DNA from: an uncultured delta proteobacterium
GTDB lineage: Bacteria > Myxococcota_A > Polyangia > Polyangiales > Polyangiaceae
Assembly: GCA_903906315.1 (NCBI GenBank)
Contig: CAIVJW010000249.1
Location: 1-49,366 of the forward strand
Length of the DNA stretch: 49,366 bases
Direction: 5' to 3'
Shown here: positions 1 through 49,366 of the stretch, one piece after another
Layout of the letters: each line of letters begins with the position of its first letter
Numbering within the stretch: the first letter of the stretch is position 1
Made by a program: the position numbers and the translations under genes
Notes under the pieces: generated by a model
The model's database searches: none
What the model was told of the DNA's origin: nothing
What the model saw: only the letters and a program-made list of their open reading frames with translations

Positions 1-47
1 GAACGCGTACGATCATTCGCGCCGTCGCGAGCCTACACAACCCGTGA

Positions 48-349
48 ACGCGTACGGTCGAGGAGGACGACCTCACCCAGTCGATCCACGCCGTCGCCGG
101 CCCCGAGTTCCTCGCTGCCCTTCGCCGCGTGCAGCCTCGCTACGAGAAGATGGTCACCGAGCGCCTGCGCCGCGACGCCGCCGTCGGGCAGAACCTGCTC
201 GACACCGTGCGCGCCCTCCAGTCCGCGATCCAGAACCACGCGCAGAACCTGATTGGCACGGTCGAGCACGATGAACCGTCCACGGTCGAGGTCGTGCGCG
301 CGGCCCTGCGTCCCATCGACGCGCACCGCGAGGCGAACGGGCGCGCCGG
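48..349 (+). pseudogene. 5'-damaged coding fragment, unknown helical protein
   Basis: One frame reads as a coherent amphipathic helical protein (LRRVQPRYEKMVTERL, then QNLLDTVRALQSAIQNHAQ, then VEVVRAALRPIDAHREANG) with real-protein composition, unlike the Arg/Pro/Ala-rich neighbours. The frame is closed by a TGA at 45-47 and has no usable start until a GTG at 129, which falls inside the coherent stretch. Downstream the same frame dissolves into low-complexity sequence at a strong hairpin (350-389) and stays open to 821 without looking coding. I infer a gene that has lost its 5' end, or one with a frameshift near 45. Two copies of GAACGCGTACG at 1-11 and 46-56 flank the break and may mark a small duplication. 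No family was recognised. Confidence 0.35.
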
Positions 350-389
350 GGCGGCTTCCACCGGGGCGCCCGATCCGGTGGAAGCCGCC
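350..389. repeat. Perfect 15-bp inverted repeat (hairpin)
   Basis: GGCGGCTTCCACCGG at 350-364 is exactly complementary to CCGGTGGAAGCCGCC at 375-389, with a 10-base loop. It lies just after the coherent part of the 48-349 fragment. It has no T tract, so it may be a GC-only terminator or a REP-like element. Confidence 0.6.
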
Positions 390-627
390 CGCGGCGCGTT
401 CGAAGTAGAGGGGGCGGGCTCCCGGGGTCTCGGGATCGGCGTTGCAAGCCGCCCCGGCGGGCCGCCCGGCCTCGCGCCTCGACTTCCAAGCAGGCGGCCC
501 CGCCCCGCGCGGCCTCCCGCTGCGTGCCTCGAAGCCGCCCGCGCGCCCGATCCGGGCCGATCGCTCGCCCCGCGGCCTCGATCCGCCGCCCCTACCGGGA
601 TCGGCCGCCTCGAGGCAAGCCGACCGG
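390..627. other. GC-rich non-coding stretch
   Basis: No frame looks like protein here: all six translate to Arg/Pro/Ala-rich low complexity. The octamer AAGCCGCC recurs at irregular spacing and several GATCCGG/GATCGGCC words occur. It forms the 3' flank of the minus-strand lipoprotein gene that ends at 628. Confidence 0.5.
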
Positions 628-1665
628 CTAGCCGCCGAAGCCGCCGTGGGCGTGCCCCCCGCCGTACGAGCGTCCGCCTCCGTGGCCTGAGCCGCCGCCA
701 TGCCCCGATCGGCCGCCGCGCCCCAGGAAGACGTGCGACGGGCTCGCGTGCACGCCGCCGAAGCCGCCGCGCGATCGCCCGTAGAAGAGGGGATCGGCGA
801 CGACGGTCTCGCGCGGGGTGACCCACAGGGTCGCCGCGTCGAGCGCCGCGCTCCACGCGACGTGATCGCCGAGCGCCTCGCAGAACGCGAGGTCGACGAG
901 GTGCACGCTGAGGCCGGCTTCCTGGTAGGCGGCCATCGTCTCGTGCAGGTCGTCCTCCTCGGTGCCGATCTCGTCGCCGTCGTCGACCACGTACGCGATG
1001 CGATCGATCCCGAGCGCGCGGAGCGTTTCGGCGTCGGGCAGGTCGGCGGGGCCGAGCAGGTAGCGGTTGTCGGTCACGCCGTCCTCGACGATCGTGTCGC
1101 GGTACGCGAGCCGCCAGGCGTCGAGCAGGAAGACCGGCGTCGACGCCTCGCCCGGCGCGGCCTGCCGCGGATCGGCCGACGTCATCGCGGCGAGCGTCTC
1201 CTCGGCGGGGACGAGCTCCGTCTCCGAAGGCCAGTTGTTGAAGGTCGGCACGAGCGACACGGCGCGCGCGGCGTACTGGCTCAGGGCGACGCCGAACGCC
1301 ACGGAGGCGGCGCCGCGCAGGTCGACCATCCAGAGCGTATTCGCAGGCAGGCCGGCGGCCGCGAGCCGGTAGGCGGCGAAGCGCGCGCGCTGCACCGCGG
1401 GGAGGGCGGCGACGTCGGGCATGTGCGTGGTCTCGGCCGTGTCGCCGAGCGCGGTGAGGAGGGTGAGCTTCTCGTAGCGCGACCAGGGATCGCTCGGGGC
1501 CAGCTGCCAGCGCGCGATCGCGTCGTCGGCCGAGGGCAGCACCACGATCCCGCTCTTCGGCGTGGACTCGTCGAAGCGGAGGAGCGCGCCCGAGGGCGTG
1601 GTCAGGCGCGAGGTGCAGGCGGCGCAGAGCAGCGCGAGCGGCGCGGCGAAGAAGAGGCTGCGCAT
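628..1665 (-). CDS. Lipoprotein with Gly/His/Ser-rich tail
   Basis: 345 residues. The N-terminus (MRSLFFAAPLALLCAACTS) is a lipoprotein signal with lipobox LCAAC, Cys17 being the expected lipidated residue. The globular part (about 18-295) has no family I recognise; it contains an acidic loop (DDGDEIGTEEDDLHE) and alternating beta/alpha segments. The last 45 residues are almost only Gly, His, Ser, Arg and Phe (for example SGHGGGSGHGGGRSYGGG), ending HGGFGG. The ATG lies 2 bases after the stop of the upstream ATP-grasp gene, so the two are surely co-transcribed. The ligase partner suggests the pair works in envelope or peptide modification, with the tail as a possible substrate or metal-binding arm. 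That role is inference only. Confidence 0.8.
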   Translation of the reverse strand: MRSLFFAAPLALLCAACTSRLTTPSGALLRFDESTPKSGIVVLPSADDAIARWQLAPSDPWSRYEKLTLLTALGDTAETTHMPDVAALPAVQRARFAAYRLAAAGLPANTLWMVDLRGAASVAFGVALSQYAARAVSLVPTFNNWPSETELVPAEETLAAMTSADPRQAAPGEASTPVFLLDAWRLAYRDTIVEDGVTDNRYLLGPADLPDAETLRALGIDRIAYVVDDGDEIGTEEDDLHETMAAYQEAGLSVHLVDLAFCEALGDHVAWSAALDAATLWVTPRETVVADPLFYGRSRGGFGGVHASPSHVFLGRGGRSGHGGGSGHGGGRSYGGGHAHGGFGG

Positions 1666-1667
1666 GG

Positions 1668-2993
1668 CTACGCCTCCGCCCCGAGGCCGTGCGCGAGGTC
1701 GGGAGCGCGATCGACCAGGACCGGCACGCAGAGCGCGTCGTGCGAGCAGTGGCTCTCCTCGGTGAGCCGCGCGAAGTAGCCGACGAACCGGCCCTCGAGC
1801 ACGTAGACGCCGAGCGTCACGAGGCGGTCGCCGAAGGGCGTGCGCACGGCCCGCTGCGGCACGGCCCGCTGCGCGATCCAGCGCTCGCCCGCCGCGCGCC
1901 GCGCGAGGACCTCGTCGACGAGATCGGCCCAGCTCGCGTCGTCGACGATCGGGCCGACGAAGACCTGGTCGCCGACGCGCCCGAGCGCGCGCTTGACGAC
2001 CCAGCCGGTGCGGTCGCCGACGAGCTCTGCGCGCGGGACGTCGCCGACCTCGCGCGACTCGGGCACGTGCGCGCGCACGGCGGCCGCGTCGGCGGCGCCG
2101 AGGCAGCCGAGCCGGGCCCAGGCGCGCGCGAGCGAGAGCTTCGACTGCGCGAAGACGTGCGCGAAGCTCGTCAGCGTGCGCACCTGGCCCGCGCGCACGG
2201 CGTCCGCGATGGCGCCGACGTTGCGCTGGCCCGCCATGTACTCGGTGGGGAAGTACCGATAGAGCGCGCTCACCTCGACGTCCCCGACGGCGAGGCCGCG
2301 ACCGGTGCGCACGGGCGCCGTCGGCGAGGCGAGGACCGCGAGGACGCCGGCGCGGGCGAGCGCGCGCTGGAGGAGCGCGCACACCTGGAGGTCCTCGGCG
2401 TACGCCGTCGAGTGCAGGAGCGCGACGGCGCCGCGCGATCCGTCCTCGCGCGTGGCGATCGCCATGATCGCGCCCGTGATCGCGGCGAGGTTGTCGCTCG
2501 GGTCGATGGCCGCGCGGTAGCCCGAGGCGCGCAGGAGGGCCGCGAGCCCGGCCGCCTCGTTGTGCCCGCCCGGGCAGTCGGCGTTGATCTCGCAGGCGTG
2601 GAGCCCGCCGTCCGCGCCGAGCAGGAGGTCGACCCGCACGAGCGACGCCTCGTCACCGGCCGCGCGCGACGCGGCCGCGAGCCGCAGCACGTCGGCGTCG
2701 AAGCCGTAGCGCGCGCGTTCGTCGTCGTCGTCGTGCGCCATCGCGGCGGCCCGCCCGACCGCGCGAGCGACCGCCTCCGAGGCGGTGACCGCGGCGCGGT
2801 GGAGGGCCGGCGACAGCACGAGCGGCCGCAGATCCACGCGCGGCTGGCCCCCGACGAACGCGTCCCAGACGAGCCACCGCTCGCGCAGCTCGCGCAGCAC
2901 CCGCCGATCCGCGAGGAGGTCGGGGCCGTCGATCGATCGCACCTCGGCTCGCTGTTCGTCGCCCGGTCGTCGCGTCGAGTCGCGGTCGTCCAT
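1668..2993 (-). CDS. Circularly permuted ATP-grasp ligase (glutathionylspermidine synthase-like)
   Basis: 441 residues. Motifs fit the circularly permuted ATP-grasp enzymes related to the glutathionylspermidine synthase C-terminal domain: CEINADCPGGHNEA (compare YEYNADTP in GspS), the nucleotide-contacting WVVKRALGRVGDQVFVG, and a C-terminal GVYVLEGRFVGYFARL. Such enzymes couple ATP hydrolysis to amide bond formation between a carboxylate and an amine; the substrates are not evident. No amidase domain is present, unlike bifunctional E. coli GspS. I chose the ATG at 2993 because GGGGAG lies 6 bases upstream and the longer frame upstream is Arg-rich shadow. It is the first gene of a two-gene unit with the Gly/His-tailed lipoprotein. 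Confidence 0.8.
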   Translation of the reverse strand: MDDRDSTRRPGDEQRAEVRSIDGPDLLADRRVLRELRERWLVWDAFVGGQPRVDLRPLVLSPALHRAAVTASEAVARAVGRAAAMAHDDDDERARYGFDADVLRLAAASRAAGDEASLVRVDLLLGADGGLHACEINADCPGGHNEAAGLAALLRASGYRAAIDPSDNLAAITGAIMAIATREDGSRGAVALLHSTAYAEDLQVCALLQRALARAGVLAVLASPTAPVRTGRGLAVGDVEVSALYRYFPTEYMAGQRNVGAIADAVRAGQVRTLTSFAHVFAQSKLSLARAWARLGCLGAADAAAVRAHVPESREVGDVPRAELVGDRTGWVVKRALGRVGDQVFVGPIVDDASWADLVDEVLARRAAGERWIAQRAVPQRAVRTPFGDRLVTLGVYVLEGRFVGYFARLTEESHCSHDALCVPVLVDRAPDLAHGLGAEA

Positions 2994-3500
2994 GGTCACT
3001 CCCCGGCGGATCGCGCACGCCCTCGGCCGGGGCTGCCTCGCGCGTGCCGCGCTGGATCGTAGCGCCGCCGCGGCGTTCGCGCGCGCGCGGTCTCCCTCGG
3101 CCTCGTCGATCGTCCCGAGGGATTTCTCCCCACGGGGCGAGTTTCCCGCCGCGCGCCGCGACCTCGGGGGCCGCGCGACCGGCGCCTCTGACACCGCGAT
3201 CAGGGCGCCCTCGCCCGCGGTCCGCGCGGCGAGCGCGAAAAGCGCTCGATTCGGCCGCGATTCGCGCATCTCGAAGGTCGGCACCCCTCTTGCGTGAGCC
3301 CCCTCCGCGTCCGGTCGGTCCCCGCGGCGATCCTGCGAGGGCTCTCGGGAACGCGCTTCGCTTCGCTTCCCTTTCACGAACGCCCACGGCGGCGGCGCAG
3401 GTCACGACAAGGACCGTCGCCGCCGTGGGCGATCACGTCGCCCCGGCGCGGCCCGCTGCCTCTCGTTTTCGCGCGTCGGCCTCGCTGGTATGCCGCGGCG
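2994..3500. other. Divergent intergenic region
   Basis: 507 bases between the minus-strand ATP-grasp gene and the plus-strand dehydrogenase. No frame looks coding. It must hold two divergent promoters, and contains one strong inverted repeat (3381-3431) about 70 bases before the dehydrogenase start. Confidence 0.6.
3381..3431. promoter_or_regulatory. 14-bp perfect inverted repeat upstream of dehydrogenase
   Basis: CGCCCACGGCGGCG at 3381-3394 is exactly complementary to 3418-3431, with a 23-base spacer. It could be an operator or an mRNA hairpin in the leader of the dehydrogenase gene. Confidence 0.45.
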
Positions 3501-4538
3501 ATGCAAACCGAAGCGATGGTCCTCTCGCGGCACGGCGGGCCCGAGGTGCTCGAGCGCCGGACGATCGAGCTCGCGGATCCCGGCGCTCGCGAGGTGCGCG
3601 TCCGCGTCCACGCCGTGGCCCTGAACCACCTCGACCTGTGGGTCCGGCGCGGCGGCCCCGCCTTCAAGCTCGCCTATCCGCATCGCCTCGGCAGCGACGT
3701 GGCGGGCGTGGTCGACGCCCTCGGTCCCGGGGCGCGCGGCGTCGCGGTCGGCGACCGCGTGATGCTCCAGCCGGGCGTGTCGTGCGGCGTGTGCCGGGCG
3801 TGCGTCGCGGGGCGCGACAACCTCTGCAAGAGCTACAAGATCCTCGGCGAGAACACGCAGGGCGGCTACGCGCGCCACGTCGTCGTGCCCGACGCGAACC
3901 TGCTCCCGATCGGCGCGTCGCTCTCGTTCGAGAGCGCCGCTGCGCTGCCGCTCTGCACGCAGACCGCGTGGCAGATGGTCTTCCGCAAGGGCGGCGTGCG
4001 CGCGGGCCAGACCGTGGTCGTGCACGCGGCCGGCAGCGGCGTGTCGACGATGGCCATCCAGATGTGCAAGCTCGCGGGCGCGCGCGTCGTCGCCACCACG
4101 ACCTCGCCCGACAAGGTCGATCCCGCGAAGAAGCTCGGCGCCGACGAGGTGATCGTGACGAGCGAGGTCGACTACCTCGCCGAGATCCGGCGCCTCTGCG
4201 GGCGCGCGGGCGCGGACGTGATCCTCGACCACGTCGGCGGCGAGCTGTTCCAGAAGGCGATCTCGGCGGTGGGCTGGGGAGGCCGCGTCGTGACCTGCGG
4301 CGCGACCGGGGGCTTCGCGGCGACGATCGATCTGCGGCAGGTCTTCTTCCGGCAGGTCGAGATCCTCGGCTCCACGATGGGCAGCAAGGGCGACCTCGCC
4401 GAGGCGCTGCCGATGATGATCGATGGCCGCCTGCGCGCGCCGATCGATCGCGTGCTGCCGCTCTGGAGCGCGCGCGAGGCCCACGAGGCGCTCGAGGGCC
4501 GCAAGGTCTTCGGCAAGGTCGTGCTCGCCGTGGACTGA
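3501..4538 (+). CDS. Zinc-binding MDR-family quinone/alcohol dehydrogenase
   Basis: 345 residues, the normal length of medium-chain dehydrogenase/reductases. The N-terminal GroES-like domain carries ALNHLDLWVRRG, typical of the quinone-oxidoreductase-like branch, and four cysteines for a structural zinc (C95, C98, C101, C109 in CGVCRACVAGRDNLC). The Rossmann domain begins near 150 with VVVHAAGSGVSTMAIQ, the NAD(P)H-binding glycine motif. The reaction is NAD(P)-dependent oxidation of an alcohol or reduction of a quinone or enone; substrate unknown. The ATG at 3501 begins exactly at the family N-terminus; the longer frame upstream is Arg/Pro-rich. Two hairpins follow the stop and probably end the transcript. 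Confidence 0.88.
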   Translation: MQTEAMVLSRHGGPEVLERRTIELADPGAREVRVRVHAVALNHLDLWVRRGGPAFKLAYPHRLGSDVAGVVDALGPGARGVAVGDRVMLQPGVSCGVCRACVAGRDNLCKSYKILGENTQGGYARHVVVPDANLLPIGASLSFESAAALPLCTQTAWQMVFRKGGVRAGQTVVVHAAGSGVSTMAIQMCKLAGARVVATTTSPDKVDPAKKLGADEVIVTSEVDYLAEIRRLCGRAGADVILDHVGGELFQKAISAVGWGGRVVTCGATGGFAATIDLRQVFFRQVEILGSTMGSKGDLAEALPMMIDGRLRAPIDRVLPLWSAREAHEALEGRKVFGKVVLAVD

Positions 4539-4567
4539 CGCGCGGCGCGGGGCCCTTCGTCGGCGCG

Positions 4568-4596
4568 CGGTGGTGCGAGAGCACGTTGCACCACCG
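4568..4596 (+). terminator. Hairpin downstream of dehydrogenase
   Basis: CGGTGGTGC at 4568-4576 pairs perfectly with GCACCACCG at 4588-4596 across an 11-base loop, 30 bases after the dehydrogenase stop. There is no T tract. Candidate terminator. Confidence 0.4.
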
Positions 4597-4615
4597 GCAG
4601 AGGGGCGAGGAGCCT

Positions 4616-4652
4616 CCCCCGGTGCGGCTCACGACGCGAGCCGCACCGGGGG
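4616..4652. terminator. Strong 15-bp hairpin
   Basis: CCCCCGGTGCGGCTC at 4616-4630 pairs perfectly with 4638-4652 across a 7-base loop. It is the second of two adjacent hairpins between the dehydrogenase and the HDOD gene. Being GC-only it could act as terminator or insulator. Confidence 0.45.
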
Positions 4653-4805
4653 CAGGTGATACTCCCCACCTCGCGCAGCACCGCAACTTGCCCTGCGGCG
4701 CGGTATCCCGCAGGATCGATCGCGAGCGGATGAACCCGCGGCGACGGGGCAGGGTCGTCGGAGTCAAGGCAGAGGGCGCCCCGCGGGGCGACGAGGCGGG
4801 CGCAA

Positions 4806-6509
4806 GTGGGGGCAGATCGGCCGGGCGACACATCGGCGCACGTCCCGTCGGGCGAGGGCGAGCAGGATCTGCTCGCGCCGCTCACGCTGCGCGAGCGATC
4901 GCTGCTCGACCGGCTGCTCCTGAAGATGGAGCGGCGCGGCGACTTCCCCGCCTTCGCGCGCAACATCACGACCGTCAGTCGCAAGGCCGACTACGCGAGC
5001 TCCTACTCGGCCTCGCAGCTCAGCGAGGAGATCCTGCGCGACTACGGGCTCACGGCGAAGCTGCTGCGCGTCGTGAACACGTCGTACTACGAGCGCCTCG
5101 GCAAGCGCGTGAACAAGGTCTCGCGCGCCATCGTGGTGCTCGGCTTCGACAAGGTGCGATCGATCGCGCTCGGCATCGTGCTCCACAAGAGCACGGGCAA
5201 GCTCGCCTCGGCGCCCGAGGTCGCCGAGAACGCCATCGAGGCCCTCGCGTGCGGCGAGATCGGGCGCCGCATCGCCCGATCGGCCGGCCTGAAGGACGCC
5301 GAAGAGGCGCACGTCTGCGCCATGTACCGCGACCTCGGCCGGCACCTCGTCGCGCACTATCTGCCCGATGACCACGCGAAGATCCGCGAGGCCGTCGTCC
5401 GCGACGGGATCGACCACGAGGCGGCCGCGGAGCACGTGCTCGGCCTCTCCACGCGGCGCATCGGCATCGGCCTCGTGCGCGCCTGGCGGCTGTCGGAGCG
5501 CCTCGCGCACAGCATGGTGCCCGCCGACGCGGCGGCGCGCACCGACTCCGACGAGGACCGACTGCGGCAGGTGGCGACGTTCTCGCACGAGCTGCACCAG
5601 CTGGTGGCGACGACGCCCGAGGCCACCCGGGACGACGCGATGGGGGCGCTCGTCGAGCGCTGGCGCACGAAGATCAAGATCTCCACCCGTCGCGTGCAGG
5701 AGACGCTCGGCGCGGTGCAGAAGACGCTCGTCGACCGCCTGCCCGTCGTGCATGGCCTCGACCCTTCCCAGAGCGCGTTCCTCCGCCACGCGGCGGCGTT
5801 CACCGGCGCGTGGCAGGAGGCTTCGCGCGGCTCGGTCCTCCCGCCCTCGGCGCGGAGGTTGTCGATCGCGCCGCGCCACTCGATGCCGCCGGACAGCGTC
5901 GTCGGACCTGGGTCGGTGCGCGCGCGCCCCGCGATCGAGGACGCGCAAGGCGCCGCGACCGTGTCGAAGAAGCTGACGGAGCTCGGCGCGGCGCTCGAGG
6001 GCGGGGGCGACGCGCTCCCGACGCTGCGGGCCGCGCTCAAGGCGGTCGCGCGCGCGTTCGGGCTTCGTCACGCGGTCGTGCTCGTCCGGACGCAAGACGG
6101 CGCGTCGCTGCGCGTGCAGGCGGCCTACGGCGAGGCCGCGCGATCGCTCGAGCAGGAGCTCATGCTGCCGCTCGCGCGCGCGGCGCGGCCCGACGACCTC
6201 GTCTCGCAGGCCTACCACGGCACGCGCGACGTGGTCGTGCTCAACACGTTCGACGAGAAGGTCGCGCCGAAGATCCCGGCGGTCTACTTCGAGGCGATCG
6301 GGTCGCTCTCCCTCGCGCTCTATCGCGTCGGATCGCCCCAGGCGGGGGTGCGCCTGGTCCTCGTCGACACCGACTTCCCGTCGCGCCTGCCCGGGCTCGA
6401 GCACGCCGATCTCCTCCGGCGTTTCCGCGAGATCATCGGCCGCGCCGCCGCAGCGAGCGGCTCGCGCGAGCCGCCGCGCGTGCGGCCGTTCGTGCCGCGG
6501 CGGCTCTGA
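4806..6509 (+). CDS. HDOD-domain signalling protein with C-terminal GAF-like region
   Basis: 567 residues. Residues about 38-235 match the HDOD output domain: LLLKMERRGDFPAFARNI, EILRDYGLTAKLLRVVNTSYY and VSRAIVVLGFDKVRSIALG are its classic helices. HDOD proteins resemble HD phosphohydrolases but mostly act as regulatory scaffolds in motility, cell cycle or c-di-GMP pathways. A Ser/Pro-rich linker (about 330-380) leads to a C-terminal alpha/beta region (about 385-550) with the spacing of a GAF-like sensor (ARAFGLRHAVVLVRTQDGASL). The start is a GTG at 4806; the first 20 residues are unordered and a later start is possible. It stands alone, 267 bases after the dehydrogenase. Confidence 0.8.
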   Translation: MGADRPGDTSAHVPSGEGEQDLLAPLTLRERSLLDRLLLKMERRGDFPAFARNITTVSRKADYASSYSASQLSEEILRDYGLTAKLLRVVNTSYYERLGKRVNKVSRAIVVLGFDKVRSIALGIVLHKSTGKLASAPEVAENAIEALACGEIGRRIARSAGLKDAEEAHVCAMYRDLGRHLVAHYLPDDHAKIREAVVRDGIDHEAAAEHVLGLSTRRIGIGLVRAWRLSERLAHSMVPADAAARTDSDEDRLRQVATFSHELHQLVATTPEATRDDAMGALVERWRTKIKISTRRVQETLGAVQKTLVDRLPVVHGLDPSQSAFLRHAAAFTGAWQEASRGSVLPPSARRLSIAPRHSMPPDSVVGPGSVRARPAIEDAQGAATVSKKLTELGAALEGGGDALPTLRAALKAVARAFGLRHAVVLVRTQDGASLRVQAAYGEAARSLEQELMLPLARAARPDDLVSQAYHGTRDVVVLNTFDEKVAPKIPAVYFEAIGSLSLALYRVGSPQAGVRLVLVDTDFPSRLPGLEHADLLRRFREIIGRAAAASGSREPPRVRPFVPRRL

Positions 6510-6586
6510 CTCGAGCGTCGCCGTCTCGAGCAACGCCCGGCGCGGGGCGACGGGTAGGGCTCGCGGGCCGCAGGCGCGGGCGCCGC

Positions 6587-6608
6587 GATCGGCGATTCCC
6601 GGCCGATC
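6587..6608. terminator. Small hairpin between convergent genes
   Basis: GATCGGC at 6587-6593 pairs with GCCGATC at 6602-6608 across 8 bases, in the 97-base gap between the HDOD gene and the convergent GYD gene. It overlaps the stop codon of the latter. Possible bidirectional terminator. Confidence 0.35.
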
Positions 6609-7386
6609 AGCGCGCGGCGGCTCGGACGACCCGGTCGAGCCGCGTGACGAGCGCGCGCGGCAGCTCGCGCGCCTCGACCAGCAGGTCGTACGCACCGCCG
6701 TCGCTTGCCGCGTCGACGCGGACGAGGTTGGCCTGGAGCGCGAGGCGCGACTTCTCCGCGACGAGCTCGAGGTGGACCGCGAGCTTCGCGTCGCGTGCCA
6801 TCTCGGTCAGGCCCGCCCGCTGCGCGTCGGCTTCCGGGAGCCGCACGAGAAACGCCCCCTGCGCCTCGCCCGGCCCGAGCGAGAGGCTCACGACGTCCAC
6901 GGCGGGGAGGCTCCCCAGCCCGAGCTTGAGCCCCGTCGCCCCCGTGGATCGTCGCCCCCGGCGCGTGTTGACTCCCGGCTTGCGCTCGGTCGGCGGCGAC
7001 GCAGCGCGCGGCCCCTTGGGGGGCGGCGTCGTCTCCTTCGTCGCGGCCGCCAGCCGGTGCTCCCGCCCGTCGAGCCAGGCCTTCAAGAAGACCGGCGACC
7101 CCTGGGCCATGCGGACGAACTCGCCGACCGGAACCGCGGGCACGTTGATGGCGTGGTAGAGCCCATTGCTCGCCAGCACCCGGTCGAGCGCCTCCATGTG
7201 CGCCTCGTCGCGTGCCTCGATGATCGACATGAGATCGAACGGGCCGAGCGTGGCGTACACCTGGAGCAGCGTGCCGCCCCCGCTCGCGATGGTCGCCGCG
7301 ATCTTCGCCAGCACCTCACCGGGGCTCTGCCTCACCTGCTTCAGGCCGGCGTCGGTGAACGTGACAATGCGTATCCAGTTGGCCAT
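6607..7386 (-). CDS. GYD-domain protein with unknown C-terminal domain
   Basis: 259 residues. Residues 1-90 (MANWIRIVTFTDAGLKQVRQ, ATLGPFDLMSIIEARD) fit the GYD family, small ferredoxin-like-fold proteins of unknown function that normally consist of this domain alone. A basic, Pro-rich linker (about 112-145) joins it to a second beta-rich domain (about 150-255) that I cannot name. Two ATGs lie side by side; I chose the second because the GAGGGG ribosome site then has a 5-base spacer. The gene is alone and converges on the HDOD gene. Confidence 0.75.
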   Translation of the reverse strand: MANWIRIVTFTDAGLKQVRQSPGEVLAKIAATIASGGGTLLQVYATLGPFDLMSIIEARDEAHMEALDRVLASNGLYHAINVPAVPVGEFVRMAQGSPVFLKAWLDGREHRLAAATKETTPPPKGPRAASPPTERKPGVNTRRGRRSTGATGLKLGLGSLPAVDVVSLSLGPGEAQGAFLVRLPEADAQRAGLTEMARDAKLAVHLELVAEKSRLALQANLVRVDAASDGGAYDLLVEARELPRALVTRLDRVVRAAAR

Positions 7387-7810
7387 CATCCCCCCTCGCC
7401 CGATGTCAAGGAACGCCGCGCCCGGTGGACCGACGATATGGAGTCGGCTGCTCGGATTGCCGCGCGTTGCGGCTTCGTAAACGCATAGCCGAGTGCGGGG
7501 AGTTCGGGAACGAGATTCGCGGCCGATTCTCGCCTGGTCGCGACGCTTTCCCCGGTGGAGCGACGCCGGTTGTCATGCGCGCCACCGATTCCGTGACGCG
7601 CGGCCGCGAACGGTCGGCGTGGCGCATCGCGGCGGGGAAGTGTCCTAGTCCAGCGCCGGGCGGCGCTCGAAGCGCGGTGCAGGGCCGGGCCGAGTCCCGC
7701 AGACGGATTCAAGCTCGGATCCGTCGAGGGCGTGCGCGTCGAGCGGTGGTCCGGGGGGTCGTCAGTCCCACGACGCCACCTCCCCCCGGGCTCCGCGCTA
7801 CAGTCCTCCC
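7387..7810. other. Divergent intergenic region
   Basis: About 420 bases between the GYD gene (minus) and the asparaginase gene (plus). Frames open here are Arg-rich and not convincing. Apart from the -10-like box next to the asparaginase start I see no structure. Confidence 0.5.
7799..7804 (+). promoter_or_regulatory. -10-like box, near-leaderless start
   Basis: TACAGT ends 6 bases before the ATG at 7811, matching the TANNNT boxes at the same position before many genes of this window. Confidence 0.45.
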
Positions 7811-8782
7811 ATGCCGGAGGTCGTCCAGACGCGCGGGCCCGTCGTCGAGTCCGTCCACCCCTTCTCGATCGCGGTCGTGCGCGACGGCGCGCTCGTCGAG
7901 GTGGTCGGCGACGACCGCCACACGACGTTCCGCTCCGCGGCCAAGCCCTTCCAGCTCGCGTGCTCGCTCGAGGTGCTCGGCGATCCCGAGCTGCCCGAGG
8001 ACGAGATCGCCATCGGCGCCGCGTCGCACAGCGGCGAGCCCGCGCACCTCGAGGTCGTCCTGCGCCTCCTCGCGCGCTTCGGCCTCGCGCCCTCCGGGCT
8101 GCGCTGCGGCGCGCACCCGCCCGTGCACGACCCGAGCGCGCGCGCGATCCTGCGCGCCGGCGGCGACTTCACCGACCTGCACAACAACTGCTCGGGCAAG
8201 CACTCGTTCATGCTCGCGGCCTCCGCGCGAGCCGGCTGGGACCTCGACTACCGGCCGCCGAAGCACCCGCTGCAGGCGCTCGCCCGCGCGCGCCTCGAGG
8301 CCTTCGCCGACGTCGCGGTGGACCTCGCCACCGATGGCTGCGGCGTGCCAACGTTCATCCTGCCGCTGTCGGCCGTGGCGCGATCCTGGGGCCGCGTCGC
8401 CACCGCGATGCGCGCGGTCGAGGCCGGCGACGCGATCGACGCGCCCGCCGCGCGCCTCGGCCGCATCGGCTGGGCGATGGCGCGACGACCGGATCTCACC
8501 TCGGGCACGGGCCGGCTCGACCAGGACGTCGTGCGCGGCGCGCGCGAGCCGATGGCCGCGAAGATCGGCGCGATGGGCCTCTTCTGCGTCGCGCTCCCGC
8601 GCCGCGGCCTCGGCCTCGCGGTCAAGGTGGCGTCCGGGTCGAGCGACGCGCTGCCCGCCGCCGTCGCGTGGGCGATCGACCGCGCGGCGCCGGGCTCGTT
8701 CGCCGAGCCGGGGAGCTGGGCGCTGCGCGACGTGCACAGCGTCGTCGGCGCCGTCGTGGGGCGCTGGGCGGCGACGGGCTGA
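7811..8782 (+). CDS. L-asparaginase II family (Rhizobium etli type)
   Basis: 323 residues, typical for this family, which is unrelated in sequence to E. coli asparaginases and related to the beta-lactamase/glutaminase fold. Signature segments are visible: FRSAAKPFQ (about 40-48), GAASHSGEP (69-77), NNCSGKH (125-131) and TDGCGVP (174-180); the SxxK-like serine-lysine pairs at FRSAAK and CSGKH are the expected catalytic and cysteine-containing zinc-site motifs. It hydrolyses L-asparagine to aspartate and ammonia, probably in the cytosol since no signal peptide is seen. The start ATG lies 6 bases after a -10-like box. It converges on the VWA gene with only 9 bases between the stops. Confidence 0.85.
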   Translation: MPEVVQTRGPVVESVHPFSIAVVRDGALVEVVGDDRHTTFRSAAKPFQLACSLEVLGDPELPEDEIAIGAASHSGEPAHLEVVLRLLARFGLAPSGLRCGAHPPVHDPSARAILRAGGDFTDLHNNCSGKHSFMLAASARAGWDLDYRPPKHPLQALARARLEAFADVAVDLATDGCGVPTFILPLSAVARSWGRVATAMRAVEAGDAIDAPAARLGRIGWAMARRPDLTSGTGRLDQDVVRGAREPMAAKIGAMGLFCVALPRRGLGLAVKVASGSSDALPAAVAWAIDRAAPGSFAEPGSWALRDVHSVVGAVVGRWAATG

Positions 8783-8791
8783 ACGGTCGCG

Positions 8792-9973
8792 TCAGAGCGT
8801 CGCGCGTCGGCCGCGCACGAGCTCGCCGACCGCCTCGCCGATGCCCTCGAGCGTCAGCGGGAACATGGGAAAGACGCTGCCGATGGCCTGCACCGTCGGG
8901 TGCGCGAAGCCCCCCGGGTCGTCGGGGTTGAGCCACACCGACCGATCGAAGTGGTCGCGCAGCCCCGCGAGCCAGTTGATGCCGGCGATCTGCGCGTCCT
9001 CACCCCAGCCGCCGCCGCCGAGCAGCTCGTAGCTCGCCATCGACGCGTCGCCGACCATCACGAGCTTGTAGTGCTTGCCGCACTCGTGGACGAGGTCGCG
9101 GACGCTCACCGGCTCCTGGAACGACTCGGTCTTGAAGACCTTGCCGTAGACGCAGTTGTGGAAATAGTACGTGCGAAGCTCCTTCCAGTGCGTCGATCGC
9201 TTGGCCGCGCTGAACAGCTGCGACACGAGGCGCGCGTACGGGTCCATCGATCCGCCGACGTCCATCATCAGGAGGACGCGCGTGTTGGGTCGGCGCGGCG
9301 GGCGCGTGACGATCTCGAGCTCGCCGGCGTTCTTGGCCGTCGCGTCGATGGTGCCCTCGATGTCGAGCTCTTGCTCGGCCCCCTCGCGGATGAACGCGCG
9401 CAGCTTGCGGAGCGCGACCTCCATCTGCCGCACGTCGAGCACGAGATCGCTGCGGTAGGGCTTGTACTTGCGCGCGTCCGCCGTCCTCATCGCCCCGCCG
9501 CGCCCGCCCGCGTTGCCGCCGACGTTGACGCCGCTCGGGTTGTAGCCCGAGTTGCCGAAGGGCGACGTGCCGCCGGTGCCGATCCAGCGGCTGCCACCGT
9601 CGTGGCGCTCCTTCTGCTCCTTCAGCCGCTCCTCGAGCAACCGCAGGACCTCCTCGAGGTCGAGCGCCTCGACGGACGCCTTCTCCTCGTCGGTGAGCGC
9701 GCGGAGCTTCGCCGGATCGCGCAGCCAGTCGAGCAGCTCCTCGGCGATCTTCTTCGCCTCGACCGCGACGCCCTTGAAGTGCGACGCGAACGCGAGGTCG
9801 AAGTCGTCGAGGTGCGCCTCGTTGTGGACGAGGATCGATCGCGCGACGAAGTAGAAGCCGTCGAGCGACGATCCGTGCAGCCCCTTCGCGAGCGCGCCCG
9901 CGAGCGCGACGGCCTCCTGCGCGCCGACCGGGACCTTGCGAGCGCGCAGCGCGTAGATGAAGCTCGCGATCAT
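8792..9973 (-). CDS. CoxE-like VWA domain protein
   Basis: 393 residues. The N-terminal half (1-130) is helical and acidic; a Gly/Asn-rich linker follows (about 128-165); residues about 225-390 form a von Willebrand A domain of the CoxE-like type (VLLMMDVGGSMDPYARLVSQLF, later YKLVMVGDASM). The usual DxSxS metal site reads DVGGS, so its first serine is replaced. These proteins work with MoxR AAA ATPases in cofactor insertion or complex assembly. The ATG lies 6 bases after the stop of the MoxR gene, AGGG next to it serving as ribosome site, so the two are one operon. No target enzyme gene is adjacent. Confidence 0.85.
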   Translation of the reverse strand: MIASFIYALRARKVPVGAQEAVALAGALAKGLHGSSLDGFYFVARSILVHNEAHLDDFDLAFASHFKGVAVEAKKIAEELLDWLRDPAKLRALTDEEKASVEALDLEEVLRLLEERLKEQKERHDGGSRWIGTGGTSPFGNSGYNPSGVNVGGNAGGRGGAMRTADARKYKPYRSDLVLDVRQMEVALRKLRAFIREGAEQELDIEGTIDATAKNAGELEIVTRPPRRPNTRVLLMMDVGGSMDPYARLVSQLFSAAKRSTHWKELRTYYFHNCVYGKVFKTESFQEPVSVRDLVHECGKHYKLVMVGDASMASYELLGGGGWGEDAQIAGINWLAGLRDHFDRSVWLNPDDPGGFAHPTVQAIGSVFPMFPLTLEGIGEAVGELVRGRRATL

Positions 9974-9979
9974 CGCGCC

Positions 9980-10819
9980 CTACGATCGGTACCGCCGCCC
10001 GCCGGCGAGGTGGTCGGCGAAGGCGACCAGGTCCTGCTCCTTCTTGAGCAGCGCGCCGAGGAAGGGCAGCGCCTGATCGAGCTTGACGCCCTCGATGCCG
10101 GACTTGCGCAGGACCGCGATCCAGTCGATGAGCTCGCTCGTCGACGGGCGCTTGCGCAGGCGCGTCATGTCGCGGATCTCGTAGAAGACCTTGAGCGTCT
10201 GCTCGGTCAGCTCGGCGCCGAGGTCCGGGTGGTGCACGCGCACGATCTGGCGCATGAAGTCGGCCTCGGGGAAATCGATGAAGTGGAACACGCACCGCCG
10301 CAGGAACGCGTCGGGCAGCTCCTTCTCGTTGTTGCTCGTGATGATGACGACCGGCCGCTCGCGCGCCGCGACCTCCTCGCCGGTCTCGACGATCTTGAAG
10401 CGCATCCGATCGAGCTCGTGCAGCAGGTCGTTCGGGAACTCGAGGTCGGCCTTGTCGATCTCGTCGATGAGCAGCACGCGGCGGCTCGGCGCCTCGAGCG
10501 CCCGCCCGAGCGGGCCGAGCTTGATGTACCGCTTGATGTCCTTGACGTCCCCGTCGCCGAAGCGCGAGTCGTAGAGGCGCTGCACGGTGTCGTAGACGTA
10601 GAGGCCGTCCTGCGCTCGGGTCGTGCTCTTGACGTGCCACGTGATGAGCTCGCTCTCGAGCGACTCCGCGATCGCCTCGGCGAGCAGCGTCTTGCCCGTG
10701 CCGGGCTCGCCCTTCACCAGCAGCGGGCGCTCGAGGGCGATGGCGCAGTTGACGGCGGCCTCGAGGGCCTCGTTGGTCAGGTAGCGTTCGGTGCCGCGGA
10801 ATCGGCGGAAGGACGACAT
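9980..10819 (-). CDS. MoxR-family AAA+ ATPase
   Basis: 279 residues. Walker A GEPGTGKT (37-44), Walker B VLLIDEIDKAD (about 115-125), sensor 1 VIITSNNEKELPDAFLRRC and the following FHFIDFPEADFM give the classic order of a MoxR/CoxD-type ATPase. Such ATPases remodel or activate partner complexes together with VWA proteins, here the CoxE-like gene immediately downstream. The ATG at 10819 follows a TAGGGT -10-like box by 9 bases, so this looks like the first gene of a two-gene, near-leaderless operon. It belongs to a different MoxR branch from the ATPase at 21832 (which has GVPGLAKT). Confidence 0.88.
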   Translation of the reverse strand: MSSFRRFRGTERYLTNEALEAAVNCAIALERPLLVKGEPGTGKTLLAEAIAESLESELITWHVKSTTRAQDGLYVYDTVQRLYDSRFGDGDVKDIKRYIKLGPLGRALEAPSRRVLLIDEIDKADLEFPNDLLHELDRMRFKIVETGEEVAARERPVVIITSNNEKELPDAFLRRCVFHFIDFPEADFMRQIVRVHHPDLGAELTEQTLKVFYEIRDMTRLRKRPSTSELIDWIAVLRKSGIEGVKLDQALPFLGALLKKEQDLVAFADHLAGGRRYRS

Positions 10820-10828
10820 GGGACCGTC

Positions 10829-10834
10829 ACCCTA
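10829..10834 (-). promoter_or_regulatory. Extended -10-like box for moxR
   Basis: On the minus strand GTGCTAGGGT places TAGGGT 9 bases before the ATG at 10819. No ribosome site fits between, so a leaderless transcript is likely. Confidence 0.5.
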
Positions 10835-10892
10835 GCACGCGATCGACGTGCCCCTCGGGCGTGCCCGACCGCTCGGCGCGGCGTCCGCGAGC

Positions 10893-11306
10893 TCACGGCT
10901 TCGCGCCGCCGTCGTCGTCGTCGTCGTCGTTGCCGCCGTCGTCGGGCGCGGGCGGCCCGCAGCTCGGCCGCAGCGGAATGCCGATGTTGAGCAGCTCGAC
11001 GCACCGATGCTCGCACCGCCGCGACCGCTCGGAGCGGGGCGGGGCCTCGCCGCCCTCCTCGCCCTCGCCGCCGCTTTCGTCGAGGCCGGGCGTGAAGCGC
11101 GCGCAGCGCTCGACCGCACGAAACCGCCCGCTTCGCTCGTCGAGCAGCAGCGTGCAGTCGACGTCGTTGCCGCTGACCGGGCAGGCCATTCGGACGTCGA
11201 CGGGTTGCACGTACCGCCGCGCTCGGGCGGTCGCGACCACCCGCACGAGCGAGGCCACGACCCCCCCGGTCGCGGCGACCAGCATCAACCAGACGGCATC
11301 CGACAT
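10893..11306 (-). CDS. Small membrane-anchored protein with Cys pairs and Asp-rich tail
   Basis: 137 residues. One N-terminal membrane helix (MSDAVWLMLVAATGGVVASL) is followed by a beta-rich domain with cysteines at MACPVSGNDVDCTLL, ERCARF, RRCEHRCVELL and PSCGPP, which may pair or bind metal. The tail is Asp-rich (DDGGNDDDDDDGG). The ATG at 11306 has GGGAGGGG about 9 bases upstream. No family recognised. It lies 73 bases upstream of the MoxR gene on the same strand, which may be coincidence because MoxR has its own promoter-like box. Confidence 0.6.
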   Translation of the reverse strand: MSDAVWLMLVAATGGVVASLVRVVATARARRYVQPVDVRMACPVSGNDVDCTLLLDERSGRFRAVERCARFTPGLDESGGEGEEGGEAPPRSERSRRCEHRCVELLNIGIPLRPSCGPPAPDDGGNDDDDDDGGAKP

Positions 11307-11617
11307 GCCGCGCCGCCCCTCCCGGCCCCCGTCGTCCGACTCTCGGGCGCGCGAGGCCTGCTCGCGCTGCGTAGAAGAGTCGTGCCGACGGTCGATCGCG
11401 CGAATTGCCGCGCATTTGGGGGTCTCACCGGGGCCGCCCCGCAAGGCGTTCGCCGCGGCTGCACGCGGTGCGTCAGGGCACCTCGGACTGCCGTCCTCGA
11501 CTCCCCGGCTCGCGCGCGGCACTTCCGAGCTCGCGCGGACTCGAACCCACCTTGGACCGCGCAGGCGATGGCTCGCTGTCGGGGGCCGCGCAGAGGGCGC
11601 CCGGCGAGCGCTCGTGC

Positions 11618-11623
11618 TACGAG
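11618..11623 (+). promoter_or_regulatory. -10-like box for hflX
   Basis: GTGCTACGAG places TACGAG 10 bases before the hflX ATG. It sits within a small perfect hairpin, GCTCGT at 11610-11615 against ACGAGC at 11619-11624. Confidence 0.35.
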
Positions 11624-11633
11624 CACGCGCCGC

Positions 11634-13028
11634 ATGTCAGCCCAAGATCCCGAGGAACGCCCGCTCGCCGTCCTTTGCGCCGTCCAGCTCCCCGGCGTGG
11701 CCGACGTGGACCACGCGGCCGATCTCGCCGAGCTCGGGCGCCTGTGCCACACGCTCGGCTTCGACGTCGTCGCCACGATCTCGCAGCGCCGCGACGCGCT
11801 CGCGGCGTCGGCCGTGCTCGGCGAGGGCAAGCTGCGCGAGCTCGCCGACCTCACGGGCGGCGCGGGCGTGGTGCCGTCGCGCGCCCCCGAGCGCAAGGAC
11901 AAGGCGCGCGTGAAGCGGATGGCCGCCACCGAGGTCGAGGATCAGCTCGACGACGACGCGGACGAGGACGCCGGGGTCGGCGACCCGCGCGCCCCCGCGC
12001 CCGAGGGGAAGCGCGCGAGCGTGGTCGTCGTCGATCACGAGATCTCGCCGAGCCAGGCCCGCAACCTCGAGAAGGCCACCGGCGCGCGCGTGCTCGACCG
12101 CACGGGCGTGATCGTCGAGATCTTCCACCGGCACGCCAAGAGCCGCGAGGCGCGCCTGCAGGTCGAGATCGCGCGCCTGAACTACGTCGCGCCGCGCCTG
12201 CGCGAGTCGCCGGGCGGCAGCGAGCGGCAGCAGGGCAAGGGCGCGGGCGAGTCGGCGCTCGAGCTCGACCGGCGCAAGATCCGCGACCGCATCGCGGAGC
12301 TCCGCCAGGAGCTCGTCGCGATCCAGAAGGAGGCCGACAACCGGCGCTACGCGCGGCGCGACCAGCTCCGCATCGCGCTCGTCGGCTACACGAACGCCGG
12401 CAAGTCGTCGCTCATGCGCGCGCTCACCGGCAGCGACGTGCTGGTCGCCGACAAGCTCTTCGCGACGCTCGACACGACCGTGCGCGCGCTGCACCCCGAG
12501 ACCAAGCCGCGGCTGCTCGTCTCCGACACGGTCGGGTTCATCAAGAAGCTGCCGCACGATCTCGTGGCGTCGTTCCGATCGACGCTCGACGAGGCGCTCG
12601 AGGCCTCGCTGCTGCTCTACGTCGTCGACGCCTCGGATCCGACGCACGAGGCGCAGCTCGACGTGACGCACGAGGTCCTGCGCGAGATCGGCGCGGACTC
12701 GGTGCCGAGCCTGCTGCTGCTGAACAAGGCCGATCGGCTCGGCGTCGAGGATCGCGCGGCCCTCGCCGCGAAGCACGAGGGCGCCATCCTGCTTTCGGCC
12801 AAGGACCCGGCCGACGTCGCGGCGCTCCGGCAGGCGATCCTCGACTTCTTCGAGCGATCGATGGTCGAGGAGGACCTCGTGATCCCGTACGCGAAGCACG
12901 GGCGCCTCGGCGAGGTCTACGAGAGCGCGCGCGTCGTGTCGGAGGAGTACGACGAGTCCGGCACGCGCCTGCGCGTCCGCGGGCTGCCGGCTGCGATCGC
13001 GAAGCTGCGGCGCGCGTTCGCGTCGTGA
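11634..13028 (+). CDS. hflX: GTPase HflX
   Basis: 464 residues. The N-terminal HflX domain contains AVLGEGKLRELADL and VVVDHEISPSQARNLEKATG; a coiled helix (ELDRRKIRDRIAELRQEL) precedes the GTPase domain with G1 GYTNAGKSS, G2 TLDTTVR, G3 DTVGFIKKLPHDLV and G4 NKADRL. HflX is a ribosome-associated GTPase that splits stalled 70S ribosomes under stress. An acidic, Pro-containing insertion (about residues 100-128, EDQLDDDADEDAG) separates the two halves of the N-terminal domain and is longer than in E. coli HflX. The ATG at 11634 was chosen because the protein begins there with a normal N-terminus; the frame upstream is shadow. There is no hfq nearby. Confidence 0.93.
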   Translation: MSAQDPEERPLAVLCAVQLPGVADVDHAADLAELGRLCHTLGFDVVATISQRRDALAASAVLGEGKLRELADLTGGAGVVPSRAPERKDKARVKRMAATEVEDQLDDDADEDAGVGDPRAPAPEGKRASVVVVDHEISPSQARNLEKATGARVLDRTGVIVEIFHRHAKSREARLQVEIARLNYVAPRLRESPGGSERQQGKGAGESALELDRRKIRDRIAELRQELVAIQKEADNRRYARRDQLRIALVGYTNAGKSSLMRALTGSDVLVADKLFATLDTTVRALHPETKPRLLVSDTVGFIKKLPHDLVASFRSTLDEALEASLLLYVVDASDPTHEAQLDVTHEVLREIGADSVPSLLLLNKADRLGVEDRAALAAKHEGAILLSAKDPADVAALRQAILDFFERSMVEEDLVIPYAKHGRLGEVYESARVVSEEYDESGTRLRVRGLPAAIAKLRRAFAS

Positions 13029-13049
13029 CGCGCGCCCCGCGTCGACGGG

Positions 13050-13631
13050 CTACGCGGTGAACTCGGCGCCGAACGCCTGGGCGTTCGCGGGCGGCCGGAC
13101 GGCGTAGCTGAGCGCGAGCACCTCGATCAGCACCACGCGGTAGATCGAGTGGACGTCGTCGACGTCGACCTCGTCGGCGTTCGCCTCGAGGGCGGCGTCG
13201 AGGTGCTCGTGCACGAACGCGAGCGCCTCGGGCTGCTCCATCGCGACCACGTCGTCCGAGTCGAGCGCCTCGGCGGGATCCGAGAGGCGGAGCTGCTCGT
13301 CGAGCTGGAGGGACTCCTCGACGCCGGCGAGCGCCGTCTCGGTGATCTCGTCGAGATCCGAGCCGAAGACCGCATCGAAGGCCAGCCAGACGGCGAGCGT
13401 CAGGAAGTAGCCGAGCGCGAGCGCGGTCTCGTCGAGCGGGGCGGAGAGCGCGCTGGTCACGCGAAAGGCGAGCGCGGGCTGCGTCTCCTCGAAGCGGCTG
13501 AAGGCGTCGTCGAGGCGCTGGCGAGCCTCTTCCCCGTCGTCGGCGAGCTTCTCTTCGACCTCGGCGAGCGCGCGCCGCGTGATCTGCGCGAACGGCGGCA
13601 CCGGGCGGATGGCTGCGCGACGGACCCACAC
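13050..13631 (-). CDS. Hypothetical acidic protein
   Basis: 193 residues from the GTG at 13631. Helical and strongly acidic, with a hydrophobic central helix (ETALALGYFLTLAVWLAFDAV, about 68-88) and another near the end (IYRVVLIEVLALSYAV). No family recognised. A GTG at 13640 would give 3 more residues but overlaps a TAGGGT -10-like box; the GTG at 13631 sits 7 bases after that box, as in other genes here. It lies 45 bases beyond the Bat operon on the same strand and converges on hflX, so it could be an added operon member or a separate unit. Confidence 0.6.
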   Translation of the reverse strand: MWVRRAAIRPVPPFAQITRRALAEVEEKLADDGEEARQRLDDAFSRFEETQPALAFRVTSALSAPLDETALALGYFLTLAVWLAFDAVFGSDLDEITETALAGVEESLQLDEQLRLSDPAEALDSDDVVAMEQPEALAFVHEHLDAALEANADEVDVDDVHSIYRVVLIEVLALSYAVRPPANAQAFGAEFTA

Positions 13632-13638
13632 GCGCGGC

Positions 13639-13644
13639 ACCCTA
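13639..13644 (-). promoter_or_regulatory. Extended -10-like box
   Basis: Minus-strand GTGCTAGGGT puts TAGGGT 7 bases before the GTG at 13631. The same ten bases precede moxR at 10829. Confidence 0.45.
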
Positions 13645-13676
13645 GCACAGCGCCTCGCGCCGAAAGGCGTCCGCGC

Positions 13677-14495
13677 CTACGGCTCGATCAGTCGCACGCT
13701 CGACGCGGGCACGAAGCCCTCGCTCGATCCCCAGCGCACGCGCACGAGGCCGGCGCGGCGATCGCCGACCTCGACCGCCGCGGCCTCCGGCGCGACCGCG
13801 TTGCCGATCGGTTTGCCCGACTCGTCGGTGATCGCGGCCTCGGGCACCACGATGACGCCCGCGCGCGTCCCGAGGCGGAGCGCGCGCGCCCCCCAGGTGA
13901 TCGGGACCAGCGCGACCAGCGCCACGGCGGCCACGGGCCAGAGCACGCTGCCCACGACGTGCAGCGGGCCGGTCGGTCGCCGCCGCAGGACGAGGCCGAC
14001 CGCGAGCAGCAGCGAGGCCGCGATCGCCGCGAAGCCCCAGGTCTCCTCGGACGCGAGCCCGACCACCATCCGGTCGAGCGTGGGGCGCACGTCGACGACG
14101 TCCTTGTCGCGCCGCGACCGCCTGCGCGTCACCTCGGCGCGGACGAGGTCGAGCGCGGCGTCGGCGTCCGCGTCGCCCGGCCGCAGGCGCAGCGCCTCCT
14201 CGAAGCCGGCCGCAGCGCGCCCGAGATCGCCGGGCTTGTCGGCCTTCGCGCGCACGCGCATCACGTACGCGAGGCCGCGGTCGAAGCTCGCGTCGGGGTG
14301 CACGAAGCCCTGGTCGGCGAGCGCCTCGAAGCCGTCGACCGCCGCGCCGTGCTCGCCGCGCGCGAGGGCGTCGGCCGCCCTCTGGAAGAGCGCCTCCGGT
14401 GCGGGCGGGGAGTCGTCCGCGCGCGCCGGCGTCGCGGTCGCTAGGAAGGCGGCGAACGCGGCGCCGACCCGGAGAGCGATCCGCGTGCGCCTCAT
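13677..14495 (-). CDS. batE: BatE-like TPR and SH3 membrane protein
   Basis: 272 residues. Signal peptide (1-26, cleavage near TPARA), then TPR-like helices (about 30-115: FQRAADALARGEHGAAVDGFEAL, AAAGFEEALRLRPGDADA), two membrane helices (about 150-205: FAAIAASLLLAVGLVL, VLWPVAAVALVALVPITW) and a C-terminal bacterial SH3-like domain (GLVRVRWGSSEGFVPASSVRLIEP). This is the architecture of BatE proteins, the last gene of Bacteroides aerotolerance operons. Its ATG overlaps the BatD stop by 4 bases (ATGA), so translation is probably coupled. Confidence 0.8.
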   Translation of the reverse strand: MRRTRIALRVGAAFAAFLATATPARADDSPPAPEALFQRAADALARGEHGAAVDGFEALADQGFVHPDASFDRGLAYVMRVRAKADKPGDLGRAAAGFEEALRLRPGDADADAALDLVRAEVTRRRSRRDKDVVDVRPTLDRMVVGLASEETWGFAAIAASLLLAVGLVLRRRPTGPLHVVGSVLWPVAAVALVALVPITWGARALRLGTRAGVIVVPEAAITDESGKPIGNAVAPEAAAVEVGDRRAGLVRVRWGSSEGFVPASSVRLIEP

Positions 14496-16405
14496 GCGCC
14501 CTCCGGTCCGGGCTTGGCGGGGGCGCGCTCGACGCGGGCGAGGTCGCGCGTGACCGCGCGGGCGGTCGCGGCGAGGTCCGCCAGGCTCTCGGCCGTCGTC
14601 GCCGGATCGAACCGCACCGACTCGCACGTCCGGAGCGCCGCCTCGGTGCGGGCGGCGAGGTCGGCCGCGACGCCGCGCGCGCCGAGCTCCTTGGCCAGCC
14701 CGTCGAGCAGCACGCCTCGGGCGCGCAGGCCCGTGGCGCCCTCGATCGCGTGGTGCAGCGCGCGCTCGACCGCGCCCGCGAGCGCCTTCGCGTCGCCGGC
14801 CGCCTCCGCGCGCTGCGCGTCGTCGAGCGCGGCGGCCGTGCGCGTCGAGGCCGAGGTCTTCCGCGTCGCGCGTCGCGCCCGCAGCGAGCTCGCCCCGCGC
14901 GCGCCGGCCGCGAAGAGGCCCACCGCGAGCGGTGGCAGCGCGAGCAGCCACCAGAAGCGCGCGCCGTCGAGCCGCGGAGCGGGGGCGGACGCGAAGGGCG
15001 CGAGCGCCCGTCGAGCCTTCGGGAGGCTCGCGAACGGATCGGCCTTCGCCTCGGCGTCGGCGGCGCGCGCGGCGATCGATCCCGCGCTCGGCGTGGACGG
15101 CGTCACCTCGATTGCGCCGAGCCCGACGCTCGCGACGACGTACTTCTTCGTCGTCGGATCCCACACGGGCAGGCTCACCTTGCCGAGGTCGACCGTGCCG
15201 CTCTCGGCGACCCGCACCACGTAGCCGAACGAGCGAAAGCCCTGGACGACGCTGCCTTGCGGCTCGACCGACTCGCGCTTCTCGGGGTCGAGCCACTCGA
15301 CGCCCGTGCGCGCGGGCACCTTGAGCGCCTGCGGCGGGTTGCCGACGCCGGCGACCTTGAGCGTCACCGAGATCGACCCGCCCTGCTCGACGCGGCGCGG
15401 CTGCACCGCTGCGCTGAGCGTGAACCGGCCGACGTCGCCCACGGTGTAGCCCGGCGGGCGGCCGGCGGCGGGCGGCTCGGTCACGCGCACCACGAGGTCG
15501 TTCGACTCGCGCTCGCGCCCGCCGTCGAAGACCCACGTGAGCGAGCCCGTGTGCAGATCGCCCGCGTGCAGCGGGAAGAGCGCGACGCGGTCGACGAGGC
15601 TCACGAGGTAGCGCTTGCCGCCGGCCTGCGCGCGGATCTCGCTGGTGTTCGGCTCCTGTACGAGCGGCACGCGGAGGAACTCGGCGAGCCCGGGCTTGCG
15701 GTCCGCGACGGGTCGGATCTCGATGCGGCGGTAGCAGTAAAACGAGACGGTGACCTGCTCGCCGACGACGGCGGCCTGCTTGTCGGCGACCGCGCGCAGG
15801 AAGACCTGCGCGTCGGGCGCGCGATCGAGCGCGAGCTCGCCGGCGTCCATGGCCTCGGAGTCCTCGAGCGAGTCGAGCACGTCGGGCAGGTTGCGCCGCC
15901 GACCGAAGCTGAACGGGAAGGCGCCCATCGGCCCGCCGGGCAGCAGCGACCCGCCGCCCTGGGGCTGGCTGCGCGGGCGACCCGACGCGGCGACGACGTC
16001 GATCGCGATGGGCTTGCCCTGAATGCGCCCGCCGTTCCACGCGACGCTCGGCGCCGGCAGGCTGTAGCGGCCGGCCTTGTCGGCGACGAGCTCCCACGTC
16101 ACCGACACGCCGATCTTGGCCGTGACCTGGCCCCCGACGATCTGCACGCTCGTCTCGGTCGCGATCGACGGCGTGCCCACGCGGATCTCGCGCGGTGCGC
16201 CGCGCAGCTGCGGATCACTCGGCGCCTGCGCGCCGCGCTCGACGTTCACCTTGAGCCGCACGGTGAAGGGCTCGCCGACCTCGACGCGGCGCGAGCTCAG
16301 CTCGACGGTGACCTGCGGGTCAGATCCCTGCGCGATCGCGATCGGGCTCGGCGCTCCCGCGGCGATCGCGAGGGCGAACAGGGCCGCGCGCGCGAGGCGC
16401 CTCAC
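14492..16405 (-). CDS. batD: BatD-like protein
   Basis: 637 residues. Signal peptide (1-25), long periplasmic region of repeated beta-sandwich domains (QVTVELSSRRVEVGEPFTVRL at the start, repeated as FTLSAAVQPRRVEQGGSISV near 330), one membrane helix near residue 495 (FWWLLALPPLAVGLFAAG) and a cytoplasmic helical tail. This is the standard BatD (oxygen tolerance) layout. BatD is thought to present periplasmic domains to a BatA/BatB complex. The start is a GTG forming a 4-base overlap (GTGA) with the stop of the upstream TPR gene. Confidence 0.85.
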   Translation of the reverse strand: MRRLARAALFALAIAAGAPSPIAIAQGSDPQVTVELSSRRVEVGEPFTVRLKVNVERGAQAPSDPQLRGAPREIRVGTPSIATETSVQIVGGQVTAKIGVSVTWELVADKAGRYSLPAPSVAWNGGRIQGKPIAIDVVAASGRPRSQPQGGGSLLPGGPMGAFPFSFGRRRNLPDVLDSLEDSEAMDAGELALDRAPDAQVFLRAVADKQAAVVGEQVTVSFYCYRRIEIRPVADRKPGLAEFLRVPLVQEPNTSEIRAQAGGKRYLVSLVDRVALFPLHAGDLHTGSLTWVFDGGRERESNDLVVRVTEPPAAGRPPGYTVGDVGRFTLSAAVQPRRVEQGGSISVTLKVAGVGNPPQALKVPARTGVEWLDPEKRESVEPQGSVVQGFRSFGYVVRVAESGTVDLGKVSLPVWDPTTKKYVVASVGLGAIEVTPSTPSAGSIAARAADAEAKADPFASLPKARRALAPFASAPAPRLDGARFWWLLALPPLAVGLFAAGARGASSLRARRATRKTSASTRTAAALDDAQRAEAAGDAKALAGAVERALHHAIEGATGLRARGVLLDGLAKELGARGVAADLAARTEAALRTCESVRFDPATTAESLADLAATARAVTRDLARVERAPAKPGPEGA

Positions 16406-17487
16406 TTGTCCTCCATGCCGCGCGCGCGCCTTCGGGACGCGCGGTTCTTCGCCTCCTGCTCCTGGTAGGTCGGCGCCTCCTCGAGCTGGTCGAGCATGCG
16501 GTCGTCTTGGCGGCTGTCGGGCGACGCGGGCTCGGGCTTCGGATCCGGGGGTGGCTGCGGCTTTCCGCCGTCCTCGCCGCCCGCATCCTGTCCGCCGTCC
16601 TTGCCGTCGCCGCCGTCGCCCTTGCCGCCGTCGGGCCCCGCGTCGTCGCCGCCGTCCTTGCCCGCGTCGTCGCCCGCATCCGGTCCGGCGTCGGGTCCGG
16701 CGTCGGGTCCCGCGTCGGGTCCCGCGTCCGGCGCGGCGTCCGGCGGCGGATCGGGCGGCGCGTCGGGGCCCGCGTCCTTCTGGTCCTCGATGCGCCGCAG
16801 CGCGATCGCGCGGTTCCACGCGGCGTCGCGGCCGATGCCGTCGCCGCCCGCGTCGGCCGGCAGGCCTGGGACGAGCCCGAGACCCTGGTCGTAGTACTTC
16901 ACCGCGTCCTCGTACTTGCGGCGCAAGAACTCGAGGTTGCCCGAGAGGTAGTGGGCGCGCGCGCGCAGATCGAGAGGAACGCTCGCGTCCGAGGCGATCG
17001 CGCGCACGACGACCATCGCGCAGTCGATCTCGATCGATCGCTGGGCTGCGAGCGCTTCGGCCTCCGCGCCTCCGTCGCCCTGCTCCTCCTCGCCGAAGCG
17101 GCGGCCGTACTTCTCTCCCAGGTAGAAGAGCGCGAGGCCCAGGTCGAAGGACCCGCTCGGCAGCTTGCGCACCCGGTCCGGCAGGCCGATGCCGGCGTCG
17201 CCGCACGCGCCCGTGCCGAGGTACGTCTCGAGCGTTTGCTCGGCCGTGAGGAGCGACCCCGCGTCGAGCTTGCGGATCGCGTCGCTCACCTCGGGGGCGT
17301 CGCGGTGGAACGGCTCGCGCGGATCCCAGCCGGAGCAGCCCGAGGAAAGCGCCGTCGCCGCGCCGATCACGCACGCGATCCCGAACGCGACCGCGATCGC
17401 CGCGCGCGCGCGCGCCCGCACCGCCTCGAGGACCCGCTGCGCGGTCGTCGCCCCGGGGACCGGCCTCCTGGGATCACGCTTCGCCAC
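16402..17487 (-). CDS. BatC-like TPR protein with PDAG repeat region
   Basis: 361 residues, GTG start. A membrane helix (about 28-48) ends in SSGC, an imperfect lipobox. Residues 60-235 are helical with one clear TPR unit (ARAHYLSGNLEFLRRKYEDAVKYY split around 178-200). Residues 237-322 are a low-complexity Pro/Asp/Ala/Gly region with PDAG repeated in a row five times, then Lys/Asp/Gly runs. The C-terminus is charged. Its position between BatB and BatD and the TPR match BatC. It overlaps the BatB stop by 14 bases. Confidence 0.75.
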   Translation of the reverse strand: MAKRDPRRPVPGATTAQRVLEAVRARARAAIAVAFGIACVIGAATALSSGCSGWDPREPFHRDAPEVSDAIRKLDAGSLLTAEQTLETYLGTGACGDAGIGLPDRVRKLPSGSFDLGLALFYLGEKYGRRFGEEEQGDGGAEAEALAAQRSIEIDCAMVVVRAIASDASVPLDLRARAHYLSGNLEFLRRKYEDAVKYYDQGLGLVPGLPADAGGDGIGRDAAWNRAIALRRIEDQKDAGPDAPPDPPPDAAPDAGPDAGPDAGPDAGPDAGDDAGKDGGDDAGPDGGKGDGGDGKDGGQDAGGEDGGKPQPPPDPKPEPASPDSRQDDRMLDQLEEAPTYQEQEAKNRASRRRARGMEDK

Positions 17488-18661
17488 GCGGGCCTCCTGC
17501 CGTGATCGCGCCGCGCGGCGCGCGTCCGCCGGCGGGGCTCGTCGCGCCGCGCTTCGACCCGGGTAGCTTCGACGCGCCGATCGCGGCCGCCGCCCCCGTG
17601 AAGCCCCCGGGCCGCTTCGGCAGCGGGGGCGTCTTGCGCGTGAAGCGTCGCGCCGCCGCCTCGCCGACGAAGACCTCGACCACGAGCAGCAGGATCGCGA
17701 GGCCGAGCGGGTAGAAGTACACGTCGGCGTAGACCGTCTCGACGCGCTCGGCGAGCTCGCTCTTCATCTGCCGACGGAGCTCCGCGGCGATCGTGTCGAT
17801 GCCCGTCGACCCCTTCGCCGCGCGCACGAGCGTGCCGTTGCCGGCCTGCGCGACGGCCGCGAGCTGCGCCTCGCCGTCCGCCGAGAGCTCCGTCGTGAGC
17901 GGCTTGCCGCTGCGGTCGGTCCGCCAGCCGGCGATCTTGCCGTCCTTGTCGATCTCCGGGATGCGCTCGGGCGTGCGGCCGCCGATCTGCACCACGTGGA
18001 CCGTCGTCCCGTCCGCGCCCGCCCCGCGCGCCGTCGCGACCGGGTCGCCCTCGAGATCCTCGCCGTCGGTGACGAGCAAGATGACGCGCTTGTGCTCGCC
18101 GGACTTCGGGTCGCGGTGGAGGAGATCGCGAGCCATCTCGAGCGCGCGGCCGATCGCGGTGCCGCCGACGGGCATGTCGTTCGGCTCGAGCTGCCGGAGA
18201 AACTGGGCGATCGCGGACCCATCCGCAGTGAGCGGGAAGCCCATCGGCTCGCCGGCGAACGCGACCGCGCCGAAGCGCGCGCCCTCGAGGTCCTTCACCA
18301 GCCGCGCGCACTCGACCTTCGCCCGGAAGATGCGCGAGGGCTCGACGTCGCGCGCGTACATGCTCTTCGAGTAGTCGAGCACGATCACCACGTCGACGTT
18401 CGTGGCCGGCACGAGCCGCGTGCCCTTGCCGTACTGCGGGCGCGCCGCCGCGACGAACGCGAGCGCGGTCGCGACCACGAGCAGCACGCCCTTCCACGCG
18501 CGCCGCTTCGACCCGTCGGCGGTCGTGAGCGCTCGCACGCGATCGGGGTCGCCGAAGCGCTTCACCGTCCGCGCGGCCCCGAGCCCGCCCCACACGAGCA
18601 GCGCGCCGACGAGGACCGCCACGAGCGTGCCGAGCAGGAAGTACGGCGACGCGAAATTCAC
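17474..18661 (-). CDS. batB: BatB-like VWA membrane protein
   Basis: 395 residues, GTG start overlapping the BatA stop by 4 bases. Two N-terminal membrane helices (about 5-28 and 53-70), a VWA domain (about 85-300) with an intact metal site: VIVLDYSKSM (DxSxS), PVGGTAIG (Thr) and LVTDGEDLEG (Asp), and a C-terminal membrane helix (YPLGLAILLLVVEVFV). A basic, Gly/Pro-rich tail follows. BatA and BatB are homologous VWA proteins anchored at both ends that present the domain to the periplasm or cytoplasmic face of the inner membrane. Confidence 0.88.
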   Translation of the reverse strand: MNFASPYFLLGTLVAVLVGALLVWGGLGAARTVKRFGDPDRVRALTTADGSKRRAWKGVLLVVATALAFVAAARPQYGKGTRLVPATNVDVVIVLDYSKSMYARDVEPSRIFRAKVECARLVKDLEGARFGAVAFAGEPMGFPLTADGSAIAQFLRQLEPNDMPVGGTAIGRALEMARDLLHRDPKSGEHKRVILLVTDGEDLEGDPVATARGAGADGTTVHVVQIGGRTPERIPEIDKDGKIAGWRTDRSGKPLTTELSADGEAQLAAVAQAGNGTLVRAAKGSTGIDTIAAELRRQMKSELAERVETVYADVYFYPLGLAILLLVVEVFVGEAAARRFTRKTPPLPKRPGGFTGAAAAIGASKLPGSKRGATSPAGGRAPRGAITAGGPRGEA

Positions 18662-19806
18662 GGGAACCTCCGCAGGAGCCACGCGCGGAGGAGCGCGTCG
18701 AGCGCGACGAGCGCGACGCCGGGGAAGAGCAGGAACGGGAACAGGTCCTCGAACGACGAGACCGACGCCTCGAAGCGCGTCTTCTCGAGGTGGTCGAGCA
18801 CCGCGTGCATGCTGTCGGCGAGCGCCTTGGCGTCGGTCGCGACGTACGACACGCCGCCCGTCTCCTTCGACATCTTCGCGAGCAGCTCCGGGTTCACCGG
18901 GTAGTGCTCGCGGCTGTAGTGTGGCTGGCCGAAGAGATCGACGCCGTCCTCGACCTCGACCTCGTCGCCGTTGCCGATCTGGATCGTGTAGACCTTCGCG
19001 CCCACCGTCGTCGCGAGGTGCGTCGCGTAGTCCGGCGAGATCATGCCGGCGTTCGAGTCGCCGTCGGTGAGCAGCAGGATGACCTTGGACTGCGCGTCGC
19101 TCTTGCGCAGCCTCGCGACGGCGGTGCCGACCGCGTCGCCGATCGCCGTGCCGCTGCCGTCGACGATGCCGAGCGTCAGCTTCGAGACGAGCTGGCCGAG
19201 CAGGTGGTAGTCGAGCGTCGGCGGCGACAGGATGTACGCCGCCTTGCCGAAGACGACGACGCCGATCCGGTCGGTCCGTCGCCGCGCGATGAAGTCGTTG
19301 ACGACGATCTTCGCGGTGTCGAGGCGCGTGAGGCGCTTGCCCTTGGGTAGATCCTGCGGCGCCCCCGGCAGCGTGCGGACGTCGGCGTCGAGGATGGCGC
19401 GCATGGACCCCGAGAGGTCCATCACCATCACGATGTCGATGCCCTTGTCGTCGGACCGCTGGTCGCGAAGGATCGACACCGGCCGCGCCATCGCGAGCAC
19501 GAGCATCGCGACCGCGACCGCGCGCACCGTCCCGGGCACGTCGCGCAGCCACACGCGCAGCCCGCGCGGCCCGGTGACGAGCGGCGCCACGGTGCCGATG
19601 CGCAGCCGCGGTTTGCGGCGATCTTGCCCGAACGTGCCCCAGAACCACACGGCGGGCACCACGGCGATCAGGGCGATGGCCCACGGGTGCTGCCAGGTCG
19701 CGCTCTCCCACACCTCGCCGCGCGCCGCGAGCGGGTAGGCGAGCGCGATCACGACGGCGGCGAGCGTCGAGAGCAGGGCGACGGCGATTCGGGGCCCGCG
19801 CTTCAC
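18658..19806 (-). CDS. batA: BatA-like VWA membrane protein
   Basis: 382 residues, GTG start with a 4-base overlap to the upstream stop. N-terminal membrane helices (about 5-30, 42-58, 90-108), VWA domain (about 120-320) with a complete metal site: VMVMDLSGSM, DGSGTAIGDA and LLLTDGDSNAG, and a C-terminal hydrophobic helix (LFPFLLFPGVALVALDALL). It fits BatA, the first VWA protein of the Bat operon. Immediately followed by BatB, with which it probably forms a complex. Confidence 0.88.
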   Translation of the reverse strand: MKRGPRIAVALLSTLAAVVIALAYPLAARGEVWESATWQHPWAIALIAVVPAVWFWGTFGQDRRKPRLRIGTVAPLVTGPRGLRVWLRDVPGTVRAVAVAMLVLAMARPVSILRDQRSDDKGIDIVMVMDLSGSMRAILDADVRTLPGAPQDLPKGKRLTRLDTAKIVVNDFIARRRTDRIGVVVFGKAAYILSPPTLDYHLLGQLVSKLTLGIVDGSGTAIGDAVGTAVARLRKSDAQSKVILLLTDGDSNAGMISPDYATHLATTVGAKVYTIQIGNGDEVEVEDGVDLFGQPHYSREHYPVNPELLAKMSKETGGVSYVATDAKALADSMHAVLDHLEKTRFEASVSSFEDLFPFLLFPGVALVALDALLRAWLLRRFP

Positions 19807-20903
19807 GTCGAGGCCTCCTCCGCGTCGCGCGTCATGGGCGCCGGCGTCGTGCGCCGGACGATCGTCTCGCCGCGGGCGAGCGCGTCGAGGCAGTCCTGCT
19901 CGGCGGGCTCGACGCGCGCGAACTTCACGAGGTCGCAGTCCGCGAGGAACGCGCCGATCGTGGCGAGCTCCGGCACGGGCGGCCGAACGCGGCGCAGGAG
20001 CGATCGCATCTCGTCGGTCGTCGTCTCGAGCCCGTCGAAGCCGTAGCGCGCGCCGAGGTAGCGCCGGACGCAGTCGCTCACGCGGTCGAAGTGCTCGCCG
20101 AACCGCCCCGCGGGCAGGAGCCCCGATCGGCGGATCTCGTCGAGCTCCTCGATGGCGGCGACCCAGGGCAACTTCGGCGGCACCACCGGGACGGGCCGCG
20201 GGCGGCGGGCCCAGCGGCGGAGGAGCCACGCGGCCACGATGGCGACGACCGCGCCGACGACGGCGCCGGCCGCGAGCTGCTTGGCGAGCACCCACTCCTC
20301 GCGTTGCGCGCGCGGATCGGGGCTCGGTCGCACCTTCGGATCGACCTCGTTCGCGATCGGATCGTCGACCAGGATCGGGTGCGGCCTCGTGCACACCGTG
20401 ACGAGCTCGCCGCTCGCCCGCGCGATCGCGATCGGCACCGGCGGCAGCACCATCGCGTTGCGCCCCGGCTCCTTCGGCAGCGGCACGAACGGCACGCGCA
20501 GCGTCGTGGTCGTCGTCGCGCCGGTCGCCTTCGTCTCGATCGTGGGGCCCGCGCCGCCGTCCGCGTCGGGCAGCACGAAGCCCGCCGCGCCGAGCGCCTT
20601 CGCGGCGTCGCCCCCGCCGCGGGTCTTGAACCCCTCGGGCAGCACCGACTCGCCCTTGCCGTGCTTGACCGTCACCTCGAGCGTCGCCGCGTAGCCCGAG
20701 ACGCCGCGGGACGGGAACGCCTCGACGATCTCGGGCCGCGCGGCGCCGCTCGGCACGTGCTCGACGCACGACGCCCAGATCCGATCGGCGCCCGCATCGG
20801 CCGGACCCGCCGCGCGCGCGACGGTCCACGGGGCGATCACCGCGGCCGCCGCGCCGAGCGCGCCGATCAGGAGAGAAGCCGTCGTCACCGCGGGACGTCT
20901 CAT
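19803..20903 (-). CDS. Bat-operon membrane protein (DUF4381-like)
   Basis: 366 residues. Signal peptide (1-31), a periplasmic beta-rich domain (about 35-205) with repeated Thr (TGATTTTTLRV), one membrane helix (about 216-236, AAGAVVGAVVAIVAAWLL), a Pro/Arg linker and a cytoplasmic helical domain (AAIEELDEIRRSGLL, CVRRYLGARYGFDGLETTTDEM). The cytoplasmic part is like the helical domain of proteins found between DUF58 and BatA in MoxR operons. The ATG overlaps the DUF58 stop by 4 bases. Confidence 0.75.
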   Translation of the reverse strand: MRRPAVTTASLLIGALGAAAAVIAPWTVARAAGPADAGADRIWASCVEHVPSGAARPEIVEAFPSRGVSGYAATLEVTVKHGKGESVLPEGFKTRGGGDAAKALGAAGFVLPDADGGAGPTIETKATGATTTTTLRVPFVPLPKEPGRNAMVLPPVPIAIARASGELVTVCTRPHPILVDDPIANEVDPKVRPSPDPRAQREEWVLAKQLAAGAVVGAVVAIVAAWLLRRWARRPRPVPVVPPKLPWVAAIEELDEIRRSGLLPAGRFGEHFDRVSDCVRRYLGARYGFDGLETTTDEMRSLLRRVRPPVPELATIGAFLADCDLVKFARVEPAEQDCLDALARGETIVRRTTPAPMTRDAEEAST

Positions 20904-21802
20904 CGGCGCAGCCTCCGCGCCCGCTTCGCGAAGAGGGCTCGCAGCGGCTCGACGAAGCTCTGGTCGGTGCGCACGACGACGTGGTCGAGCGCGAGCTTCG
21001 CGAAGAGCCGTTCGCGCGCGAGCCGCGCCGCCCGCATCGTGACCTTGTAATGATCGCGCACGCGCCGGTCGCTCGTGTCGACGAGCACGTCCTCGCCGGT
21101 CTCGAGGTCCTCGAAGCTCGCGAGGCCGACGTCCGGCAGCTCCTCGTCGCGAGGGTCGACGAGCATCACGGGGATCACGTCGTGCTTGGCCGACGCGAGC
21201 GCGAGCGCGCGCTCGTAGCCGGACGCGAAGAAGTCGCTCACCACGAACGCGACGCTCTTGCGCTTGGCGACCTTCGACAGGGTCTCGAGCGCGAGCTTGA
21301 GGTTCGTCCCCGAGTACTCGGGCTTGAAGCCGAGGATCTCTCGGATGACGCGCATGACGTGCTTGTCGCCCTTCTGCGGCGGCAGGAGCTTCTCGACCAC
21401 GTCCGTCGCGAGCACGAGCCCGACGCGGTCGTTGTTCTTGATGGCGCTGAACGCGCACAGCGCGCAGATCTCGGCGGCTACCCGCGCCTTCGACGCCCGG
21501 ATCGTGCCCCACTCCTCGCTCTGGGAGAGGTCGACGACCAGCATGACGGTCATCTCGCGCTCCTCCGTGAACACCTTCACGAAGGTCTCGTTCATGCGCG
21601 CCGAGACGTTCCAGTCGATGAAGCGCACGTCGTCGCCCGGGTTGTACGCGCGCACCTCGCGGAACGAGAGGCCCTGCCCCTTGAAGACGGAGTGGTAGGT
21701 GCCCGACAGCTGCTCGTTCGCGAGCCGCTGCGTGCGGATCTCGATCGCGCGGAGCTGCTTGAGCAGCTCGGCCGGCAGCGGTGAGGAGCCTCGTTGCGCC
21801 AT
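20900..21802 (-). CDS. DUF58 domain protein
   Basis: 300 residues, all soluble. The DUF58 signature VRFIDWNVSARMNETFVKVF is at about 59-78, after YHSVFKGQGLSFREVRAY. The region from MLVVDLSQSEEWG is a VWA-like fold with a DxSxS site. DUF58 proteins accompany MoxR ATPases and are the presumed cytosolic substrate or adaptor. It starts 29 bases after the MoxR stop and overlaps the next gene by 4 bases. Confidence 0.9.
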   Translation of the reverse strand: MAQRGSSPLPAELLKQLRAIEIRTQRLANEQLSGTYHSVFKGQGLSFREVRAYNPGDDVRFIDWNVSARMNETFVKVFTEEREMTVMLVVDLSQSEEWGTIRASKARVAAEICALCAFSAIKNNDRVGLVLATDVVEKLLPPQKGDKHVMRVIREILGFKPEYSGTNLKLALETLSKVAKRKSVAFVVSDFFASGYERALALASAKHDVIPVMLVDPRDEELPDVGLASFEDLETGEDVLVDTSDRRVRDHYKVTMRAARLARERLFAKLALDHVVVRTDQSFVEPLRALFAKRARRLRR

Positions 21803-21831
21803 GGCGTCTCGTGGGTCGCGGCCGGAGGGCC

Positions 21832-22818
<987 letters not shown>

Positions 22819-22909
22819 GTCTTCGTTGGGGGGGTGGCTCGGATCGAGGGCGGGTCGTCGGGGCCGGGGGTCGCCCCGGGGAGGGGGCGCACCCTCGGCG
22901 CCGAGCGGG

Positions 22910-22915
22910 CTCATA
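22910..22915 (-). promoter_or_regulatory. -10-like box of the Bat operon
   Basis: Minus-strand TTGCTATGAG resembles the extended -10 boxes used elsewhere in this window. It overlaps the alternative ATG at 22914 and would give a leader of about 85 bases before the ATG at 22818. Confidence 0.3.
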
Positions 22916-23055
22916 GCAAGCCTTGCGCGCGCAGGACAACCGGAGCGGTCACCGTATTCCCCGAAACCGTCCCGAGGCCGCGCGCGGGGGGGCGCACGCG
23001 GCGGTCGCGGAGGGCCTCGCTCACCCCAAATTCGCGAACCGGACGCCGCCGTGTC

Positions 23056-23061
23056 TAGAAT
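23056..23061 (+). promoter_or_regulatory. -10-like box TAGAAT
   Basis: TAGAAT is the closest match to a TATAAT box in this GC-rich region and lies 47 bases before the GTG of the small protein at 23109. No clear -35 element. Confidence 0.35.
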
Positions 23062-23108
23062 GCTCCCCGAGGGCCGCACCACGGCTCCTCAGACTGGCAA
23101 GCGGCGAC

Positions 23109-23417
23109 GTGGCGCGACCCGTGGTTGAGAGCTCCGGCGACATCGAGACCTTCAGCAAGACCGATCCGGTCGGCGCGGGGGATACGGTGCAGCTCATCTT
23201 CCGATCCGACGAGGAGGCGAGCCCTCCGTTCAACCTGCGCATCAAGGGCCCGGCCGGGAAGGTCATCCTCGAGCGCGTGCTGCGCGAGCTGCCGACCGGC
23301 AAGCCCCAGAGCGCCGCGCCCGTGCAGTTCACGGTGTCGGGGACGGGCGACTACAAGATCGAGATCTGGCAGCTCTACGGCAAGTCGCGCGGCGACGCCG
23401 TCCTGCACGTCGCCTGA
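23109..23417 (+). CDS. Small beta-rich hypothetical protein
   Basis: 102 residues. Alternating beta strands (DTVQLIFRSDEE, FNLRIKGPAGKVILERVL, VQFTVSGTGDYKIEIWQLYG) suggest a single immunoglobulin-like or jelly-roll sandwich without signal peptide. No family recognised. GTG at 23109 is the first start giving this domain; a GTG at 23121 is also possible. It sits 205 bases before the MglA-like GTPase on the same strand and divergent from the Bat operon. Confidence 0.65.
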   Translation: MARPVVESSGDIETFSKTDPVGAGDTVQLIFRSDEEASPPFNLRIKGPAGKVILERVLRELPTGKPQSAAPVQFTVSGTGDYKIEIWQLYGKSRGDAVLHVA

Positions 23418-23604
23418 TCGGCGCGCGCGCGCCGCCCGTCTGCGAGCCATTTCGGCGTGGACGGTCGACCACGCTGCGCGCACACACGATCCGCTCTCGC
23501 CCTCGTCGACGGAAGCATGCGGCAGCACCTTCGGGTGTGCCTTCCGAGAGCGCAGGTCGCGACGGATCCCGTCGGCGGGACGGGCAACCCGCGGCGCGGT
23601 TTGC

Positions 23605-23610
23605 TACGCT
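23605..23610 (+). promoter_or_regulatory. -10-like box of the MglA-like gene
   Basis: TTTGCTACGCT gives TACGCT 12 bases before the ATG at 23623, implying a 5' leader of only a few bases. Confidence 0.4.
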
Positions 23611-23622
23611 CGCCGATAACGC

Positions 23623-24336
23623 ATGCCTGCCGTTACGCACGTCGCCCGCGAGATCCACCTGAAGGTCGTCTACTACGGCGCGGGGCTCGGCGGGAAGACG
23701 ACGAACCTCCGCTGGTTGCACGCGCACACGCGACCGGAAGCCCGCGGCAAGCTGCTCTCGCTCGACACCGAGGCGGAGCGCACGCTCTTCTTCGACCTGC
23801 TCGCGCTGCACCTCGGCGCGTACAAGGGCTACACCGTTCGCCTGCACCTCTGCACGGTGCCCGGGCAGATCGCCCACGACGAGACGCGCAGGCTCGTGCT
23901 TCGGGGCGTCGACGGCGTGGTCTTCGTCGTCGACAGCCAGCGCGGCATGCTCGACTCGAACGTCGAGAGCATCCGCAACCTCGAGGACAACCTGCGGCTG
24001 CAGGGCGACGACCCGGACCTCTTGCCGCTCGTGGTCCAGTACAACAAGCGCGACCTTGCGGACGTCGTGTCGCTGCCCGAGCTACGCGACGAGCTCCGCG
24101 TGCCCGAGGGCGTGCCCGAGTTCGAGGCCTCCGCGATCCAGGGCGTCGGCGTCTTCGAGACGTTGAAGGTCATCGTCCGCCAGTGCCTCGCGCTCACCCC
24201 CGATCCGGCCTCGATGCGCGAGGGGCGCACGCCGTCAATCTTGCCGGGCCGCCGCCCGTCCATGTACCCCGACGCGCCCGCGCAGCTCGCGCGGGTCCCG
24301 CTCGCGCCCAGGGTGCCGAAGTTCGGCGGAGCCTAG
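23623..24336 (+). CDS. MglA-family Ras-like GTPase
   Basis: 237 residues. P-loop GAGLGGKTTN (19-28; Myxococcus MglA has GPGLCGKTTN), switch region ERTLFFDLLALHLG (52-65), G3 TVPGQ (78-82) and G4 QYNKRD (139-144) show an MglA-type small GTPase. MglA sets the leading pole in gliding and twitching motility by switching between GTP and GDP forms, with MglB as activating protein; no mglB is in the window. About 40 residues after the G domain form an Arg/Pro-rich tail (REGRTPSILPGRRPSMYP) absent from MglA, so I call it a paralogue rather than mglA itself. Confidence 0.88.
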   Translation: MPAVTHVAREIHLKVVYYGAGLGGKTTNLRWLHAHTRPEARGKLLSLDTEAERTLFFDLLALHLGAYKGYTVRLHLCTVPGQIAHDETRRLVLRGVDGVVFVVDSQRGMLDSNVESIRNLEDNLRLQGDDPDLLPLVVQYNKRDLADVVSLPELRDELRVPEGVPEFEASAIQGVGVFETLKVIVRQCLALTPDPASMREGRTPSILPGRRPSMYPDAPAQLARVPLAPRVPKFGGA

Positions 24337-24557
24337 CGGCCGCGGGGCGCGCGGCAGTCCGAATGGATGCGCTCGAAGCGGCGGCTCGCGTCGAGCTCGG
24401 CCGCCTGCCGGACGTCGTCGCCGCTCGAGAGCTCGAGCGCGTGCACGACAATGCGCACCCGCAGGTCGCACGCGCTGCACTGCACCTCCACGCAGTGGAG
24501 CGGAGCCCCGGGCCCGGGTGGGATCCATCGGAGCGCGGTGTCGGCGAGGTCGGTCAC
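24333..24557 (-). CDS. Possible small CxxC protein
   Basis: 74 residues from a GTG at 24557. It contains CVEVQCSACDLRVRIVVHAL and ends RFERIHSDCRAPRGR, so CSAC plus HSDC could form a small zinc site. Composition is that of a real protein, whereas the frame upstream is Arg/Pro-rich. Its stop overlaps that of the convergent GTPase gene by 3 bases. No ribosome site is obvious. Confidence 0.45.
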   Translation of the reverse strand: MTDLADTALRWIPPGPGAPLHCVEVQCSACDLRVRIVVHALELSSGDDVRQAAELDASRRFERIHSDCRAPRGR

Positions 24558-24739
24558 GGCAGCTCGGGGGGCTGGAGGTGGCGACGAACCTTGGCGAGCC
24601 GCGAGACGGCGCCCGGACCGGCCAAGTAGGTCCTGAGGACGGTAGGGCCTGCGCCGAAAAATGAGAAGCCCTTGCAGGAGGGCGAGGAGGCTGGAAGTCG
24701 GATCCAGGCTCCCCATCTGCCCGTCTTCTCGCCCCCATG

Positions 24740-24749
24740 TTTCATGAAA
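24740..24749. promoter_or_regulatory. AT-rich 10-bp palindrome
   Basis: TTTCATGAAA is self-complementary and lies about 180 bases before the ATP-grasp start and 180 bases upstream of the small minus-strand gene. Possible operator. Confidence 0.25.
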
Positions 24750-24915
24750 TCCAGCACGGACGGCCAGGCGGGCCGCCCCGCCAGGTGGAGCGGACCGTCG
24801 CAGCTCGGGCCACCGTTCGCCGTCCTGCCCGTGATCGCCGGACCGACGCCGTCGGCCCAGGGCGAAGCCGTCCGATCGCGCGGCCGTATGCTGTCGCGCG
24901 CTCGGGTCGCCCTGG

Positions 24916-24921
24916 TAGCAT
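24916..24921 (+). promoter_or_regulatory. -10-like box, leaderless start
   Basis: TAGCAT ends 9 bases before the ATG at 24931; no ribosome site is present in the gap. Confidence 0.5.
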
Positions 24922-24930
24922 CCGCGCCCC

Positions 24931-25863
24931 ATGAAGCGCGTTGGCATCCTCTGCGGTCGCGAGACGTCCTTCCCCGAGGCGCTGATCGCCGAGCTCGCGC
25001 GCCGTGACGCGGGCGTCGTCGGCGAGCACGCTCGGATCGACCTCGCCGAGGTGAGCGTGCCGCTGCCGTACGACGTGCTGATCGATCGGATCAGCCACGA
25101 TGTGCCCTGCTATCAGCCGATCCTCAAGCTCGCGGCCCTCCACGGCGCGCGCGTCGTGAACAACCCGTTCTGGCGCATCGCCGACGACAAGGCCCTCGGC
25201 ACGGCGCTCGCTAGGAAGCTCGGCGTGCCCGTGCCGCGGACCGTGGTCCTGCCGGCGAAGAGCTACGGGCCCGACGTGACCTCGGGCAGCCTCAGGAACC
25301 TGGCCTATCCGCTCGACTGGGACGGCATGATTGCCATGCTCGGCCTGCCCATGTACCTCAAGCCCCACTGGGGCGGCGGGTTTCGCAACGTGCGGCGCGT
25401 GACGTCGAAGAGCGAGCTCTGGCGCGTCTACGACGAGAGCGGCGAGCTCACGCTGATCGCGCAGGAGGAGATCGTCTGGACCCACTACGTGCGCTGCGTC
25501 GTGGTCGGCAAGCGCGAGGTGCTCGCGCTGCCCTGGGATCCTCGCCTGTCGCACTTCGACCGCTACGCGAAGGCGGCCGACACGATGCCCCCGATCGACC
25601 CCGCGCTGCTCTCGGTGATCGAGGCGTACGCGCGCACGCTCTGCGACGCGCTCGGCTACGACATGAACACGGTCGAGTTCGCCGTGAGGGACGGCGTCCC
25701 CTACGCGATCGATTTCATGAACTCGGCGCCCGACTTCGACCTGAGCTCGCTCGGCGAGGTCGCGTTCGCGTGGACCGTCGGCAAGATGGCTGACCTCGTG
25801 ACCCGGCTCGCCGCCGAGCCGCGCGATCCCGTCTATCGCTGGGACGCGCTCCTCGGCGCGTGA
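24931..25863 (+). CDS. ATP-grasp family protein
   Basis: 310 residues. An N-terminal alpha/beta pre-ATP-grasp domain (MKRVGILCGRETSFPEALIAEL, YDVLIDRISH) is followed by DDKALGTALARKLGVPVPRTVVL, the entry of an ATP-grasp fold, the lysine-bearing MYLKPHWGGGFRNV and the C-terminal metal-binding segment MNTVEFAVRDGVPYAIDFMN. RimK/CPS-like enzymes of this type ligate a carboxylate to an amine or thiol via an acylphosphate. Substrate unknown. It has no operon partner: the next gene is convergent. Confidence 0.78.
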   Translation: MKRVGILCGRETSFPEALIAELARRDAGVVGEHARIDLAEVSVPLPYDVLIDRISHDVPCYQPILKLAALHGARVVNNPFWRIADDKALGTALARKLGVPVPRTVVLPAKSYGPDVTSGSLRNLAYPLDWDGMIAMLGLPMYLKPHWGGGFRNVRRVTSKSELWRVYDESGELTLIAQEEIVWTHYVRCVVVGKREVLALPWDPRLSHFDRYAKAADTMPPIDPALLSVIEAYARTLCDALGYDMNTVEFAVRDGVPYAIDFMNSAPDFDLSSLGEVAFAWTVGKMADLVTRLAAEPRDPVYRWDALLGA

Positions 25864-25918
25864 CCGCCTGACCGCGGTCTGCCCGCCGGCACCCGCCCCG
25901 CGCCGTCGCTCGAGGGCG

Positions 25919-27406
25919 CTACTTCGACCAGCGAAGGCGAGGCTGCCGCGCGGCGCGGGCCTCGTCCAGGCGGCCGACGACCGTGCTGTGGGGCGCGGTC
26001 TTCACGAGCTCCGGATCGCGATGGGCCTCTTCCTTGATGGCGATCATCGCGGCGACGAACTCGTCGATCGTCTCCTTCGTCTCGGTCTCGGTCGGCTCGA
26101 TCATGAGCGCGCCCGGCACGACGAGCGGGAAGTACACCGTCGGCGAGTGGAAGCCGTAGTCGAGCAGCCGCTTCGCGACGTCGAGCGTGCGGACGCCGGT
26201 CTCCTTCTCGAGGTCGTGATCCGAGAGCACGCACTCGTGCATGCAGGGCTGCGGGACCGGATCGGTGTAGTGGTCCTTCAGCTGCGACCAGGCGTAGCGC
26301 GCGTTCAGCACCGCGAGCGCGCTCGCCTGCGTCAGCCCGGGGCCGCCCATCTCGCGGATGTACGTGTACGCGCGGATGAACATGCCGAAATTGCCCGTGA
26401 AGGCGCGGACGCGGCCGATCGACTGCGGTCGGTCGGTATCGAGCGCGAACGCGTCGCCTCGGCGCACGACCACGGGCGTCGGCTGGAAGGGCTCGAGGTG
26501 CTTCTTGAAGCAGACCGGGCCGGACCCGGGCCCGCCGCCGCCGTGCGGGGTCGTGAAGGTCTTGTGCAGGTTGATGTGGATGACGTCCATCCCGACGTCG
26601 CCCGGCCGCGCCCACCCCATGATGGCGTTGGTGTTCGCGCCGTCGCCGTAGACGAGCCCGCCCTTGTCGTGGATGAGCTTCACGATCGCGGGCAGGTAGC
26701 GCTCGTAGACGCCGAGCGTGTTCGGGTTCGTGATCATCAGCCCGCAGACGTCGTCGCCGCTCTCGCGCTCGAGGGCGCGCAGCACGTCCTCGGGGTGCGT
26801 GAGCCCGTCGGCCGTCTTCTCGATCTTCACGGCGGTGAGGCCGTTGAGCGAGCAGCTCGCCGGGTTGGTGCCGTGCGCGCTCTCGGGGATGAAGACCTTC
26901 TTCGGTGATCGGCCCTGCGCCTCGTGGTAGGCGCGCATCATCATCAGGCCGACGAGCTCGCCCTGCGCGCCCGCCGAGGGCTGCAGCGAGCAGGCGTCCA
27001 TGCCGCTCACCTCGCAGAGCGCCTCCGACAGGCGCCACATCACCTCGAGCGAGCCCTGAGCCAGCGCGTCCGGCGTCTGCGGGTGAAGGTGCAGGAAGCC
27101 GGGGATCCGCGCGGCCCACTCGTTGACCTTCGGGTTGTACTTCATCGTGCACGACCCCAGCGGATACAGCTGCGAGTCGATGCAGAAGTTCCACTGCGAG
27201 AGGCGCAGGAAGTGGCGGAACGCTTCCGGCTCGCTGACCTCGGGGAGGCCGGCCTCCTCGCGCCGCGCGAGCGCGCCGAAGCGCGCGGCCACGTCGACGG
27301 CGGGGACGTCGAGCTCGGCGAGCGACGCGCCGGATCGGCCGGGGGCGCCGCGCTCGAAGATGGGGGGCTCGGAGAACTGGATTCCGCGGGGCTGGGGGGC
27401 GCTCAT
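25919..27406 (-). CDS. gcvPB: Glycine dehydrogenase (decarboxylating), P2 subunit
   Basis: 495 residues, the usual length of the C-terminal half of the glycine cleavage P protein when it is split in two. PLP-binding lysine in HINLHKTFTTPHGGGGPG, preceded by YGDGANTNAIMGWARPGDVG. With GcvPA it decarboxylates glycine and passes the aminomethyl group to the lipoyl H protein. The partners gcvPA, gcvH and gcvT are not in this window. It is the last of four minus-strand genes spaced by 35-75 bases (hemL, lpxK-like, lipoprotein, gcvPB). I see no glycine riboswitch in the 75-base gap before it. Confidence 0.93.
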   Translation of the reverse strand: MSAPQPRGIQFSEPPIFERGAPGRSGASLAELDVPAVDVAARFGALARREEAGLPEVSEPEAFRHFLRLSQWNFCIDSQLYPLGSCTMKYNPKVNEWAARIPGFLHLHPQTPDALAQGSLEVMWRLSEALCEVSGMDACSLQPSAGAQGELVGLMMMRAYHEAQGRSPKKVFIPESAHGTNPASCSLNGLTAVKIEKTADGLTHPEDVLRALERESGDDVCGLMITNPNTLGVYERYLPAIVKLIHDKGGLVYGDGANTNAIMGWARPGDVGMDVIHINLHKTFTTPHGGGGPGSGPVCFKKHLEPFQPTPVVVRRGDAFALDTDRPQSIGRVRAFTGNFGMFIRAYTYIREMGGPGLTQASALAVLNARYAWSQLKDHYTDPVPQPCMHECVLSDHDLEKETGVRTLDVAKRLLDYGFHSPTVYFPLVVPGALMIEPTETETKETIDEFVAAMIAIKEEAHRDPELVKTAPHSTVVGRLDEARAARQPRLRWSK

Positions 27407-27481
27407 GCGAGGGCCGGAGCGTTTGCCCGCGCCCGCGCGGAGTCAACTGCGTGTCGAGGGGTCGCGCGACCCCTCGCGGGG

Positions 27482-28057
27482 CTACGGGGCCTGCGGCGCC
27501 TCGGGCTTGCCCTTCTCCTTGCTGTCGCCGTCCCAGTCGCCGCCGCCGAGGTCACGGCTGCCGCTGCCGCCGATCGACGAGAGATCGGGCGCCATGTTGC
27601 GCTGCTTGATCGCGTCCCACGGGTCGCCGACCTCGTCGTCGTGGCGGCCGATCTCGCCGACGACCTGGTCGTCGACGTTGTCGCCCGCGGGCCGCTTGTA
27701 ACGGAAATAGCCGTGGCCATCGCGCTTCGAGTTCGGACCGACCGCGCCGACCGTGTGCTCGACCCACTTGAAGCGGATCGTGTCGCCGGTGACCGTGCCG
27801 TTCAGCTCGCCCCAGCGGTCCTTCGGCGGGCGGATCCACTTGCCGCTCACGGAGCTGCCCTGCTTGACGAGGTGCAGGAAGCCGTAGAGCTCGCTGTAGT
27901 AGACGCCCGCCCAGTCGGCGCCGCTCGGCATGTCGCCCGGCGTGATCTGGGCCAGCTTGGCCGTGGGCCCGGACGGACCGCATCCGATGGCGCCGAACGC
28001 CGCGAGCGAGAGCGCTCCGGCGGTCGCGATCACCAACACCTTGTGGTGCATGCTCAT
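27482..28057 (-). CDS. Hypothetical lipoprotein
   Basis: 191 residues. Lipoprotein signal with lipobox AIGC (Cys26). The mature part has a beta-rich domain (DWAGVYYSELYGFLHLVKQG, VSGKWIRPPKDRWGELNGTV, DTIRFKWVEH) that resembles small lipocalin-like or META-like sandwiches, then a charged tail (GDSKEKGKPEAPQAP). No family assigned. The ATG lies 8 bases after a TAGGCT box; a second ATG two codons later is less well placed. Confidence 0.75.
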   Translation of the reverse strand: MSMHHKVLVIATAGALSLAAFGAIGCGPSGPTAKLAQITPGDMPSGADWAGVYYSELYGFLHLVKQGSSVSGKWIRPPKDRWGELNGTVTGDTIRFKWVEHTVGAVGPNSKRDGHGYFRYKRPAGDNVDDQVVGEIGRHDDEVGDPWDAIKQRNMAPDLSSIGGSGSRDLGGGDWDGDSKEKGKPEAPQAP

Positions 28058-28065
28058 GGGGCGCG

Positions 28066-28071
28066 AGCCTA
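28066..28071 (-). promoter_or_regulatory. Extended -10-like box, leaderless start
   Basis: Minus-strand GTGCTAGGCT places TAGGCT 8 bases before the ATG at 28057. Confidence 0.5.
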
Positions 28072-28092
28072 GCACAGCGACCCCGCCCGACC

Positions 28093-29124
28093 TCAACGGG
28101 CGGCGACGTCGCGCGGCGTGATCGCGCGGACGAGCGCTCCGGGGTCGAGGCGGTGATCGAGCGCGAGCACGGGGCGCCCGTGCACCGAGCGCGGGAGCTT
28201 GGTCGCGCAGCGGCTCGTGGTCAGCCACACGTCTGCGTCGCGGGCGATCCGGTCGAGCGCGCGCGGGCCGAGGCGCGCGTGGTCGGCGAGCGCCACCACC
28301 GCGGTGGGCGTGACGCCCCGGCGGGCGAGGGCGCGCACGACGCGGTCGGGGCGGCCGATCGCGAGCACGAGGCCCACGCGGAGCCCGGCGAGGTCGGCGA
28401 ACGCGCGCCGCGCGCCGCGGTCGTCGACGGCGCCCGCGAGGTCGCTCTCGATCACGATCGCGCCGGCCGGAAGCGGCGCGCCCTCGCCGCCGAGTCGATC
28501 GCGCACGACGGCCACTCGATCGCTCGCCGCGAGGAGCGCGAGCGGCGCCGCGCGCAGATCGCCGAGGGGCGGGCACGCGCCCGCGCCCCACGGCGCCTCG
28601 GCGTCCATCACGAGCACGCTCTCCGCGAGCCGTCGAGGCGCGCTCTGCAGGAGCCCATCGACCACGATCGTCCGCGCGCCGGCGGCCGCGGCCGCGTCGA
28701 CGGCGGCCTGCCGGGTCGGCGCGACGACGACCCGCACGGGGTCGGCCGCGAGCAGGCGCGCCGCGGCGAGCGCGTCGTCCCCGACGACCTCGGGCGCGTC
28801 GTCGGGCAGGACGACCCGCGCGCGGCCGGGCGCGGATCGGTACGCGTGGCAGACCAGCGCGACGCCCCCGCCGCTGCCCGCCGCGATCGCCCGCGCGACC
28901 GCGATCGCCACCGGTGACTTGCCCGCGCCGCCGAGCACGGCGCTGCCGATGCCCACGACCCGCACTCCGTCCGGCAGGAGGAGCGGTCGCGCGATCCGGG
29001 GCGCCGCCGCGCGCGCCCACGCCTGCTCGACGGTGGCGACGATCGATCGAAGCGTGGCGCTTCGCGCGCCGCCGATCCGGCCGTGCTCGAGCCCGCGCCC
29101 CACGATCTCGCGCAGCGCGTCCAT
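28093..29124 (-). CDS. Divergent tetraacyldisaccharide 4'-kinase (LpxK-like)
   Basis: 343 residues, similar in length to LpxK. Order of motifs follows LpxK: P-loop LGGAGKSP (64-71; GGNGKTP in E. coli), VGDDALAAARL in place of GDEP, VVDGLLQSAPRRLAESV (154-170) in place of TDDGLQHYRLARDV, then WGAGACPPLGDLRAAP for FGNG..PAGPLRE. LpxK phosphorylates the lipid A disaccharide at the inner membrane. Several normally invariant residues differ (the first Asp of DDG and the His of QH), so activity or substrate may have changed. GGGAGG lies about 10 bases before the ATG. It is 58 bases downstream of hemL. Confidence 0.7.
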   Translation of the reverse strand: MDALREIVGRGLEHGRIGGARSATLRSIVATVEQAWARAAAPRIARPLLLPDGVRVVGIGSAVLGGAGKSPVAIAVARAIAAGSGGGVALVCHAYRSAPGRARVVLPDDAPEVVGDDALAAARLLAADPVRVVVAPTRQAAVDAAAAAGARTIVVDGLLQSAPRRLAESVLVMDAEAPWGAGACPPLGDLRAAPLALLAASDRVAVVRDRLGGEGAPLPAGAIVIESDLAGAVDDRGARRAFADLAGLRVGLVLAIGRPDRVVRALARRGVTPTAVVALADHARLGPRALDRIARDADVWLTTSRCATKLPRSVHGRPVLALDHRLDPGALVRAITPRDVAAR

Positions 29125-29182
29125 CGCGTTCGATCCTCCCGCGATCAGGGCGTTCTGCGCGCGCTGCCCGACTCGTTCCAGC

Positions 29183-30472
29183 TCAGATTGCGGCGGCCTC
29201 GGCGAGCGCCTCGTCGGCGGCCGCCACCGTCTTCGCGAGGTCGGCCTCGTCGTGCGCGCCGCCGAGGAATGCGGCCTCGTACTGCGAAGGGGGCCAGTAG
29301 ACGCCGCGGGCGAGCATGCCGGCGTGCCACGCGGCGAACCGCTTGGTGTCCGATCGCGCCGCGTCGGTCCACGATCGGACGGGGCCCGCCTGGAAGAAGA
29401 GCGTGATCATCGACCCGACGCGCTGCACGCAGGCCGCGACCCCGCGCTTCGCGGCCGCCGCGCGCAGGCCCGCCTCGAGCGCCGCGCCGCTCTTCTCGAG
29501 CTTCTCGTAGAGCGCCGGGGTCAAGAGATCGATCGTCGCGAGCCCCGCCGCGACCGCGACCGGGTTGCCGCTGAGCGTGCCCGCCTGGTAGACGGGGCCG
29601 AGCGGCGCGATCGTGCTCATCACGTCGTCGCGGCCGCCGTAGGCCGCCAGCGGCATGCCGCCGCCGATGACCTTGCCGAGCGCCGTGAGGTCCGGGACGA
29701 GGCCGAAGCGCTCCTGCGCGCCGCCGCGCGCGACGCGCGAGCCGGTCATCACCTCGTCGAAGATCGACAGCGCGCCGTGTCGCTTGCAGATTGAGACGAT
29801 CGCCTCGAGGTAGCCCGGGAGCGGCGGGACGCAGCCCATGTTGCCCACGACCGGCTCGACGATCACCGCCGCGATCTCGCCGCCGCGCGCCGCGAAGAGC
29901 GCCTCGAGCGCCGGCACGTCGTTGTACGGCAGCGTGACCGTCGTGCGCGCGGTGCCCTCGGGCACGCCGGCCGAGTCCGGCACGCCGAACGTCGCGAGGC
30001 CGCTCCCCGCCTTGACGAGCAGGTGGTCGGCGTGGCCGTGGTAGCAGCCCTCGAACTTCACGATGACGTCGCGCCCGGTGAAGCCGCGCGCGACGCGGAT
30101 CGCGCTCATGGTCGCCTCCGTGCCGCTCGAGACGCAGCGCAGCTTCGCGATCGAGGGGTAGAGCTCGCGGACCTTCTCCGCGAAGCGCACCTCGCGCTCG
30201 GTCGGCGCGCCGAACGACAGCCCGAGCTCGGCGGCTTCGATCAGCGCGGCGAGCACCGCCGGGTGCGCGTGCCCCAGGATGGCCGGGCCCCACGAGCCGA
30301 CGTAGTCGACGTACTCGGTGCCGTCGGCGCCCCAGAGGTGAGATCCCGCGGCGCGCGAGACGAAGATGGGCTCGCCGCCGACGGCGCGGAACGCGCGGAC
30401 GGGGCTGTTCACGCCGCCGGGGATGACGGCTCGGGCGCGTTCGAAGAGGGCCTTGGAGGCGGAGTCGGACAT
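29183..30472 (-). CDS. hemL: Glutamate-1-semialdehyde 2,1-aminomutase
   Basis: 429 residues, standard length. Contains [13 protein letters not shown] at the N-terminus, [23 protein letters not shown] and the PLP-lysine motif [17 protein letters not shown]. It converts glutamate-1-semialdehyde to 5-aminolevulinate in the C5 pathway of heme synthesis. Use of this pathway agrees with a non-alphaproteobacterial origin. The ATG at 30472 lies 8 bases after TAGCCT. It heads a run of four minus-strand genes. Confidence 0.95.
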
Positions 30473-30480
30473 GGCCGGCG

Positions 30481-30486
30481 AGGCTA
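30481..30486 (-). promoter_or_regulatory. -10-like box of hemL
   Basis: Minus-strand CTGCTAGCCT places TAGCCT 8 bases before the hemL ATG. Confidence 0.45.
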
Positions 30487-30641
30487 GCAGGAACGTGCCC
30501 TTCGGGAAGGGCTTGGACGAGACGTGAGCCGGGACGCGCCGGCGAGCCCCCGTCGAGCATCCGTGTCGCGGCCGGACGATTTGTCGCATGCCCCGGGGCG
30601 TGTCCCTGGGTTCCCCGGCTCGAAACGGGCGGTCGTCGCGG

Positions 30642-30656
30642 TGGCACGTCGGTTGC
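30642..30656 (+). promoter_or_regulatory. Sigma-54 promoter of the pilin gene
   Basis: TGGCACGTCGGTTGC matches the -24/-12 consensus TGGCAC-N5-TTGC at every conserved base. The expected start of transcription is near 30667, about 40 bases before the pilin ATG. Pilin genes of myxobacteria are known to use sigma-54 with the PilS/PilR system. Confidence 0.85.
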
Positions 30657-30707
30657 GATGGCCGAGCAACGAATCGCCACCGCGAGCCCCAAGGCAGAGG
30701 AACTTCA

Positions 30708-31295
30708 ATGAACGCATTCGCTCGTACTTCGCGCCGCGCCTTCACCCTGGTCGAGCTCATGATCGTCGTTGCGATCATCGGCGTTCTCGCGGCCCTCGCC
30801 ATCTACGGCGTGCGCAAGTACCTCGCGAGCGCGAAGACCTCCGAGGCCAAGAACACGGTCGGCGCCATCACGCGCGGCGCGGCGGCCGCCTACGAGCGCG
30901 AGACGACGGCCTCGCAGGTGGTGGCCGAGGGCTCGAACTCGGCCGCCTCGTCGAACGCGCTCTGCTTCAGCGCGACCGGCGTCCCGAACTTCGTGCCCAA
31001 GGGCGTCAAGTACCAGCCCAACACGAAGGAGGGCTCGGACTTCGAGGTCGGCGACACCGTGACGGGCTGGAAGTGCCTGAAGTTCACGCTGAGCCAGCCC
31101 GTTTACTACCAGTACTCGTACAACAAGGGCGCGCAGATCACGAAGGCTCCCGCCGGCGACTTCGAGGTCGCGGCCGTGGGCGATCTCGACGCGGACGCGC
31201 TGCTCGCGTCGTTCGCTCGCACCGGCAAGGTCAACGCGACGACCGGTCAGCTCATCCTCGCCACGCAGGTCTACATCGACAACGAGTTCGAATGA
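30708..31295 (+). CDS. pilA: Type IV pilin-like protein
   Basis: 195 residues. Prepilin leader of 11 residues, then [20 protein letters not shown] with Phe+1 and Glu+5 (residues 12 and 16), the class III signal cut and methylated by PilD. The residue before the cut is Ala11 rather than the usual Gly. A polar C-terminal domain follows with two cysteines (ALCFSA and WKCLKF) that could form one disulfide. AGGCAGAGG lies about 8 bases before the ATG, and a perfect sigma-54 promoter is upstream, supporting a major pilin. Its stop overlaps the receiver gene by 4 bases. Other pilus genes are not in the window. Confidence 0.87.
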
Positions 31296-31696
31296 GCCTG
31301 CCTCCGGTGAGCTCCTCCGTCGCCGCCCCCTTCGGGGGGCGCGTGCTCGTGGTGGATCAAGACGAGGAGCTCTGCCGGCTGATTGCCGACATCGTCGGCG
31401 ACGCGGGTCACCGCGCGCGCAGCACGAGGGACGCCGAGGAGGCGCGTGACCTCCTCGCCGCCGGGGAGGTCGACCTCCTCATCGTGGGCGAGGCCCTCGT
31501 CGACGTCCGCGAGCTGGGGCCCGTGCGGCGCCAGCGACGCGCGTTCGAGGTCCCTGCGATCGTGATCACCGAGTTCGGCCACTCGCGGCCCTTCGTCCGC
31601 GCGGGCGACGAGGTCCTGACCAAGCCCTTCCGCAGCGGCGACCTGCTCGCCCGCGTCGCGCGACTCTCGCGGCTGCCCCAGCGCGTCGCCGTGTAG
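31292..31696 (+). CDS. Receiver-like protein without phospho-acceptor Asp
   Basis: 134 residues, a single CheY-like domain. The acidic pocket (VLVVDQDEE, Asp22 and Asp24), the Thr in AIVITEFG (Thr93) and the Lys in LTKPF (Lys111) are kept, but the third strand reads VDLLIVGEALV with Gly66 where the phosphorylated Asp should stand. It cannot be phosphorylated in the usual way and may be a constitutive or protein-binding pseudo-receiver. Its ATG overlaps the pilin stop (ATGA), so translation is coupled to that of pilin and expression should follow the sigma-54 promoter. Confidence 0.8.
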   Translation: MSLPPVSSSVAAPFGGRVLVVDQDEELCRLIADIVGDAGHRARSTRDAEEARDLLAAGEVDLLIVGEALVDVRELGPVRRQRRAFEVPAIVITEFGHSRPFVRAGDEVLTKPFRSGDLLARVARLSRLPQRVAV

Positions 31697-31760
31697 CTGG
31701 CGTCGGGGGGCGGCGCCCTCGCGCGCAAACGACCCCGCGACGAGGGGCCGCGCCTTCGTC

Positions 31761-31766
31761 TACCAT
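31761..31766 (+). promoter_or_regulatory. -10-like box TACCAT
   Basis: TACCAT lies 26 bases before the ATG at 31793, leaving a short leader with GAGAGGG at 31781-31787 as ribosome site. Confidence 0.35.
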
Positions 31767-31792
31767 CGTGGGCTTCTCACGAGAGGGCCGCG

Positions 31793-34294
31793 ATGACCAC
31801 GAAGAGATCGGCGACATCGAACCCGCGGCCCGGCCTGGGGCTGCGACGGATTGGCGCGCTCGCCCTCGGCCTCGGCGCGCTCGCGGCCTGCTCGGGCGCC
31901 GCGACCTCGACGCCGGGGGACGCGCTCGGCGCCGGAGGTGCGAAGACCGGTGGCGCCGGTGGTCCTGCGACCGGGGGATCCGGAGGGCATGGCGGCACCA
32001 CCGCGTCGGGCGGAGCCGGCGGGATCGGCGGCGCCGGCGGGGGGCCCGAGTGCCTCACCTCGTCCGACTGCACGAAGGACCCGAAGAAGCCCGTCTGCGA
32101 CCCGGCGGTCTCGGCCTGCGTCGCGTGCACGCTCGCCGAGGACGTGTGCGCCCAGGGGCAGCTCTGCGTGGCCGGCGACGTCTGTCAGGTGGGCTGCGCC
32201 GACGCGTCCGATTGCAAGGCGGACCAGGTCTGCGACCTCGCGTCGCACCTGTGCGTGAACTGCGACGTCGACGGGGACTGCAACGCGGGGTCGATCTGCG
32301 TCGGCAACACCTGCCTCCCCGGGTGCTCGAAGGATCAGCCCTGCCAGGCGGCCGATCTCACCTGCTGCATCGCGAGCTGCGTCGACCTCGAGGCCGACCT
32401 CGCGAGCTGCGGCGCGTGCGGGCAGGCGTGCGACGACCCCCCGCACGGCACCCCGTCGTGCGTCGGCGGCTCCTGCGGGCTCGCGGCGTGCGTGGCGCCC
32501 TGGGCCGACTGCGACGGGGATCCGACCAATGGCTGCGAGGTCGACACGCTGGCCGACGGCGCGTGCGCCTGCCTGCCCGGCGACACGGCGCCTTGCTACG
32601 AGGGCGCCCCGGGCAGCGAGGGCGTCGGCGTCTGCCACGGCGGCCTGCGCACCTGCGACGCGACCGGCGTGAAGTGGGGCGATTGCCTCGGGGCGGTGCT
32701 GCCGCAGCCCGAGCGCTGCAATGGTCTCGACGACGACTGCGACGGCGTCCCCGAGGCGCCCGGCTGCGTCGACTGCCAGCCGAAGACGGGATCGTGCGTC
32801 GGTCAGGTCGGGACCACGTGCCGCGACGACGGGCTCGCGCTCGTCACCGAGACCTGCGACGCCCTCCAGGGCACCACGTGCAACGCGATCACCGGCCGGT
32901 GCGACGGGGCGTGCGGGCTCGGCGAGCTCGGCGCCTCGTACATCGGCTGCGACTACTTCCCCACCGTGACGGCCAACCTCGTCAACGCGGCCAAGTTCAG
33001 CTTCGCCGTCGCCGTCTCGAACACCTCCGCCAGCCCCGCGAACGTCACCATCACGCAGGGCGCCGCCACGCTGAAGACGCTCGCCGTCCCCGCGGGCAGT
33101 GTGCAGGTGGTCAGTCTGCCGTGGAACGCCGCGCTCAAGGGGCCGTCCAGCAACAACGTCGTCCCGATGCCCGCGTCGGTGCTGGCGCCGAAGGGGGCCT
33201 ATCGCCTGCGGTCGACCCAGCCGGTCACCGTCTATCAGTTCAACCCGCTCGACTACAAGGTGGGGGACTGCCAGGCGGATATCACGAATTGCTCGTACAG
33301 CAACGATGCCTCGATCTTGTTGCCGACGACCGCGTGGACGGGCACCTACCGGGTCGCGTCGCGCCACCACTTCGGCGGCGCCTCCGGCTTCTACGCCGTG
33401 ACCGCTCGCGACAACGGGACCAAGGTCAAGGTCACCCCCGGGCCGAACGGCGGCCTCGTGAAGGCCGGGGTCGCCGGCGTCGCGGTGGACGGCACCGGGA
33501 CGGTGACCCTCGACTCGGGCGACGTGATGCAGATCGTCACGAACGGCGGGGTGTCGCAGAGCGACCCGAACGACGTCACGGGCACGCTCGTCTCCGCCGA
33601 CAAGCCGGTGCAGGTGATCGGCGGGCACCAGTGCACGTACGTGCCCGACAACCTCGGCTACTGCGATCACCTCGAAGAGACGATGTTCCCGTTCGAGACG
33701 CTCTCCGACGAGTACATCGTCGCGACCGCGTTCATCGCCCTGGGCGGCGGCGCGGCGGCGCCGAAGGTCGAGATGGTCCGCGTCGTCGCGACGCACGATG
33801 CCACCTTGCTCTCGTACGACCCGCCGAAGCCCGGCGCGCCCGCGAGCATCGCGAAGGCGGGCGGTTGGGTCGAGCTGGCGAGCGACCAGGGCGACTTCGT
33901 CCTCAAGGCGAGCGCGCCCGTGCTCGTGGCGCAGTACATGACCGGCCAGGCGGCGGGCGGCAACACGGGCGATCCGTCCGAGTCCCTCGCGGTCGCCAAG
34001 GCGCAGTACCGCACGAGCTACCTCTTTCACGCGCCGACGAACTACGAGTCGAACTTCGTCAACGTGATCGCGCCCTCGGGCGGTAGCGTGGCGCTCGACG
34101 GCGCGGCGGTCGCGGCGTTCGTACCGATCGGCGCGTCCGGCTACGGCGTCGCGCGCGTCCTGCTCTCGAACGCCGGCAACGGCAACCACCACATCGAGGG
34201 AACGCTGCCTTTCGGCATCAGCGTGTACGGCTACGGCCAGTACACGAGCTACTGGTACCCGGGCGGATCGAACCTCGTCCGCCTGCACGACTGA
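31793..34294 (+). CDS. Large lipoprotein with IgGFc-binding-like domain
   Basis: 833 residues. Signal with lipobox LAAC (Cys33), a Gly/Ala/Thr linker (about 38-85), Cys-rich repeats (about 86-390: SSDCTKDPKKPVCDP, DASDCKADQVCD, DGDCNAGSICVGNTC), one MopE-type metal-binding motif RCNGLDDDCDG, and from about 390 a region matching bacterial IgGFc-binding-like domains (TAWTGTYRVASRHH, PVQVIGGHQCTYVP, HLEETMFPFETLSDEYIV). Such proteins are common and multi-copy in myxobacteria and are presumed surface adhesins or stalk proteins. The TSS, GAGAGGG ribosome site and ATG are well spaced. Function is unproven. Confidence 0.85.
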   Translation: MTTKRSATSNPRPGLGLRRIGALALGLGALAACSGAATSTPGDALGAGGAKTGGAGGPATGGSGGHGGTTASGGAGGIGGAGGGPECLTSSDCTKDPKKPVCDPAVSACVACTLAEDVCAQGQLCVAGDVCQVGCADASDCKADQVCDLASHLCVNCDVDGDCNAGSICVGNTCLPGCSKDQPCQAADLTCCIASCVDLEADLASCGACGQACDDPPHGTPSCVGGSCGLAACVAPWADCDGDPTNGCEVDTLADGACACLPGDTAPCYEGAPGSEGVGVCHGGLRTCDATGVKWGDCLGAVLPQPERCNGLDDDCDGVPEAPGCVDCQPKTGSCVGQVGTTCRDDGLALVTETCDALQGTTCNAITGRCDGACGLGELGASYIGCDYFPTVTANLVNAAKFSFAVAVSNTSASPANVTITQGAATLKTLAVPAGSVQVVSLPWNAALKGPSSNNVVPMPASVLAPKGAYRLRSTQPVTVYQFNPLDYKVGDCQADITNCSYSNDASILLPTTAWTGTYRVASRHHFGGASGFYAVTARDNGTKVKVTPGPNGGLVKAGVAGVAVDGTGTVTLDSGDVMQIVTNGGVSQSDPNDVTGTLVSADKPVQVIGGHQCTYVPDNLGYCDHLEETMFPFETLSDEYIVATAFIALGGGAAAPKVEMVRVVATHDATLLSYDPPKPGAPASIAKAGGWVELASDQGDFVLKASAPVLVAQYMTGQAAGGNTGDPSESLAVAKAQYRTSYLFHAPTNYESNFVNVIAPSGGSVALDGAAVAAFVPIGASGYGVARVLLSNAGNGNHHIEGTLPFGISVYGYGQYTSYWYPGGSNLVRLHD

Positions 34295-34300
34295 GCGGCG

Positions 34301-35437
34301 TCAGCCCGCGTCGCTGCGCAGCCGGGCGCGGAGCATGAGGGCCTGGATCAGGTCCTCCTCCACGTCGTCTCGATCCTTCCACCCGAGCGCCAGATAGCCA
34401 ATCAGCTCGCCGAGCGTCGGGCCGGCCGGGCGCGACCGGCCGCGCTCGTCGACGAGCGTCAGCGTCGCGCCGTCGGGGGCGATTGCGACCGTCGCCCCGC
34501 GCGCGCGCGCGCCGCCGAGCGCGCCGCCGCCGACCGTCGCGACCGGGTAGAGGCCGCCCGCCGCGGCGATCGCGAAGGCGGGGTCGGCGCCGCGCGCGGC
34601 GGTTTCGGCCGGCCTGAGGAAGTGGAGCGTCCCCTCGATCGCGCCGAGCGACAGCTCGCGGTAGAGGTCGCTGGGGTCCGTCGGGTCGGCCCAGTCGTAC
34701 GCGCGCGCACACGCGCGCAGGGGCTCGGGCGGGGCGACGCCGACCACCAGGGCGAGGTCTTGCGCGCCGCGGCCGGGCACGCGGCGGAGCGTGGCGACGA
34801 GGCGGCGGGTCTCCCGATCGACGCCCGCGGGGGACGGGTCGACGAGGCGCGCCGCGACGCGCCTTTCGGCCTGGAAGAGCGCGGCGACGAGCGCGGGGAG
34901 GACGGGCCGGCCGAGCTCCGCCGCGAGCCAGGTCGAGCCGCGGTGGGGCGCGATCGCGCGCGCCTCCTCGGGCGATCCCGGCTCGGCCGCGGCCGCGATC
35001 GCCGTCGTCTCGTCGTCGTCCGGCGACGCGCGGCCCGCCTCGAGGCCGTCATCGCCGTCGCGCACGAAGCGGCGGGCCCAGCCGTCCTCCGCGAAGCGGA
35101 AGGCGTCGTCGACGAAGATCTCCTCGCCGTAGACGATCGCGTACACGACCGCGTGCGTTCGGCCCTCGGCCGCGGCCGCGTCCCGCACCGCGAGCGCGGG
35201 CGAGAGGTCGTCCTCGAAGAGGTCGATCGCGTGCTCGAGCTCGTCGATCTCGCCGAGCTTCTTCGCGCCGCTCCGGTAGAACGCGACGGAGAAGCCCGGC
35301 ACGCCGGCCAGATCGGCGACGATCAGGTGCGGCGCGGGGACGTCGTAGCCCGCGGTGGCGACGCCGACGCCGTGGGCGAGCGCCTCGTCGGAGACGTCGG
35401 TCGATCGGTAGAGGAGGGCTGCGAAGGAGGTGGCCAT
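34301..35437 (-). CDS. Hypothetical protein
   Basis: 378 residues, no signal peptide. N-terminal 130 residues are alpha/beta (SFAALLYRSTDVSDEALA, HAVVYAIVYGEEIFVDDAF); an acidic linker (about 130-160) follows; the C-terminal part begins TWLAAELGRPVLPALVAAL and ends in helices (VEEDLIQALMLRARL). No family recognised. I chose the ATG at 35437, which has AGAGG 9 bases upstream; a GTG 3 codons earlier is possible. It converges on the IgGFc-like gene with 6 bases between stops. Confidence 0.7.
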   Translation of the reverse strand: MATSFAALLYRSTDVSDEALAHGVGVATAGYDVPAPHLIVADLAGVPGFSVAFYRSGAKKLGEIDELEHAIDLFEDDLSPALAVRDAAAAEGRTHAVVYAIVYGEEIFVDDAFRFAEDGWARRFVRDGDDGLEAGRASPDDDETTAIAAAAEPGSPEEARAIAPHRGSTWLAAELGRPVLPALVAALFQAERRVAARLVDPSPAGVDRETRRLVATLRRVPGRGAQDLALVVGVAPPEPLRACARAYDWADPTDPSDLYRELSLGAIEGTLHFLRPAETAARGADPAFAIAAAGGLYPVATVGGGALGGARARGATVAIAPDGATLTLVDERGRSRPAGPTLGELIGYLALGWKDRDDVEEDLIQALMLRARLRSDAG

Positions 35438-35498
35438 TCGGGCCACCTCTCTAGCAGGGTGGGGGCGAGAGCGCTGCGCGGGGCGGTCGCCGGCGCCG

Positions 35499-38144
35499 TC
35501 AGGGGACGAAGGGCGAGCAGCCGCCGGCGGCGGGGACCACGTCGGCGACGCTGCGCGGCTCGAGCTTGTTCTGGCTCGCGGACTGGTTGCCGATGCCGAT
35601 GATCTTCGTGTACTTCGAGCCGGCCGCGCAGATGTTGTCGAGGCCGGCGCCGATCGCGCCGTCGTTCGCGAAGTCGTCGATGCGCAGGTTACCGGTCACG
35701 AGGAACTCGTCGTAGTCCTTCGGATCGTCGGGGTTTTGGCTCAGGATTTCGACGTCGTCGACCTCGAGCAGCATCGACTCGTAGCCCTCGGCCTTCGCGC
35801 CGCCGGTGGCGATCTCGGCCGGGTCCTGGATGACGATGGGGCCGAAGGGCAGCTGCGTCCCGCCGTCCTCGATCGTGATCACCGGGTTCGACAGCTCGCT
35901 CACGGTGCCGTACTCGCTGTACGTGCCGGTCACGGTCACGCGGTTGCCGATGGCGACGCCCGCGGGCGTGCTGGCCGTGAAGACGTAGAGTCCGCCGAAC
36001 GGCTTCTGGGCGGCGTCCTCGATCCAGAAGCCGCGCGACTTGCCCGTGTCGGGTCGGACGCCGATCACGTACGCGCCCTGGATGGTGACCGTCGTGCCCG
36101 CGGCCGGGTGGCCCGGGGCGGCCGGGTCGCGCACGGCCTCGATCGTCGTCGCGCAGGACATCGCGCCCGGGTTCGGCGTCGCGCACGTGTCGCAGAGGTC
36201 GCCGTGGCCGTCGGCGTCGGCGTCCTCCTGCTGCGGGTTCGCGAGATCGGGGCAGTTGTCCGTGCCGTTCGGGATGCCGTCGCCGTCGGCGTCGTTGGCG
36301 TCGTACGCGGGGCAGCCGTCCTTCTCGTCGACGGGGCAGGGATCGCAGACGTCGCCCTTGCCGTCGCCGTCCCAGTCGGCCTGCTTGCCGCCGTTCATCG
36401 GCCGGATCGGGTTGAAGATCGTCGGGCAGTCGTCGTCTCCGTCCTTCACGCCGTCGCCGTCCTGGTCGCCCGCCGTGACGCCGTCCTTGTACGTTTCGCG
36501 GTAGGGCAGGCAGCTCGGCTCCGTGTCCGGGGTGCCGCAGAAGAAGAGCGGGTAGATGGCCTCACCGGCCGCGCGCACCGCCGCGAGCGTGGCGCCCGGG
36601 ATGTCCTTGGCCACGCACGCGCGCTTCGCCCGCCCGCACACGTCGAGCGTCTCGCAGGCGTCGCCGCCGAACGCGTCGTCGCGCACGAGCTCCGAGTCGC
36701 CGTAGAGCGGCTTGCCGCCGCGGAGCACGAGCACGACGTCGTCCACGTTGGCGCCGACGACCGCGCGGTGGTCCTTGCGCGTCTTGCCGTCGAAGATGGC
36801 GAGGTCGGCGACGTAGCCCGTCTTGAGCATGCCGATCGTCTTGCCGGCGCCGACCGCGATGGCGGCGTTCGTGGTGACCATGCGCCAGAGGCCCGCGTCG
36901 TTGAAGTGGCCGCCGAAGTAGCTCGTGTTCAGCTCGTCCGCGCAGCGCAGCTCGCGCAGGAGGTTCATCGACCCGCTCGCGACCCAGTCGGTGCCGAGCG
37001 CGATCGGCACGCCGTAGGTGTCGATCTCCGTGACCTGCGCCGTGTCCCCGTACAGGTCGACGTTCGATCGCGGCGACCAGATCACGCTCGACTTGCCCTT
37101 GCGCAGCTCATCCATGTCCTTGGCCGTGAGGCCGATGGAGTGGATGACCGACGTCTGCGGCTCGATGACGTCGTTCGCGCCCTGGCTCGTGCACTGGAAC
37201 TCGTTCTCGGCGGCCTTGTTCACGCCCTCGGAGATGTGCGGCAGGTAGCCGTCGTCGTTCTTGATGTCGGAGTTGGTCGTCGGCGTCCCGCCGTAGGCGC
37301 ACCCCGTGTCGAGCATCGTGCCGTCCGAGTCGCCGAGCGGGAACGTGTCGCTGTCGGCGATCTGGACCGGCAGCCCCTCGGTCAGGCCCGCCGTGTCGAG
37401 GTTCCTGAGCAGGCCGGCCTTGCCGCCGGCGCTCGCCGCGGAGGTGGCGCCGCCCATCACGAAGCGCAGCTCCGCGAACTCGACGACGGACGCCGACGCG
37501 CCGCTCTGCACGGAGATCTTCGTGTGGCCGTTCTTGCCCTTGCGCCACTCGTGGCGGTGGTCGTAGCGCTCGGTGCCGTGGCCCTTCGGCGGGTTGTTGG
37601 CGAACGTGATGTGGTCGTGCGGGTTGATGAGGCCGGGCGAGATGACGCCGTCTGCGCACGTGACGACCGTCGCGGCCGCGTAGCCGGGCGTCTTCGAGCA
37701 GTCGCAGTCGACGCACGCGATCGTGCCGCCCGCGTCGACGAGCACCTCGCCGCGGTGGAGCACCTGATCGGGCGCGAGCACCGTGCCGCGGAAGACCACG
37801 CCGATCGTGCCCGGGGTCGTCACTTCGCAGGTGCCCGACGCCGGCGGCACGAGCGGGGTCCCCGGGCAGTCGACGACGGGCACCGGGGGCTGCCCCTTGC
37901 CGCCTTGCCCGGACCCGCCCTGCGGGTTGCCGCCCTGTCCGGTGCCGCCCTGGCCCGCGCCCCCCGCGCTGCCGCCCTGGCCCGCGCCGCCCTGTCCGGC
38001 GCCGCCCTCCCCCGTGGTCGTGACCGTGGTCGTGCCGGTCGACCCCGTCGACGCGGGCGTGGAGTCGCTCGAGCAGGCCGCGGTGGCGAGCGCGGCGAGG
38101 CCGAAGGTTCCGAGGATCAGCGAGGCGCGGGTGTTGCGAAGCAT
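35499..38144 (-). CDS. Amidohydrolase-like lipoprotein with thrombospondin type 3 repeats
   Basis: 881 residues. Lipobox TAAC (Cys24), a Gly/Gln linker (GGAGQGGAGQGG and similar, about 47-90), then a metal-dependent amidohydrolase fold (about 100-560) with the metal HxH motif LINPHDHITF (His176, His178), VIHSIGLTAKD, WSPRSNVDLYGD and the Asp of ALGTDWVASG. Residues about 600-700 are calcium-binding thrombospondin type 3 repeats (DQDGDGVKDGDDDCP, DWDGDGKGDVCDPC, DADGDGIPNGTDNCP). The last 170 residues (VTIQGAYVIGVRPDTG, NRVTVTGTYSEYG) look like an OB-fold domain often attached to secreted nucleases. Amidohydrolase output on the cell surface is inferred. Confidence 0.82.
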   Translation of the reverse strand: MLRNTRASLILGTFGLAALATAACSSDSTPASTGSTGTTTVTTTGEGGAGQGGAGQGGSAGGAGQGGTGQGGNPQGGSGQGGKGQPPVPVVDCPGTPLVPPASGTCEVTTPGTIGVVFRGTVLAPDQVLHRGEVLVDAGGTIACVDCDCSKTPGYAAATVVTCADGVISPGLINPHDHITFANNPPKGHGTERYDHRHEWRKGKNGHTKISVQSGASASVVEFAELRFVMGGATSAASAGGKAGLLRNLDTAGLTEGLPVQIADSDTFPLGDSDGTMLDTGCAYGGTPTTNSDIKNDDGYLPHISEGVNKAAENEFQCTSQGANDVIEPQTSVIHSIGLTAKDMDELRKGKSSVIWSPRSNVDLYGDTAQVTEIDTYGVPIALGTDWVASGSMNLLRELRCADELNTSYFGGHFNDAGLWRMVTTNAAIAVGAGKTIGMLKTGYVADLAIFDGKTRKDHRAVVGANVDDVVLVLRGGKPLYGDSELVRDDAFGGDACETLDVCGRAKRACVAKDIPGATLAAVRAAGEAIYPLFFCGTPDTEPSCLPYRETYKDGVTAGDQDGDGVKDGDDDCPTIFNPIRPMNGGKQADWDGDGKGDVCDPCPVDEKDGCPAYDANDADGDGIPNGTDNCPDLANPQQEDADADGHGDLCDTCATPNPGAMSCATTIEAVRDPAAPGHPAAGTTVTIQGAYVIGVRPDTGKSRGFWIEDAAQKPFGGLYVFTASTPAGVAIGNRVTVTGTYSEYGTVSELSNPVITIEDGGTQLPFGPIVIQDPAEIATGGAKAEGYESMLLEVDDVEILSQNPDDPKDYDEFLVTGNLRIDDFANDGAIGAGLDNICAAGSKYTKIIGIGNQSASQNKLEPRSVADVVPAAGGCSPFVP

Positions 38145-38151
38145 GACCGTG

Positions 38152-38157
38152 CCTATA
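38152..38157 (-). promoter_or_regulatory. -10-like box TATAGG
   Basis: Minus-strand CTCTATAGGC places TATAGG 7 bases before the ATG at 38144. Confidence 0.4.
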
Positions 38158-38290
38158 GAGCACTCGCGACGCGGCGGCGACGCTCGCCGAGCAGGCGCAA
38201 GCCTTGCGGCGCCGGCCCCTCCGCCGTGCGGCATTCGGTCGCCGAGCGTGGGCCAGCTGGCACCTGCGATCGCCCGGGGACGTGTCGTGA

Positions 38291-38296
38291 TAACGT
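38291..38296 (+). promoter_or_regulatory. Extended -10-like box, leaderless start
   Basis: TGATAACGT gives TAACGT 10 bases before the ATG at 38307. Confidence 0.45.
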
Positions 38297-38306
38297 GCGG
38301 CGACCC

Positions 38307-39662
38307 ATGCGCGTCGCACCGCCCGTCCTGCCCGGCTCGGCCAATACGGCCGAGTCACCGATCGATCGAGCCCTGTCGCTCGCGGTGACCGACGAGCGCG
38401 AGGCCGCGCTGCGATGGGCGGCCGCCATCGTGAAGCACGATCCGGCCATGCCGAGCGCCCTCTGCCTCTGCGGGCGCCTCCTCGGTGAGCTCGGGCGCCA
38501 CGAGACCGCGCGCGAGGCCTGCCGCCTCGCGGTCACGCGATCGATCGACTTCGAGAACCTGCCGCTCGCGGTCGCGGCCGCGCGGGAGCTCGAGCGCTTC
38601 GGTGGCGACCCGGCGCCGCTCCTCGAGGACATCGCCTCCGCGTTCTGCAAGGGGTCGACGCGCGTCGGCGTGGGCGCGCCTCCACCGCCCCCGTTGCCCA
38701 CGGTCGACGAGCTTCACCCGATCGCGTCGGTGCTGTCGGGCGTCGCGCTCGTCAACAAGGCGACCGAGATCATCCACGAGGCGAAGCGCAAGCTCGACGC
38801 CGAGCACGACCGCCCCGGCGTCGGGCGGCTGGCGCTGTTCTCCTCGCTCGGCAAGGAGGCCCTGATCGGCTTTTGCCGCGCCTTCCGGCCGATCTGGGTC
38901 GCGCAGGGCAGCACCGTGATCCAGCAGGGCGCCATCGGGTCCGAGGCGTACTTCGTCGCCCGCGGCGAGCTCGAGGTGCGCCGCGATCGCGAAGGCGCCG
39001 AGACGATCGCGCTCGCCCGCCTCTCGAACGGCGCGATCTTCGGCGAGATGGCGCTCCTGTCGCGCGCGCCGCGGACCGGGAGCGTCGTCACCACGCGGCC
39101 GAGCATCGTGCTCGAGGTGACGCGCGAGGCGCTCGAGCAGCTCGCCGAGGAGCAGTCCGAGGTCGGCGCCGAGCTCGCGGCGCACTGCCGATCGCGCATG
39201 TTCCAGAACCTCGTGCGCATCAGCGACGTGCTCGCGGTCGTGCCGCTGTCGTCGCGCCCTGCGCTCATCGAGCGCTGCCAGACGCGAAGCTTCGAGCCTT
39301 CGGAGCGGCTGATCGTGCAGGACCAGGCCCCTCCCGGGCTGTTCCTCATCGCGTCCGGCGAGGTCGCGGTCGTCCGCCACGACGAGGGATCCGACGGCGA
39401 GCCGCTCGTCATCGCGACGCTCGGGCCCGGCGACGTCGCGGGCGAGGTCGCCATGGTGCTCCGTCGCAAGGCGAACGCCGACGTGATCGCGGTGCACCCG
39501 ACCGTCACGCTGCTGCTCACCACCGAGGACTTCATGGGGCTCATCAAGGAGCACCCGCAGATCCTGCTCGAGCTCTACCAGATCGCGATCCGCCGCGACG
39601 CCGAGACCGCGAGCATCCTGGCCGAGGAGCCCTCCGAGGCGGAGGACTTCGATCTCGTCTGA
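38307..39662 (+). CDS. Protein with TPR-like N-terminus and two cyclic-nucleotide-binding domains
   Basis: 451 residues. Residues 1-110 are TPR-like helices (AALRWAAAIVKHDPAMPSAL, GELGRHETAREACRLAV). Two cNMP-binding beta barrels follow at about 190-300 (VIQQGAIGSEAYFVARGELEV, GAIFGEMALLSRAPRTGS) and 315-430 (LIVQDQAPPGLFLIASGEVAV, GDVAGEVAMVLRRKANAD). The phosphate-binding cassette of the first, FGEMALLSRAPRTG, is close to the FGExALL-x-PRxA pattern; the second is less so. No DNA-binding domain, so it probably acts by protein contacts. The Nudix gene begins 10 bases after its stop. Confidence 0.85.
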   Translation: MRVAPPVLPGSANTAESPIDRALSLAVTDEREAALRWAAAIVKHDPAMPSALCLCGRLLGELGRHETAREACRLAVTRSIDFENLPLAVAAARELERFGGDPAPLLEDIASAFCKGSTRVGVGAPPPPPLPTVDELHPIASVLSGVALVNKATEIIHEAKRKLDAEHDRPGVGRLALFSSLGKEALIGFCRAFRPIWVAQGSTVIQQGAIGSEAYFVARGELEVRRDREGAETIALARLSNGAIFGEMALLSRAPRTGSVVTTRPSIVLEVTREALEQLAEEQSEVGAELAAHCRSRMFQNLVRISDVLAVVPLSSRPALIERCQTRSFEPSERLIVQDQAPPGLFLIASGEVAVVRHDEGSDGEPLVIATLGPGDVAGEVAMVLRRKANADVIAVHPTVTLLLTTEDFMGLIKEHPQILLELYQIAIRRDAETASILAEEPSEAEDFDLV

Positions 39663-39672
39663 CCGCGCGACC

Positions 39673-40332
39673 GTGCGTGTCGACGCCGACCTGGTCCGCG
39701 CCGCGGTGGCCGGCGCGCCCGCGCTGCCGGTCCTCGGACGGTCGATCGACCTCGGGGCCGCGAAGCCCGCGAGCGTGCTGGTCGCGCTGCGCCTCGATCC
39801 CGAGCCTTCGGTGCTGCTCGTGGTGCGCGCGACGGGGCTGCGCGACCACCCGGGAGAGGTCGGGTTCCCCGGCGGCAAGCCGGAGGCCGGCGACGCCGAC
39901 CTCGTGGCGACCGCGCTGCGCGAGGCGGAGGAGGAGGTCGCGGTCGCGCCCGCGTCGATCGAGATCGTCGGCGCGCTGCGCCCCGTGCCCGTGATCACGG
40001 GGCGCTACGTGATCCACCCGTTCGTCGGCCTGCTCGCGGCGAGCGCCGCGCCTCGGGTCGCCGCGACGGAGATCGCGCGTCTCATCGAGCTGCCGATCCT
40101 GCCGCTGCTGCGCGGCGAGCACGAGGTCGCCGAGGTGCACGCCACGTGGCGCGGGGTGCCGGTCGTGTCGCCGCACCTCGACGTGGGCGGCGCGATCCTC
40201 TACGGCGCGAGCGCGTACATCCTCTACGAGCTCCTGCTGCGGCTCGCCGATCGCCTCGGGGTGCGCCTGCCCGCGCCGCGGGTCGAGACGACGCCGCCGT
40301 GGGGCGATCGCTACGTCGGCGACGGCGCCTGA
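39673..40332 (+). CDS. Nudix hydrolase (CoA pyrophosphatase-like)
   Basis: 219 residues, GTG start. The segment GEVGFPGGKPEAGDADLVAT followed by ALREAEEEVAVAP is the Nudix box together with the upstream FPGG pattern of NudL-type coenzyme A pyrophosphatases, which cut CoA into 4'-phosphopantetheine and 3',5'-ADP. It continues IVGALRPVPVITGRYVIHPFVG as in that family. It is 10 bases downstream of the cNMP-binding gene and must share its mRNA. Its last 22 bases overlap the convergent alpha/beta hydrolase gene. Confidence 0.85.
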   Translation: MRVDADLVRAAVAGAPALPVLGRSIDLGAAKPASVLVALRLDPEPSVLLVVRATGLRDHPGEVGFPGGKPEAGDADLVATALREAEEEVAVAPASIEIVGALRPVPVITGRYVIHPFVGLLAASAAPRVAATEIARLIELPILPLLRGEHEVAEVHATWRGVPVVSPHLDVGGAILYGASAYILYELLLRLADRLGVRLPAPRVETTPPWGDRYVGDGA

Positions 40333-41135
40333 CCCTCGGCCGCGGCGACGTGCCGCGCGATCTCGCCGTTCAGCGCGCTCGCGCACTGGAAGGTGATGCC
40401 GTGGCCCGCGTCGTCGAAGCGGACGACGCGCGCGCCCGGGATGCGTCGCGCGAGCGCGTCGCTGTTCTTCGGCGAGATGAGCAGATCCCGCCCCGGTCGC
40501 ACGACGAGCGTCGGCACGCGCACTCGGTCGAGCCGCGCGCCGGTGCGGTGGCGCAGCACGGCCGCGAGGTGCCCGCGCACGGTGGCGCGCGCCGCGCGCT
40601 TGCCGACCATGTCGTTCATGCGACGGTCCATCTGCTCGTGGTCGACGCCGGCGAGGAACTCGGGCGTGTAGAGCAGGCGCTTGAGGGCCTGCACGCGCGT
40701 CGCGGGGCCGCCGAGGTTGCCCTGCGCGAAGCGGAGCAGGCCCTCGGGGGAGGGCAGGCACGCGCGTACGCCGCCCGGGTGCGTCGCGATGAGGGTCAGG
40801 CTGCGCAGGCGCGACGGCGACGAGAGCGCGAGCTCCTGGGCGATCATCCCGCCCATGCTGACGCCGATGACGTGGGCGCTGGCGAAGCCCACCTCGTCGA
40901 GCAGCCGCCTCGCGTCCGCGGCCATCGTCGCCATCGTCGGCCACTCCGGCGCGGGATCGCTCTCGCCGACGCCGAGGTGGTCGTACCAGACGACGCGGTG
41001 GCTCTCGCGCAGCACCTCGACCTGCGGCCTCCACACGACGCCGCTCATCCCGAAGCCCATGATGAGCAGCACGGGCGGCCCGGAGGTGCCCTCGAGTCGG
41101 TACGAGAGGCGAGGGGTCGAGGCGGTGAGCGGCAT
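40311..41135 (-). CDS. Alpha/beta hydrolase
   Basis: 274 residues. Oxyanion region LLIMGFGMSG (26-35), nucleophile elbow GVSMGG (about 89-94, Ser91-92 region), acid near PTLVVRPGRDLLISP and catalytic His in VVRFDDAGHGITF. Typical single-domain esterase/lactonase-like enzyme of unknown substrate, cytosolic. ATG 9 bases after a TAGAGC box. Its 3' end overlaps the convergent Nudix gene by 22 bases, so the two mRNAs are complementary at their ends. Confidence 0.87.
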   Translation of the reverse strand: MPLTASTPRLSYRLEGTSGPPVLLIMGFGMSGVVWRPQVEVLRESHRVVWYDHLGVGESDPAPEWPTMATMAADARRLLDEVGFASAHVIGVSMGGMIAQELALSSPSRLRSLTLIATHPGGVRACLPSPEGLLRFAQGNLGGPATRVQALKRLLYTPEFLAGVDHEQMDRRMNDMVGKRAARATVRGHLAAVLRHRTGARLDRVRVPTLVVRPGRDLLISPKNSDALARRIPGARVVRFDDAGHGITFQCASALNGEIARHVAAAEGQAPSPT

Positions 41136-41144
41136 TGGCGCTCC

Positions 41145-41150
41145 GCTCTA
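41145..41150 (-). promoter_or_regulatory. -10-like box TAGAGC
   Basis: TAGAGC on the minus strand ends 9 bases before the ATG at 41135. Confidence 0.35.
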
Positions 41151-41189
41151 GCGCATCGCGTTCCCGCGCGCCCGTCGACGGCGCGGCGC

Positions 41190-41714
41190 TCAGGCGACTT
41201 CCACGAGCGTGTCCCGCGGGTGGCGCGCGTCAATCTCCGCCGTGCCGAAGGAATGGTGACTGTCTCGGCACGCGTCGGTGTCCCTGCCGGCGTGGCGCGA
41301 TCGGCCCGCCGCGGCGAGCACGGTCGCGAGCGTGCCGAGGTCCGCGACCCACACCTGCAGGACCGACTCCGCATCCCAGGGCGTGAGCCCGGTGAGCGAC
41401 TCGATCGCGGCCGGGATCTCGAGCCCGTCGTCGGCCTCCTCGACGCCGAAGAGCACGATGGGCACGTCGGGGCGGCCCGCGCGAGCGCGTGCGCCGAGCA
41501 CCTCGGGGAGGAGAGCGGGGCGCTTCGACGTCAACTCGATGACGATCCTGTCGACGCGCCGACGGTGCAGGCCCTGCTCGAGGCCCCCGCGCACGCACAC
41601 CTCGACGAGATCGAGATCCTGCATCGAGACGGCCGCGCACGCGGCGTAGCGGCCCAGCGTGGTCGAGGCGACGAGTAGGGCATTGCGACGACGAGGACGG
41701 GGAGGCGTCTTCAT
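41190..41714 (-). CDS. Hypothetical protein
   Basis: 174 residues. After a basic N-terminus (MKTPPRPRRRNALLVAS) come alternating strands and helices (MQDLDLVEVCVRGGLEQGL, VDRIVIELTSKRPALLPEVL, VPIVLFGVEEADDGLEIPA), suggesting a compact alpha/beta fold similar to receiver-like or anti-anti-sigma-like folds; no motif confirms either. The C-terminus is His/Asp-rich. GAGGG lies 6 bases before the ATG. It lies 54 bases upstream of the alpha/beta hydrolase on the same strand. Confidence 0.6.
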   Translation of the reverse strand: MKTPPRPRRRNALLVASTTLGRYAACAAVSMQDLDLVEVCVRGGLEQGLHRRRVDRIVIELTSKRPALLPEVLGARARAGRPDVPIVLFGVEEADDGLEIPAAIESLTGLTPWDAESVLQVWVADLGTLATVLAAAGRSRHAGRDTDACRDSHHSFGTAEIDARHPRDTLVEVA

Positions 41715-41746
41715 GGCGACCCTCACCATTGCAAGACGAGGGCCGC

Positions 41747-41770
41747 GTAGCTCGACCCTCGCCGAAAAGG
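41747..41770. repeat. Dispersed intergenic motif, left form, copy A
   Basis: 24 bases that recur with one mismatch at 48751-48774. It begins GTAGCTCGACC and ends TCGCCGAAAAGG. Confidence 0.7.
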
Positions 41771-41772
41771 AT

Positions 41773-41820
41773 TTGCAGCAACCTCGCGCGGGGATTTTGC
41801 AGCAACCTCGCGCGGGGATT
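41773..41820. repeat. Tandem duplication of a 24-bp unit
   Basis: Two perfect head-to-tail copies (41773-41796 and 41797-41820) beginning TTGCAGCAACC and ending GCGGGGATT. Confidence 0.85.
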
Positions 41821-41843
41821 CCGGGCCACCCGGAGGAGAAACT

Positions 41844-41903
41844 CACCACGGAGGCACGGAGGAAGCTCAAGTCTGAGCTCCGTGTCTCCGTGCCTTCGTG
41901 GTG
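41844..41903. repeat. REP-like long inverted repeat
   Basis: An 18-base arm beginning CACCACGGAGG (41844-41861) pairs with 41886-41903 with one mismatch. Inside is a second perfect stem, AGCTCA (41864-41869) against TGAGCT (41874-41879). The arm sequence resembles the widespread CCACGGAGGCACGGAG intergenic repeats of many bacteria. Confidence 0.75.
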
Positions 41904-41941
41904 AAAATCAGGGATCTTGGTCGGTCGCCAAGGCGGCAGCG

Positions 41942-41967
41942 CTTCTCGGCGAGGGTCTAGCTCGACG
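41942..41967. repeat. Dispersed intergenic motif, right form, copy A
   Basis: 26 bases identical to 48899-48924. It starts CTTCTCGGCGAGGG and contains TCTAGCTCGACG; with the following TTCGCCGAAG it can fold into an imperfect hairpin. Confidence 0.75.
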
Positions 41968-42170
41968 TTCGCCGAAGCGCGCTTCGGGCTTCGGGAAGCG
42001 GGCCCCGAGTCGACGGCAAGGGCGGAAGGGCGCAAGGATCGGCGGAGATCGGGCGACCTCCGCTCTGCTTCCCTGCGCTCCTCGCGCCCTATCGGCTCAT
42101 TTTCTGGGCCGTTCTCGACAGGCCGCGCGGCGAACCGCCTTCTCGGCGAGCGGTCCGTCGATGGCGCCGG

Positions 42171-43112
42171 TCACTTGATCGAGATGAGCTCGATGTCGAA
42201 GACGAGCCTCCCCGTCGGCGCGCCGGGGCGCGACGGCTTGTCGCCATAGGCGAGGTTGGCCGGGATCCAGAAGCGCGCCGTCTCGCCCGCCTTCATGAGC
42301 TGGACGCCTTCGGTCCAGCCAGGAATGACGTGATTTAGTGGAAAGCTGGTCGGCTCGCCGCGAACGACCGAGCTGTCGAACATCTTCCCGTCGGTCGTCC
42401 AGCCCGTGTAGTTCACCGTCACGGTGTCCGTGGCCTTCGGCGCCTTGTCGCCGGTGCCCTTCTTCAGGATGCGATAGGCGAGGCCGCTCGGCGTCTTCTT
42501 CGCGCTCGCGGGGGCGGCCTTCACGTCCTCCGGGGTGGCCGGCGGCTTCGGCGCGGGCGTGAACGAGACCAGCTCGACGTCGAAGACGAGGTCGCCCGCG
42601 GGGGCGCCCATGCGGGGCGTCTTCCCATAGGCGAGATCGGCGGGGATCCAGAGCCGGCGCTTCTCGCCCTGGGTCATGAGCTGAAGGCCCTCCGTCCAGC
42701 CCTTGATGACCTGGTTCACGCGGAAGCTCGTCGGCTCGCCGCGCGTGACGGAGCTGTCGAACATCTTCCCGTCGGTCGTCCAGCCCGTGTAGTGGACGCT
42801 GACCTTGTCCTCGGGGCCCGGCTTGTCCTTGCCGGTGCCGGGGGTCAGCACCTTCGACGTGAGGCCGGAGGCGGTCTTGGCCGCGTCCGCGGGGGCGGCG
42901 GCGACGTCCGGCGGCGCGGGCAGGCCGCTCGCGGCGGGCGTGGCGGCCGCAGCCGAGGTGGGCCTCGAGCCGGCCGAGATGGCGGGCGCCGCCGAGGCCG
43001 GCGCGTTCGCGGTCTCGGCCGGAGTCGCGCTTGCCGGCGGGGGCGGGTCGTTGCAGGCGGGCAAGGCCATGGCGAGCACGGCCAGGAGCGAGAATGTCGT
43101 TCGCGGTTGCAT
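42171..43112 (-). CDS. FKBP-type peptidyl-prolyl isomerase lipoprotein, two domains
   Basis: 313 residues. Lipobox ALPAC (Cys20), an Ala/Pro/Ser linker (about 25-80), then two FKBP domains (about 85-190 and 205-313). Both carry YTGWTTDGKMFDSS, the VIxGWTEGxQLM segment and the final LVFDxELxS strand, so both active sites look intact. It isomerises Xaa-Pro bonds, probably in the periplasm at the inner or outer membrane. A 43-base stretch is identical between the two domains (42370-42412 and 42751-42793). Divergent from the 43243 lipoprotein gene by 130 bases. Confidence 0.92.
   Translation of the reverse strand: MQPRTTFSLLAVLAMALPACNDPPPPASATPAETANAPASAAPAISAGSRPTSAAAATPAASGLPAPPDVAAAPADAAKTASGLTSKVLTPGTGKDKPGPEDKVSVHYTGWTTDGKMFDSSVTRGEPTSFRVNQVIKGWTEGLQLMTQGEKRRLWIPADLAYGKTPRMGAPAGDLVFDVELVSFTPAPKPPATPEDVKAAPASAKKTPSGLAYRILKKGTGDKAPKATDTVTVNYTGWTTDGKMFDSSVVRGEPTSFPLNHVIPGWTEGVQLMKAGETARFWIPANLAYGDKPSRPGAPTGRLVFDIELISIK
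42370..42793. repeat. 43-bp exact intragenic repeat
   Basis: 42370-42412 and 42751-42793 are identical (beginning GAGCTGTCGAACATC), encoding the same FKBP segment in both domains. Confidence 0.9.
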
Positions 43113-43229
43113 AGAGGGCGCGCATCTTGAAACAGGACGGCCGCCTTTGCACGCCCGAAGCGGGCGCTTCGATGCGCGAGCCCGGCGGCGTCGGCTCTGC
43201 GGCGATGGCCCGGGGCGCCCCGGGTTGTG

Positions 43230-43235
43230 TAGCAT
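43230..43235 (+). promoter_or_regulatory. -10-like box, leaderless start
   Basis: TAGCAT overlaps the first ATG (43234) and ends 7 bases before the second (43243), which therefore is the likelier start. Confidence 0.45.
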
Positions 43236-43242
43236 GACGGCC

Positions 43243-44154
43243 ATGAAGATCGCCGTCGCCCGCGCTCTCGGAATGCTGGTCGCCCTCACGCTGGCCTTCG
43301 GCTGCAAGAAGAAGGACGACGCGCCCGCCGTGGGGGGATCGCCCGGCGCGGCCGCCACGGGCACCGCCGCCGCGGCGCCGCGCGCGCCCGGCGCGATGCC
43401 GTTCGACTTCGCCTCCGGCCCGACGACCGCGAAGGCCGGCGACTACGTGCTCGTCCCGTCGAAGAACTGGATCGACGACGCCTTCACCAAGGGAGGGGAC
43501 AAGCAGACGTTCATCTACTACGCGGCCAAGATGGTCGAGCCCGGGCCGCTCGAGTCCAAGGTGAAGAGCCTGTCGGGGACCGAGTTCAGCGCTCCGAACG
43601 GCTTCATCGTGCCCCTCCGATCGGGGCAGCGGGCGAGGCCGGGCGACGTGGTCCTGACGTGGTGGCAGACCGGATCGGGGATGCAGCGATCGATCGTCGT
43701 CGGCGGCAGCGCGGACGAGCCCAAGGCCCTGTATCTCGACATGGACTACGACAACCCCTCGGGCTCCGCCAAGAAGGAGGACGCGCTCAAGCGCGACAGC
43801 TTCCACGTTCTCGGCGGCGTGCTCGAGCCCGGCGTCTCCGTCGCGTGCAAGGACGGCGCCGCGTACAAGCACTGGATCGTGACGGCCGTCGCGCCCACGA
43901 AGCTGCTCGTCATCGGCTGGGCCGGCTCGATGCGCGCCTTTCCTCGGGCCTCCTGCACGCCGATCCCGCCCTCGGCGAAGCTCGCCGCCGGCCGCGACGT
44001 GGCCGTCCCCTACATCGGGTCGTTCTACAAGGGCAAGGTCGACCGCGTCGACGCGCGCGTCGGGCGCGCCTTCGTGAAGTTCACCTGGGGCGGCAAGGAG
44101 AAGACGGAGGCCTTTGGCATCCAGAACGTCGCCGCGCCGCTGCCGGGGCTCTGA
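43243..44154 (+). CDS. Lipoprotein with C-terminal Tudor/SH3-like domain
   Basis: 303 residues. Lipobox AFGC (Cys21), Ala/Gly/Thr linker (about 25-55), then two related beta barrels: one from about 58 (AKAGDYVLVPSKNWIDDAF) and one at the end (DVAVPYIGSFYKGKVDRVDARVGRAFVKFTWGG, shown in parts: SFYKGKVDRVD, GRAFVKFTW), which has the pattern of Tudor/Agenet-like barrels. No enzyme motif. I chose the ATG at 43243 over 43234 for its distance from the TAGCAT box. Its stop is 6 bases from the convergent GST stop. Confidence 0.75.
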   Translation: MKIAVARALGMLVALTLAFGCKKKDDAPAVGGSPGAAATGTAAAAPRAPGAMPFDFASGPTTAKAGDYVLVPSKNWIDDAFTKGGDKQTFIYYAAKMVEPGPLESKVKSLSGTEFSAPNGFIVPLRSGQRARPGDVVLTWWQTGSGMQRSIVVGGSADEPKALYLDMDYDNPSGSAKKEDALKRDSFHVLGGVLEPGVSVACKDGAAYKHWIVTAVAPTKLLVIGWAGSMRAFPRASCTPIPPSAKLAAGRDVAVPYIGSFYKGKVDRVDARVGRAFVKFTWGGKEKTEAFGIQNVAAPLPGL

Positions 44155-44160
44155 TTCACG

Positions 44161-44928
44161 TCACGGGCGCTTCCCCCGCACGCCCCGCTCCTCGCGGTAG
44201 ATCCTCCGCGCGAACTGCCCGGCTCGGCTGGCCTGCCAGCGCTCGACCCTCGCCCGCGCCTCGTCGGGCAGCTCCTCCAGGCTAGGCAGCCGCGCCGGGT
44301 ACTCCGGCGGCAGCACGACCGGCGCGGCGAGCGCGGCGAACGTCAGATCCGCGGCCGTGAAGCCGTCGCCGACCAGGTACCTGCGCCCGTCCTCGAGCCG
44401 CTTCGAGACGGTCTCGAAGACCTGGTCGATGCGCGCGGCGGATCGCTCGTAGCCCGCGCGGTCGATGCGCATGCCGCGCGCCATGATCGCGCGGGCGGCG
44501 GGGTAGAAGGCCTTCGCGAGCGTGAGCTCGTGCCAGGGCACGTGGCCCTCGAGCGCGCGGATGGCGAGCGCCTTCCTCGGCAGCACCAGGTAGTACATGA
44601 ACCGCCGCGTGTGCGGCCCGAGGTCCTCGTCGAAGCGGTCCTCGAGGTCGAGCACCTCGCGCGCCTCCTCCGGCGTGCTGCCGAGCAGCGTCCCCGGTCG
44701 GTCGGCGTGCGCGTCGAGCCAGCGCAGGATGTCCGTCGAGTCCGGCAGCACCTGGCCGTCGATCACGAGCACCGGAGTCGAGCGCTGGCCGCCCGAGAGC
44801 TTCACCGGCACGACGTGGAAGAGCGGCGCGTGCGCTTCCTCGACGTAGGGGACGCCGAGCCGGTCGAGGGCCCAGCGGGCCTTGTCGCAGTAGTGGCTGT
44901 TCCAGATGGTGATCAGGCGCGCGACCAT
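44161..44928 (-). CDS. Glutathione S-transferase family protein
   Basis: 255 residues. N-terminal thioredoxin-like domain with NSHYCDKARWALDRLGVPYVE (split: NSHYCDKARW, LGVPYVE), STPVLVIDGQVLPDSTDIL, where Ser/Asp contact glutathione, and an all-helical C-terminal domain with the N-capping YLVGDGFTAADLTFAAL. The Cys in HYCDK stands where Ser/Cys catalysis occurs in many bacterial GSTs. It starts 10 bases after the BtpA-family stop, so the two form an operon; a TAGGAT box overlapping that stop could give an extra promoter. Confidence 0.85.
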   Translation of the reverse strand: MVARLITIWNSHYCDKARWALDRLGVPYVEEAHAPLFHVVPVKLSGGQRSTPVLVIDGQVLPDSTDILRWLDAHADRPGTLLGSTPEEAREVLDLEDRFDEDLGPHTRRFMYYLVLPRKALAIRALEGHVPWHELTLAKAFYPAARAIMARGMRIDRAGYERSAARIDQVFETVSKRLEDGRRYLVGDGFTAADLTFAALAAPVVLPPEYPARLPSLEELPDEARARVERWQASRAGQFARRIYREERGVRGKRP

Positions 44929-44935
44929 GGCCGAA

Positions 44936-44941
44936 ATCCTA
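44936..44941 (-). promoter_or_regulatory. -10-like box overlapping BtpA stop
   Basis: TAGGAT on the minus strand ends 7 bases before the GST ATG and includes the TAG stop of the upstream gene. It may be chance. Confidence 0.25.
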
Positions 44942-45736
44942 CGCGCGCGAGGCACGGAAGGCGTCGGCGAAGCGGCGCGCGAGGGCCTCGTCGACCGGGT
45001 CGCCCGCGCGGCCGCTCGCGCGCAGGCACGATCCGACGATGACGCCGTGCGCCGCGCGGACGTCGTCAATCGTCGCCTCCGTCACGCCGCTCGCCACGTA
45101 GACCGGCACGTCGACCGCGGCGACCACCTCGGCGAGATCGCGGGCCGCGGCGCCGCGGCCGGTGCCGCTGCCCGTCACGAGCACGGCGTCGGCCATGCCG
45201 CGGCCGGCGAGGTCGTGCGCGTCCTCGCCGATCGGCCGCGCGCCGAGGGGCGCGGAGTGCTTCACGTCGACGTCGCAGAACAGGCGGATCCGCTCCGCGC
45301 CGAGGGCCCTGCGCAGCCGGACGGTCTCGTGCGCTCGGCCCTGGATGAGGCCCTGATCGGTCACCCGCGCGCCGGTGTGGACGTTGATCCGGACGAAGTC
45401 CGCGCCCGCCGCGACGGCGACCGCGACCGCGGCCTCGGCGTCGTTGCGCAGCACGTTCACGCCGAGGATCACCGACGGGGCGGCCGCGCGCGCGGCGATC
45501 ACGCACGCGGTCATCGCGGCCACCGTCACCGGCCCCACGTGGTCGGGCATGAACGGCGCGTCGCCGAAGTTCTCGACGAGCACCGCGTCGAACCCGGCGC
45601 GCGCGAGGGTGCCGGCGTCGCGCGCGGCGGACGCGACGACCTCCGAGAACGAGCCGGAGAAGCGCGGGCTGCCGGGCAGCGGGGGAAGGTGGACGACGCC
45701 GACGAGCGCGGGGCCTCGGCCGTGCGGGGAGCTCAT
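44939..45736 (-). CDS. BtpA/SgcQ family TIM-barrel protein
   Basis: 265 residues. VGVVHLPPLPGSPRF at the N-terminus, DAVLVENFGDAPF, GVNVLRNDAEAA, FVRINVHTGARVTDQGL and the C-terminal glycine-rich phosphate site VYVASGVTEATIDDVRAAHGVIVGS are diagnostic of the BtpA family, which includes the photosystem I stability factor of cyanobacteria and the putative sugar-metabolism protein SgcQ. Biochemical role unknown. The ATG at 45736 lies 8 bases after TAGGCT; a longer start at 45754 would overlap that box. Transcribed with the GST gene. Confidence 0.88.
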   Translation of the reverse strand: MSSPHGRGPALVGVVHLPPLPGSPRFSGSFSEVVASAARDAGTLARAGFDAVLVENFGDAPFMPDHVGPVTVAAMTACVIAARAAAPSVILGVNVLRNDAEAAVAVAVAAGADFVRINVHTGARVTDQGLIQGRAHETVRLRRALGAERIRLFCDVDVKHSAPLGARPIGEDAHDLAGRGMADAVLVTGSGTGRGAAARDLAEVVAAVDVPVYVASGVTEATIDDVRAAHGVIVGSCLRASGRAGDPVDEALARRFADAFRASRA

Positions 45737-45744
45737 GGGCCGCG

Positions 45745-45750
45745 AGCCTA
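45745..45750 (-). promoter_or_regulatory. -10-like box of btpA-like gene
   Basis: ATGCTAGGCT on the minus strand puts TAGGCT 8 bases before the ATG at 45736. Back-to-back with the box at 45774. Confidence 0.5.
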
Positions 45751-45773
45751 GCATCGGGGGGCGGGAGGGATGC

Positions 45774-45779
45774 TAAGGT
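45774..45779 (+). promoter_or_regulatory. -10-like box, leaderless start
   Basis: ATGCTAAGGT puts TAAGGT 9 bases before the ATG at 45789. It mirrors the box at 45745 on the other strand. Confidence 0.5.
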
Positions 45780-45788
45780 GCCGCCGCG

Positions 45789-46634
45789 ATGCTGGATTGG
45801 GCGGTCGATAACTGGAAGTGGCTCACCGGACCGGTGGTGCTCGCGGTGCTTTATTTCCTCACCGCCGACCGCAGCAAGCGGCGAGAGGGCGAGGTCGCGG
45901 CGTGGCGCGCGGCGCGCACCGCGAAGAAGGGCGAGCCCGCGAGGGGCAAGCCCGGTGCGCGGAGCGTGCCCAAGCTGCCGGACGACCTGGGCGCGCTCGT
46001 CGAGAACGTCGCCGGCGGCGCGCCCGTCGGCACGTTCGAGCTGGCGCCCAAGCTCGCCTACCTGGCCGTCTGCAACGCGGACGCCCTGTCCGGCAGCGAT
46101 CACCAGACCGTCGTCGCGAAGCTCGACGGCCCGCCGATCTCGCTCACGGTGCGCCCGCTGCCCGTCGTCGAGGGCGGGCGCGCTTCGCAGGGCGGCATCG
46201 AGTTCAAGAAGGACCCGGAGTTCACCGAGCAGTTCCTCGTCGAGGGGACGGACGGCGCCTCCGCCAAGAAGTGGCTCGTCGCGCCCATCCGGCAGGCGCT
46301 GCTCGACCTGCCGGACGTGTGGCTCACCGTCCGCGGCCGCCTCATGGCGCTCACGGTCTTCGGGCCCGCGGACTCGGAGCGGCTCGAGGAGCTCGTCCAG
46401 GTCGCCGACGCGATCTTCGGCGAGCACGGCGCGGGCGGCGCCCCGTCGCTCGTCGGTGAGGATCCCGACGAGGGCGAGGACGACTCGGACGACTCGGACG
46501 ACGACGAGGACGAAGCGCCGAAGGGCGCCGACCCCGCCGACCCCGAGCCTCCGCGCGTGGTCGTCGTGAAAGCCTCGCCCGGCAAGCCGGTCGCGAAAGC
46601 CAAGCCCAAGACTCCCCAGAAGAAGAGCGGCTGA
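45789..46634 (+). CDS. Membrane-anchored hypothetical protein
   Basis: 281 residues. One N-terminal membrane helix (WKWLTGPVVLAVLYFLTA, 9-26), a basic linker, an alpha/beta domain (about 70-220: FELAPKLAYLAVCNADAL, ISLTVRPLPVVEGG, RGRLMALTVFG) and a tail first acidic (EDDSDDSDDDEDEA) then basic (KPVAKAKPKTPQKKSG). No family recognised. Starts 52 bases from the divergent btpA-like gene and is followed after 26 bases by the large membrane protein, so they are probably one operon. Confidence 0.72.
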   Translation: MLDWAVDNWKWLTGPVVLAVLYFLTADRSKRREGEVAAWRAARTAKKGEPARGKPGARSVPKLPDDLGALVENVAGGAPVGTFELAPKLAYLAVCNADALSGSDHQTVVAKLDGPPISLTVRPLPVVEGGRASQGGIEFKKDPEFTEQFLVEGTDGASAKKWLVAPIRQALLDLPDVWLTVRGRLMALTVFGPADSERLEELVQVADAIFGEHGAGGAPSLVGEDPDEGEDDSDDSDDDEDEAPKGADPADPEPPRVVVVKASPGKPVAKAKPKTPQKKSG

Positions 46635-46660
46635 GCGGCCCTCCGCCACGTCCCCACGAC

Positions 46661-48754
46661 ATGACCCCCGCCCAAGTCCTCCTCCTCGGCATCATCGCCC
46701 TCTTCTACGGAGCCGCCGTCGTGCTCGGCGACCGCGCCCTCGACGGCCGCGGCCGCCTGCGCGGCGCGTTCCGCTTCGGCGCCGTCGTGCTGCCCATCGT
46801 CGCCTTCGGGCTCTCGATGCAGCGCTTCATCAGCGGCCAGTCGGTGGTGGGGCTCAAGCTGCCCCCCGACTACGAGCGGCTCGTCGACTACACGAAGCTC
46901 ACGCTCGCGATGGTCGCGGCCATGGCCGTCTTCTACGAGAGCCACCGCGCGAGCATCCGGCGCCCCATCGCCCCGCGCTGGAAGAAGTTCGTCGGGGTCG
47001 CGCTCGCGCTCGCGGCGATCAGCACGTACTTCAACGGCTTCCCCTTCGCGAACAAGGCCTTCACCTGGGGCCCGTACTACCATCGATGGGACCAGTACCA
47101 TTACTACATGGGGGCCAAGTACTTCCGTGAAATGGGGTACGACGGGCTCTACAAGTGCGGCCTGATTGCGCAGGACGAGCTCGGCGTCGTCACCTGGGAG
47201 AACGACGGTCGCCAGCTCCGACTGGACATGTCGAAGGAGGTCCGCCACCCGGACAAGAAGATCCGCAATCTGGGCGGTGACAACCTCCTCATCCACGCCG
47301 GTCCCGTCCTCGAGCACCCCGAGGTCTGCCGCGACAAGTTCTCCAAGGATCGCTGGGAAGCCTTCAAGGAGGACGTGAAGTTCTTCCGCCTGTCGTCCGA
47401 CAAGGGTTACTGGACCGACATGCAGACGGACCACGGGTACAACCCGCCGCCCGTCTGGACCGTGGGCGGCTACTTCTTCGCGTCGCTGTACCCGGCCGGG
47501 CACGCGTTCCAGCTGCCGATCCTCGGCAAGACCATCTACCTCCAGCTCCTGCAGATGCTCGACATCGGCTACTTCGCCGGCGTCTTCGCGGTCATGTGGT
47601 GGGGCTTCGGCTGGCGCGTGTTCGCCGTCGCCGCGATCTTCTGGGGGTGCCAGTCCTCCGCGCCGAACTACTGGACGGCGGGCGCATTCCTCCGCCAAGA
47701 CTGGCTGTTCTTCCTCGTGCTCTCGGCGGCCTCGCTTCGCAAGAAGATGCCCAAGATCGCCGGCGCTTCGCTGATCTACTCGGGCCTCCTGCGCGTCTTC
47801 CCGGGCCTCGTCATCGTCGCCTGGCTGACGGTCGCCGCCTTCTACGTGTGGAGGCACCGCAAGTCGCCCGACAAGCGCTATCCGCCGCTCGTCCTCGGCC
47901 TCGCGGGCGCCGCCGGGCTTTCCGGAGCGGCCGTCTACTTCATCCACCACAACGCCACCCACGCGGCGATCGCGGCGGTCGCGGTGGGCCTCGGCGGCGC
48001 GGGCCTCTATCAGCTCGTCGCCCCGCGGATGCACCTCGTCCACCAGCAGGTGCTCGCGGGCGGGCTCTTCGCCGCGATGGTGCTCGTCCCGACGAGCTGG
48101 GCCGTCGCCGGCACGGACTCGTACCAGCAGTTCTTCGAGCACACGATCAAGGTCCACGACCACACGCCGCTCACGAACCACATGGGCCTGCGCGTGCTCG
48201 TCGGCGTGCGCCCGGGCTGCATCTCCGACTTCCCCAAGGGCTGGTGCACGGGCCCCGGATCGGGCCGGATGAAGTGGGTCACCGACAACAAGCTCCCTGA
48301 CCCGTTCGAGCCGTGGAAGCGCATGCGTGAGGAGCGGTATGCGAAGTACCGGCTCGTGGCCTACGGCCTCATCGCGGCGTCGTTCCTGGCGTTCGCGTTC
48401 GTCGTGCGCCGGACTCGCTCGCTCTGGGTCGCCCAGTGCCTCGGGCAGATCTGGATCATGCTGCTGTCGCAGCTCACCTGTTACTACTACTCGTTCATGA
48501 TCCTGGTCGCGCCGCTCACGCGGCTGCGCCGGCAGCTCGAGGCGCCGCTCTTCGGCCTCGCGGCGCTCAGCCAGCTCATCTGGGTGAGCTCGAACTTCTA
48601 CGACGACCGCTACACGGCGCTCTCGTTCGCGTCGCTCGCGTTCTGCTACTTCATGCTCTGGACGTTCGGCCGCAAGAACGACGTCGCCAAGCTCCGCGCG
48701 CGGCTCGGCATCAAGCCGGCGGCCCCCTCCCCGCCGGCGGCCCCGCCCACGTAG
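46661..48754 (+). CDS. Large multi-pass membrane protein, GT-C-like
   Basis: 697 residues with about 12 hydrophobic segments. After three N-terminal helices comes a conserved-looking loop RWDQYHYYMGAKYFREMGYDGLY at about 144-166 (first ten RWDQYHYYMG), of the kind found after the first helices of GT-C glycosyltransferases, and two large soluble loops (about 165-265 and 490-550). The C-terminal tail is Pro/Ala-rich. GT-C enzymes move sugars from polyprenyl-linked donors; I see no DxD motif that decides it, so the assignment is tentative. Operon partner: the anchored protein 26 bases upstream. A repeat motif begins inside the last codon region at 48751. Confidence 0.7.
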   Translation: MTPAQVLLLGIIALFYGAAVVLGDRALDGRGRLRGAFRFGAVVLPIVAFGLSMQRFISGQSVVGLKLPPDYERLVDYTKLTLAMVAAMAVFYESHRASIRRPIAPRWKKFVGVALALAAISTYFNGFPFANKAFTWGPYYHRWDQYHYYMGAKYFREMGYDGLYKCGLIAQDELGVVTWENDGRQLRLDMSKEVRHPDKKIRNLGGDNLLIHAGPVLEHPEVCRDKFSKDRWEAFKEDVKFFRLSSDKGYWTDMQTDHGYNPPPVWTVGGYFFASLYPAGHAFQLPILGKTIYLQLLQMLDIGYFAGVFAVMWWGFGWRVFAVAAIFWGCQSSAPNYWTAGAFLRQDWLFFLVLSAASLRKKMPKIAGASLIYSGLLRVFPGLVIVAWLTVAAFYVWRHRKSPDKRYPPLVLGLAGAAGLSGAAVYFIHHNATHAAIAAVAVGLGGAGLYQLVAPRMHLVHQQVLAGGLFAAMVLVPTSWAVAGTDSYQQFFEHTIKVHDHTPLTNHMGLRVLVGVRPGCISDFPKGWCTGPGSGRMKWVTDNKLPDPFEPWKRMREERYAKYRLVAYGLIAASFLAFAFVVRRTRSLWVAQCLGQIWIMLLSQLTCYYYSFMILVAPLTRLRRQLEAPLFGLAALSQLIWVSSNFYDDRYTALSFASLAFCYFMLWTFGRKNDVAKLRARLGIKPAAPSPPAAPPT

Positions 48755-48774
48755 CTCGACCGTCGCCGAAAAGG
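48751..48774. repeat. Dispersed intergenic motif, left form, copy B
   Basis: 24 bases with one mismatch to 41747-41770. It includes the TAG stop of the membrane protein gene. Confidence 0.7.
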
Positions 48775-48898
48775 TCTCGCGGATCCGGCGAGGCTCGCCG
48801 CCTGACCCCGCCCCTTCCATTTCGGCTGATCAGCGGTCCGAACTCGCCGCGCTGCCTGGGTGCATGAACCCGGTGCTCGAAAGGGACGGCGACCGCAC

Positions 48899-48924
48899 CT
48901 TCTCGGCGAGGGTCTAGCTCGACG
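48899..48924. repeat. Dispersed intergenic motif, right form, copy B
   Basis: 26 bases identical to 41942-41967. Confidence 0.75.
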
Positions 48925-49043
48925 CGGCCGCCGAGCCGCCCGGGCCCCCGGGCGACCTCGGAGGTCCCGGTGGCCCGCGGCTCGCGTTCGTCGTCCTCCT
49001 CGCCGGGCCGCAGCGCGAGCGCCGCAGCGCTGCGATTGTTTGC

Positions 49044-49049
49044 TAAGCT
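49044..49049 (+). promoter_or_regulatory. Extended -10-like box, leaderless start
   Basis: TTTGCTAAGCT places TAAGCT 7 bases before the ATG at 49057. Confidence 0.5.
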
Positions 49050-49056
49050 GCATTGC

Positions 49057-49366
49057 ATGACGGGCGCTTACTCTGCTCTCTCTCGCGTCGCGGCGATCGT
49101 TCCTGCGCTCTTCGGCCTCGCCGCGTGCACCGACGTGTTCATCGCCGGAAGCTCGAACCCAGGCACCACGACGCCCGGCGCCGGGGGCGCGGGCGGCGGG
49201 GCGACGACGGCAGCAGGCGGCTCGGGGACGGGCGGGGCGACGACCGGCACCGCGACGGGCAGCGGCGGCACCGCGACGGGCAGCGGCGGCGCGACGGGCA
49301 GCGGCGGCACCATCGGGAGCGGCGGCACCGGCGTGACTGCTCCGGAGCGGCGCGGCGGATGGCGGC
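49057..49366 (+). CDS. Lipoprotein, partial (cut by window end)
   Basis: 103 residues are visible. Lipobox GLAAC (Cys24) ends a clear signal; then a Gly/Thr/Ser/Ala linker with near-perfect repeats of TATGSGG (coding repeat of about 21 bases around 49250-49310), like the linkers of the other large lipoproteins here. The last residues (GVTAPERRGGWR) are basic and may be the beginning of the mature domain or reflect a frame change at the edge. Function cannot be told. Confidence 0.7.
   Translation, partial: MTGAYSALSRVAAIVPALFGLAACTDVFIAGSSNPGTTTPGAGGAGGGATTAAGGSGTGGATTGTATGSGGTATGSGGATGSGGTIGSGGTGVTAPERRGGWR

Follow-up and report, generated by a model that had tools for sequence, protein, structure and literature searches.

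Genetic organization of the locus

The window, i.e. the whole stretch of 49,366 nucleotides that was analyzed, is an entire contig (G000:C249). As shown in Table 1, it carries two genes on the complementary strand, separated by 2 bases, which encode a ligase and a lipoprotein; the coordinates agree with the two-gene module and the spacing given in the original prediction. No gene was called within positions 1–627, and the next called gene upstream of the ligase gene is divergent (position 3516). Since the contig ends at base 1 and the gene at 3516 is divergent, the module comprises two genes in the window.

Table 1. Features of the ligase-lipoprotein module.
Feature	Position	Strand	Basis
Ligase ORF (441 aa), type A clade	1668–2993	-	ATG at 2993, stop 1668–1670; translation
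R120 and D122 (GspSA R316/D318)	2628–2636	-	Invariant in 28/28 aligned ligases
E200-D201 acidic pair (near GspSA E391/E392)	2391–2396	-	Alignment of 28 ligases, mapping to GspSA
K285 (GspSA K498)	2139–2141	-	Alignment, mapping to GspSA
K334 (GspSA K533)	1992–1994	-	Alignment, mapping to GspSA
R409 (GspSA R598)	1767–1769	-	Alignment, mapping to GspSA
Lipoprotein ORF (345 aa)	628–1665	-	ATG at 1665, stop 628–630; translation
Partner lipoprotein, family without Pfam or NCBIfam model	628–1665	-	Nothing over cut-off; homologs near the ligase in relatives
Signal peptide, lipobox-like end, Cys17	1615–1665	-	Cys conserved in alignment
Alpha/beta core, residues 32–290	796–1572	-	AF2 model
Gly/His/Ser/Arg tail, residues 300–345, without Asp, Glu or Lys; proposed ligase substrate	631–768	-	Sequence, pLDDT, tail statistics
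GGFG motif opening the tail, residues 300–303	757–768	-	Invariant in 11/11 rows

Fold and active site of the ligase

Residues 72–412 of the ligase match the Pfam family GSP_synth (PF03738; 33.8 bits against a cut-off of 29.3, E 2.8e-8). No other Pfam family matched up to E 10, which bears out the predicted absence of an amidase domain. All 441 aa of the protein align with synthetase-only ligases, and it is not an N-terminal amidase fusion of the GspSA type.

A single-sequence search of the PDB with the window ligase returned nothing up to E 1. A profile built from an alignment of 28 ligases, two of which were YgiC and YjfC of E. coli, matched YjfC (E 1.2e-97), YgiC (7.1e-95), GspSA (2.8e-26) and trypanothione synthetase (5.5e-22). 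Since YgiC and YjfC are themselves part of this profile, structure served as the independent test. The AF2 model of the ligase (mean pLDDT 92.1), for which the E. coli rows were left out, had YjfC (Z 36.0 over 371 residues) and YgiC (Z 34.5) as its top solved matches; the values for GspSA and trypanothione synthetase were Z 32.1 and 29.7, respectively. Human glutathione synthetase (2hgs), the classic circularly permuted ATP-grasp enzyme, was matched with Z 27.0, and RimK- and LysX-like ligases with Z about 9. The RefSeq name of both YgiC and YjfC is peptide--spermidine ligase; the window ligase is 17% identical to them, and with this ligase as the query no match was found among plasmids.

Seven residues of GspSA with a presumed role in ATP/Mg binding and catalysis (R316, D318, E330, N332, K498, K533 and R598) correspond to R120, D122, E135, N137, K285, K334 and R409 of the window ligase. 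Each of them is invariant in all 28 aligned rows (the window, 25 relatives, YgiC and YjfC), and these residues, together with the GSP_synth match, uphold the GspS-like ATP-grasp motifs that had been predicted. The acidic pair E200-D201 aligns to within one residue of GspSA E391/E392, presumably polyamine contacts; D201 is invariant (28/28), and position 200 is Glu or Asp in every row.

The partner lipoprotein and its tail

The partner protein had been described as an unrecognized lipoprotein, and it belongs to no Pfam family, known and unrelated or otherwise (no match up to E 10), while NCBIfam gave only a sub-threshold match to FliE. A single-sequence search of the PDB returned chance-level matches only. 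Its identification as a DUF1190 protein (PF06693) was rejected on the same Pfam result.

Relatives of the protein were aligned in 11 rows (window included), which were picked by BLAST and not by motif; a decayed copy (L075) was excluded. The N-terminal signal is lipobox-like: Cys17 is conserved in all nine rows with a complete N-terminus (window included), and the window protein has a Cys at position -3. The AF2 model of the whole protein has a mean pLDDT of 70.7, and its predicted core gave neither a Foldseek match in the PDB at E 0.001 or below nor a VIA-align match above Z 4.1. Six charged residues of the core (D115, R117, D182, R185, D199 and R201) are invariant in the alignment, which suggests a putative binding or catalytic site.

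The Gly/His/Ser/Arg tail is real, although its length is 46 residues instead of the 45 originally given. Residues 293–345 are predicted to be disordered (AF2 pLDDT under 50), and the GGFG motif that opens the tail is invariant in all 11 rows, the window included. The Gly/His character is peculiar to the window protein, other tails being composed of Gly, Ser, Arg, Trp and Phe. A general role of the tail in metal binding by His was rejected, as the tails of relatives show no conservation of His.

Conservation of the pair in Myxococcota

In a set of 59 genomes (own genome included), the 19 in which the ligase was detected are also the 19 in which the lipoprotein was detected. Among 377 Myxococcota genomes, a full-length ligase was detected in 43, the partner in 45 and both in 42 (contingency 42/1/3/331; Fisher p about 6e-51, uncorrected for relatedness). 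The two proteins are therefore a conserved pair. The profile search proposed in the original prediction thus found both the pair and the tail co-occurring in Myxococcota, and the suggested link between ligase and tail holds, as the pair is conserved and the tail persists.

The full-length ligases occupy 50 places (E at most 1.7e-79, a limit that was set after the results had been inspected). In 46 of these the partner gene shares a contig with the ligase gene and lies within 3.8 kb of it, so the ligase is not consistently found without the lipoprotein; in three it is encoded on another contig. G237 has the ligase without a partner, and no tailed ORF is present on the 6.2 kb of it that were examined. 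In the three partner-only genomes (G232, G261 and G319) the partner gene lies at or near a contig end. Weaker ligase-like matches were obtained in 52 further genomes, of which 51 lack the partner.

Three types of ligase loci

In a midpoint-rooted tree of 54 ligases, types A, B and C cluster together (100/100), each as a supported subgroup. The cluster is separate from the DUF1190-linked ligases, and the window ligase lies outside the YgiC/YjfC clade.

Type A, to which the window belongs, has a lipoprotein partner. Of the 18 type A loci, 14 contain a 360-aa lipoprotein that weakly matches GH18, and eight a 220-aa beta-barrel-like protein; wherever genes were called, both are encoded upstream of the ligase. 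These counts come from a six-frame profile search, gene calling having missed the ligase in five of the 18 loci. The same kind of search detected DUF350 in none of the 18 (bases 1–12000 in the case of the window), and both positive controls, the type B/C loci L087 and L086, were detected. Neither the GH18-like nor the beta-barrel-like gene is present beside the window ligase (bases 1–12000), and the GH18-like lipoprotein was not found in the window's own genome in a search with one relative as the query and no positive control.

The partners of type B carry a twin-arginine motif ahead of an apolar stretch in 38 of 58 cases. DUF350 was called in 44 of the 69 type B loci, whose neighborhoods also contain 277-, 191- and 247-aa families. 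Loci of this type also occur under the titles Chlorobiota, Bacteroidetes, Planctomycetota and Thermoanaerobaculia, among others. For type C, DUF350 was called in 5 of 12 loci. Seven partners of this type were called: one is cut at a contig end, two (L203 and L216) have a signal, and four (L086, L093, L152 and L153) have no N-terminal signal. L203 and L216, which were placed in type C by tail pattern only, may be of type B. The four signal-less partners keep a GGFG- or GTFG-type tail, and the start of each overlaps the end of the ligase gene, so that a longer partner start is unlikely. Export of the partner, part of the original prediction, is thus not essential to such modules (four of the seven called type C partners have no signal).

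Composition of the tails

A first tail set comprised 71 partner places, reduced to 69 as two of them (G308:C246 and G358:C374) were not on a fetched locus; three of the 69, with frames cut by a contig end (G000:C354, G319 and G109), were excluded, leaving 66 in the statistics. A second set comprised 80 loci; 53 of them were matched by the partner profile, and 74 contain a called ligase gene. With the addition of partner proteins over 240 aa, 103 distinct tails were reached. Four of these fit no type (two odd, one cut by a contig end and one probably mis-called) and were excluded from the Gly/Ser test described below.

Comparison of the 103 partner tails with 750 other called proteins revealed that (i) 80 tails end in Gly, against 92 of the other proteins, (ii) 97 end in Gly or Ser, against 140, and (iii) 82 are free of Asp and Glu over the last 20 residues, against 52. 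The mean Asp+Glu content of the last 20 residues is 1.7% in the tails and 11.7% in the other proteins. The tail is not due to chance. All 18 type A tails end in Gly-Gly and are devoid of Asp, Glu and Lys over their last 20 residues, a stretch whose sole carboxylate is thus that of the C-terminus. The wider type A set shows GG[FY]G in 16 of 18 tails and SGFG in two; this motif count is not independent, because the regex by which type A was sorted used a GFG motif. The BLAST-chosen alignment and the motif-free counts over the 103 tails are independent of that regex.

A Gly end occurs in 50 of 69 type B and 10 of 12 type C tails, and a strict C-terminal-Gly rule was rejected, as both types break it. 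Asp or Glu is present within the last 20 residues of 11 of the 12 type C tails. A graspetide (RiPP) system was also considered. The core peptides of graspetides need acidic residues for their ester or amide rings, and no Asp or Glu is found in the last 20 residues of any of the 18 type A tails.

The acidic residues of most type C tails would suit a modification of the tail that is not made at the C-terminus or does not involve a polyamine (an amino acid, a peptide or another amide). RimK- and LysX-like ligases, which modify protein or carrier C-termini, belong to the wider fold class and would also fit such a reaction. We nevertheless consider it quite improbable, given that type A tails lack Asp, Glu and Lys in their last 20 residues, that the nearest solved relatives of the ligase are named peptide--spermidine ligases, and that the acidic pair near the position of GspSA E391/E392 is kept.

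The loci of 18 distant ligase-like matches were inspected as a negative set. None of their 89 called genes encodes a tail-type end (few genes were callable in six of the loci). When ORFs were scanned without a filter, 2 of these 18 loci contained hits, which do not look like the tail, and the tail was recovered as expected in 17/17 type A loci. This result bears on whether the tail is an ordinary Gly/His-rich end with a metal-binding or surface-adhesive role, the ligase being coupled to it for another reason. The His residues of the window tail would agree with such a role, as would the designation of DUF1190 as a metal-chelating lipoprotein in PMC11237479. It is, however, very improbable in view of the negative set, the lack of His conservation in relatives and the fact that the tail tracks the ligase over unrelated partners and phyla (see below).

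Similar tails on unrelated partners

The proteins encoded with the E. coli ligases have tails of the same kind: YgiB ends in TRGGFG...SRSMGG and YjfM in SRGGYG...GHWGG. We also examined 22 plasmid-borne ligase neighborhoods, which were hand-picked for diversity from the listed matches and are not a random sample. Eight of them have a DUF1190 gene near the ligase, and in 12 the immediate upstream gene encodes a non-DUF1190 protein with a Gly/Ser-rich end. The latter originate from Arthrobacter, Tsukamurella, Deinococcus, three cyanobacteria and six Bacillota, i.e. from the phyla Actinomycetota, Deinococcota, Cyanobacteriota and Bacillota. Ten of the 12 upstream partners were scanned against Pfam and none reached a cut-off. 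Two similar Azospirillum ligases have no tailed neighbor on the stretch examined. One antisense-looking ORF in Azospirillum L275 passes the tail composition test.

The tails were compared by a Gly/Ser criterion that was fixed after they had been seen: at least five Gly or Ser among the last 12 residues, no Asp or Glu there, and Gly or Ser as the last residue. It was passed by 18/18 type A, 63/69 type B and 2/12 type C tails, by 10/10 DUF1190 proteins and by 11/12 of the other upstream partners (Lactococcus being the sole failure), against 0/861 background proteins. The pattern [GS]-hydrophobic-G alone is weak, since it is present in 157 of the 861 background proteins.

The carriers of these tails differ. 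A search of 356 Myxococcota genomes detected no DUF1190, although both controls (E. coli and Caulobacter) gave a match, and profile-profile comparison of the window partner with DUF1190 gave probabilities of 0.1% and 1.7% (with DUF1190 alignments of only 2 and 9 rows). When the cores of the other partners were compared with that of the window protein, only one weak, one-way match was obtained, with an Aureimonas DUF1190 protein (E 0.009, 46 residues). The Bacillota partners are alike over 26–67 residues, largely signal peptides, and the three cyanobacterial partners are one family. Tails of one kind on unrelated partners suggest that the tail is the real target of the enzyme; because it persists while the carrier changes, the tail would be what the enzyme recognizes.

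The change of carriers also weighs on a different explanation, namely that the ligase makes a small polyamine-peptide metabolite and that the lipoprotein is its sensor, carrier or effector, the tail serving for binding or docking. Two enzymes with the fold of the ligase, GspSA and trypanothione synthetase, act on glutathione, and the six invariant charged residues of the partner core would befit a binding or catalytic site. A shared metabolite would rather conserve a shared binding core, whereas the cores differ by lineage (DUF1190, alpha/beta, small Bacillota lipoproteins, a cyanobacterial family) and the tail persists. We therefore regard this explanation as rather unlikely.

Proposed function of the module

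The ligase is probably a peptide-polyamine ligase that acts on the disordered C-terminal tail of the neighboring lipoprotein, the tail being its most likely substrate. GspSA joins the Gly carboxylate of glutathione to spermidine. Searches of the genome that contains the window yielded an AdoMet decarboxylase (E 1.1e-20) as well as spermidine-synthase-like proteins (best E 6.2e-32), and no nspC. The chemistry of GspSA, the single carboxylate near the end of type A tails and the presence of these polyamine genes led us to propose that the tail is capped at its C-terminus in the cytosol. The ligase would (i) use ATP to activate the C-terminal Gly carboxylate of the tail and (ii) join it to an amine, most likely spermidine; the capped, polycationic lipoprotein would then be (iii) exported and lipidated, and (iv) its cationic tail may act at the cell envelope. 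The action at the envelope is a guess, for which the PspA-linked operons described in PMC11237479 served as the analogy.

The signal-less type C partners, which keep the motif, fit a cytosolic reaction. The twin-arginine route exports folded proteins, and such export of type B partners, like the absence of a signal in type C, would allow modification before export. In type A the lipoprotein is of the Sec type, and the time available to an enzyme in the cytosol would be short; this is the weak point of the proposal. Several other observations count against it: the tail-less neighborhoods of the two Azospirillum ligases and of G237, the low identity of the window ligase to YgiC and YjfC and its position in a separate clade, and the type B and C tails that deviate from the Gly end, the acid-free end or the Gly/Ser criterion.

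If this reading is right, a protein substrate of a widespread enzyme family would be named, C-terminal polyamine modification of proteins would occur in bacteria, and polyamine metabolism would be tied to envelope proteins in several phyla. It would also provide a simple rule, i.e. inspection of the last 50 residues of the protein encoded beside the ligase, for locating more substrates of the kind that the family libraries used here miss. In a broader form, for which we hold the case to be evenly balanced, the tail would be a cross-phylum C-terminal tag: a disordered, Gly/Ser-rich and acid-free end, opened by G[FYILM]G, capped with a polyamine by a dedicated neighboring ATP-grasp ligase and borne by unrelated exported or cytosolic carriers. 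YgiB and YjfM would then be the physiological substrates of YgiC and YjfC, and C-terminal polyamine conjugation would have a counterpart in bacteria.

Comparison with known systems

GspSA and trypanothione synthetase have the synthetase fold of the window ligase, and GspSA shares its ATP/Mg residues. The window ligase, however, has no amidase domain; it is paired with a protein and has no known action on glutathione.

Conjugation of spermidine to a C-terminal Gly-Gly carboxylate is described for SUMO/ubiquitin in PMC12270671. This system is eukaryotic and relies on E1/E2 chemistry, unlike the reaction proposed here, and it may be taken as an analogy only.

According to PMC11237479, PspA-linked operons carry ATP-grasp, DUF350 and DUF1190 genes. 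The type B and C loci resemble these operons in having DUF350 near the ligase, in contrast to the type A loci, in which it was not detected. Both the ligase family and its association in operons with DUF1190 and DUF350 are thus already known (RefSeq names; PMC11237479). What appears to be new, subject to the literature covered, is the Pfam-less carrier family, the three targeting types and the presence of a shared kind of tail on unrelated carriers. A description of the tail was not found in the literature searched, including passages of PMC10948618, PMC12270671, PMC12568646, PMC4431377 and PMC8939145, and an earlier mention is possible (e.g. Pederick 2023).

The closest known systems are YgiC/YgiB and YjfC/YjfM. 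Like the window ligase, YgiC and YjfC are stand-alone GSP_synth ligases with the same fold and catalytic residues and without an amidase domain. YgiB and YjfM (DUF1190), like the window partner, have an apolar, Cys-containing N-terminal part and a tail of the type RGG[FY]G...GG, but their cores show no relation to that of the window protein. The view that the module lies outside known GspS biology was therefore only partly correct, since the genes of YgiC and YjfC likewise adjoin those of tailed DUF1190 proteins. The module in the window is a variation on the YgiC/YgiB theme in which another protein serves as the carrier.

Gene neighborhoods of the type A and type B ligases

Analysis of the gene content of type A loci, the ligase subgroup to which the window ligase belongs, revealed two recurrent additional genes, encoding a beta-barrel-like protein of ~220 aa (8 of the 18 loci) and a lipoprotein of ~360 aa with a weak GH18 match (14/18). 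The former was not found beside the window ligase, nor was the latter within bases 1-12000 of the window. The window also contains two AAA-VWA gene groups, listed with other features in the table below.

Features of the window and of related loci
Feature	Location	Match
HDOD protein	window 4806-6509	
L-asparaginase II	window 7811-8782	PF06089, E 6.7e-77
First AAA-VWA group: VWA_CoxE protein, AAA ATPase	window 8792-10819	
Second AAA-VWA group: MoxR-type AAA, VWA and BatD proteins	window 14492-22818	
Beta-barrel-like (~220 aa) and GH18-like lipoprotein (~360 aa) genes, type A example	L063:3389-5139	
Type B relatives, example locus	L087:7366-11213	
Decayed second ligase/lipoprotein copy (L075)	G000:C354:2-2491, minus strand	
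Tailed Arthrobacter plasmid protein (L260)	L260:2763-3269	

Type B relatives have neighbors of another kind. Among 139 loci, some of which overlap, DUF350 was present in 82, a ~191-aa family in 66 and a ~247-aa family in 28, and 55 loci together held 94 proteins of a ~277-aa family. Pfam scans of one member each of the ~191-aa and ~277-aa families gave no match, and one ~247-aa family member showed a WelO5-like match.

A decayed second copy and a tailed plasmid protein

The genome of the window carries a decayed second ligase/lipoprotein copy, in which ligase residues ~171-316 and 372-423 are followed in frame by lipoprotein residues ~40-290. This copy lacks both K334 and a signal peptide, and its tail end is cut off by the contig end.

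At L260, an Arthrobacter plasmid encodes a tailed protein of 168 aa that, despite its annotation as a tRNA-dihydrouridine synthase, matched nothing in a Pfam scan up to E 0.1; its C-terminal end reads VTRGGFGGGAKGGGGHGG.
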